A stretch of DNA of 64,000 nt from Antedon bifida (lineage: Eukaryota; Echinodermata; Crinoidea; Comatulida; Antedonidae). Where the stretch lies: positions 17,131,001 through 17,195,000 of the forward strand of contig OY727099.1 in the NCBI GenBank assembly GCA_963402885.1. The letters run 5' to 3'. Of this stretch, positions 1 through 64,000 are shown piece after piece (position 1 is the first letter of the stretch; each line of letters opens with the position of its first letter). The translations under genes and the position numbers were made by a program. The notes under the pieces were generated by a model. That model made no database searches and was not told where the DNA came from. It saw only the letters and a list, made by a program, of their open reading frames with translations.

Positions 1-827
1 AATTATAACCCTTTTATTTTTGGACATAACTAGTTTTTATGGCTCCATAAGATGATGTTTACACAACATATGTGCATAAATTGCAATATTATAGCATAAT
101 TATTGAATTTTAAAAAGTGGACATTTTTGCCATTTTTCGAAAAAATTCCTTTGGTCCCCCGCAGTGAAATTTTCAAAAAATGGCAAAATTTAGACCTTTT
201 TATTTTTTTACACAACTAGTTACTATGGCTCTATAAGATGATGTTACAACAATATATGTGCATAAATGGCAATATTATAACATAATTATTGAAGTTTAAA
301 AAGTGGAAATTGTTGACATTTTTTGAAAAAATTCCTTCGGTCCCCCGCAGTGAAATTTTCGAAAAATTGTCAAATTCTGACCCTTATATTTTTTGACATA
401 ACTGGTTATTATTATTATTATTATAACTGGAAATTTTCGAAAAATGGCAAAATTTAGACCTTTTTATTTTTTTACACAACTAGTTACTATGGCTCTATAA
501 GATGATGTTACAACAACATATTTGCATAAATGGGAATATTATAACATAATTATTGAAGTTAAAAAAGTGGAAATTTTTGACATTTTTTTATAAAATTCCT
601 TCGGTCCCCCGCAGTGAAATTTTCGGAAAATTGTCAAATTCTGACCCTTTTATTTTTTGACATAACTAGTTTTTATGGCTTCATAAGATGATGTTAACAC
701 AATATATGTGCATAAATTGCAATATTATAGCATAATTGTTGAATTTTATAAAGTGGACATTTTTGTAATATTTCTACAAAATTTCTTTGTTCCCCCGCCG
801 TATAATTTTCGTAAAATGGTCAAATTT

Positions 828-3800
828 CGACCCTTTTATTTTTTGACATAACTAGTTATTATGGCTCTATAAGATGATGTTATCAAAATAAATGTGCATA
901 AATGACAATATTATAGCATAGTTATCGAATTTTAAAAAGGGGACAATTTTGTCATTTTTCGAAAAAATTCCTTCGGAGTCCCGCAGTTAAATTTTTTCGA
1001 AAAATGGCAAAATTTAGTGCCTTTTATATTTTTACACAACTAGTTACTATGGCTCTATAAGATGATGTTAACACAATATATGTGCATAAATGGCAATATT
1101 ATAGCATGATTATTGAAGTGGAAATTTTTGCCATTTTTCGAAAAAAATCTTTTGGTCTCCCCCAGTGAAATTTTCGAAAAATGGCAAAATTTCGACCCTA
1201 AAAATTTTTTTTACACAACTAGTTACTATGGCTCTATAAGATGATGTTACCACAATATATGTGCATAAATGGCAATATTATAGCATAATTATTAAAGTTG
1301 AAAAAGTGGAATTTTTGACATTTTTTGAAAAAATTTCTTCGGTACCCCGCAGTGAAATTTTCGAAAAATTGTCAAATTATGACTCTTTTATTTTATGACA
1401 TAACTAGTTTTTATGGCTCCATAAGATGATGTTAACACAATATATGTGCATAAATTGCAATATTATAGCATAATTATTGAATTTTAAAAAGTGGACATTT
1501 TTGCAATATTTCAATAAAATATCTTTGGTCCCCTGCTGTAAAATTTTCGCAAAATGGCCCAATTTTGACCCTTTTAATTTTTGACATAACTAGTTACTAT
1601 GGCTCTAAAAGATGATGTTAACACTATATATGCGCATCAATGGCAATATTATAGCATAATTATCAAAATTTAAAAAGTGGACATTTTTGCCATTTTTCTA
1701 AAAAAAAATTCTTTGGTCCCCCACAGTGTAATTTTCGAAAAATGGTCAAATTCTGACATTTTTACTTTTTGACATAACCAGTTTTTATAGCACCATAAGA
1801 TTGAGTTAAAAATTAAAAGGGTCTAAATTTTGGAAATTTTCGAAAAATGGCAAAATTTCGATCCTTTTATTTTTTTTACACAACTAGTTACTATGGCTCT
1901 ATAAGATGATGTTACCACAATATATGTGCATAAATGGCAATTTTATAGCATAATTATTGAAGTTTAAAAAGTGGAAATTTTTGACATTTTTCGAAAAAAA
2001 TTCTTCGGTCCCCCGCTGAGAAATTTTCGAAAAATTGTCAAATTATGACCCTTTTATTTTTTAACATAACTAGTTTTTATGGCTCCATAAGATGATGTTA
2101 ACACAATATATGTGCATAAATTGCAATAGTATAGCATAATTATTGAATTTTAAAAAGTGGACATTTTTGCCATTTTTCGAAAAAATTCCTTTGGTCCCCC
2201 GCAGTGAAATTTTCAAAAAACGGCAAAATTTAGACCTTTTTATTTTTTGACATAACTAGTTACTACGGCTCTATAAGATGATGTTATCAAAATAAATGTG
2301 CATAAATAACAATATTATAGCATAGTTATTGAATTTTAAAAAGTGGAAATTTTGGACATTTTTCGAAAAAATTCCTTCAGTCCCCCCGCAGTGAAATTTT
2401 CGAAAAATGTTCAAATTCTGAACCTTTTATTTTTGACATAACTTATTTTTATGGCTCCATAAGATGATGTTAAAAAATAAAAGGGTCTAAATTTTGGACA
2501 TTTTTCGAAAAAATTCCTTCGGTCCTCCCGCAGTGAAATTATCGAAAAATTGCTAAATTTCGACTTTTTAATTTTTTTCACAACTAGTTACTATGGCTCT
2601 ATGAGATGATGTTAAAACTATATATGTGCATAAATGGCAATATTATAACATAATTATTGAAGTTTAAAAAGTGGAAATTGTTGAAATTTTTTGAAAAAAT
2701 TCCTTCGGTCCCCCGCAGTGAAATTTTCGAAAAATTGTCAAATTCTGACCCTTTTTTTTTTTGACATAACTAGTTTTTATGGCTCCATAAGATGATGTTA
2801 ACACAATATATATGCATACATGACAATATTATAGCATAGTTACCGAATTTCAAAAAGTGGACATTTTTTACATTTTTCGAAAAAATTCCTTTGGTCCCCC
2901 GCAGTGTAATTTTAAAAAAAAATGGTCAAATTTGGACCCTATTTTTTTTTGACAAAACTAGTTACTACGGCTCTATAAGATGATGTTAACACAATATATG
3001 TGTATAAATGGCAATATTATAGCATAATTATCGAATTTTAAAAAGTGGAAATTTTGGACATTTTTCGAAAAAATTCTTTCAGTCCCCCCGCAGTGAAATT
3101 TTAGAAAAATTGCCAAATTTCGACCCTTTTATTTTTTGACATAACTAGTTATTATGGCTCTATAAGATGATGTTATCAAAATAAATGTGCATAAATGACA
3201 ATATTATAGCATAGTTATCGAATTTTAAAAAGGGGACAATTTTGTCATTTTTCGAAAAAATTCCTTCGGAGTCCCGCAGTTAAATTTTTTCGAAAAATGG
3301 CAAAATTTAGTGCCTTTTATTTTTTTACACAACTAGTTACTATGGCTCTATAAGATGATGTTAACACAATATATGTGCATAAATGGCAATATTATAGCAT
3401 GATTATTGAAGTGGAAATTTTTGCCATTTTTCGAAAAAAATCTTTTGGTCTCCCCCAGTGAAATTTTCGAAAAATGGCAAAATTTCGACCCTTTTATTTT
3501 TTTTACACAACTAGTTACTATGGCTCTATAAGATGATGTTACCACAATATATGTGCATAAATGGCAATATTATAGCATAATTATTAAAGTTGAAAAAGTG
3601 GAATTTTTGACATTTTTTGAAAAAATTTCTTCGGTACCCCGCAGTGAAATTTTCGAAAAATTGTCAAATTATGACTCTTTTATTTTATGACATAACTAGT
3701 TTTTATGGCTCCATAAGATGATGTTAACACAATATATGTGCATAAATTGCAATATTATAGCATAATTATTGAATTTTAAAAAGTGGACATTTTTGCAATA

Positions 3801-6645
3801 TTTCAATAAAATATCTTTGGTCCCCCAAAGTGTAATTTTCGAAAAATGGTCAAATTCTGACATTTTTACTTTTTGACATAACCAGTTTTTATAGCACCAA
3901 AAGATTGAGTTAAAAATTAAAAGGGTCTAAATTTTGGAAATTTTCGAAAAATGGCAAAATTTCGATCCTTTTATTTTTTTTACACAACTAGTTACTATGG
4001 CTCTATAAGATGATGTTACCACAATATATGTGCATAAATGGCAATTTTATAGCATAATTATTGAAGTTTAAAAAGTGGAAATTTTTGACATTTTTCGAAA
4101 AAAATTCTTCGGTCCCCCGCTGAGAAATTTTCGAAAAATTGTCAAATTATGACCCTTTTATTTTTTAACATAACTAGTTTTTATGGCTCCATAAGATGAT
4201 GTTAACACAATGGTAAAAAAAAATGGTCAAAAAATGGTCAAATTTCGACCCTTTTAATTTTTGACATAACTAGTTACTACGGCTCTATAAGATGATGTTA
4301 ACACTATATATGTGCATCAATGGCAATATTATAGCATAATTATCGAATTTTAAAAAGTGGACATTTTTGCAATTTTTCCAAAAAATTCCTGTGGTCCCCC
4401 GCAGTGAAATTTTTGAAAAATGATAAAGTTTAGACTCTTTTATTTTTTGACATAACTAGTTACTATGGCTCTATAAGATGAAGTTACCACAATATATGTG
4501 CATAAATGGCAATATTATAGCATAATTATTGAAGTTTAAAAAGTGGAATTTTTTTTACACTTTTTTAAAAAATTCCTTCGGTACCCCGCAGTGAAATTTT
4601 CGAAAAATGGTCAAATTCTGACCCTTTTATTTTTTGACATAACTAGTTTTTATGGCTCAAAAAGATGATGTTAAAAAAAAAAGGGTCTAAATTTTGGACA
4701 TTTAAAAAAAAAATTCCTTCGTTCCCCGCGCAGTGAAATTTTTGAAAAATTGTCAAATTCTGACCCTTTTATTTTTTGACATAACTAGTTTTTATGGCTC
4801 CATAAGATGATGTTAACACAATATGTGCATACATGACAATATTATAGCATAGTTACCGAATTTCAAAAAGTGGACATTTTTTACATTTTTCGAAAAAATT
4901 CCTTTGGTCCCCCGCAGTGTAATTTTTTAAAAAAATGGTCAAATTTGGACCCTATTTTTTTTTGACAAAACTAGTTACTACGGCTCTATAAGATGATGTT
5001 AACACAATATATGTGTATAAATGGCAATATTATAGCATAATTATCGAATTTTAAAAAGTGGAAATTTTGGACATTTTTCGAAAAAATTCTTTCAGTCCCC
5101 CCGCAGTGAAATTTTAGAAAAATTGCCAAATTTCGACCCTTTTATTTTTTGACATAACTAGTTATTATGGCTCTATAAGATGATGTTATCAAAATAAATG
5201 TGCATAAATGACAATATTATAGCATAGTTATCGAATTTTAAAAAGGGGACAATTTTGTCATTTTTCGAAAAAATTCCTTCGGAGTCCCGCAGTTAAATTT
5301 TTTCGAAAAATGGCAAAATTTAGTGCCATTTATTTTTTTACACAACTAGTTACTATGGCTCTATAAGATGATGTTAACACAATATATGTGCATAAATGGC
5401 AATATTATAGCATGATTATTGAAGTGGAAATTTTTGCCATTTTTCGAAAAAAATCTTTTGGTCTCCCCCAGTGAAATTTTCGAAAAATGGCAAAATTTCG
5501 ACCCTTTTATTTTTTTTACACAACTAGTTACTATGGCTCTATAAGATGATGTTACCACAATATATGTGCATAAATGGCAATATTATAGCATAATTATTAA
5601 AGTTGAAAAAGTGGAATTTTTGACATTTTTTGAAAAAATTTCTTCGGTACCCCGCAGTGAAATTTTCGAAAAATTGTCAAATTATGACTCTTTTATTTTA
5701 TGACATAACTAGTTTTTATGGCTCCATAAGATGATGTTAACACAATATATGTGCATAAATTGCAATATTATAGCATAATTATTGAATTTTAAAAAGTGGA
5801 CATTTTTGCAATATTTCAATAAAATATCTTTGGTCCCCTGCTGTAAAATTTTCGCAAAATGGCCCAATTTTGACCCTTTTAATTTTTGACATAACTAGTT
5901 ACTATGGCTCTAAAAGATGATGTTAACACTATATATGCGCATCAATGGCAATATTATAGCATAATTATCAAAATTTAAAAAGTGGACATTTTTGCCATTT
6001 TTCTAAAAAAAAATTCTTTGGTCCCCCACAGTGTAATTTTCGAAAAATGGTCAAATTCTGACATTTTTACTTTTTGACATAACCAGTTTTTATAGCACCA
6101 TAAGATTGAGTTAAAAATTAAAAGGGTCTAAATTTTGGAAATTTTCGAAAAATGGCAAAATTTCGATCCTTTTATTTTTTTTACACAACTAGTTACTATG
6201 GCTCTATAAGATGATGTTACCACAATATATGTGCATAAATGGCAATTTTATAGCATAATTATTGAAGTTTAAAAAGTGGAAATTGTTGACATTTTTTGAA
6301 AAAAATTCTTCGGTCCCCTGCTGAGAAATTTTCGAAAAATTGTCAAATTATGACCCTTTTATTTTTTAACATAACTAGTTTTTATGGCTCCATAAGATGA
6401 TGTTAACACAATATATGTGCATAAATTGCAATAGTATAGCATAATTATTGAATTTTAAAAAGTGGACATTTTTGCCATTTTTCGAAAAAATTCCTTTGGT
6501 CCCCCGCAGTGAAATTTTCAAAAAACGGCAAAATTTAGACCTTTTTATTTTTTGACATAACTAGTTACTACGGCTCTATAAGATGATGTTATCAAAATAA
6601 ATGTGCATAAATAACAATATTATAGCATAGTTATTGAATTTTAAA
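828..6645. repeat. Higher-order duplication inside satellite A (about 2.0-2.3 kb units, three copies)
   Basis: The same string of variant monomers starts at 828, 3121 and 5134, giving spacings of 2293 and 2013 bp. Shared landmarks include an unusual GGGGACAATTTTGTC variant (939, 3232, 5245) and a GACTCTTTTATTTTATGAC variant. The first and third copies are colinear at an offset of 4306 bp until about 2340/6645. The middle copy lacks about 280 bp where TCTTTGGTCCCCTGCTG in the outer copies is joined directly to a later CCCCCAAAGTG box. This indicates block amplification of multi-monomer units followed by a deletion in one unit. Confidence 0.85.
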
Positions 6646-7519
6646 AAGTGGACATTTTTGCCATTTTTCGAAAAAAATCCTTTCGTCCCCCGCAGTGAAA
6701 TTTTCGAAAAATGTTCAAATTATGATCCTTTTATTTTTTGACAAAACTAGTTTTTATGGCTCTTTAAGATGATGTTAACACAATGGTAAAAAAAAATGGT
6801 CAAAAAATGGTCAAATTTCGACCCTTTTAATTTTTGACATAACTAGTTACTACGGCTCTATAAGATGATGTTAACACTATATATGTGCATCAATGGCAAT
6901 ATTATAGCATAATTATCGAATTTTAAAAAGTGGACATTTTTGCTATTTTTCCAAAAAATTCCTGTGGTCCCCCGCAGTGAAATTTTTGAAAAATGATAAA
7001 GTTTAGACTCTTTTATTTTTTGACATAACTAGTTACTATGGCTCTATAAGATGAAGTTACCACAATATATGTGCATAAATGGCAATATTATAGCATAATT
7101 ATTGAAGTTTAAAAAGTGGAATTTTTTTTACACTTTTTAAAAAAATTCCTTCGGTCCCCCGCAGTGAAATTTTCGAAAAATGGTCAAATTCTGACCCTTT
7201 TATTTTTTGACATAACTAGTTTTTATGGCTCAAAAAGATGATGTTTAAAAAAAAAGGGTCTAAATTTTGGACATTTTTAAAAAAAATTCCTTCGTTCCCC
7301 GCGCAGTGACATTTTTGAAAAATTGCCAAATTTCGACCTTATAATTTTTTGACATAACTAGTTATTATGGCTCTATAAGATGATGTTATCAAAATAAATG
7401 TGCATAAATGACAATATTATAGCATAATTATGGAATTTTAAAAAGTGGACAATTTTGCCGTTTTTTCGAAAAAATTCCTTTTGACCCCCGCAGTGAAATT
7501 TTCAAAAAATGGCAAAATT

Positions 7520-8760
7520 TAGACCCTTTTATTTTTTGACATTACTAGTTACTATGGCTCTATAAGATGATATTAACACTATATATGTGCATCAATGGAA
7601 ATATTATAGAATAATTATCGAAAGTTAAAAAGGGCAAATTATTGCCATTTTTCGAAAAAAATCTTTTGGTTCCCCCCAGTGAAATTTTCAAAAAATGGCA
7701 AAATTTCGACCCTTTTATTTATTTTACATAACTAGTTACTATGGCTCTATAAGATGATGTTACCACAATATATGTGCATAAATGGCAATATTATAGCATA
7801 ATTATTAAAGTTTAAAAAATGAAAATTTTTGAAATTTTTGGAAAAAATTCCTTTGGTCCCCCGCAGTGACATTTTTGAAAAACGGTCAAATTCTGACCCT
7901 TTTATATTTTGACATAACTAATTTTTATGGCTACATAAGATGATGTTAAAAAATAAAAGGGTCTAAATTTTGGATATTTTTCGAAAAATTTCTTCGGTCC
8001 TCCGCTGTGAAATTTTCGAAAAATGGTCAAATTATGACCCTTTTATTTTTTGACATAACTAGTTTTTATGGCTCCATAAGATGATGTTAACACAATATGT
8101 GTGCATAAATTGCAATATTACAGCATAATTATTAAATTTTAAAAAGTTGACATTTTTGAAATTTTTCTACAAAATTTCTTTGATCCCCCGCCGAAAAATT
8201 TTCGTAAAATGGCCAAATTTCGACCCTTTTATTTTTTGACATTACTAGTTACTATGGCTCTATAAGATGATATTAACACTATATATGTGCATCAATGGCA
8301 ATATTATAGAATAATTATCGAAAGTTAAAAAGGGCAAATTATTGCCATTTTTCGAAAAAAATCTTTTGGTTCCCCCCAGTGAAATTTTCAAAAAATGGCA
8401 AAATTTCGACCCTTTTATTTATTTTACATAACTAGTTACTATGGCTCTATAAGATGATGTTACCACAATATATGTGCATAAATGGCAATATTATAGCATA
8501 ATTATTAAAGTTTAAAAAATGAAAATTTTTGACATTTTTGGAAAAAATTCCTTTGGTCCCCCGCAGTGACATTTTTGAAAAATGGTCAAATTCTGACCCT
8601 TTTATATTTTGACATAACTAATTTTCATGGCTACATAAGATGATGTTAAAAAATAAAAGGGTCTAAATTTTGGATATTTTTCGAAAAATTTCTTCGGTCC
8701 TCCGCTGTGAAATTTTCGAAAAATGTTCAAAATATGACCCTTTTATTTTTTGACATAACT
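7520..8760. repeat. 700-bp tandem duplication within satellite A
   Basis: Two adjacent copies about 700 bp apart share a rare run of variants: a GACATTACTAGT box at 7539 and 8239, then GATGATATTAACACT, TAGAATAATTATCG, AAAAAGGGCAAATTATTGCC and TTGGTTCCCCCCAG. The few differences, such as CAATGGAAATATT versus CAATGGCAATATT, point to a fairly recent local duplication. Confidence 0.8.
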
Positions 8761-10451
8761 AGATTTTATGGCTCCATAAGATGATGTTAACACAATATAT
8801 GTGCATAAATTGCAATATTATAGCATAATTATTGAATTTTAAAAAGTGGACATTTTTGCCATTTTTCGAAAAAATTCCTTTGTTCCCCCGCAGTGAAATT
8901 TTCGAAAAATGGCAAAATTTAGACAATTTTATTTTTTTACACAACTAGTTACTATGGCTCTATAAGATGATGTTAACACAATATATGTGTATAAATGGCA
9001 ATATTATAGCATAATTATCGAATTTTAAAAAGTGGAAATTTAGGACATTTTTCGAAAAAATTCCTTCAGTCCCCCCGCAGTGAAATTTTTGAAAAAAATT
9101 GCCAAATTTCGACCCTTTTATTTTTTGACATAACTAGTTATTATGGCTCTATAAGATGATGTTATCAAAATAAATGTGCATAAATGACAATATTATAGCA
9201 TAGTTATGGAATTTTAAAAAGTGGACATTTTTGCAATTTTTCGAAAAAATTCCTTTGGTCCCCTGCAGTGAAATTTTCGAAAAATTGCAAAATTTAGACC
9301 TTTTTTTTTTTTACACAACTAGTTACTATGGCTCTATAAGATGATGTTACAACAATATATGTGCATAAATGGCAATATTATAGCATAATTATCGAATTTT
9401 AAAAAGTGGAAATTTTGGACATTTTATGGAAAAATTTCGTCGGTCCCCCGCAGTGAAATTTTCGAAAAATGGCAAAATTTAGAAATTTTTATTTTTTTAC
9501 ACAACTAGTTACTATGGCTCTATAAGATGATGTTACAACAATATATGTGCATAAATGGCAATATTATAGCATAATTATCGAATTTTAAAAAGTGGAAATT
9601 TTGGACATTTTATGGAAAAATTTCTTCGGTCGCCCGTAGTGAAATTTTCGAAAAATGTTCAAATTATGACCCTTTTATTTTTTGACATAACTAGTTTTTA
9701 TGGCTCCATAAGATGATGTTAACACAATATATGTGCATAAATTGCAATATTATAGCATAATTATCGAATTTTAAAAAGTGAATAATTTTGCCATTTTTCG
9801 AAAAAATTCCTATGGACCCCGCAGTGAAATTTTCGAAAAATGGCAAAATTTAGACCCTTTTAATTTTTTAGACAACTAGTTACTAAGGCTCTATAAGATG
9901 ATGTTAACACAATATATGTGCATAAATAGCAATATTATAGCATGATTATTGATGTTTAAAAAGTTGAAATTTTTGACATTTTATGGACAAATTTCTTCGG
10001 TCCCCCGCAGTGAATTTTTCGAAAAATGTTCAAATTATGACCCTTTTATTTTTTGACATAACTAGTTTTTATGGCTCCATAAGATGATGTTAACACAATA
10101 TATGTGCATAAATTGCAATATTATAGCATAATTATTGAATTTTAAAAATTGGACATTTTTGCCATTTTTCGAAAAAATTCCTTTGGTCCCCCGCAGTGAA
10201 ATTTTCGAAAAATGGTCAAATTTAGACCTTTTTATTTTTTTACACAACTAGTTACTATGGCTCTATAAGATGATGTGACAACAATATATGTGCATAAATG
10301 GCAATATTATAACATAATTATTGAAGTTAAAAAAGTGGAAATTGTTGACATTTTTTGAAAAATTTCCTTCGGTCCCCCGCAGTGAAATTTTTTTTAAATT
10401 GTCAAATTCTGACACTTTTATTTTTCATTTTACTGAAATATTCTCCCGCAC

Positions 10452-12069
10452 ATAAACCAGGAAGTCGAGATAAACTGTGTAATGAAATAGTAAACAATCG
10501 TAAGTAGAAAATATCATTGTATTCTTTACTTATTTTTTGGATATAATTCATTTTTTTAGAAAAAGAACGAACTAGAATATAGTCCATCATTATTATATAA
10601 ACAAAATAATACAAGTTTTGTTAATATAGCCTGGTTCAGTTTTTAGTAAAACTCGCATATTTTGCAACCCCTTTATACATTGTTATTGTTATCGGCGAGA
10701 AAACGGTTTGGCGATAGGCTTAGAACGTGCGTTGACGCCCGCGATGACCGTGACAGTAATGTGGGCCTAGAATGAAGCTAGGCCCAAACATAGAAAATTC
10801 GTAATAGTTAAACCTTTTATTACCCTAATCCTAAATTTAATCATTATAACTGTTACCAAATAATTAATGGCATGTGTTTATAATAATAATTATTGCTTTC
10901 CTGGTGCATTTTTAGGCTAGCTGGTGTGACTGAGTGACAGTCCTACAGCTTAGGCTAGGCCTTAATATTAATACATTTGTATAATAATGGTTTAATATTT
11001 TGGCTATTAGCTCTCTTGTTTGGATTTGTTTGGACACAAAACTGAAGTACTTTAGATTTAAAAATTGATTTATTTTTAAAGGAAAGTACAGTTGCATCTA
11101 TTGTTTTTTAGACCATGGCAGTGAAAAAAAAGAAGCAAAACAATATCGCACAGCGTTGTTAGGCCATACCTGGTAGACATTGAATAAAACAGGGTAGGTA
11201 AATAATCATAACCACCTCTTTAGAAAGTTTAATACACACTCCAAACAATGAAATGTGTGTTTGTACTTCCATATTAAAGAACAATGTTAGTATAAAATAA
11301 CTGTCAAAACAAACAATTGTTACAGTAATTTATAAATATACCTCTTTTTCTTTATTAAATATTTCCTCAATCAACTATTTTTCCGTATAGAATTTCAAAA
11401 TTGTTTATCCTATTTATATGCATAATAAAGCAAACCTTTGGCTGGAACTTATTTTCCTATGAATTATCCATATATTATCATTATCTGCTACAAGAAATAA
11501 TGAACATTTTTAAAATATAATAATTTTGATGCTCATTTTTTATGCAGATTGAAATTTATTTGGTTGACCAATATTGTTTAATCTCAGGTGATCATCTAGC
11601 AGACTTTGAGAAAATCAGAAGCTGCAGCACATCGACATGCTACAATGATTAAAATCCAGTCTTTAGAAGAGAATCTTGAGCATTTAAGAAATTAACTCTC
11701 AGTGTCACTTGTGACAAAACAGCATAGTAAGATTGCAGAAACTGGCCACAGAATAAATCTAAAAGAACAAGAGGTCAAAGACTTGGTCAGTCCTACATTA
11801 TACACCTTTAAAATTATGTCTAAAACATGCAATACTATAAAAATTAATGCCATATTTCTTTTATATATTTTATATAGCGAACTAGTATGAACCAAGAGAT
11901 TTGAAACTCTATGTACAAAAATGGACGAGGTATTTAGAAAAATAAATTCCTCGACAGCAGTACCACGGAAGAGAATTTTGCGGGAAATCATGAAGTCACA
12001 TTTGACGTTTATTTCACCTGAGATCCAGCATGAAGTAACTAGGCCGGTAACTAAGTGCAGAAAAGTTTG
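10452..12069 (+). pseudogene. RAG1-like transposase pseudogene, copy 1
   Basis: Exon remnants can be paired one by one with the intact gene. The exon 1 remnant has lost its start codon (ATAAACC for ATGAAACC) and carries stops but keeps the GTAAGT donor. The exon 7 remnant keeps the motif encoding YSCIY and ends at a GTAGGT donor. The exon 9 remnant encodes INLKEQEVKDL, against INLKDQEVKDL in the intact protein, with an upstream in-frame stop. At about 11990 the exon 10 sequence passes directly into the last part of exon 12 (encoding SPEIQHEV) across an ATG microhomology, removing intron 10, exon 11 and the catalytic glutamate region. It cannot make transposase. The 62-codon plus-strand frame at 11702-11890 is the surviving exon 9 and is not an independent gene. 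Confidence 0.87.
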
Positions 12070-12454
12070 AGGAAATAGGAATAGTTTGCTATTTCTCAGT
12101 TAATTACAGTACAGTATTGCATATATTATGTACAGTATACTGTATGAATAGTATAGTAGTATTTTTTGTTGTTATTGCTAGAACAATGATTTTGTAAATA
12201 AATGGTATATGAATTGTAATTGAATTGAATTTTTTGGAAGTTATTTTATTTTAATTTGGTTTATATATTATTGATTGATAACGGAAATTGATGTTATTTA
12301 CTGATTTAGATTGTGATTGCATATCAAAATAATAAATAATATACAATACAAATATGAAAGAAATATGCATTTATAATTAAATATCTAATGTCACAGTACT
12401 CTATAGCTTCTTTCTATTAATATATTACAGATCTGACCTGCTGATGATGTAGCC

Positions 12455-12600
12455 TAGCCTATATATAGTATAGGCCTAGCTAGGCCTGTAGCCTGGACTA
12501 CTCTGTACTCCCCTCCCAATATGAATGATTATTAAAATAGCTTAGGCCTAGGCTAGGCCTAATTTTTAATTAGGACCAGGAACAAGTATTAATCAGCTTT
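12455..12600. repeat. AGGCCTAG-rich cluster in copy 1
   Basis: Short overlapping repeats of TAGGCCTAG/TAGCCTAGCC. Similar clusters occur in the other inserted elements but not in either satellite. The rest of 12070-12940 is AT-rich sequence in which I recognise no coding or RNA gene. Confidence 0.6.
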
Positions 12601-13187
12601 ATAACAGGTCTACTGTCACTCAGGCCCCCGAATAGACATGTTTACGTGTTAAAAACAGCCATTAGTCTTACACAGCTGGTTTTAACCACGCAAAGGGGCC
12701 TGGGCATAGCCTATTATAAGCTAGCATAGGAAAAAATCCAGCCTGGCTATATGAATACGAACCTTCTTAAAACATTCAAGGATAACTAAAGTATCCAACT
12801 AAATCAAAGAATTCAACAGAAAAAATTATTTTTAAACTGATATGGAAAACAACATTTATACCTACTTTTTAAATGTATCACTTGAGAAAAAAACTGGCGT
12901 TGGGTGTACAATTTTGGTTAACTTTCAATTACATTACCTCTTAAAATCCACGTGATAAAACGACGACAACATGTTTTTCACCTTCACCCAGGGTTGTTCT
13001 AATGAATATTCATTATTTTTCTGACTTTCGCGGTCTTTATTTGTTTTTATTGGCTATTGAAATACAGTCCTTTTATGCTTGATTGCTTCCGGGTTCCTCG
13101 TGTGGTTTGTATACAATATGTTTTCTGAATCACTACTCCATAAAACGCTATGAAACGTTGGGGGCGCTACACTTAATTCATATTTCT

Positions 13188-13199
13188 GGAACAGCTGTG
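13188..13199. repeat. Terminal inverted repeat (gene-3' end) of copy 1
   Basis: Reads CACAGCTGTTCC on the minus strand, identical to both termini of the complete element. The AAGTG and GCGCC blocks begin at positions 26 and 33 from the end, exactly as at the gene-3' terminus of the complete element. Satellite A resumes at 13200. Confidence 0.85.
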
Positions 13200-14801
13200 A
13201 TAGCATAGTTATAGAATTTCAAAAAGTGGACATTTTTGACATTTTTCGTAAAAATTCCTTTGGTCCCCCGCAGTGTAATTTTAAAAAAAAATGGTCAAAT
13301 TTCGACCCTATTATTTTTTGACATAACTAGTTACTACGGCTCTATAAGATGATGTTAACACAATATATGTGCATAAATGGCAATATTATAACATAATTAT
13401 CGAATTTTAAAAAGTGGAAATTTTGGACATTTTTTGAAAAAATTCCTTAAGTCCCCCCGCAATGAAATTTTCGAAAAATTGCCAAATTTCGACCCTTTTA
13501 TTTTTTGACATAACTAGTTATTATGGCTCTATAAGATGATGTTATCAAAATAAATGTGCATAAATGACAATATTATAGCATAGTTATCGAATTTTAAAAA
13601 GTAGAAATTTTTGCCATTTTTCGAAAAAATTCCTTTGGTCCCCCGCAGTGAAATTTTCGAAAAATAGCAAAATTTAGACATTTTTATTTTTTTACACAAC
13701 TAGTTACTATCGCTCTATAAGATGATGTTACAACCATATATGTGCATAAATGGCAATATTATAGCATGCTTATTGAAGTTTAAAAAGTGGAAATTTTTGA
13801 CATTTTATGGAAAAATTTCTTCGTTCCCCCGCAGTGAAATTTTCGAAAAATGTTCAAATTATGACCCTTTTATTTTTTGACATAACTAGTTTTTATGGCT
13901 CCATAAGATGATGTTAACACAATATATGTGCATAAATTGCAATATTATAGCATAATTATTGAATTTTAAAAAGTGGACATTTTTGCAATTTTTCTACAAA
14001 ATTTCTTTGGTCCCCCGCAGTGTAATTTTCAAACAAGGGTCAAATTTCGACACGTTTATTTATTGACATAACTAGTTACTACGGCTCTATAAGATGACGT
14101 TAACATAATATATGTGCATCAATGGCAATATTATAGCATAATTATTGAAGTTTAAAAAGTGGAAATTTTGGACATTTTTTGAACAATTCCTTTTGTCTCC
14201 TGTCGTGAAATTTTCGAAAAATAGAAAAAATGTCGACCAATTTATTTGTTAACATAACTAGTTACTCTGGCTCTATAAGATGATATTAACACGTTACCAC
14301 AATAAAATATAATAGAATAATTATTGAAGTTTAAAAAGTGGAAATTTTGGACATTTTTCGAAAATTTTCCTTCGGTCCCCCCACAATGAAATTTTCGAAA
14401 AATTGCCAAATTTCGACCCTTTCTTTTAAAAAATAACTAGTTATTATGGCTCTATAAGATGATGTTAACCAAATAAATATGCATAAATGACAATATTATA
14501 GCTTAATTATCGAATTTTAAAAAGTGGACATTTTTGCCATTTTTCGAAGTAATTCCTTTTTCCCCCGCACTTTAAATTTTCAAAAAATTGCAAAATTTCG
14601 ACCCTTTTATTTTTTAACATAACTAGTTACTATGGCTCTATAAGATGATGTTACCACAATATATGTGCATTAATGGCAATATTATTGAAGTTTAAAAAGT
14701 GGAAATTTTTGACATTTTTTGAAAAAATTTCTTCGGTACCCCGCAGTGAAATTTTCGAAAAATTGTCAAATTATGACCATTTTATTTTTTGACATAACTA
14801 G
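13200..14801. repeat. Satellite A, block 2
   Basis: About eight to nine monomers in the same orientation as block 1, with the usual ACTAGT, GATGATGTT and CCCCCGCAG boxes. Some monomers are shortened, for example around 14280-14310. The block ends at the foldback insertion; the last three bases (TAG, 14799-14801) are the left copy of its target duplication. No gene is seen. Confidence 0.95.
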
Positions 14802-16685
14802 TAGGCTAGTCAATCTAGCAAAAAAAACAGCCCAAAGTGAAACAAATTGCAAACAGAGATTTTTCTTTTTTAAATGGTCATATATGATGAGGAGATTAAA
14901 ATTTGAGCAACACACCTCTGTCACTCATCCAGATGATATGCAAATTAGCTGAAATATGCAAATTAGGGTAAAATTACAAGGTTATCATATCTCAAAAACT
15001 ACTAGTCCGAGAGAGTTGATTTTTTCACTGATTTATTCAAAATGTATATATTTATATTTACTCTAATGAAACATTTTACGAAAAAATGACCGGAAGTACA
15101 AAATTTGACCTTCGACCCCATTTCTCAATGTTTGCATATATAATGTGACTAAAATGTCTGTAGAGATTTTATTTTGCCATCAAATGACCCAGACATAGGT
15201 TCCTAATAGCCAGCATAGGACCACTTTGTAATTCCAAAAATCACACTTTTGTCACACACCTCCAAAGTATGCAAATTAGTAGTACAATTTAAATAAAATA
15301 TGCAAATAAGGGGGAAAAATTACAGTTGTCCTATATCTCGAAAACCACTAATGCTAGAGAGTTGATTTTTTCACAGCCGTATTCAGAATGTACATATTTC
15401 TATTTGCTCCAAAGAAACATTTTACAAAAAATGGACAAGAAGTATGACATTTGACCCTCGACCCCATTTCTCAATATTGCACATATAATGAAACTAAAAT
15501 GTCTGTAGAGACTTTGTTTTGCTCTCAAATGACTCCGATACAGGTTTCTAATAGCCAACATAGGACTGTTTAGTAGATCTCAAAATCACACCTGTATCAC
15601 TCACCTCCAAAGTATGCAAATTATTAGTACCAGTTACATGAAATATGCAAATTAGAGGGTGAAATTACAGGTTCCTATATATCGAAAACCACTATGGCTA
15701 GAGAGTTGATTTTTTCAAAAACTTGTTCAGAATGTACATATTTATATTTACTCTAATGAAACATTTTACGAAAGAATGACCGGAAATACAACAATTGACC
15801 CTCGACCCCATTTATCAATGTTTGCATACATAATGCGACTAAAATGTCTGTAGAGACTTTGTTTTGGACTCAAATAACTCGGATACATGTTTCCTATAGT
15901 CAGCATAGGACCGCTTTGTAATTCCCAAAATCACGCCTTCGTCATGCACCTCAAAATTATGCTAATTAGTAGTACAAATTACATGAAATATGCAAATAAG
16001 GGGGTGAAATTACAGTCTTCCCATATCTCGGAAGAACTTTTCATTGTATATATGCAATATTGAGAAATGGGGTCGAGGGTCAAATGTCATACTTCCGGGC
16101 ATTTTTTTGTAAAATGTTTTATTACAGCAAATATAAATATACATATTTTAGTGAAAAATCAACACTCTAGCATTAGCGGTTTTCGAGATATGGCAACGCT
16201 GTAATTTCACTCCCTAAATTGCATATTTAATATTACTTGTACTACTAATTTGCATACTTTAGAGGTGCGTGACGAAGGTGTGATTTTGGGAATTATAATA
16301 CAGTTCTATGGTGGGTATTGAAAAACAATATCCAGGTCATTGAGTCCAAAATAAAGTCTCTACAGACATTTTAATTACATATTTATGTAAATATTGAGAA
16401 ATGGGGTCAAGGGTCAAGATTTGGTACTTCCGGACATTTTTTTGTATATATATATATTCTGAACCAGACTGTACAAAAATGAACTCTCTACGATTAGTAG
16501 TTTTTAATATATAATAACCCTGTAATTTCACCCTAATTTGCATATTTAACCTAATTTGCATACCTCGGGATGAGTGTCAGAGGTGTGATGCTCAAAAAAT
16601 AATCACCTTATCATATGTAACCATTTAAAAAAAAAAATCTCTGTTTGCAATTTGTTTTACTCAAAATGCTAGATTGACTAGCCTA
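14802..16685. mobile_element. Foldback-type DNA element with long inverted arms and 3-bp TAG duplication
   Basis: The termini are perfect inverted copies over 19 bp, TAGGCTAGTCAATCTAGCA, and the similarity continues with few gaps for several hundred bp into each arm. The satellite sequence AACTAG/TTTTTATGG is interrupted with TAG present on both sides (14799-14801 and 16686-16688), so TAG is the target duplication. Inside, a unit of about 345 bp is repeated: GAGAGTTGAT occurs at 15011, 15357 and 15701. Near 16040 the orientation flips and the units run back on the other strand. No transposase frame is present, so it is non-autonomous. Three-bp duplications suit PIF/Harbinger or similar families, but the family cannot be fixed from the ends alone. 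Confidence 0.88.
14938..16560. repeat. Internal 345-bp units with paired ATGCAAAT sites
   Basis: Each internal unit carries two close copies of ATGCAAAT or a one-base variant: 14938 and 14956 in the first unit, with similar pairs near 15258/15299, 15613/15644 and 15958/15990. Inverted copies lie near 16221, 16250, 16539 and 16556. Between pairs every unit contains GAGAGTTGATTTTTT, a CATTTTACG/AAAAAATG segment, a CGACCCCATTT segment and TGTCTGTAGAGA. ATGCAAAT is the octamer recognised by POU-domain factors in animals; whether these sites are bound is not known. Confidence 0.7.
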
Positions 16686-19600
16686 TAGTTTTTATGGCTC
16701 CATAAGATGATGTTAACACAATATATGTGCATAAATTGCAATATTATAGCATAATTATTGAATTTTAAAAATTGGACATTTTTGCAATTTGTCTACAAAA
16801 TTTCTTTGGTCCCCCGCAGTGTAATTTTCAAAAAAATGGTCAAATTTCGACCCTTTAATTTTTTGACATAACTAGTTACTACGGCTCTATAAGATGATGT
16901 TAACATAATATATGTGCATAAATGGCAATATTATAGCATAATTATCGAATTTTAAAAAGTGGATATTTTTGACATTTTTCGAAAAAATTTCCTTCGGTCC
17001 CCCGCAGTGTAGTTTTCGAAAAATGGCCAAATTTCGACACTTTTATTTATTGACATAACTAGTTATTATGGATATATAAGATGATGTTAACAAAATAAAT
17101 GTGCATAAATTACAATATTATAACATAATTATCTAATTTTTAAAAGTTGACATTTTTGCCATTTTTAGAAGTAATTCCTTTTTCCCCCGCACTTTAAATT
17201 TTCGAAAAATGGCAAAATTTCGACTCTTTTATTTTTTAACATAACTAGTTACTATGGCTCTATAAGATGATGTTACCACAATATATGTGCATTAATGGCA
17301 ATATTATAGCATAATTATTGAAGTTTAAAAAGTGGAAATTTTAAATTTTTGAACAATTCCTTGGGTCTCCTGCCGTGAAATTTTCGAAAAATAGAAAAAA
17401 TGTCGACCCATTTATTTTTTAACATAACTAGTTACTCTGGCTCTATAAGATGATATTAACACGTTACAACAATATATGTGCATAAATGACAATATTATAG
17501 CATAATTATTGAAGTTTAAAAAGTGAAAATTTTGTACATTTTCCGCAGTGAAATTTTCGAAAAATTGCCAAATTTCGACCCTTTTAATTTTTGACATAAC
17601 TAGTTATTATGGCTCTATAAGATGATGTTAACACTATATATGTGCATCAATGGCAATATTATAGCATAATTATCGAATTTTAAAAAGTGGACATTTTTCC
17701 AATTTTTCCAAAGAATTCCTTTGGTCCCCCGCAGTGAAATTTTTGAAAAATGATAAAGTTTAGACTCTTTTATTTTTTGACATAACTAGTTACTATGGCT
17801 CTATAAGATGAAGTTACCACAATATATGTGCATAAATGGCAATATTATAGCATAATTATTGAAGTTTAAAAAGTGGAATTTTTTTTACACTTTTTGAAAA
17901 AATTCCTTCGGTCCCCTACAGTGAAATTTTCGAAAAATGGTCAAATTCTGACCCTTTTATTTTTTGACATAACTAGTTTTTATGGCTCCATAAGATGATG
18001 TTTAAAAAAAAAGGGTCTAAATTTTGGACAATTTTCAAAAAAATTCCTTCGTTCCCCACGCAGTGAAATTTTTGAAAAAATGCCAAATTCCGACCTTTTT
18101 ATTTTTTGACATAACTAGTTATTATGGCTCTATAAGATGATGTTATCAAAATAAATGTGCATAAATGACAATATTATAGCATAATTATCGAATTTTAAAA
18201 AGTGGACAATTTTGCCATTTTTCGAAAAAATTCCTTTGGACCCACGCAGTGAAATTTTCGAAAAATGGCAAAATTTAGACCTTTTTATTTTTTTACACAA
18301 CTAGTTACTATGGCTCTATAAGATGATGTTACCACAATATATGTGCATAAATGGCAATATTATAGCATGATTATTGAAGTTTAAAAATTGGAATTTTTTG
18401 ATATTTTTTGAAAAAAATTTCATCGGTCCCCCGCAGTGAAATTTTCGGAAAATGGTCAAATTATGACCCTTTTTTTTTGTTGACATAACTAGTTTTTATG
18501 GCTCCATAAGATGATGTTAACACAATATATGTGCATAAATTGCAATATTACAGCATAATTATTGAATTTTAAAAAGTTGACATTTGTGAAATTTTTCTAC
18601 AAAATTTCTTTGATCCCCCGCCGAAAAATTTTCGTAAAATGGCCAAATTTCGACACTTTTATTTTTTGACATAACTAGTTACTATGGCTCAATAAGATGA
18701 TATTAACACTATATATGTGCATCAATGGCAATATTATAGAATAATTATCGAAAGTTAAAAAGGGGAAATTTTTGGTCAAAATGGTCAAATTTCGACCTCT
18801 TTATTTTTTGACGTAACTAGTTACTATGGCTCTATAAGATGATGTTACCACAATATATGTGCATAAATGGCAATATTATAGCATAATTATTGAAGTTTAG
18901 AAAATGGAAATTTTTGACATTTTTTGAAAAAATTCCTTCGGTCCCCCGCAGTGAAATTTTCGAAAAATTATCAAATTCTGACCCTTTTATTTTTTGAAAA
19001 AACTAGTTTTTATTGCTCCATAAGATGATGTTAACACAATAAAAGGTTCTATATTTTGGACATTTTTCCAAAAAATTCCTTCGGTCCCCCCGCAGTGAAA
19101 TTTTCGAAAAATTGCAAATTTTCGACCTTTTTATTTTTTGACATAACTAGTTATTATGGCTCTATAAGATGATGTTATCAAACTAAATGTGCATAAATGA
19201 CAATATTATAGCATAATTATCGAAATTTAAAAAGTGAATAATTTTGGCATTTTTCGAAAAAATTCCTTTGGACCCCCGCAGTGAAATTTTCGAAAGATGG
19301 CAACATTTAGACCCTTTTATTTTTTTACACAACTAGTTACTATGGCTCTATAAGATGATGTTAACACAATGTGCATAAATGGCAATATTATTGCATGATT
19401 ATTGAAGTTTAAAAAGTGGAAATTGTTGACATCTTTTCTTTTGAAAAAATTCCTTCGGTCCTCCGCAGTGAAATTTTCGAAAAATTGTCAAATTCTGACC
19501 CTTTTATTTTTTGACATAACTAGTTTTTATGGCTCCATAAGATGATGTTAACACAATATATGTGCATACATGACAATATTATAGCATAGTTATCGAATTT

Positions 19601-22502
19601 CAAAAAGTGGACATTTTTGCCATTTTTCGAAAAAAATCCTTTAGTCCCCCGCAGTGAAATTTTCGAAAAATGGCAAAATTTAGACCTTATTATTTTTTTA
19701 CACAACTAGTTACTATGGCTCTATAAGATGATGTTACCACAATATATGTGCATAAATGGCAATATTATAGCATAATTATTGAAGTTTAAAAAATGGAAAT
19801 TTTCGACATTTTTAAAAAAAATTCCTTTGGTCCTCCGCAGTGAAATTTTCGAAAAATTGTCAAATTCTGACCCTTTTATTTTTTGACATAACTAATTTTT
19901 ATGGCTACATAAGATGATGTTAAAAAATAAAATGGTCTAAATGTTGGACATTTTTCGAAAATATTCCTTCGGTCCTCCCGAAGTGAAATTTTCGAAAAAT
20001 TGCTAAATTTCGACCTTTTTATTTTTTGACATAACTAGTTTTTATGGCGCTATAAGATGATGTTATCAAAATAAATGTGCATAAATGACAATATTATAGC
20101 ATAATTATCGAATTTTAAAAAGGGGACAATTTTGTCATTTTTCGAAAAAAATTCCTTCGGAGCACCGCAGTAAAATTTTCGAAAAATGGCAAAATTTAGT
20201 GCCTTTTATTTTTCTACACAACTAGTTACTATGGCTCTATAAGATGATGTTAACACAATATATGTGCATAAATGGCAATATTATAGCATGATTATTGAAG
20301 TTTAAAAAGTTGAAATTTTTGACATTTTATGGAAAAATTTCTTCGGTCTCCCGCAGTGAAATTTTCGAAAAATGTTCAAATTATAACCCTTTTATTTTTT
20401 GACATAACTAGTTTTTATATCTCCATAAGATGATGTTTACACAACATTTTAGTGCATAAATTGCAATATTATAGCATAATTATTGAATTTTAAAAATTTC
20501 AAATTTTTGCCATTTTTCGAAAAAAATTCATCGGAGCCCCGCAGTTAAAGTTTCGAAAAATGGCAAAATTTAGTGCCTTTTAATTTTTTTACACAACTAG
20601 TTACTATGGCTCTATAAGATGATGTTAACACAATGTGCATAAATGGTAATATAATAGCATGATTATTGAAGTTTAAAAAGTTGAAATTTTTGACATTTTA
20701 TGGAAAATTTTCTTCGGTCTCCCGCAGAGAAATTTTCGAAAAATGTTCAAATTATAACCCTTTTATTTTTTGACATAACTAGTTTTTATGGCTCCATAAG
20801 ATGATGTTTACACAACATAAATGTGCATAAATTGCAATATTATAGCATAATTATTGAATTTTAAAAAGTGGACATTTTTGCCATTTTTCGAAAAAATTCC
20901 TTTGTTCCCCCACAGTGAAATTTTCGAGAAATAGCAAAATTTAGACCTTTTTATTTTTTTACACAACTAGTTACTATGGCTCTATAAGATGCTTTTACAA
21001 CAATATATGTGCATAAATGGCAATATTATAACATAATTATTAAAGTTTAAAAAGTGGAAATTGTTGACATTTTTTGAAAAAATTCCTTCGGTCCCCCGCA
21101 GTGAAATTTTCGAAAAATTGTCAAATTCTGACCCTTTTATTTTTTGACATAACTAGTTTTTATGTCTCCATAAGATGATGTTTACACAACATTTTAGTGC
21201 ATAAATTGCAATATTATAGCATAATTATTGAATTTTAAAAATTTCAAATTTTTGCCATTTTTCGAAAAAATTTCATCGGAGCCCCGCAGTTAAAGTTTCG
21301 AAAAATGGCAAAATTTAGTGCCTTTTATTTTTTTACGCAACTAGTTACTATGGCTCTATAAGATGATGTTAACACAATGTGCATAAATGGCAATATAATA
21401 GCATGATTATTGAAGTTTAAAAAGTAGAAATTTTTGACATTTTATGGAAAAATTTCTTCGGTCTCCCGCAGAGAAATTTTCGAAAAATGTTCAAATTATA
21501 ACCCTTTTATTTTTTGACATAACTAGTTTTTATGGCTCCATAAGATGATGTTTACACAACATATGTGCATAAATTGCAATATTATAGCATAATTATTGAA
21601 TTTTAAAAAGTGGACATTTTTGCCATTTTTCGAAAAAATTCCTTTGTTCCCCCATAGTGAAATTTTCGAGAAATGGCAAAATTTAGACCTTTTTATTTGT
21701 TTACACAACTAGTTACTATGGCTCTATAAGATGCTGTTACAACAATATATGTGCATAAATGGCAATATTATAACATAATTATTAAAGTTTAAAAAGTGGA
21801 AATTGTTGCAATTTTTAGAAAAAATTCCTTCGGTCCCCCGCAGTGAAATTTTCGAAAAATTGTCAAATTCTGACCCTTTTATTTTTTGACATAACTAGTT
21901 TTTATGGCTCTATAAGATGATGTTAACACAATATATGTGAATAAATGGCAATATTATAGCATAATTATCGAATTTTAAAAGGTAGAAATTTTGGACATTT
22001 TTCGAAAAAATTCCTTCAGTTAATTTTCGGAAAATTGTCAAATTCTGACCCTTTTATTTTTTGACAAAATTAGTTTTTATGGCTCCATTAGATGATGTTA
22101 ACACAATATATGTGCATAAATTGCAATATTATACCATAATTATTGAATTTTATAAAGTGGACATTTTTGCAATATTTCTACAAAATTTCTTTGTTCCCCC
22201 GCCGTAAAATTTTCGTAAAATTGTCAAATTTCGACCCTTTTATTTTTTGACATAACTAGTTACTATGGCTCTATAAGATGATGTTAACACTATATATGTG
22301 CATAAATGGCAATATTATAGCATAATTATTGAAGTTTAAAAAGTGGAAATTTTTGACATTTTTTGAAAAAAATTCCTTCAGTCCCCCGCAGTGAAATTTT
22401 TGAAAAATGGTCAAATTCTGACCCTTTTATTTTTTGACATAACTAGTTTTTATGGCTCCATAAGATGATGTTAAAAAATAAAAGGGTCTAAATTTTGGAC
22501 AT
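16686..22502. repeat. Satellite A, block 3
   Basis: About 31 monomers in the same orientation. It begins with the right TAG duplication of the foldback element and continues the interrupted monomer (TTTTTATGGCTCCATAAG). A duplicated pair of monomers with TTTTAGTGCATAAATTGC and TTTCATCGGAGCCCCGCAG variants appears near 20440-20720 and again near 21180-21480. No gene is seen; the 61-codon minus-strand frames are monomer artefacts. Confidence 0.95.
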
Positions 22503-22723
22503 TATTCCTTATATACAAAACCGCCAATTTTCAATTAAGATTACATCATACATTGTACATTTCTATTCAACAAAATTGTCAGAACTTTCTATTATTTAAA
22601 TGTCTAAGATAGTCAGGTCTCGGGTCCATTCTACAGTCACCACAGATTGACTTTTTCATCACAAAATTTCTGAAATTATAAAATATATTAATGTGTAAAT
22701 TAAGTATTTTTAGCAAAATACAG

Positions 22724-22966
22724 GCATATTGCACCAGGTGTATTACAGCCTAAGCTGCATATGCTTGAGCACCATGCTATTGCATTCATGAGAGAATGGA
22801 AGGTGGTCTCTGAGCAAGGCAGGGAGCTAATACATGCCAAACTCAACCGTCACAAAACAGCAGTGTGGATTAGAGTCAAACTTAGACTCATCTGACTTTC
22901 ACATCTCCAATGATACAAAATGAAATAATAAAACCCAACAAATGCAAGAAAGCCAACGAAGAATGA
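22724..22966 (+). pseudogene. Last exon of RAG1-like transposase, copy 2 (decayed)
   Basis: Directly after an ACAG acceptor the plus strand reads APGVLQPKLHMLEHHAIAFM, close to residues 829-848 of the intact protein (APGVIQPKLHMLEHHAIPFM). It continues with REWKVVSEQGRELIHAKLNR, so the H-x4-H pair and the SEQ catalytic glutamate motif are still readable, with four codons lost just before SEQ. Frame is lost after about TAVW, yet the tail still aligns to a TGA at 22964-22966 matching the intact stop. The beginning of the exon (FSKEYRR region) is missing. It is non-functional as a transposase. Confidence 0.86.
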
Positions 22967-24398
22967 TTCATTAACATTAATGATCATAAAATATTGTACA
23001 TTTTTAAATGTTAAAGGAATATTGCATTGTATTGATTTCCTTTTAACAATGCCTAATGATAATGAATATGTAAACGTAATACTACAGTATGTCTATATTT
23101 CAATTACTAACTAATTACTATTGATTGATAGTACTACTGCTGTACTAAAATATTAAAATAATATAGGCCTAGCCTACCCAGCCAGTGGTAGTGATTGATT
23201 GTTAATATTACAAATTAATAGCATGGTAAACACAATTTAATATTTGCTACTTCTTGAACAGCAAAATAATCTTACCTATCTAGATGGTAGGTATGGTCCA
23301 AATCTGCCTAGTCACTTAAGGTTGTTGCTCTATATATGTACCTACAATAGTATAACATTAATAATTATTATAACAATTTTATAAAAATAACTTAACTTAT
23401 TAAATTTAATATGATTGCATACTAATTTTAATATGCAGTGATGAGCAAAACCGAATGTTAATATGATGCTTGTCATTATTTATATTGTAATTATTACATA
23501 CAGGGTAGGCCTATAATATTCCCTATGTCATTGCATACATAGGGTATATATAATCCTCATAATATTAAATTTACAGTTTTTGTAATGAATACTGTAAATT
23601 TATTAAAACTAAAATTAATTATAATGATTAAATAATAATAATAATATATAGGCCTAGGCGTAGATCCTGGGCCTAATTTTAATTAGGTAGCCTACTAATA
23701 CCTACTAGGCTAGTAGGCTAGCCTACTCAAGGCCAGGCTAACTAAGCCGGAAAGCTGCTTCTCTGTAGTAGGCTGCTAGAGAGCACAGGTCTAGCTAGGG
23801 CGTAGGCCTAGTATTAAAATAAAAATAGGGCCTATAATATTGGTATATGCCTACCCTACCCAGCCAGGCCTAAATAATTAAAATAATGTAACATTTCCAA
23901 ACTCATTTGGGTCAGCTGTCACATGAAAGGCAGTGTTGCAACTAGAGTAGACACAATCCTAAGCCTAAAAATGACACAATTTGAAACGGCCATAGCTCAA
24001 AAATTCAACCATCACCTCTCGACCATTACTATGTTATAACATTCACAGATAACTAAATTATCATGCAGTACCAACGAATTAGAGTGAAAATTACATTTTT
24101 TAAAGATACGGACAAACAAACATGTACCTAATTTGGAAATATCACTCACGTGCGTTAATTGGTCTATGCTTGTAATTTATCCACCCTTCCATTAATTTTC
24201 AGCGTTACATTCCTTGTTAAAAACAAAAACAACAACTTGCTTTTTTCATCCAGGGACTCTTTAATGAATATTCATATTTTTAGCGACCCTTTATTTTTTT
24301 ATCTCATTCTCATTGGCTGTTTAAAACATGTCTTTAAAAGACGATTGACTCCACTCTGCACACGTGGATTTGTAAGTAATTGTTTATGTATTGTTACT

Positions 24399-24437
24399 CC
24401 TCAACGTTACAAGTCGTATCGACTTGTAACGTTGAGG
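24399..24437. repeat. Perfect 18-bp hairpin near the terminus of copy 2
   Basis: Arms CCTCAACGTTACAAGTCG and its exact reverse complement are separated by TAT. It lies about 36 bp inside the terminal repeat. The other two copies have a weaker palindrome at the same place, both containing CAACGTT, so a subterminal palindrome seems to be a shared feature. Confidence 0.85.
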
Positions 24438-24473
24438 GCGCATGACTTAATTCGTATGTTTGAAACAGCTGTG

Positions 24474-27400
24474 CAATATATGTAAATAAATGGCAATATC
24501 ATAGCATGATTATTAAAGTTTAAAAAGTGGAAATTTTTGACATTTTTTGAAAAAATTCCTTCGGTCCCCTACAGTGAAATTTTCGAAAATTGTCAAATTC
24601 TGACCCTTTTATTTTTTGACATAACTAGTTGTTATGGCTCCATAAGATGATGTTAACACAATAAAATGGTCTATATTTTGGACATTTAAAAAAAAAATTC
24701 CTTCGGTCCCCACGCAGTGAAATTTTCGAAAAAATTGCCAATTTTCGACCTTTTTATTTTTTGACATAACTAGTTATTATGGCTCTATAAGATGATGTTA
24801 TCAAAATAAATGTGCATAAATGACAATATTATAGCATAATTATCGAATTTTAAAAAGGGGACAATTTTGTCATTTTTCGAAAAAATTCCTTCGGAGCCCC
24901 GCAGTTAAATTTTCGTAAAATGGCAAAATTTAGACCCTTTTATTTTTTTAGACAACTAGTTACTATGGCTCTATAAGATGATGTTAACACAATATATGTG
25001 CATAAATAGCAATATTATAGCATGATTATTGAAGTTTAAAAAGTTGAAATTTTTGACATTTTATGGAAAAATTTCTTCGGTCTCCCGCAGTGAAATTTTC
25101 GAAAAATGTTCAAATTATAACCCTTTTATTTTTTGACATAACTAGTTTTTATGTCTCCATAAGATGATGTTTACACAACATTTTAGTGCATAAATTGCAA
25201 TATTATAGCATAATTATTGAATTTAAAAAATTTCACATTTTGGCCATTTTTCGAAAAAATTTCATCGGAGCCCCGCAGTTAAAGTTTCGAAAAATGGCAA
25301 AATTTATTGCCTTTTATTTTTTTTACACAACTAGTTACTATGGCTCTATAAGATGATGTTACAACAATATATGTGCATAAATGGCAATATTATAACATAA
25401 TTATTGAAGTTTAAAAAGTGGAAATTGTTGACATTTTTTGAAAAAATTCCTTCGGTCCCCCGCAGTGAAATTTTCGAAAAATTGTCAAATTCTGACCCTT
25501 TTATTTTTTGACATAACTAGTTTTTATGGCTCCATAAGATGATGTTAACACAATATATGTGCATACATGACAATATTATAGCATAGTTATCGAATTTCAA
25601 AAAGTGGACATTTTTTACATTTTTCGAAAAAATTCCTTTGGTCCCCCGCAGTGTAATTTTCAAAAAAATGGTCAAATTTCGACCCTATTATTTTTTGACA
25701 TAACTAGTTACTACGGCTCTATAAGATGGTGTTAACACAATATATGTGCATAAATGGCAATATTATAACATAATTATCGAATTTTAAAAAGTGGAAATTT
25801 TGGACATTTTTCGAGAAAATTCCTTCGGAGCTCCGCAGTTAAATTTTCGAAAAATGGCAAAATTTAGACCTTTTTATTTTTTTTACACAACTAGTTACTA
25901 TGGCTCTATAAGATGATGTTACAACAATATATGTGCATAAATGGCAATATTATAACATAATTATTGAAGTTTAAAAAGTGGCAATTGTTGACATTTTTTG
26001 AATAAATTCCTTCGGTCCCCCGCAGTGAAATTTTCGAAAAATTGTCAAATTCTGACCCTTTTATTTTTTGACATAACTAGTTTTTATGGCTCCATAAGAT
26101 GATGTTAACACAATATATTATGTGCATACATGACAATATTATAGCATAGTTATCGAATTTCAAAAAGTGGACATTTTTGACATTTTTCGAAAAAATTCCT
26201 TTGGTCCCCCGCAGTGTAATTTTTAAAAAAATGGTCAAATTTCGACCCTTTTATTTTTTTGACATAACTAGTTTTTATTGCTCCATAAGATGATGTTAAC
26301 ACAATATATGTGCATAAATTGCAATATTATAGCATAATTATTGAATTTTAAAAAGTGGACATTTTTGCAATATTTCAATAAAATATCTTTGGTCCCCCGC
26401 CGTAAAATTGTCATAAAATGGCCCAATATTGACCCTTAACTAGTTACTATGGCTCTAAAAGATGATGTTAACACTATATATGCGCATCAATGGCAATATT
26501 ATAGCATAATTATCAAAATTTAAAAAGTCGAAATTTTTGCCATTTTTCTAAAAAAAAATTCTTTGGTCACCCACAGTGTAATTTTCGAAAAATGGTCAAA
26601 TTCTGACATTTTTACTTCTTGACATAACCAGTTTTTATAGCACCCTAAGATTGAGTTAAAAATTAAAAGGGTCTAAATTTTGGAAATTTTCGAAAAATGG
26701 CAAAATTTCGACCCTTTTATTTTTTGTACACAACTAGTTACTATGGCTCTATAAGATGATGTTACAACAATATATGTGCATAAATGGCAATATTATAACA
26801 TAATTATTAAAGTTTAAAAAGTGGAAATTTTTGATTTTTTTTGAAAAAAATCCTTCGGTCCCCCGCAGTGAAATTTTCGAAAAATGGTCAAATTCTGACC
26901 CTTTTATTTTTTGTCATAACTAGTTTTTATGGCTCCATAAGATGATGTTAACACAATACATGTGCATACATGACAATATTATAACATAGTTACCGAATTT
27001 TAAAAAGTGGAAATTTTGGACATTTTTCGAAAAAATTCCTTCGGAGCTCCGCAGTTAAATTTTCGAAAAATGGCAAAATTTAGTGCCTTTTATTTTTTTA
27101 CACAACTAGTTACTATGGCTCTATAAGATGATGTTAACACAATATAATGTGCATAAATGGCAATATTATAGCATGATTATTGAATTTTAAGAAGTGGACA
27201 TTTTTGCCATTTTTCGAAAAAATTCCTTTGGTCCCCCGCAGTGAAATTTTTCGAAAAATGGCAAAATTTAGACCTTTTTATTTTTTTTACACAACTAGTT
27301 ACTATGGCTCTATAAGATGATGTTACAACAATATATGTGCATAAATGGCAATATTATAACATAATTATTGAAGTTTAAAAAGTGGAAATTGTTGACATTT

Positions 27401-30400
27401 TTCAAAAAAATTCCTTTGGTCCCCCGCAGTGTAATTTAAAAAAAAAAATGGTCAAATTTCAACCCTTTTATTTTTTGACATAACTAGTTACTACGGCTCT
27501 ATAAGATGATGTTATCAAAATAAATGTGTATAAATTACAATATTATAGCATAATTATTGAAGTTTAAAAAGTGGAAATTTTTCACATTTTTTGAAAAAAT
27601 TCCTTCGGTCCCCCGCAGTGAAATTTTCGAAAAATTGTCAAATTCTGACCGTTTTATTTTTTGACATAACTAGTTTTTATGGCTCCAAAGGTGATGTTAA
27701 CACAATATATGTACATAAATTGTAATATTATAGCATAATTATTGAATTTTATAAAGTGGACATTTTTTGCAATATTTCTACAAAATTTCTTTTTTCCCCC
27801 GCCGTAAAATGTTCGTAAAAATGGTCAAATTTCGACCCTTTTATTTTTTGACATAACTAGTTACTATGGCTCTATAAGATGATGTTACCACAAAATATGT
27901 ACATAATTGGCAATATTATAGCATAATTATTGAAGTTTAAAAAGTGGAAATTTTTTGACATTTTTTGAAAAATTTCCTTCGGTCCCCCGCAGTGAAATTT
28001 TCGAAAAATTGTCAAATTCTGACCCTTTTATTTTTTGACATAACTAATTTTTATGGCTCCATAAGATGATGTTAAAAAATAAAAGGGTCTAAATTTTGGA
28101 CTTTTTTCGAAAAATTGCTAAATTTCAACCTTTTTATTTTTTGACATAACTAGTCAATATGGCGCTATAAGATGATGTTATCAAAATAAATGTGCATAAA
28201 TGACAATATTATAGCATAATAATCGAATTTTAAAAAAGGGGACAATTTTGTCATTTTTTGAAAAAATTCTTTCGGAGCCCCGCAGTTAAATTTTCGAAAA
28301 ATGGCAAAATTTAGTCCCTTTTATTTTTCTACTCAACTAGTAACTATGGCTCTATAAGATGATGTTGCCGCAATATATGTGCATAAATGGCAATATCATA
28401 GCATGATTATTAAAGATTAAAAAGTGGAAATTTTTGACATAACTAGTTATTATGGCTCTATAAGATGATGTTATCAAAATAAATGTGCATAAATGAAAAA
28501 ATTATAGCATAATTATCGAATTTTAAAAAGTGAATAATTTCGCCATTTTTCGAAAAAATTCCTTTGGACCCCCGCAGTGAAATTTTCGAAAAATGGCAAA
28601 ATTGAGACCCTTTTCATTTTTTACATAACTAGTTACTATAGCTTTATAAGATGATGTTAACACAATATATGTGCATAAAGGGCAATATTATAGCATGATT
28701 ATTGAATTTAAAAAGTTGAAATTTTTGACATTTTATGGAAAAATTTCTTATGTCACCCGCAGTGAAATTTTCGAAAAATGTTCAAATTTAAACCATTTTA
28801 TTTTTTGACATAACTAGTTTTTATGGCTCCATAAGATGATGTTAACAAAATATGTGCATAAATGGCAATATTATAACATAATTATTGAAATTTAAAATGT
28901 GGAAATTTTTGACATTTTTTTAAAAAATTCCTTCGGTCCCCCGCAGTGAAATTTTCGAAAAATTGTTAAATTCTGACCCTTTTATTTTTTGACATAACTA
29001 GTTTTTATGGCTCCATCGGATGATGTTAACACAATATATGTGCATAAATTGCAATATTATAGCATAATTATTGAATTTTATAAAGTGGACATTTTTGCAA
29101 TATTTCTAAAAAATTTCTTTGTTCCCCCGCCGTAAAATGTTCGTAAAATGGTCAAATTTCGACCCTTTTATTTTTTGACATAACTAGTTACTATGGCTCT
29201 ATAAAATGATGTTAACACTATATATGTGCATCAATGGCAATATTATAGCATAATTATTGAAGTTTAACAAGTGGAAATTTTTGACATTTTTTGAAAAAAT
29301 TCCTTCGGTCCCCCGCAGTGAAATTTTCGAAAAATGTTCAAATTTAAACCATTTTATTTTTTGACATAACTAGTTTTTATGGCTCCATCAGATGATGTTA
29401 TCAAAATAAATGTGCATAAATGACAATATTATAGCATAATTATTGAATTTTAAAAAGGGAACAATTTTGTCAGTTTTCGAAAAAATTCCTTCGGAGCCCC
29501 TCAGTTAAATTTTCGAAAAATTGCAAAAGTTAGTCCCTTTTATTTTTCTACACAACTAGTTACTATGGCTCTATAAGATGATGTTGCCGCAATATATGTG
29601 CATAAATGGCAATATCATAGCATGATTATTAAAGTTTAAAAAGTGGAAATTTTTGACATTTTTTGAAAAAATTCCTTCGGTCCCCTGCAGTGAAATTTTC
29701 GAAAAATGGTCAAATTCTGACCCTTTTATTTTTTGACATAACTAGTTTTTATGGCTCCATAAGATGATGTTAACACAATAAAAGGGTCTATATTTTTGAC
29801 ATTTTAAAAAAAAATTCCTTCGGTCCCCCCGCAGTGAAATTTTCGAAAAATTGCCAATTTTCGACCCCCGCAGTAAAATTTTCGAAAAATGGCAAAATTG
29901 AGACCCTTTTAATTTTTTACAAAAGTAGTTACTATGGCTCTATAAGATGATGTTAACACAATATATGTGCATAAATGGCAATATTATAGCATGATTATTG
30001 AAGTTTAAAAAGTTGAAATTTTTGACATTTTTTGAAAAAAATTCTTCGGTCCCCCGCAGTGAAATTTTCTAAAAATGTTCAAATTTAAACCATTTTATTT
30101 TTTGACATAACTAGTTATTATGGCTCTATAAGATGATGTTAATCAAAATAAATGTGCATAAATGACAATATTATAGCATAATTATCGAATTTAAAAAAGT
30201 GGATAATTTTGCCATTTTTCGAAAAAATTCCTTTGGACCCCCGCAGCGAAATTTTCGAAAAATGGCAAAATTTAGACTCTTTTATTTTTTTACACAACTA
30301 GTTACTATGGCTCTATAAGATGATGTTACCACATTATATGTGCATAAATGGCAATATTATAGCATGATTATTGAAGTTTAAAAAGTGAAAATTTTTGACA

Positions 30401-32024
30401 TTTTTTGAAAAAATTCCTTCTGTCCCCCGCAGTGAAATTTTCGAAAAATGTTCAAATTCTGACCCTTTTATTTTTTGACATAACTAGTTTTTATGGCTCC
30501 ATAAGATGTTGTTAACACAATATATGTGCATAATTTGCAATATTATAGCATAATTATTGAATTTTAAAAAGTGGACATTTTTGCAATTTTTCTACAAAAT
30601 TTCTTTGGTCCCCCGCCGAAATATTTTCGTAAAATGGCCAAATTTCGACCCTTTTATTTTTTGACATAACTAGTTACTATGGCTCTATAAGATTATGTTA
30701 GCACTATATATGTGCATCAATGGCAATATTATAGCATAATTATCAAAAGTTAAAAAGGGGAATTTTTTGCCATTTTTCTAAAAAATTTCTTTCGTCCCCC
30801 GAAGTGTAATTTTTAAAAAATGGTCAAATTTCGAACTCTTTATTTTTTGACATAACTAGTTACTATGGTTCTATAAGATGATGTTACCACAATATATGTG
30901 CATAAATGGCAATATTATAGCATAATTATTGACGTTTAAAAAGTGGAAATTTTGGACATTTTTTGAAAAAATTCCTTCGGTCCCCCGCAGTAAAATTTTC
31001 GAAAAATGTTCAAATTCTGACCCTTTTATTTTTTGACATAACTAGTTTTTATGGCTCCATAAAAAGATGTTAACACAATATATGTGCATACATGACAATA
31101 TTATAGCATAGTTATCGAATTTTAAAAAGTGGACATTGTTGCCATTTTTCGAAAAAAATCCTTTGGTCCCCCGCAGTGAAATTTTCGAAAAATGGCAAAA
31201 TTTAGACCTTTTTATTTTTTTACACAACTAGTTACTATGGCTCTATAAGATGATGTTACCACAATATATGTGACGTGCATAAATGGCAAAATTATAGCAT
31301 AATTATTGAAGTTTAAAAGGCAGAAATTTTAAACATTTTTTGAAAAAATCCCTTTGGCCCCCGCAGGGAAATTTTCGAAAAATGGTCAAATTCTGACCCT
31401 TTTATTTTTTGACATAACTAGTTAATATGGCTCTATAAGATGAAGTTAACACAATATATGAGAATAAATTGCAATATTACAGCATAATTATTGAATTTTA
31501 AAAAGTGGACATTTTTGCACTATTTCTATGAAATTTCTTTGGTCTCCCGTAGTGAAATTTTCGAAAAATTGCCAAATTTCGACCTTTTTATTTTTTTACA
31601 TAACTAGTTATTATGGCTCTATAAGATGATGTTATCAAAATAAATGTGCATAAATGACAATATTATAGCATAGTTATCGAATTTTAAAAAGTGGACATTT
31701 TTGTCAATTTTCGAAAAAATTCCATTGGAGCCCCGCAGTTAAATTTTCGAAAAATGGAAAAATTTAGTCTCTTTATTTTTCTACACAACTAGTTACTATA
31801 GCTCTATAAGATGATGTTGCCGCAATATATGTGCATAAATGGCAATATTATAGCATGATTATTGAAGTTTAAAAGTGAAAATTTTTGACATTTTTTGAAA
31901 AAATTCCTTTGGTCCCCCGCAGTGAAATTTTCTAAAAATGGTCAAATCTGACCCTTTTATTTTTTGACATAACTAGTTTTTATGGCTCCATAAGATGATG
32001 TTAACACAATATATGTGCATAAAT
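24474..32024. repeat. Satellite A, block 4
   Basis: About 40 monomers in the standard orientation with many length variants; for example a shortened monomer near 26435 lacks the TTTATTTTTTGACA box. The last four bases (AAAT, 32021-32024) are the left target duplication of the next insertion. No gene is seen. Confidence 0.95.
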
Positions 32025-33791
32025 GTGACCTGCTCTGGCAAAGTGAAACATAAGTCGAAAATTTAAATTTTTCAGATTTGTATTCTATCTGGTAGGAAAT
32101 GTTATATCCTTTACAATGATACCAAACTTAATATTTAACATGAAGGGGATCCTGAGATATTGTACGTTAAGTCGAAGCATGTATAAAGAAATATACAAAT
32201 AACAGTTTTGAGAAAATCATGATTGAATGTCAATGTTATTTTATAAAACAACAAAACAAATTAATATTTGTTAATCTAATAGTGTATACTTTCTAAGTAT
32301 CACACATTCACAAAATATGATACAATGAAATGTTTTTTGATAGGATATTGATTACAGTGACAATGCATACAAAAAAATATTTCCACATTCTATGTTAAGT
32401 ACATACTTGTGTTTCTTTTAAGCACTTACTTAAAATGGTAAAAATGGGGATAAATTAATGTTTTTACACTAAAAAAACTGTATCTTTCTTTAAAAATTAA
32501 TTAAATGTATACAATAAATTAAGTTATATAACATTAAATACCATTTCTTGAACTACTGGATTTAAGTACGTTCTTAAAAGTGTACTTAAATAATTTAAAT
32601 TTTAGTTGTGTATAGTGCCTGATGATTAGATAACAAATACAACTTAAATAACAATATGCGATTGCTTTAATCAATTAAATAATGGATATGTTAAGCACAT
32701 ACTAATGTATTAAGTTTGTTTTAAGCATTTACTTAAAATTGTGTAATGTTTATGAAATTATGTTGGTGTATTAGTGCTTAATAATCGCCTACAATAACAT
32801 TAATTAATACAATACTTATGTAAAAGCAATAAATATGGTAGGCCTATGTGGTATGTAGGCAAATAACAGTGCCACCTAGGCCTAGCCTACCTATCCTAGC
32901 TAGGCCTATTTGCCCTGCTACTAACCTACCTAGCTAGCCTACCTACGCCTAGCTAGTCTAGTCTAGACCTGCTAGCTAGGCTAGGCCTACCCTAGGGCTA
33001 GGCTAGGACAGGTAGGCCTGGCCCTAGAAGGACCCAGCCTGGAGTCCAAAAGGCTACTTAGTAGGCCTAGCTAGGCTAGTCATTACACTGGCTGTAATAA
33101 TTTAATATCATAGGTCCTTTGCTACTTTCATTATGTTGGTATTTTTTAGTCATTGTATTTGGCCTAGGACTAGGCCTAGGCTAGATCCATCGATTATCCT
33201 TAATCTGAATTGTTTACAATCTCCTCTCCGCGTAGAAAGTAAACAGGTCAAAGGTCATTTTAAGGATAAGCCAATTACAGTACTGTATTTCTACTACACG
33301 CTAGCCATTACGTGGCGTATCCTTGACAACGGATTTCTGTTGTTTATAATTCACGTCAGAGAAGCTTTTTACCTCCTCTAATTCCCGCTGAAGAAGCCAA
33401 AAATATTGAAAACCACTTGAAATACCCACTGAATATGGTTTATGAATATTTAAATTTTCAGACTCTACCATGTTTCTAAAGGTAGCTATACAAATATTTT
33501 TATAAACTGCACAGTTTTCTAACAGTGTTTCATGCACTTTATTTCATTTTTTGCAACAAAATGAAATCAAGACAAAAAAGGTACTCATTAAAATCACTTA
33601 TTTAGCCCTTTTATAAACTTAATTCACACAAAATGAAACTTGATCTTGATTCTTAAATAGTTGTAGATTCCAAAAAGGGGAAAACCCTATTTTCACCAAG
33701 ATAGTGATTTTTAACGTATATAGTACTTCTATAGGTCAATACACTGAATAAAGATCAGCGAGTTATGTTTCACTATGCCAGAGCAGGTCAC
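32025..33791. mobile_element. Non-autonomous DNA element with 29-bp terminal inverted repeats and AAAT duplication
   Basis: The termini are inverted copies beginning GTGACCTGCTCTGGCA and matching at 28 of 29 positions (32025-32053 against 33763-33791). AAAT lies on both sides (32021-32024 and 33792-33795) inside a satellite monomer whose uninterrupted form is CATAAATGGC/CATAAATAGC, so AAAT is the likely 4-bp target duplication. The interior is AT-rich with recurring ACTTAAAAT and TTAAGCA motifs (about 32400-32770), an AGGCCTAG cluster, and about 700 bp of unrecognised sequence. Two short overlapping frames at 33133-33537 resemble nothing I know, and no transposase is visible. The family is undetermined. 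Confidence 0.86.
32838..33080. repeat. AGGCCTAG-rich cluster in the 1.77-kb element
   Basis: Dense overlapping TAGGCCTAG, CTAGCTAGG and CCTACCTAG repeats, the largest such cluster in the window. It sits within an insertion and has no counterpart in the satellites. Confidence 0.75.
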
Positions 33792-34650
33792 AAATAGCAA
33801 AATTATAGCATAATTATTGAAGTTTAAAAAGCAGAAATTTTAAACATTTTTTGAAAAAATCCCTTTGGCCCCCGCAGGGAAATTTTCGAAAAATGGTCAA
33901 ATTCTGACCCTTTTATTTTTTGACATTACTAGTTATTATGGCTCTATAAGATGAAGTTAACACAATATATGAGCATAAATTGCAATATTACAGCATAATT
34001 ATTGAATTTTAAAAAGTGGACATTTTTGCACTATTTCTATGAAATTTCTTTGGTCTCCCGTAGTGAAATTTTCGAAAAATTGCCAAATTTCGACCTTTCT
34101 ATTTTTTGACATAACTAGTTATTATGGCTCTATTAGATAATGTTATCAAAATAAACGTACATAAATGACAATATTATAGCATAATTATCGAATTTTAAAA
34201 AGTGGACAATTTTGCCATTTTTCGAAAAAATTCCTTTGGACCCCCGCAGTGAAATTTTCGAAAAATGGCAAAATTTAGACCCTTTTATTTTTTTACACAA
34301 CTAGTTACTATGGCTCTATAAGATGATGTTACCACAATATATGTGCATAAATGGCAATATTATAGCATGATTATTGAAGTTTAAAAAGTGAAATTTTTTT
34401 ACATTTTTGTAAAAAATTCCTTCGGTCCCCCGCAGTGAAATTTTCTAAAAATGGTCAAATCTGACCCTTTTATTTTTTGACATAACTAGTTTTTATGGCT
34501 CCATAAGATGATGTTAAAACAATATATGTGCATAAATTGCAATATTATAGCATGATTATTGAAGTTTAAAAAGTTGAAATTTTTGACATTTTATGGAAAA
34601 ATTTCTTCGGTCTCCCGCAGTGAAATTTTCGAAAAAAAGTTCAAATTATA

Positions 34651-37600
34651 ACCATTTTATTTTTTGACATAAATAGTTTTTATGGCTCCATAAGATGATG
34701 TTATCAAAATAAATGTGCATAAATGACAATATTATAGCATAATTATAGAATTTTAAAAATCGAATAATTTTGCCATTTTTCGAAAAAATTCCTTTGGACC
34801 CCCGCAGTGAAATTTTCGAAAAATGGCAAAATTTAGACCCTTTTTTTTTTTTTACACAACTAGTTACTATGGCTCTATAAGATGATGTTAACACAATATA
34901 TGTGCATAAATGGCAATATTATAGCATGATTATTGAAGTTTAAAAAGTTGAAATTTTTGACATTTTATGAAAAAATTTCTTCGGTCTCCCGCAGTGAAAT
35001 TTTCGAAAAATGTTCAAATTAAAACCATTTTATTTTTTGACATAACTAGTTTTTATGGCTCCATAAGATGATGTTTACACAATATATGTGCATAAATTGC
35101 AATATTATAGCATAATTATTGAATTTTAAAAAGTGGACATTTTTGCCATTTTTCGAAAAAAATCCTTTTGTCCCCCGCTGTGAAATTTTCGAAAAATGGC
35201 AAAATTTAGACCTTTTTATTTTTTTACACAACTAGTTACTATGGCTCTATAAGATGATTTTACAACAATATATGTGCATAAATGGCAATATTATAACATA
35301 ATTTTTGAAGTTTAAAAAGTGGAAATTGTTGACATTTTTTGAAAAAATTCCTTCGGTCCACGCAGGAAAATTAAAAATTTATACCTTTTTATTTTTTTAC
35401 ACAACTAGCTACTATGGTTCTACAAGATGATGTTACCACAATATATGTGCATAAATGGCAATATTATAGCATAATTATTGAAGTTTAAAAAGCAGAAATT
35501 TTAAATATATGTGCATAAATGGCAAATATTATAGCATAATTATTGAAGTTTAAAAAGTGGAAATTTTTGAAATTTTTTGAAAAAATCCCTTCGGCCCACG
35601 CAGGAAAATTTTCGAAAAAAGGTCAAATTCTGACCCTTTTATTTTTTGACATAACTAGTTTTTATGGCTCCATAAGATGATGTTTACACAATTTCTTTGG
35701 TCCCTCGCTGTGAAATTTTCGAAAAATTGCCAAATTTCGACCATTTTATTTTTTGACATAAATAGTTTTTATGGCTCCATAAGATGATGTTATCAAAATA
35801 AATGTGCATAAATGACAATATTATAGCATAATTATAGAATTTTAAAAATCGAATAATTTTGCCATTTTTCGAAAAAATTCCTTTGGACCCCCGCAGTGAA
35901 ATTTTCGAAAAATGGCAAAATTTAGACCCTTTTTTTTTTTTTACACAACTAGTTACTATGGCTCTATAAGATGATGTTAACACAATATATGTGCATAAAT
36001 GGCAATATTATAGCATGATTATTGAAGTTTAAAAAGTTGAAATTTTTGACATTTTATGAAAAAATTTCTTCGGTCTCCCGCAGTGAAATTTTCGAAAAAT
36101 GTTCAAATTAAAACCATTTTATTTTTTGACATAACTAGTTTTTATGGCTCCATAAGATGATGTTTACACAATATATGTGCATAAATTGCAATATTATAGC
36201 ATAATTATTGAATTTTAAAAAGTGGACATTTTTGCCATTTTTCGAAAAAAATCCTTTTGTCCCCCGCTGTGAAATTTTCGAAAAATGGCAAAATTTAGAC
36301 CTTTTTATTTTTTTACACAACTAGTTACTATGGCTCTATAAGATGATTTTACAACAATATATGTGCATAAATGGCAATATTATAACATAATTTTTGAAGT
36401 TTAAAAAGTGGAAATTGTTGACATTTTTTGAAAAAATTCCTTCGGTCCACGCAGGAAAATTAAAAATTTATACCTTTTTATTTTTTTACACAACTAGCTA
36501 CTATGGTTCTACAAGATGATGTTACCACAATATATGTGCATAAATGGCAATATTATAGCATAATTATTGAAGTTTAAAAAGCAGAAATTTTAAATATATG
36601 TGCATAAAAGGCAAATATTATAGCATAATTATTGAAGTTTAAAAAGTGGAAATTTTTGAAATTTTTTGAAAAAATCCCTTCGGCCCACGCAGGAAAATTT
36701 TCGAAAAAAGGTCAAATTCTGACCCTTTTATTTTTTGACATAACTAGTTTTTATGGCTCCATAAGATGATGTTTACACAATTTCTTTGGTCCCTCGCTGT
36801 GAAATTTTCGAAAAATTGCCAAATTTCGACCATTTTATTTTTTGACATAAATAGTTTTTATGGCTCCATAAGATGATGTTATCAAAATAAATGTGCATAA
36901 ATGACAATATTATAGCATAATTATAGAATTTTAAAAATCGAATAATTTTGCCATTTTTCGAAAAAATTCCTTTGGACCCCCGCAGTGAAATTTTCGAAAA
37001 ATGGCAAAATTTAGACCCTTTTTTTTTTTTTACACAACTAGTTACTATGGCTCTATAAGATGATGTTAACACAATATATGTGCATAAATGGCAATATTAT
37101 AGCATGATTATTGAAGTTTAAAAAGTTGAAATTTTTGACATTTTATGAAAAAATTTCTTCGGTCTCCCGCAGTGAAATTTTCGAAAAATGTTCAAATTAA
37201 AACCATTTTATTTTTTGACATAACTAGTTTTTATGGCTCCATAAGATGATGTTTACACAATATATGTGCATAAATTGCAATATTATAGCATAATTATTGA
37301 ATTTTAAAAAGTGGACATTTTTGCCATTTTTCGAAAAAAATCCTTTTGTCCCCCGCTGTGAAATTTTCGAAAAATGGCAAAATTTAGACCTTTTTATTTT
37401 TTTACACAACTAGTTACTATGGCTCTATAAGATGATTTTACAACAATATATGTGCATAAATGGCAATATTATAACATAATTTTTGAAGTTTAAAAAGTGG
37501 AAATTGTTGACATTTTTTGAAAAAATTCCTTCGGTCCACGCAGGAAAATTAAAAATTTATACCTTTTTATTTTTTTACACAACTAGCTACTATGGTTCTA

Positions 37601-37917
37601 CAAGATGATGTTACCACAATATATGTGCATAAATGGCAATATTATAGCATAATTATTGAAGTTTAAAAAGCAGAAATTTTAAATATATGTGCATAAATGG
37701 CAAATATTATAGCATAATTATTGAAGTTTAAAAAGTGGAAATTTTTGAAATTTTTTGAAAAAATCCCTTCGGCCCACGCAGGAAAATTTTCGAAAAATGG
37801 TCAAATTCTGACCCTTTTATTTTTTGACATAACTAGTTTTTATGGCTCCATAAGATGATGTTTACACAATTTCTTTGGTCCCTCGCTGTGAAATTTTCGA
37901 AAAATTGCCAAATTTCG
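34651..37917. repeat. Three tandem near-identical 1089-bp higher-order units of satellite A
   Basis: Units run 34651-35739, 35740-36828 and 36829-37917. All landmarks recur at exactly 1089 bp, for example an AAATAGTTTTTATGG variant at 34671, 35760 and 36849. I noticed only isolated substitutions between copies, such as CATAAATGGC versus CATAAAAGGC near 36605. This is far closer than monomers are to each other, so it is a very recent amplification. Each unit spans about six monomers, one of them truncated. Confidence 0.93.
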
Positions 37918-40900
37918 ACCTTTTTTTTTTTTACATAACTAGTTATTATGGCTCTATAAGATGATGTTATCAAAATATATGTGCATAAATGACAATATTA
38001 TAGCATAATTATCGAATTTTAAAAAGTGGAGAATTTTGCCATTTTTCGAAAAAATTCCTTTGGACCCCGGCAGTGAAATTTTCGAAAAATGGTAAAATTT
38101 AGACCCTTTTATTTTTTTACACAACTAGTTACTATGGCTCTATAAGATGATGTTACCACAATAATATGTGCATAAATGGCAATATTATAGCATGATTATT
38201 GAAGTTTAAAAAGTGAAAATTTTTGACATTTTTAAAAAAAATTCCTTCGGTCCCCCGCAGTGAAATTTTCGAAAAATGGTCAAATTCTGACCTCTTTATT
38301 TTTAGACATAACTAGTTACTATGGCTCTATAAGATGATGTTACCACAATATATGTGCATAAATGCCAATATTATAGCATAATTATTGAAGTTTAAAAAGT
38401 GGAAATTTTTGACATTTTTTGAAAAAATTCCTTCGGTCCACCGCAGAGAAATTTTCGAAAAATGGTCAAATTCTGACCCTTTTATTTTTTGACATAACTA
38501 GTTTTTATGGCTCCATAAGATGATGTTAACACAATATATGTGCATAAATTGCAATATTACAGCATAATTATTGAATTTTAAAAAGTTGACATTTTTGCAA
38601 TTTTTCTACAAAATTTCTTTGGTCCCCCGCCGAAAAATTTTCGTAAAAATTTTTGACATTTTTTGAAAAAATTCCTTCGGTCCCCCGCAGTGAAATTTTC
38701 GGAAAATGGTCAAATTCTGACCCTTTTATTTTTTGACATAACTAGTTTTTATGGGTCCATAAGATGATGTTAAAAAAGAAAAGGGTCTAAATTTTTGACA
38801 TTTTTCAAAAAAATCCCCGCGCAGTGAAATTTTCGAAAAATTGCCAAATTTCGACCGTTTTATTTTTTGACATAACTAGTTATTATAGCTCTATAAGATG
38901 ATGTTATCAAAATAAATGTGCATAAATGACAATATTATAGCATAATTATCGAATTTTAAAAAGTTGGCAATTTTGCCATTTTTCGAAAAAATTCCTTTGG
39001 TCCCCCGCAGTGAAATTTTCGAAAAATGGCAAAATTTAGACCTTTTTATTTTTTTACACAACTAGCTACTATGGTTCTACAAGATGATGTTACCACAATA
39101 TATGTGCATAAATGGCAATATTATAGCATAATTATTGAAGTTTAAAAAGCAGAAATTTTAAATATATGTGCATAAATGGCAAATATTATACCATAATTAT
39201 TGAAGTTTAAAAAGTAAAAATTTTTGACATTTTTTGAAAAAATCCCTTCGGCCCACGCAGGAAAATTTTCGAAAAATGGTCAAATTCTGATCCTTTTATT
39301 TTTTGACATAACTAGTTTTTATGGCTCCATTAGATGATGTTTACACAATATATGAGCATAAATTGCAATATTACAGCATAATTATTGAATTTTAAAAAGT
39401 GGACATTTTTGCACTATTTCTATACAATTTCTTTGGTCCCGCGCAGTGAAATTTTCGAAAAATTGCCAAATTTCGACCGTTTTATTTTTTGACATAACTA
39501 GTTATTATGGCTCTATAAGATGATGTTATCAAAATATATGTGCATAAATGACAATATTATAGCATAATTATCGAATTTTAAAAAGTGGAGAATTTTGCCA
39601 TTTTTCGAAAAAATTCCTTTGGACCCCGGCAGTGAAATTTTCGAAAAATGGTAAAATTTAGACCCTTTTATTTTTTTACACAACTAGTTACTATGGCTCT
39701 ATAAGATGATGTTACCACAATATATGTGCATAAATGGTAATATTATAGCATGATTATTGAAGTTCAAAAAGTGAACATTTTTGATATTTTTTTTTAAAAT
39801 TCCTTCGGTCCCCCACAGTGAAATTTTCGAAAAATGGTCAAATTCTGACCTCTTTATTTTTTGACATAACTAGTTACTATGGCTCTATAAGATGATGTTA
39901 CCACAATATATGTGCATAAATGCCAATATTATAGCATAATTATTGAAGTTTAAAAAGTGGAAATTTTTTACATTTTTTGAAAAAATTCCTTCGGTCCACC
40001 GCAGAGAAATTTTCGAAAAATGGTCAAATTCTGACCCTTTTATTTTTTGACATAACTAGTTTTTATGGCTCCATAAGATGATGTTAACACAATATATGTG
40101 CATAAATTGCAATATTACAGCATAATTATTGAATTTTAAAAAGTTGACATTTTTGCAATTTTTCTACAAAATTTCTTTGGTCCCCCGCCGAAAAATTTTC
40201 GTAAAATGGCCAAATTTCGACCCTTTTATTTTTTGACATAACTAGTTACTATGGCTCTATAAGATGATGTTAACAATATATATGTGCATCAATGGCAATA
40301 TTATAGCATAATTATCGAAAGTTAAAAAGGGGAAATTTTGGACATTTTTCTAAAAAAATTCTTTGGTCCCCCAAAGTGTAATTTTCAAAAAATTGTCAAA
40401 TTTCGACCTCTTTATTTTTTGACATAACTAGTTACTATGGCTCTATAAGATGATGTTACCACTATATATGTGTATAAATGGCAATATTATAGCATAATTA
40501 TTGAAGTTTAAAAAGTGGAAATTTTTGACATTTTTTGAAAAAATTCCTTCGGTCCACCGCAGAGAAATTTTCGAAAAATGGTCAAATTTTGACCCTTTTA
40601 TTTTTTGACATAACTAGTTTTTATGGCTTCATAAGATGATGTTAAACAATAAAAGAGTCTAAATTGTGGACATTTTTCAAAAAAATTCCTTCTGTCCCCG
40701 CGCAGTAAAATTTTCGAAAAATTGCCAAATTTCGACCTTTTTTTTTTGACATAACTAGTTATTATGGCTCTATAAGATGATGTTATCAAAATAATGTGCA
40801 TAAATGACAATATTATAGCATAATTATCGAATTTTAAAAAGTATACAAATTTGCCATTTACAACTAGTTACCCTAACTCTATAAGATGATGTTACCACAA

Positions 40901-42290
40901 TATATGTGCATAAATGGCAATATTATAGCATGATTATTGAAGTTTAAAAAGTGGAAATATTTTGACATTTTTCGAAAAAATTCCTTCGGTCCCCACAGTG
41001 AAATTCTCGAAAAATTTTCAAATTCTGACCCTTTTATTTTTTGACATAACTAGTTTTTATGGCTCCATAAGATGATGTTAACACAATATAAGTGCATAAA
41101 TTGCAATATTACAGCATAATTATTGAATTTCAAAAAAGTTGACATTTTTGCAATTTTTCTACAAAATTTCTTTGGTCCCCCGCAGTGAAATTTTCGAAAA
41201 ACGGCAAAATTTAGACCCTTTTAATTTTTTACACAACTAGTTACTATGGCTCTATAAGATGATGTTACCACAACATATGTGCATAAATTGCATTATTATA
41301 GCATAATTATTGAATTTTAAAAAGTGGACATTTTTGCAATTTTTCTACAAAATTTCTTTGGTCCCCTGCAGTTTAATTTTCAAAAAATGATCAAATTTCA
41401 ACCCTTTTTTTTTTCACATAACTAGTTACAACGGGTCTATAAGATGATGTTAACACAATATATGTGCATAAATGGCAATATTATAGCATAATTATCGAAT
41501 TTTAAAAAGTGGAATTTTTGGACATTTTTCGAAAAAATTCCTTCGGCCAGCGCAGTGTAATTTTCGAAAAATGGCCAAATTTCGTCCCTTTTATTTTTTG
41601 ACATAACTAGTTACTATGGCTCTATAAGATGCTGTTACCACAATATATGTGCATAAATAGCAATATTATAGCATAATTATCGAATTTTAAAAAGTGGAAA
41701 TTTTTTCTACAAAATTTCTTTGCTCCCCTGCAGTTTAATTTTCAAAAAATGATCAAATTTCGACCCTTTTATTTTTTGACATAACTAGTTATTACGGGTC
41801 TATAAGATGATGTTAATACAATATATGTACATAAATGGCAATAATATAGCATAATTATCGAATTTTAAAAAGTGGAATTTTTTGACACTTTTCAAAAATA
41901 TTCCTTCGGTCCACCGCAGTGTAATTTTCGAAAAATGGCCAAATTTCGTCACTTTTATTTTTTGACATAACTAGTTATTATGGCTCTATAAAATGATGTA
42001 AACAAAATAAATGTGCATAAATGACAATATTATAACATAATTATCGAATTTTAAAAAGTGGACATTTTTGTCATTTTTCGAAGTAACTCATTTTCCCCCG
42101 CATTAAAATTTCCGAAAAATGGCAAAATTTCGACCCTCTTATATTTTAACATAACTAGTTACTATGGCTCTATAAGATGATGTTACCACAATATATGTGC
42201 ATAAATGGCAATATTATAGCATAATTATGGAATTTTAAAAAGTTGACATTTTTGAAATTTTTCTACAAAATTTCTTTGGTCCTCCCACAA

Positions 42291-42305
42291 CCCCCCCCCC
42301 CCCCC
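42291..42305. repeat. 15-base C homopolymer
   Basis: A run of 15 cytosines replaces the usual CCCCCGC box of a satellite A monomer, an expansion of its C5 tract. It is the only long C run in the window. Confidence 0.9.
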
Positions 42306-45284
42306 GAAAAATGTTCGTAAAATGGCCAAATATTTTAACACTTTTATTTTTTGACATAACTGGTTACTATGGCTCTATAAGATGATGTTAACACTATATA
42401 TGTGCATCAATGGTAATATTATAGCATAATTATCGAAAGTTAAAGAGGGGAAATTTTGGACATTTTTCTAAAAAAATTCTTTGGTCCCCCAAAGTGTAAT
42501 TTTCAAAAAATGATCAAATTTCGACCTCTTTATTTTTTGACACAACTAGTTACTATGGCTCTATAAGATGATGTTACCACAATATATGTGCATAAATGGC
42601 AATATTATAGCATAATTATTGAAGTTTAAAAAGTGGAAATTTTTTACATTTTTTGAGAAAATTCCTTCGGTCAAATTCTGACCCTTTTATTTTTGACATA
42701 ACTAGTTTTTATGGCTCCATAAGATGATGTTAACACAATATATGTGCATAAATTGCAATATTACAGCATAATTATTGAATTTCAAAAAGTTGACATTTTT
42801 GCAATTTTTCTACAAAATTTCTTTGGTCCCCCGCCGAAAAATTTACGTACAATGGCAAAATTTCGACCCTTTTATTTTTTGATATAACTAGTTACTATGG
42901 CTCTATAAGATGATGTTAACACTATATATGTGCATCAATGGCAATATTATAGCATAATTATCGAAAGTTAAAAAGGGGAAACTTTGGCCATTTTTATAAA
43001 AAATTTCATTGGTCCCCCAAAGTGTAATTTTCAAAAAAATGGTCAAATTTCGACCTCTTTATTTTTTGACATAACTATTTACTATGGCTCTATAAGATGA
43101 TGTTACCACAATATATGTGCATAAATGGCAATATTATAGCATAATTATTGAAGTTTAAAAAGTGGAAATTTTGGACATTTTTTGAAAAAATTCCTTCAGT
43201 CCCCCGCAGTGAAATTTTCGAAAAATGGTCAAATTCTGACCCTTTTATTTTTTCACATAACTAGTTTTTATGGCTCCATAAGATGATGTTAACACAATAT
43301 ATGTGCATAAATTGCATCTCCTGCCGTAAAATTTTCGAATAATAGAAAAATGTCGACCCATTTATTTTTTAACATAACTAGTTACTCTGGCTCTATAAGA
43401 TGATATTACACATTACCACAATATATGTGCATAAATGACAATATTATAGAATAATTATTGAAGTTTATAAAGTGGAAATTTTGGACATTTTCGAAAATTG
43501 GCAAAAGTTAGACCCTTTTATTTTTTTACACAACTAGTTACTATGGCTCTGTTAGATGATGTTACCACAATATAAATGCCAATATTATAGCATGGTTATT
43601 GAAGTTTAAAAAGTGGAAATTTTTGACATTTTTGGAATAAATTCCTTCGGTCCACTGCAGTGAAATTTTCGAAAAATGGTCAAATTCTGACACTTTTATT
43701 TTTTCACATAACTAGTTTTTATGGCTCCATAAGATGATGTTAACACAATATATGTGCATAAATTGCATCTCCTGCCGTAAAATTTTCGAGTAATAGAAAA
43801 ATGTCGACCCATTTATTTTTTAACATAACTAGTTACTCTGGCTCTATAAGATGATATTTACGCTACCACAATATATGTGCATAAATGACAATATTATAGA
43901 ATAATTATTGAAGTTTAAAAAGTGGAAATTTTGGACATTTTCGAAAATTGGCAAAGTTAGACCCTTTTATTTTTTTACACAACTAGTTACTATGGCTCTA
44001 TTAGATGATGTTACCACAATATAAATGGCAATATTATAGCATGGTTATTGAAGTTTAAAAAGTGGAAATTTTTGACATTTTTATTTTTTAACATAACTAG
44101 TTTTTATGGCTCCATAATATGATGTTAACACAATATATGTGCATAAATTGCAATATTATAGCATAATTATTGAATTTTAAAAAGTGTACATTTTTGCAAT
44201 ATTTCTATAAAATATCTTTGGTCCCCTGCCGTAAACTTATCGTAAAATGGCCCAAGTTTGACCCTTTTATTGTTTGACATAACTAGTTACTATGGCTCTA
44301 TAAGATGATGTTAACACTATATATGCGCATCAATGGCAATATTATAGCATAATTATCAAAATTTAAAAATTGGAAATTTTAGCCATTTTTCTAAAAAAAA
44401 AATCTTTGGTCCCCCACACTGTAATTTTTTGTTAACCAAATAAATATGCATAAATGACAATATTATAGCTTAATTATCGAATTTTAAAAAGTGGACATTT
44501 TTGCAATTTTTCTACAAAATTTCTTTGGTCCCCCGCAGTGCAATTTTCAAAAAAGGGTCAAATTTCGACCCGTTTATTTTTTGACATTACTAGTTACTAC
44601 GGCTCTATAAGATGATGTTAACACAATATATGTGCATCAATGGCAATATTATAGCATAACTATTGAAGTTTAAAAAGTGGAAATTTTGGACATTTTTTGA
44701 ACAATTCCTTTTGTCTCCTGCCGTGAAATTTTCGAAAAATAGAAAAAATGTCGACCCATTTATTTTTTAACATAACTAGTTACTCTGGCTCTATAAGATG
44801 ATATTAACACGTTACCACAATAAAATATAATAGAATAATTATTGAAGTTTAAAAAGTGGAAATTTTGGACATTTTTCGAAAAAATTCCTTCGGTCCCACC
44901 ACTATGAAATTTTCGAAAAATTGCCAAATTTCGACCATTTATTTTTTAAAATAACTAGTTATTATGAATCTATTTGATGATTTTAACCAAATAAAAATGC
45001 CTAAATGACAAAATTATAGCTTAATTATCAAATTTTAAAAAGTGGAAATTTTTGTCATTTTTCGAAAAAAATATTTTGGTCCCCCGCAGTGAAATTTTCG
45101 AAAAATGGCAAAATTTAGACCTTTTTATTTTTTTACACAACTAGTTATTATGGCTCTACAAGATGATGTTACCACAATATATGTGCATAAATGGCAATAT
45201 TATAGCATAATTATTAAAGTTTAAAAAGTGGAAATTTTTGACATTTTTTGAACATTTCCAAAACTTAGACCCTTTTAATTTTTA

Positions 45285-45555
45285 ACTTCATCTTATGGTG
45301 CTATAAAAACTAGTTATGTCAAAAAGTAAAAGTGTCAGAATTTGACCATTTTTCGAAAATTACACTGTGGGGGACCAAAGAATTTTTTTTTAGAAAAATG
45401 GCAAAAATTTCCACTTTTTATATTTTGATAATTATGCTATAATATTGCCTTTGATGATCATATATAGTGTTAACATCATCTTATAGAGCCATAGTAACTA
45501 GGTATGTAAAAAAATAAAAATTTCAAAATTGGGCCTTTTTACGAAAATGTTTGAC
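45285..45555. repeat. Inverted satellite A block
   Basis: Here the boxes read on the other strand: AACATCATCTTATAGAGCCATAGTAACTA, ATTATGCTATAATATTG and ACTGTGGGGGACCAAAG occur in reverse-complement order. Flanking monomers are in the normal orientation. This is the only orientation switch I found in about 39 kb of satellite A. (The first motif is given as overlapping parts of one run at about 45460-45510.). Confidence 0.88.
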
Positions 45556-47505
45556 ACTTAATGGCAAATAAATGTGCATAAATGACATAATTATCGAATT
45601 TTAAAAAGTGGACATTTTTGCCATTTTTCGAAGTAATTCCTATTTCCTCCACACTTTAAATTTTCGACCCTTTTATTTTTTAACATAAATAGTTACTATG
45701 GCTCTATAAGATGATGTTACCAAAATATATGTGCATTAATGGCAATATTATAGCATAATTATTGAAGTTTAAATAGTGAAAATTTTGGACATTTTTTGAA
45801 CAATTCCTTGGGTCTCCTGCCGTAAAATTTTCGAAAAATAGAAAAAATGTCGACCCATTTATTTTTTAACATAACTAGTTACTCTGGTTCTATAAGATGA
45901 TATTAACACATTATATGTGCATAAATGGTAATATTATAGCATAATTATCGAATTTTAAAAAGTGGACATTTTTTGTCATTTTTCGAAAAAAATTCCTTCA
46001 GTGAAATTTTCTAAAAATGTCAAAATTTCGACCATTTTATTTGTTTACATAACTAGTTACTATGGCTCTATAAGATGATGTTAACACAATATATATGCAT
46101 AAATGAAAATATAATAGCATAATTATTGGATTTTAAAAAGTGAACATTTTGCAATTTTTCGAAAAATTCCTTCGGTCCCCTGCAGTGAAATTTTCGAAAA
46201 ATGGCCAAATTCTTACTCTTTTATTTTTTGACATAACTAGTTTTTATGTCTCCATAAGATGATGTTAACACAATATATGTGCATAAATTGCAATATTATA
46301 GCATAATTATTGAATTTTAAAAAGAGGAAAATTTGGCGATTTTTTGAAAAAAATCCTTTGGTCCCGGCCGTAAAATTTTCGTTAAATGGCCAAAATTCGA
46401 CCCTTTTATTTTTTGTAATAACTAGTTACTTTGGCTCTATAAGATGATGTTAACACAATATATGTACATAAATGGCAATATTATAGCATAATTATCGAAT
46501 TTTAAAAAGCGGAAATTTTTGCCCTTTTTGTAAAAAATTACTTTCGTTCCCCGCAGTGTAATTTTCAAAAAAATGGCCAAATTTCGACCATTTCATTTTT
46601 TGACATAACTAGTTACTATGGCTCTATAAGATGATGTTAACACAATATATGTGCATAAATAGCAATATTAAAATATAATTATTGAATTTTAAAAAGTGAA
46701 AATTTTTGCCATTTTTCAAAACAATTCCTTAGTTCTCCTGCCCTAATTTTTTCAAAAAATGGCAAAATTGCGACCCTTTATTTTTTTGACATTACAAGTT
46801 ACTATGGCTCTATAAGATGATGTTTACACAATATATGTGCATAAATGGCACATTATAGCATAATTATTGAATATTAAAAAGTTGAAATTTTGGTCACCCG
46901 CAGTAAAATTTTCGAAAAAATGGCCAAATTCAGACCCATTTATTTTTTAGCATAACTAGTTATTCTGGCTCTATAAGATGATGTTAACACAATATGTACA
47001 TAAATGACAATATTATAGCATAATTATCGAAAGTTAAAAAGTGGAAATTTTTGCCATTTTTCTAAAAAAATTATTTGGTCCCCCGCAGTAGTGTAATTTT
47101 CAAAAAATTGTCAAATTTCGACCCTTTTATTTTTTGACATAACTAGTTACTTCGGCTCTATAAGATGATGTTAAAACAATATATGTGCATAAATTGCAAT
47201 ATTATAACATAATTATTGAAGTTTAAAAAGTGGAAATTTTGGAGATTTTTCGAAAAAATTCCTTCTGTCCCCCGCAGTGTAATTTTCGAAAAATGGCCAA
47301 ATTTGGACCTTTTTAATTTTTGACATAACTAGTTATTATGGCTCTATAAGATGATGTTAACAAAATAAATGTGCATAAATGACAATATTATAACATAATT
47401 ATCGAATTTTAAAAAGTGAACATTTCTGCCATTTTTCGAAGTAATTCCTTTTTTCCCCGCATTGAAATTTTCGAAAATTGGTAAATTTTCGACCCTTTTA
47501 TTTTT

Positions 47506-50500
47506 AAGCAATTTGATGTTTTTGTGTGAAAAGTTTCATCGAAATGCACAAAATGGTCTAAAAGTCTCCAAATGCGATTTGAAGCTATTGTGTGAACTTT
47601 GATGTTTTTTTGTGAAAAGTTTAATCATCAAAATGCACAAAATGGTCTAAAACGTCTCCAAATGCGATTTGAGGCTATTTTGTGCACTTTGATGTTTTGT
47701 GTGAAAAGTTTCATCGAAATGCACAAAATGGTCTAAAACGTCTCCAAATACGAGATTAAGCTATTGTATGCACTTTGATGTTTTTGTGTGAAAAGTATCA
47801 TCGAAATGCAGAAAATGGTCTAAAACGTCTCCAAATACGAGATTAAGCTATTGTATGCACTTTGATATTTTTGTGTGAAAAGTTTTAACGAAATGCACAA
47901 AATGGTCTAAAACGTCTCCAAATTCGTTTTGAAGCTATTCTAAGCACTTTGGTGTTTTTATGTTAACAAGTTTTTTCGAAATGCACAAAATGGTCTAAAA
48001 CGTCTCCAAATGCGATTTGAAGCTATTTTGTGCACTTTGATTTTTTGTGTGAAAAGTTTTATCGAAATGCTCAAAATGGTCTAAAACGGTTTCAATGTGA
48101 TTTTAAGCACTTTGATATTTTTGTGTAATCAAGTTTCATCGAAATGCACAAAATGGTCTAAAACGTCTCCAAATGCGATTTGAAGCTATTTTGTGCACTT
48201 TGATGTTTTGTGTGAAAAGTTTCATCGAAATGCTCAAAATGGTCTAAAACTTTTTCAAATGTGATTTTAAGCACTTTGATGTTTTTGTGTAACCAAGTTT
48301 CATCGAAATGCACAAAATGGTCTAAAACGTCTGCAAATACGATTTGAAGCTATTTTGTGCACTTTAATGTTTTGTGTGAAAAGTTTTATCGAAATGCTCA
48401 AAATGGTCTAAAACGGTTTCAAATGTGATTTTAAGCACTTTGATATTTTTGTGTAATCAAGTTTCATCGAAATGCACAAAATGGTCTAAAACGTCTGCAA
48501 ATGCGATTTGAAGCTATTTTGTGCACTTTGATGGTTTTGTGTAGAAAGTTTCATCGAAATGCACAAAATGTTCTAAAACGTCTCCAAATACGATATTAAG
48601 CTATTGTATGCACTTTGATGTTTTTCTGTGAAAAGTTTCATCGAAATGCTCAAATTGGTCTAAAACGTCTCCAAATGCGATTTGAAGCTACTTTGTGCAC
48701 TTTGATGTTTTTGTGTGAAAGGTTTCATTGAAATGCACAAAATAATCTAAAACGTCTACAAATGCGATTTGAAGCTATTTTGTGCACTATGATGTTTTTG
48801 TGTGAAAAGTTTCATCGAAATGCACAAAATCTTCTTAAAACGTTTCGTAATGCAATTTGAAGCTATTCTAAGTACTTTGGTGTTTTTATGTTAACAAGTT
48901 TTTTCGAAATGCTCAAAATGATCTAAAACGGTTTCAAATGTGATTTTAAGCACTTTGATGTTTTTGTGTAATCAAGTTTCAACGAAATACACAAAATGGT
49001 CTAAAACGTCTCCAAATGCGATTTGAAGCTATTTTGTGCATTTTAATGTTTTGTGTGAAAAGTTTTATAGAAATGCTCAAAATGGTGTAAAACGGTTTCA
49101 AATGTGATTTTAAGCACTTTGATGTTTTTAGGTAACCAAGTTTCATCGAAATGCACAAAATGGTCTAAAACGTTTAAAAATGCGATTATAAGCTATTTTG
49201 TGCACTTTGATGTTTTTGTGTGAAAAGTTTCACCGAAATGCACAAAATGGTCTAAAACGTCTCCAAATACGATATTAAGCTATTGTATGCACTTTGTTGT
49301 TTTTGTGTGAAAAGTTTCATCGATATTCATAAAATGGTCTAAAACGTCTCCAAATACGATATTAAGCTATTGTATGCACTTTGATGTTTTTGTGTGAAAA
49401 GTTTCATCGAAATGCACAAAATGGTCTAAAACGTCTCCAAATCCGTTTTGAAGCTTTTCTAAGTACTTTGATGTTTTGTGTGAAAAGTTTTATCGAAATG
49501 TTCAAAATGGTCTAAAACGGTTTCAAATGTGATTTTAAGCACTTTGATGTTTTGGGTAACTAAGTTTCATCAAAATGCTCAAAATGGTCTAAAACGGTTT
49601 CAATGTGATTTTAAGCACTTTGATATTTTTGTGTAATCAAGTTTCATCGAAATGCACAAAATGGTCTAAAACGTCTCCAAATGCGATTTGAAGCTATTTT
49701 GTGCACTTTGATGTTTTGTGTGAAAAGTTTCATCGAAATGCTCAAAATGGTCTAAAACTTTTTCAAATGTGATTTTAAGCACTTTGATGTTTTTGTGTAA
49801 CCAAGTTTCATCGAAATGCACAAAATGGTCTAAAACGTCTGCAAATACGATTTGAAGCTATTTTGTGCACTTTGATGTTTTGTGTGAAAAGTTTTATCGA
49901 AATGCTCAAAATGGTCTGAAGCGGTTTCAAATGTGATTTTAAGCACTTTGATGTTTTTGTGTAAAAAGTTTCATCGAAATGCACAAAATGGTCTAAAACG
50001 TCTCCAAATGCGTTTTGAAGCTATTCTAAGAACTTTGATGTTTTTGTGTGAAAAGTTTTATCGAAATGCTCAAAATGGTCTAAAACGGTTTCAAATGTGA
50101 TTTTAAGCATTTTGATGTTTTTGTGTAATCAAGTTTCATCGAAATGCACAAAATGGTCTAAAACGTCTCCAAATGCGATTTGAAGCTATTTTGAACACTT
50201 CGATGTTTTATGTGAAAATTTTCATCGAAATGCACAAAATGGTCTAAAACGTCTCGAAATGCGATTTTAAGCTATTTTGTGCACTTTGATGTTTTTGTGT
50301 AAAAAGTTTCATCGAAATGCACAAAATGGTCTAAAACGTCTCCAAATACGATATTAAGCTATTGTATGCACTTTGTTGTTTTTGTGTGAAAAGTTTTCGT
50401 CGAAATTCATAAAAAGGTCTAAAACGTCTCCAAATACGATATTAAGCTATTGTATGCACTTTGACGTTTTTGTGTGAAAAGTTTCATCGAAATGCACAAA

Positions 50501-53500
50501 ATGGTCTAAAACGTCTCCAAATCCGTTTTGAAGCTATTCTAAGCACTTTGGTTATTTTATGTTAACAAGTTTTTTCGAAATGCACAAAATGGTCTTAAAC
50601 GTCTCCAAATGCGATTTGAAGCTATTTTGTGCACTTTGATGTTTTGTGTAAAAAGTTTATTCGAAATGCACAAAATGGTCTAAAACGTCTCCAAATACGA
50701 TATTAAGCTATTGTATGCACTTTGATGTTTTTGTGTGAACAGTTTTATCGAAATGCTCAAAATGGTCTAAAACGGTTTCAAATGTGATTTTAAGCACTTT
50801 GATATTTTTGTGTAATCAAGTTTCATCGAAATGCACAAAATGGTCTAAAACGTCTCCAAATACGATATTAAGCTATTGTATGCACTTTGATGTTTTTGTG
50901 TGAACAGTTTTATCGAAATGCTCAAAATGGTCTAAAACGGTTTCAAATGTGATTTTAAGCTATTTTGTGCACTTTGAAGTTTTGTGTGAAATGTTTCATC
51001 GAAATGCACAAAATGGTCTAAAACGTCTCCAAATACGATATTAAGCTATTGTATGCACTTTGATGTTTTTGTGTGAAAAGTTTCATCGAAATGCACAAAA
51101 TGGTCTAAAACGTCTACAAATCCGATTTGAAGCTATTTTGTGCACTTTGATGTTTTGTGTCAAAAGTTTTATAGAAATGCTCAAAATGTTCTAAAACGGT
51201 TTTAAATGTGATTTTAAGCACTTTGATGTTTTTGTGTAACCAAGTTTCATCGATATGCACAAAATGGTCTAAAACGTCTCCAAATGCGATTTGAAGCTAT
51301 TTTGTGCACTTTGATGTTTTGTGTGAAAAGTTTTATCGAAATGCTCAAAATGGTCTAAAACGGTTTCAAATGTGATTTTTAGCACTTTGATGTTTTTGTT
51401 TAATCAAGTTTCATCGAAATGCACAAAATGGTCTAAAACGCCTCAAATGCGATTTGAAGCTATTTTGTGCACGTTGAAGTTTTGTGCGAAAAGTTTCATC
51501 GAAATGCACAAACTGGTCTAAAACGTCTCCAAATACGATATTAAGCTATTGTATGCACTTTCATGTTTTTGTGTGAAAAGTTTTATCGAAATGCTCAAAA
51601 TGGTCTAAAACGGTTTCAAATGTGATTTTAAGCACTTTGAAATTTTTGTGTAATCAAGTTTCATCGAAATGCACAAAATGGTCTAAAACGTCTCCAAATG
51701 CGATTTGAAACTATTTTGTGCACTTTGATGTTTTGTGTGAAAAGTTTCATCGAAATGCACAAAATTGTCTAAAACGTCTCCAAATACGATATTAAGCTAT
51801 TGTATGCACTTTGTTGTTTTTGTGTGAAAAGTTTCATCGAAATGCACAAAATGGTCTAAAACGTCTCCAAACACGATATTAAGCTATTGTATGGACTTTG
51901 ATGTTTTTGTGTGAAAATTTCACCGAAATGCACAAAATGGTCTAAAACGTCTCCAAATCATTTTTGAAGCTATTCTAAGCACTTTGGTGTTTTTATGTTA
52001 ACAATTTTTTTCAAAATGCACAAAATGGTCTAAAAGGTCTCCAAATGCGATTTGAAGCTATTTTGTGCACTTTAATGATTTGTGTGAAAAGTTTTATAGA
52101 AAAGCTGAAAATGGTTTTAAACGGTTTCAAATGTGATTTTAAGCACTTTGATGTTCTTGGGTAACCAAGTTTCATCGAAATGCACAAAATGGTCTAATTC
52201 GTTTCCAAATGCGATTTGAAGCTATTTTGTGCACTTTGATGTTTTGTGTGAAATGTTTTATCGAAATGCTCAAATTGGTCTAAAACGGTTTCAAATGTGA
52301 TTTTAAGCACTTTGATGTTTTTGTGTAATCAAGTTTCAACGAAATGCACAAATTAGTCTAAAACGTCTCCAAATGCGATATTAAGCTATTGTATGCACTT
52401 TGATGTTTTTGTGTGAAAAGTTTTATCGAAATGCACAAAATGGTCTAAAACGTCTCCAAATGCGATTTGAAGCTATTCTAAGCACTTTGGTGTTTATATG
52501 TTAACAAGTTTTTTTCGAAATGCTCAAAATGGTCTAAAACGGTTTCTAATGTGATTTTAAGCACTTTGATGTTTTTGTGTAATCAAGTTTTATCGAAATG
52601 CACAAAATGGTCTAAAACGTCTCCAAATGCGATTTGAAGCTATTTTGTGCACTTTGATGTTTTGTGTAAAAAGTTTCATCGAAATGCACAAAATGGTCTA
52701 AAACGTCTCCGAATTCGAATTTAAGCTATTTTGTGCACTTTGATGTTTTTGTGTGAAAAGTTTCACCGAAACGTCTCTAAATTCGATATTAAGCTATTGT
52801 ATGCACTTTGTTGTTTTTGTGTGAAAAGTTTCATCGAAATGCACAAAATGGTCTAAAACGTCTCCAAATACGATATTAAGCTATTGTATGCACTTTGATG
52901 TTTTTGTGTGAAAAGTTTCATCGAAATGCACAAAATGGCCTAAAACGTCTCCAAATACGATATTAAGCTATTGTATGCACTTTGTTGTTTTTGTGTGAAA
53001 AGTTTCATCGAAATGCACAAAATGGTCTAAAACGTTTCCAAATGCGATTTGAAGCTATTCTAAGCACTTTGGTGTTTTGTGTGAAAAGTTTTATCGAAAT
53101 GTTCAAAATGGTCTAAAACGGTTTCAAATGTGATTTTAAGCACTTTGATGTTTTTGGGTAACCAAGTTTCACCAAAATGCACAAAATGGTCTAAAACGTT
53201 TCCAAATGCGATTTGAAGCTATTTTGTGCACTTTGATGTTTTGTGTGAAAGTTTCATCGAAATGCACAAAATTGTCTAAAACGGTTTCAAATGTGATTTT
53301 AAGCTATTTTGTGCACTTTGATGTTTTGTGTGAAAAGTTTCATCGAAATGCTCAAAATGGTCTAAAACGTCTCAAAATGCGATTTTAAGCTATTCTTAGC
53401 ACTTTGGTGTTTTTATGTTAACAAGTTTTTTCGAAATGCTCAAAATGGTCTAAAACGGTTTTAAATGTGATTTTAAGCACTTTGATGTTTTTGTGTAATC

Positions 53501-54911
53501 AAGTTTCAACGAAATGCACAAAATGGTCTAAAACGTTTCCAAATGCGATTTGAAGCTTTTCTAAGCACTTTGGTGTTTTGTGTGAAAAGTTTTATCGAAA
53601 TGCTCAAAATGGTCTAAAACGGTTTCAAATGTGATTTTAAGCACTTTGATGTTTTGGGTAACTAAGTTTCATCAAAATGCACAAAATGGTCTAAAACGTT
53701 TCCAAATGCGATTTGAAGCTATTTTGTGCACTTTGATGTTTTGTGTGAAAGTTTCATCGAACTGCATAAAATGGTCTAAAACGTCTCCAAATACGATATT
53801 AAGCTATTGTATGCACTTTGACGTTTTTGTGTGAAAAGTTTCATCGAAATGCACAAAATGGTCTAAAACGTCTCCAAATCCGTTTTGAAGCTATTCTAAG
53901 CACTTTGGTTTTTTTATGTTAACAAGTTTTTTCGAAATGCACAAAATGGTCTTAAACGTCTCCAAATGCGATTTGAAGCCATTTTGTGCACTTTGATGTT
54001 TTGTGTAAAAAGTTTATTCGAAATGCACAAAATGGTCTAAAACGTCTCCAAATGCGATTTGAAGCTATTTTGTGCACTTTGATGTTTTGTGTGAAAAGTT
54101 TTATCGAAATGCTCAAAATGGTCTAAAACGGTTTCAAATGTGATTTTTAGCACTTTGATGTTTTTGTTTAATCAAGTTTTATCGAAATGCACAAAATGGT
54201 CTAAAACGCCTCAAATGCGATTTGAAGCTATTTTGTGCACTTTGAAGTTTTGTGCGAAAAGTTTCATCGAAATACACAAACTGGTCTAAAACGTCTCCAA
54301 ATACGATATTAAGCTATTGTATGCGCTTTCATGTTTTTGTGTGAAAAGTTTTATCGAAATGCTCAAAATGGTCTAAAACGGTTTCAAATGTGATTTTAAG
54401 CACTTTGATATTTTTGTGTAATCAAGTTTCATCGAAATGCACAAAATGGTCTAAAACGTCTCCAAATGCGATTTGAAGCTATTTTGTGCACTTTGATGTT
54501 TTGTGTGAAAAGTTTCATCGAAATGCACAAAATTGTCTAAAACGTCTCCAAATACGATATTAAGCTATTGTATGCACTTTGTTATTTTTGTGTGAAAAGT
54601 TTCATCGAAATGCACAAAATGGTCTAAAACGTCTCCAAATACGATATTAAGCTATTGTATGCACTTTGATGTTTTTGTGTGAAAAGTTTTATCGAAATGC
54701 TCAAAATGGTCTAAAACGGTTTCAAATGTGATTTTAAGCACTTTGATATTTTTGTGTAATCAAGTTTCATCGAAATGCACAAAATGGTCTAAAACGTCTC
54801 CAAATGCGATTTGAAGCTATTTTGTGCACTTTGAAGTTTTGTGTGAAAGGTTTCATCGAAATGCACAAAATGGTCTAAAACGTCTCCAAATGCGATTTGA
54901 AGCTATTGTAT
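47506..54911. repeat. Satellite B, block 1 (about 87-bp monomer)
   Basis: Head-to-tail array of about 85 monomers: TTTGATGTTTTTGTGTGAAA, AGTTTCATCGAAATGCAC, AAAATGGTCTAAAACGTCTC, then CAAATACGATATTAAGC plus TATTGTATGCAC. Four types mix: the CGATATTAAGCTATTGTATG type, the GCGATTTGAAGCTATTTTGTG type, a shorter CGGTTTCAAATGTGATTTTAAG type, and a TTCTAAGCACTTTGGTG type with TTAACAAGTTTTTTCG. Block duplications are visible, for example 50461 onward against 53819 onward (about 3358 bp apart). GTAT at 54908-54911 is the left target duplication of the transposon. Frames of 60-67 codons here are artefacts of an 87-bp (29-codon) period. Confidence 0.96.
54908..54911. repeat. Target site duplication GTAT, left copy
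   Basis: GTAT precedes the left terminal repeat and recurs at 63345-63348 after the right one. Uninterrupted satellite B monomers have a single GTAT at this place. Extending by one base on either side breaks the match, so the duplication is 4 bp. Confidence 0.85.
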
Positions 54912-54948
54912 CACAGCTGTTCCACCTATACAAATTAAGTCTGGCGCC
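54912..54948. promoter_or_regulatory. Left (gene-3') terminus with bipartite inverted repeat, 13-bp spacer
   Basis: CACAGCTGTTCC occupies terminal positions 1-12, AAGTC positions 26-30 (54937-54941) and GCGCC positions 33-37 (54944-54948). The two decayed copies have their boxes at exactly the same positions. This is the presumed transposase recognition and cleavage end; the terminal CAC agrees with the invariant start of RAG recombination-signal heptamers. Confidence 0.75.
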
Positions 54949-55165
54949 ACCAACGTTTAAACGACGCACTGTGGAGTTAAGAATGCGTTAACAGTTGTAT
55001 ACAAACCACGTGTAAAGAATAAACCCGGTCAGGCATAGAATGGCTGTAATTAAACAGCCAATAAAAATAAAGTAAAGATCAAGCTGGTTTAAAAAATATG
55101 AATATTCATTACAACAACTCTCGACGAAGCTGGAAATGTGTTGATATGGTCTTCTCACGTGTGAT
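54949..55165. promoter_or_regulatory. Conserved subterminal motif block (palindromes, CCAAT, two CACGTG)
   Basis: Motifs retained in spite of divergence in the decayed copies: a CAACGTT palindrome region (CGTTTAAACG, 54954-54963), an E-box CACGTG (55007-55012), CCAAT (55058-55062), the palindrome TGAATATTCA (55099-55108) and a second CACGTG (55156-55161). Copies 1 and 2 keep CCAAT and TGAATATTCA exactly and the E-boxes in part. The block lies downstream of the transposase gene, so it may be an end-binding enhancer or an outward or antisense promoter; no transcript start can be read from sequence alone. Confidence 0.55.
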
Positions 55166-55547
55166 TGAGGACAAAAAGTTCAACGAAAAGTCAAGCCAAA
55201 AATGCCAAGTCTACAACATTACAAACAATCTTGAAGAGATTATAAAGTAGGTGTAACTTTGTTTGCCCGTATATATTAAAACTGATTTTTTAAGTAGTAG
55301 TCATTGATATGGTTTGATAGTTAGTTATCTTGTGAGTGTTTTAAAAGGGTAGATAAGGAGAGTTGCTGGCTGAGATTTGTATTATGGCCGTTTGCCAATA
55401 TGAATATTTTCGGTCTAAGGCTAGCCATTATAGTGGGCCTAGATAATCCAGTTGCAGTGTATTTCAAGCGCAAAGTACTCTGTATCATCACCCAAGCAAG
55501 TTTAAAATCACCGGAACATAATGATGTTTTACCTAGCCTAATAAGCT

Positions 55548-55650
55548 CAGGCCTAGGCTAGGCCTAGCCTATCATTTTATTTTACATAGGCCTAGCTAGG
55601 GCCTAGCCTAGCTAGGCCTAGTCTTAGTAGTAGGCCTATTTATTTGGTTC
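55548..55650. repeat. AGGCCTAG-rich cluster in the complete element
   Basis: Overlapping AGGCCTAG and CTAGCTAGG repeats like those in the decayed copies. The surrounding 55170-55780 sequence is AT-rich and shows no gene. Confidence 0.7.
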
Positions 55651-55782
55651 GGTATTATAGCCTAGCTAGCTACCTAAATACATTTCTTCCATGCAATGTT
55701 AACATAATACACAAATAATACTTAAATAGGCCTAATGACTGGTGTACCTAATTTAATACTAATAGAATAAGAATAATATAAG

Positions 55783-58020
55783 ATACAAAGTGCAATTAAA
55801 AAAACAAACAACTATTTGATTCTTGTTTGATACTGTAACTATCCAAGATAATATTAACCATATTATTTAGGATGTTAATAATAATATTATATATATTTTA
55901 TTCATTATGACAGGTATTACATTTTTTTACATCAACTTCTGACATTATCATTGTCATGTTCAATTTTCTAGAAGTGCATGCTGTTGATACAGTACAATTT
56001 ATCATTATTAATGATAATTAACATTTTTGTTATTATTATTTTCCACAGTATCAATTCGCAGCCATTATGTAATAACAAGTTAAAAGTTAACAGCTAACAT
56101 AACGGATAACAGAAAAATGAACATTAGCGATTAATTATTAAGTACTGTATTGTAATGTAACATGAAAATTACATTTTAAATTTTCCAATTACAACATTTT
56201 TTTTTGCATTCATATTAATTTATTGTTTATTTTCTTTACTCATCAAAAAACACTGCATTAACCGACATCTCATCAAGGACAGCCCATGTCAGAGATGAAA
56301 GAAAATGGTCAACTGCAACATTAACATAACAGTATTAATCGTATTATCACTGAATGGTTAGTATGTATATTAATTATAAAGTGCAATTAATAAAACAAAC
56401 AACTATTTGATTCTTGTCATGAATATTTGTACAAATATATAATAATACTGTAACTATCCAAGATAATATTAACCATATTATTTAGGATGTTAATAATAAT
56501 ATTATATATATTTTTTTATTATTATGACAGGTATTACATTTTTTTACATCAACTTCTAATTCATTGTCATGTTCAATTTTCTAGAAGTGCATGCTGTTGA
56601 TACAGTACAATTTATCATTAATGATAATTAACATTTTTGTTATTATTATTTTCTACAGTATCAATTCGCTATGATGATCATGTAATAACAAATTAAATGT
56701 TAACAGCTAACGTGAACATTAGCGATTAAAAATGCACTGCATTAACCGACATCTCATCAAGGACAGCCCATGTCAGAGATGAAAGAAAATGGTCAACTGC
56801 AACATTAACATAACAGTATTAATCGTATTATCACTGAATGGTTAGTATGTATATTAATTATAAAGTGCAATTAAAAAACAAACTACTATTTGATTCTTGT
56901 CATGAATATTTGTACAAATATATAATAATACTGTAACTATCCAAGATAATATTAACCATATTATTTAGGATGTTAATAATAATATTATATATATTTTTTT
57001 ATTATTATGACAGGTATTACATTTTTTTACATCAACTTCTAATTCATTGTCATGTTCAATTTTCTAGAAGTGCATGCTGTTGATACAGTACAATTTATCA
57101 TTAATGATAATTAACATTTTTGTTATTATTATTTTCTACAGTATCAATTCGCTATGATGATCATGTAATAACAAATTAAATGTTAACAGCTAACGTGAAC
57201 ATTAGCGATTAAAAATGCACTGCATTAACCGACATCTCATCAAGGACAGCCCATGTCAGAGATGAAAGAAAATGGTCAACTGCAACGTTAACATAACAGT
57301 ATTAATCGTATTATCACTGAATGGTTAGTATGTATATTAATTATAAAGTGCAATTAAAAAACAAACTACTATTTGATTCTTGTCATGAATATTTGTACAA
57401 ATATATAATAATACTGTAACTATCCAAGATAATATTAACCATATTATTTAGGATGTTAATAATAATATTATATATATTTTTTTATTATTATGACAGGTAT
57501 TACATTTTTTTACATCAACTTCTAATTCATTGTCATGTTCAATTTTCTAGAAGTGCATGCTGTTGATACAGTACAATTTATCATTAATGATAATTAACAT
57601 TTTTGTTATTATTATTTTCTACAGTATCAATTCGCTATGATGATCATGTAATAACAAATTAAATGTTAACAGCTAACGTGAACATTAGCGATTAAAAAAG
57701 CACTGCATTAACCGACATCTCATCAAGGACAGCCCATGTCAGAGATGAAAGAAAATGGTCAACTGCAACATTAACATAACAGTATTAATCGTATTATCAC
57801 TGAATGGTTAGTATGTATATTAATTATAAAGTGCAATTAAAAAACAAACTACTATTTGATTCTTGTCATGAATGTTTGTACAAATATATAATAATACTGT
57901 AACTATCCAAGATAATATTAACCATATTATTTAGGGTGTTACAGTAATAATATATACTGTATATTCTAATATTCTATTATTATGACAGGTATTACATTTT
58001 TTTACATTCAACTTCTAATT
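55783..58020. repeat. 483-bp tandem array in the 3' region of the transposon (about 4.5 copies)
   Basis: The landmark AGCCCATGTCAGAGATGAAA begins at 56281, 56764, 57248 and 57731, a spacing of 483-484 bp. The unit starts near AAGTGCAATTAAAAAAC (55783, then about 56379, 56864, 57346 and 57829). The first unit is about 110 bp longer and more diverged; the later ones are nearly identical, suggesting recent expansion. The array lies immediately beyond the stop codon of the transposase gene (58037). It contains no frame longer than about a dozen codons and nothing resembling RAG2. Confidence 0.9.
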
Positions 58021-58036
58021 CATTGTCATACACACA

Positions 58037-61000
58037 TCATTCTTCATCTTTCCTGCATTTCTTAGGTTGGGTAACTTCATGCTGAATTTCAGGTGAAGTG
58101 AACACTAAATGTGATGTCATCATCGACATCAATTGGTCCAAATTGCTGCGGATCCCATAAACAGCCCTTTTACGTCGATTGAATTCCGCGTGTATGAGCT
58201 CTCCTCCTTGTTCTGATAAAAGACCTATTCCGACTCCCCACTCCCTCATGAATGGAATGGCATGATGTTCCAGCATGTGGAGCTTGGGTTGTATGACCCC
58301 TGGTGCTATTCGTCTGTACTCTTTTGAGAACTTGTTTATTGCATTTTCTGTATTGAAGTTTAATTAGTTATAAATGAAAATTTGTTACGATAAATTCGTG
58401 TACAATTTTGTAATATAAATTGCCAATAATAAAGCATTTTTGTTAGCTTACCATATCCATCAATTTCTGCATCATCAATACATCTAGTATGGTTTATGCA
58501 GGCATGTACTTTACTGAATGTGTTAAACACAGGTGTAAATGATTGACGTATCTTCTGTATCTTGATCTTCAACAGATTCTTGCAGTGTTCAGGGCAGTGA
58601 TTTAGTTGTTGCTTGAGTGTAACTTCAACTCCATCCATAAGTTTGTCTATTATATTAAACTGAAACAACAACAAAATGGCAACATCAGCAAGTGTTTTCA
58701 AAACAATATTGATTATCTGATAAAACTCCTAGAAAGTAGGAAGCCTTTTACCAAGGTAAGTGAAACTTAGAAACACAAGCACATCAGGAAAGATAAAAAT
58801 CACTGGCATATTCACATTCTTTCAATATCAGTTATATAAAAATTGAACTTGACTAATTCCAAATAATGATTGAAGGAGCATTGTATTTTGAAATTATTAT
58901 TATTAATCAATCTTCTATGACAATGTAAACACTTACTTTACAGGCTCTATATACATGATTTCCAACAAAACTCTTTCCATGGTATTGTTGGCGAGGAATT
59001 TTGTTTTTCCGTAGAATTTCATCCATTTGCGTCGCAAGAGGTCCAGTTCCAAATTTTAGGTCGCTGTTTAATGAAGTACGCTATTAGGAAATATAAAATG
59101 TGTATTAAAAGCGTTTAATTGAATCCATTTTAATTAACTACATTGTATTTATATTTACCAAGTCTTTAACTTCTTGATCTTTTAGATTGATCTGGTGTCC
59201 AAGCTGTGAAATGGTATCCGCATTATATTCACGTTGAACAAGTGACAATGAGAGTTGGTTGCGCAACTCATCAATTTCTGCATCCAAAGACTTAATTTTT
59301 TCTGCACAAGAGTTTCGATTGGATGTGGCTTCAGCTACTTTTTTGTCAAAGTCTGGTAAAAATTCACCTGGAATAATAGATTTTAAATTTATTTAGTCAA
59401 GCATTTACAAAGGAAGATGGCAACAGATTTAAATTTCTGGTTTAAAAAAAAGCAATTCACCCTCATATATTTGATTGGATGCATCCTGTCTCATATTAAA
59501 AATGATGAGGTCCAGGTTATGTATGTCCTTTTCCAGCATGTCATACATTTTTTTAAATAGACCAAGCGATATGTGCAAAGCTGGAATGGATACCTGGAAA
59601 ATATAATTTTAATACTTGGAATTAATTACACTGACAAACAAAGGTATGCATGCTATATTATGATTGTTATTTTTTTGTTTTAATTTTTAAACAATTTGCA
59701 TGTCCACCATGTCAACACTTTGCACATGCATCAAATAGGTTGATGCTTCAACCAGCTAAAAAATGGATTTATTATACTGTACATGTTGTGTCGATTAGAG
59801 GACATGCAAATCAAAACTCACTGTTGCAAAATGTCATAACTAAAATTCTATTTAACTGTTCAACTAACGACTAATTCGCTTACCCTGTTTAACTCAATGT
59901 TGACCATGTAAGGTCTAATTACACTATTTGACACCAGCTTGCTTTTCTTTATGTCTTGGCCATGGTCTACAAATGACTTAAAATCGCGATTATACGATTT
60001 CAGGCATCTGCTGCTCTGAGGTGCCCTGTTTTGCTTTATATCATCCTGGTTGCAATAGCAGTAGATGCAACTGTATTTGCCTATAGGAAAAACACAGCTA
60101 AAACATCTTAGTTAAAGATGCATTTTAATAAAAAAATAAAAAGGCAATACTTAATATTTTTAGCAGGGATTTAAAGTATAGTTTTTTAAAATTCTAAATT
60201 ATACAGCACATGAAAATCCCATAACAAAAAATTGTCCAAGGAAGTTTCAACAATACAATTAAATATTTATTAACTCGCAATTATTTACTCACCATTGGGG
60301 CCAACCAGTCCATATATTCGGGATAAAAAGTCGTAGTCCCCAAAACAAAAGAGCCTGATGTTATGAGTTCTGCAATATGAGTAAATTATAACCATAACAT
60401 ACACTAGGTTTTATAACAATTATACCATCACCTATATATTTTGGATTAATTGTTCTGCTATACTGTACATTACCTCTTTGTTTTGGGTGAGACCCACTGA
60501 CTTCCATCTAATTCCATGACCTCATCGATCACTAAGTTTAGTCCCTTTTCTATGTTGATGGTAAGGTCTGGGGCTTGAAATATCAGAATCACGATGATGT
60601 TCTGCAGGGCGTTCGGCTTTTCCAAACCACAAATTTGCAATTCGAATTTGGTGGTGTCACCACCCTTATCACCACCAAATTTGATAAAGATCTCGTCATT
60701 AGGCCTATTGAAGGTGAGTTCATCTGACCTAAAATAGCATATAATTATAAAAATGTAGTGTAGAAAGCAAGACATTTTTGTAATTTATGTATTTTATCCT
60801 TTCAAAACTAAATGTGTTTTTTATTTTATGGATTTAAATAAATACAATTGAAAAATTAATCCTATGAAAAACCTACATGTCATATTTATTCAAGTAGTCG
60901 TATACAAGTTCTTTAATCTTTGTTAGTCGTACGACTGCTACCTCTTCTAGCACCAGCCCTCCGATAGAGGTAGCACAGTCTCTCTTTAGAAACATGTATT

Positions 61001-63052
61001 CTAAGGATTTTCTTAGGTAATCGCCTACAATCTCTTCTTGACATATTCGCATTTTGCGCTCTGATGCAAATAAACCTGGACAGAATCTGAAAAAGAAAAT
61101 ACTGCATTTACTTACTGACTGGGTTATCATTAGTTTGGATAACAATTATTATAACTATTATAATTTACATACCTCCGCAGCGCCCGTTGTTGACTCCAGT
61201 TTATTCTGCATTTGTTCATCACTGCTAGGCATTTTTTGGCATCCATTTGGGGATAAACGAAATTGATTGGAATGGCTGGTGGTGGTGAGGCTATTGTCTC
61301 GGTGACAAGTTTTAGTGGCTGAATTTGAAAAACATAAATATATTCATCATTACTATTAATTATAATATAAAATGATATAATATATACTGTATTTGCCAGC
61401 CTGTATATTTGTATAGACTTTATTACTGTATATAAAGAGTTTTTTTTTCATTTACTACAGTACTGTATACATGTTATATTTTTATATGTACATTGATTAA
61501 AATAAATTTATGAATTACAATTTATTAATGTTTTTTAATGTACATCTTTGTGTTTATTTATATCAAGTTGGCTGTAAAACTTACTCGTCCTTGAGTTGTG
61601 AGGGACATTTTCCCATCAACTATTTCTTTTCTCACAAGGCCATGTGCCATGTTCTTTAGTTCTGCTGGATACACATGTACTTGATTTGTTGTCGCACTTA
61701 TTTCTTTAACAGCATTCACAATCGTTGCAAATGCTTGTTCCTTTATAGATTTACAAAAGTGGCTTTCTGTTTCAGCTAGCACCAGCTTCAGATTGCAGTT
61801 AGTGCATTTTAGAGGCACCTTTAAAATGGACTGTTCCACAATTGGTGGAATTGACTGAATGTTGTGAGGGGTCAATACGTTGTCACAACTGAAGCATTCA
61901 ATTTCTCCTCTTCCAACTGCCTTAAAGACTTTCTGTATGCAGAAATTGCAATAGAAATGTTGACACGGTGTCTGTATACTGTCAACAGAAAGTAGATTGC
62001 CACAAACATTGCATTCGTATATATTATCAGCATCATCAAAAATACGATATTGGCGATTTAAAGCGAGTTCGCTTTGTGCCGATACAAAATTTCCCCTAAT
62101 GTTACGGGAATCAGGAAACTTGTATTGTTTCAACCGTCTTCCTGGTCTCAATTGCTGCCTCAATAAGTAGCAAGCAAGGCATTTCGATGTATGTAATTTA
62201 GCTAATTGAAAAAATGGTGATATGGTCTGTCCTTTAATAACTTTTGAGTGACATGTTGAACAGATCCATTCAAAATGTATGTCATTTATTTGTAGTTGAA
62301 TTTTCATATTCTCACTTTTATACTTTTTTTCATTTTCTTTAATTTTTTTACCACAGCAATGACAGATGGAGTCTATAGCCCTCTCATGAAACTGCTCCTC
62401 CCTGTAAAAAAATTATATCATCAATCTATGAATTTAAAAAAAAAACAATTGGGCGCAACAGTGCAATGTTGGGTTTCGTATTATTAGTTATAACTAATTA
62501 GTTATATGCTATGCCTATAATATACTATCATGCCTACACTGTCAGACTGGTCTAGGCATATAGGCTAGTAGTAGGGCCTAGTATTATTAATATTTAATTA
62601 TATTTATAATATTCTAAAATCTAAATAATAATTTTATTTTGTCAACAATAAATAATGCCAAACTGTAGGCCTAGAAAAAAAAACAAATAACTATGTTTTA
62701 ATAATAGTAAATATCAAATTTTCTAGCGTTGGGCCTAGCGTCATCCTAGGCCCCCACCTATACCGCTCTTGTCGCGGTCATCACCTAGGCCTGAGCGCTC
62801 CGCTGAAATCGCCGATACGCTGATCGTATAAAAAAGGGTTGCACATTACGGGATTTTACCAGGTTTCTAACCAGCAACTCTATTTAAACCTTTGCTCAAT
62901 TGAATCATATACAAATTTTGTTTTACATAATATTTGCTGTTTATCTACAAAAAATTACATTTAAACAAAAACAGTAAAATAATACGATCATTTTTGTTCA
63001 CTTACGTTTGTTTACTATTTGTAGCGCTAGCCATAGTATTTCCTGGTTTCAT
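58037..63052 (-). CDS. RAG1-like transposase, 917 residues, 12 exons
   Basis: Exons in transcript order: 63052-63006, 62401-61585, 61318-61173, 61086-60877, 60728-60474, 60369-60293, 60080-59884, 59593-59461, 59367-59159, 59080-58937, 58659-58452, 58347-58037. All introns are GT/AG, phases agree throughout, and the sum is 2754 nt with no internal stop. Residues 29-93 hold a RAG1-type zinc region (C29/C32, C63/C66, H86, C90/C93). A C3HC4 RING follows (C146, C149, C162, H164, C167, C170, C185, C188), then a zinc knuckle (C215, C218, H230 or C232). The DDE core has FGGDKGGD (D427), CFGDYD (D503), YSCIYC (C522/C525), IPALHISLGLFKKM (587-599), a coiled-coil-like stretch (630-697), HMLEHH (H838/H843) and LLSEQGGE (E860). 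These correspond in order to RAG1 D600, D708, C727/C730, the ALHCDIG segment, H937/H942 and E962. Predicted role: cut-and-paste transposition, with the RING a probable ubiquitin ligase. N-RAG-TP, Chapaev or RAG1L/Transib assignment is open. The start codon is supported by an aligned exon 1 remnant in copy 1. Confidence 0.92.
61585..62401 (-). other. Exon 2: RAG1-type zinc region plus RING module
   Basis: This 817-nt exon encodes residues 16-288 and holds the whole RAG1 N-terminal-like module. ICHCCG, FEWICSTC and LHTSKCLAC match in order and spacing the RAG1 elements ICRICG, TEFCHNCW and WHPHTPSCDIC. The RING spacing is C-x2-C-x12-C-x-H-x2-C-x2-C-x14-C-x2-C, followed by KCTNC...HFC in the place of RAG1 zinc finger A. 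The acceptor is TTTTTACAG and the donor GTAAGT (61584-61579). A residual short frame runs a few codons past the donor and is not used. Confidence 0.9.
62402..63005 (-). other. Intron 1, with a segment conserved in copy 1
   Basis: This 604-nt intron separates the tiny first exon from the zinc/RING exon. Around 62700-62870 it shares GTGCAACCC...TTTATA, GATGACCG and GCTAGGCCCAA with copy 1 (10650-10790), even though most coding exons of copy 1 are lost. It also holds an AGGCCTAG cluster near 62560-62580. Confidence 0.7.
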
Positions 63053-63081
63053 GTACTGTACTAAATGTGATTAAAATCTGC

Positions 63082-63101
63082 TTTATAAGATTTTTTTATA
63101 T
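63082..63101 (-). promoter_or_regulatory. Possible TATA elements upstream of the transposase start
   Basis: On the minus strand, ATATAAAAAAATCTTATAAAG lies about 30-50 bp before the start codon at 63052, giving two TATA-like boxes inside the transposon 5' end. AT-rich sequence makes chance matches likely, so this is tentative. Confidence 0.4.
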
Positions 63102-63218
63102 TTTAAGCGTGGTCAAACAATAACATGTTTATGTTTTAACCAAATGAATTTAATATTGAACAAAAACAGTATGTTAAGAATTATTAAACTAATAAGTACT
63201 ACAAGGTGAAAAAAATAG

Positions 63219-63250
63219 CTATCGATCTCGCGAAAATACGATCGATAGCG
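63219..63250. repeat. Hairpin in the 5' terminal region of the transposon
   Basis: Perfect 10-bp arms GCTATCGATC and GATCGATAGC enclose a 12-base loop, about 95 bp inside the gene-5' terminus. The decayed copies have lost this end, so conservation cannot be judged. Confidence 0.7.
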
Positions 63251-63298
63251 AAAATCATAATTTGCGCCGTTGCTCGAGCGTCGTCTGCTAATATTGAG

Positions 63299-63344
63299 GG
63301 CGCTTGACTTTTATTAATATTTATTACATGATGGAACAGCTGTG
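63299..63344. promoter_or_regulatory. Right (gene-5') terminus with bipartite inverted repeat, 22-bp spacer
   Basis: Read inward from 63344 on the minus strand: CACAGCTGTTCC at positions 1-12, AAGTC at 35-39 (63306-63310) and GCGCC at 42-46 (63299-63303). Box order and box-to-box distance equal those of the left end, but the spacer after the terminal 12-mer is 9 bp longer. GTAT at 63345-63348 is the right target duplication. Confidence 0.72.
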
Positions 63345-64000
63345 GTATGCACTTTGATGTTTTTGTGTGAAAAGTTTCATCGAAATGCACAAAATGGTCT
63401 CAAACGTCTCCAAATCCGTTTTGAAGCTATTCTTATCACTTTGGTGTTTTTTTGTTAACAAGTTTTTTCAAAATGCACAAAATGGTCTAAAACGTCTCCA
63501 AATGCGATTTGAAGCTATTTTGTGTGAAAAGTTTTATCGAAATGCTCAAAATGGTCTAAAACGATTTCAAATGTGATTTTAAGCACTTTGATGTTTTTGT
63601 GTAATCAAGTTTCATCGAAATGCACAAAATGGTCTAAAACGTCTCCAAATGCGATTTGAAGCTATTTTGTGCACTTTGATGTTTTGTGTGAAAAGTTTCA
63701 TCGAAATGCACAAAATTGTCTAAAACGTCTCCTAATACGATATTAAGCTATTGTATGCACTTTGATGTTTTTGTGTGAAAAGTTTCACCGAAATGCACAA
63801 AATGGTCTAAAACGTCTCCAAATCCTTTTTGAAGCTATTCTAAGCACTTTGGTGTTTTTATGTTAACAATTTTTTTCGAAATGCACAAAATGGTCTAAAA
63901 GGTCCTCAAATGCGATTTGAAGCTATTTTGTGCACTTTAATGTTTTTTGTGAAAAGTTTTATAGAAATGCTGAAAATGGTTTTAAACGGTTTCAAATGTG
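63345..64000. repeat. Satellite B, block 2
   Basis: The array resumes with the second half of the interrupted monomer (GTATGCACTTTGATG) and runs to the end of the window. The last 180 bp repeat, with few changes, a run of variants found near 51950-52140 (AGGTC in place of ACGTC, GCTGAAAATGGTTTTAAACGG), another sign of block duplication in satellite B. Confidence 0.95.

Follow-up and report, generated by a model that had tools for sequence, protein, structure and literature searches.

Here, analysis of a 64,000-nucleotide stretch of Antedon bifida DNA (hereafter the window) revealed an 8433-bp element that lies within a satellite array and is very probably a Chapaev-type cut-and-paste DNA transposon of an animal genome, autonomous in appearance. 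The element had previously been taken for an intact RAG1-like transposon, and the two assignments are weighed against each other below.

Most of the window is satellite DNA, with units of about 186 bp extending to approximately 47.5 kb and, from position 47502 onward, an 87-bp family, whose array the element interrupts (54912-63344). The inverted termini and 4-bp target duplication reported in the preliminary description were both confirmed. The two copies of the terminus, CACAGCTGTTCCA, are identical at 13/13 bp, and the element ends diverge beyond them, while comparison of the flanks at duplication lengths of 2 to 8 bp gave a match at 4 bp alone (GTAT). The 20-bp junction formed by joining the flanks minus one GTAT, AAGCTATTGTATGCACTTTG, is present in the window as 19 exact copies, plus two that carry a single mismatch (mean of 0.00 occurrences in 100 shuffles), and in a blastn search with the joined flanks (160 bp), 92 of the 95 satellite matches crossed the empty site with at least 20 bp on each side. 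Removal of the element together with one GTAT leaves ordinary satellite, and the element is a single clean insertion with the following boundaries:

54912..63344, minus strand (gene strand): whole transposon, delimited by its termini, the 4-bp duplication and the empty site
54912..54924, plus strand: terminal inverted repeat CACAGCTGTTCCA on the 3' side of the gene, from the terminus search
63332..63344, minus strand: terminal inverted repeat CACAGCTGTTCCA on the 5' side of the gene, from the terminus search
54908..54911, no strand: left copy of the target duplication GTAT, from flank comparison
63345..63348, no strand: right copy of the target duplication GTAT, from flank comparison
56251..58029, no strand: tandem array of a 483-bp unit (3.7 copies) within non-coding sequence of the element, from the repeat scan

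The 483-bp units show 98% matches and form a satellite-like array inside the transposon, with a diverged extra copy (about 85%) at 55776-56098. Elsewhere, the satellite contains an inserted palindrome of about 1.9 kb at approximately 14803-16691 (identified by eye), with long inverted ends near AGGCTAGTCAATCTAGC and internal tandem repeats of about 345 bp, resembling a non-autonomous fold-back element. Inside the long 186-bp array, a stretch at approximately 32200-33600 that is rich in TAGGCCTA-type sequence differs, by eye, from the satellite unit.

The gene carried by the element was predicted on the minus strand, where 12 exons separated by 11 GT-AG introns join into a single open frame without a stop. 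The predicted protein comprises 911 amino acids from ATG 63034, with the stop codon ending at 58037. An in-frame ATG at 63052, six codons upstream, gives 917 codons and accounts for both the earlier count of 917 and a constant residue shift of 6, so that D427, D503 and E860 of the 917-residue numbering are D421, D497 and E854 in the 911-residue numbering used here. The 12-exon, stop-free gene described before holds as a predicted frame from either start codon, with exons placed as follows:

63006..63034, minus strand: exon 1 from ATG 63034 (alternative ATG 63052), predicted, with the relic 1 donor in the same place by eye
61585..62401, minus strand: exon 2, N-terminal zinc region of putative Chapa type, RING and further zinc pair, from predicted splicing, Pfam and motifs
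61173..61318, minus strand: exon 3, from predicted splicing
60877..61086, minus strand: exon 4, part of the DUF1280 match, from predicted splicing
60474..60728, minus strand: exon 5, D421 and most of the DUF1280 match, from predicted splicing and Pfam
60293..60369, minus strand: exon 6, D497, from predicted splicing and motif
59884..60080, minus strand: exon 7, CxxC 516-519, from predicted splicing, motif and a relic 1 match
59461..59593, minus strand: exon 8, LH at 583, from predicted splicing and motif
59159..59367, minus strand: exon 9, from predicted splicing and a relic 1 match
58937..59080, minus strand: exon 10, from predicted splicing
58452..58659, minus strand: exon 11, from predicted splicing
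58037..58347, minus strand: exon 12 with the stop, H832-x4-H837 and E854, from predicted splicing, motif and matches to relic 1 and relic 2

Pfam searches with the spliced protein matched residues 373-474 to DUF1280 (PF06918) with an E-value of 6e-16 (59.2 bits against a cut-off of 25), and exon 5 alone matched the same model with an E-value of 5.7e-13. DUF1280 corresponds to the transposases of Chapaev elements, which are described from animals (PMC3985635). The core matches the Chapaev model, and no RAG1 Pfam model was listed up to an E-value of 10 in these searches. The Chapaev hallmarks given in PMC4079192 are a 3- to 4-bp duplication, CAC/GTG ends and a transposase with DDE, C(2)C, LH and H(4)H motifs. 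Here, CACAGCTGTTCCA provides 5'-CAC...GTG-3' inverted repeats at both ends, the duplicated GTAT with its empty site has the corresponding length, and the core motifs were located by pattern in the order D421, D497, CxxC at 516, LH at 583, H832-x4-H837 and E854. The aspartates and the glutamate are putative catalytic residues, with E854 being a purely motif-based assignment that has E858 and E863 near it.

Upstream of this core, the protein displays CxxC motifs at 23 and 57, H80-x3-C84-x2-C87, a RING at approximately 139-183 and a CxxC pair at 209, and the order described earlier (zinc region, RING, zinc pair, D, D, CxxC, HxxxxH, E) was thus recovered by pattern. The RING matched PF00097 with 21.9 bits for the whole protein (cut-off 21) and 24.1 bits for exon 2, while four further RING models scored below their own Pfam cut-offs with the whole protein. 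An AlphaFold model of exon 2 alone had a mean pLDDT of 34.8 and was discarded, and no PDB chain matched residues 11-133. Searches of viral_contigs with exon 2 and with residues 283-911 gave 7 and 20 pattern matches, respectively, none of which was confirmed as a relative.

This architecture has a published counterpart, since two Chapaev subgroups in which a RAG1-type zinc domain, 'Chapa', is followed by a RING were reported in 2015 (PMC4411706). As these are described there, the present element shares with them the CAC..GTG ends, the 4-bp duplication, the DUF1280 core with C(2)C-LH-H(4)H and the N-terminal zinc region followed by a RING; beside them, the present copy has 12 predicted exons and the 483-bp tandem repeat. 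The Chapaev3 elements Merrow, Garfield and Conan have the superfamily motifs and CAC ends in common with it, but are described with 3-bp TWA duplications and transposases of one or two exons (556 amino acids in Garfield), in contrast to the 4-bp duplication, 12 predicted exons and 911-917 amino acids found here (PMC4079192). The duplication, GTAT, does not fit the 3-bp TWA of the Chapaev3 subgroup. N-RAG-TP of Aplysia, as cited in PMC8355894, likewise has a region resembling the RAG1 N-terminus in a transposable element, but is described as consisting entirely of such sequence, whereas the present element adds a catalytic core.

Chapaev elements are already known as distant cousins of RAG1. 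RAG1 and DUF1280 have been placed in one clade (PMC3985635), and C(2)C and H(3-4)H motifs are described as common to RAG1, Transib, Chapaev and others (PMC12730594). The kinship with RAG1 proposed in the preliminary description stands in this wide sense. A narrower reading would make the element a RAG1-like (RAGL/TransibSU) transposon, directly related to the V(D)J recombinase, and several features resemble those described for RAGL, TransibSU, ProtoRAG and vertebrate RAG1 (PMC7204232, PMC4411706), namely a distantly similar DDE core, the C(2)C and H-H motifs, the CAC ends and a RING plus zinc finger that may be of the RAG1 type. In a PDB search, the segment from the RING through the next zinc finger (approximately residues 137-237) matched RAG1 chains with a best E-value of 2.2e-4 and others up to 2.4e-3, but eight TRAF6 or BRCA1 sequences outscored RAG1 over the RING region (best E-value of 1.2e-6). 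These were the only parts over which RAG1 chains were matched, and no sequence match to RAG1 was detectable for the catalytic core with Pfam or the PDB.

Pairwise alignments with mouse RAG1 further resolved this similarity. The score of the RING and zinc finger against residues 258-381 was reached by 0 of 1000 shuffles and, after cysteines and histidines were masked, by 24 of 1000, indicating that the zinc ligands carry most of the score. For the whole N-terminal part, the corresponding values were 0/1000 and, masked, 189/1000. The first zinc region follows, by eye, the mouse RAG1 order CxxC, CxxC, HTxxCxxC (RAG1 cysteines 110/113, 175/178 and 210/213; PMC3124419). With mouse RAG1 108-237, however, it aligned in another register, and 19 of 1000 shuffles attained the score; the corresponding values were 38/1000 for a mismatched control (the element's RING against mouse RAG1 108-237) and 985/1000 for the second control. 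Pairwise alignment did not show the first zinc region to be homologous to that of RAG1, the result being no better in kind than the 38/1000 control. Because of this outcome, we grade the assignment of the N-terminal zinc region to Chapa, which is based on motif order, as likely.

The features that set RAGL elements apart point away from the narrower reading. In RAGL elements, the RAG1L and RAG2L genes are described as convergent and the duplications as almost always 5 bp (PMC7204232), whereas here the flanks fail to match at 5 bp (TGTAT versus GTATG), the core matches DUF1280 and not a RAG1 profile, and no RAG2-like gene was seen. The last observation comes from a scan in which no Kelch domain was found in 10 side ORFs of 54-79 amino acids, out of 40 ORFs listed for 54000-64000, a scan that could miss a gene with short exons. 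Two other side-ORF matches, MGTA_C (E-value of 0.0031, 18.1 bits against a cut-off of 27) and Ogr_Delta (E-value of 0.1), fell below the Pfam cut-offs and were taken as chance. On the duplication length and the profile, with no RAG2-like gene seen in the 10 side ORFs, we rejected membership among the RAG1-like (RAGL) elements and consider it highly improbable that the element and the V(D)J recombinase are directly related. Its claimed direct bearing on the origin of V(D)J recombination is not new either, as the combination of a RAG1 N-terminal module with a catalytic core is already in print for Chapaev (PMC4411706).

The Chapaev-type gene could be compared with two decayed relatives in the window:

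10427..13199, plus strand: relic 1, with a perfect 13-bp terminus at 13187-13199, from terminus search, tblastn and codon comparison
22649..24473, plus strand: relic 2, with a terminus at 24461-24473 that has one mismatch in 13, from terminus search, tblastn and codon comparison

Both relics, which come from the same Chapaev family as the element, are inserted in the neighbouring 186-bp satellite, and each has only one recognisable terminus. They match several exons at the protein level (tblastn). Over 187 aligned codons, they differ from the gene at 51 first, 32 second and 103 third codon positions, with the third position the most changed in all five of the compared stretches, which were chosen by protein similarity (tblastn), a choice that favours conserved ones. 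Two short relic 1 tblastn rows (protein 512-528 and 719-731) and a satellite row (52032-52160) were excluded from this count. The pattern of codon differences establishes, at the level of sequence comparison, that the gene evolved under protein-level selection in the past of the family. Four splice sites of relic 1 also coincide by eye with those predicted for the gene, namely the exon 1 donor, both the acceptor and donor of exon 9, and the exon 10 acceptor. Together with the codon differences, these sites indicate that the predicted frame is more than a lucky reading.

An unbroken frame and past protein-level selection would also be expected of a host gene domesticated from a Chapaev transposase. 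Domesticated transposase copies usually lose their termini and target duplication. The present gene, in contrast, still lies between exact termini flanked by a target duplication inside a satellite array, with relatives bearing the same terminus nearby, and we therefore regard domestication as very improbable.

A different question is whether this copy could still move. It might be a dead but well-preserved Chapaev copy that no longer moves because it is silenced, lacks binding sites in its termini or carries a damaged residue; this possibility concerns activity and is compatible with the Chapaev explanation. The window contains a single full-length copy, located in satellite DNA, and both relatives have decayed and match the element at 63-67% over the end they share with it, thus giving no sign of recent movement. 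On the other side stand the 911 codons without a stop or frame break, the exact termini and the exact duplication. We put the chances that the copy is dead at about even.

By analogy with the family, a Chapaev transposase of this kind would bind the CAC-ended termini, and its DDE site, a pair of aspartates plus a glutamate brought together by an RNase H fold, would hold metal ions. The element would be excised by this active site and then joined to the target at a staggered cut, for which the length of the duplication indicates a stagger of 4 bp. The zinc parts probably aid DNA binding or dimerisation, and the RING may have ubiquitin-ligase activity.

The element adds a well-preserved member to a kind of transposon that has already been described, and provides no new link to the origin of antibody genes. 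Its ends are exact, its empty site is present, its predicted gene is unbroken and the exon model has the support of two decayed relatives, all of which makes it a clean specimen. It is consistent with, and does not alter, the published view that transposons distantly related to RAG1 already combined a zinc/RING N-terminal part with a catalytic core (PMC4411706). We consider it unlikely that this Chapaev lineage retains all of the ancestral parts (Chapa, RING, zinc finger and catalytic core) in a still mobile element. If that were true, it would be possible to test outside vertebrates what the RAG1-type N-terminal module contributes to transposition, and a mobile copy would be a convenient system in which to study how the zinc and RING parts function in this process.
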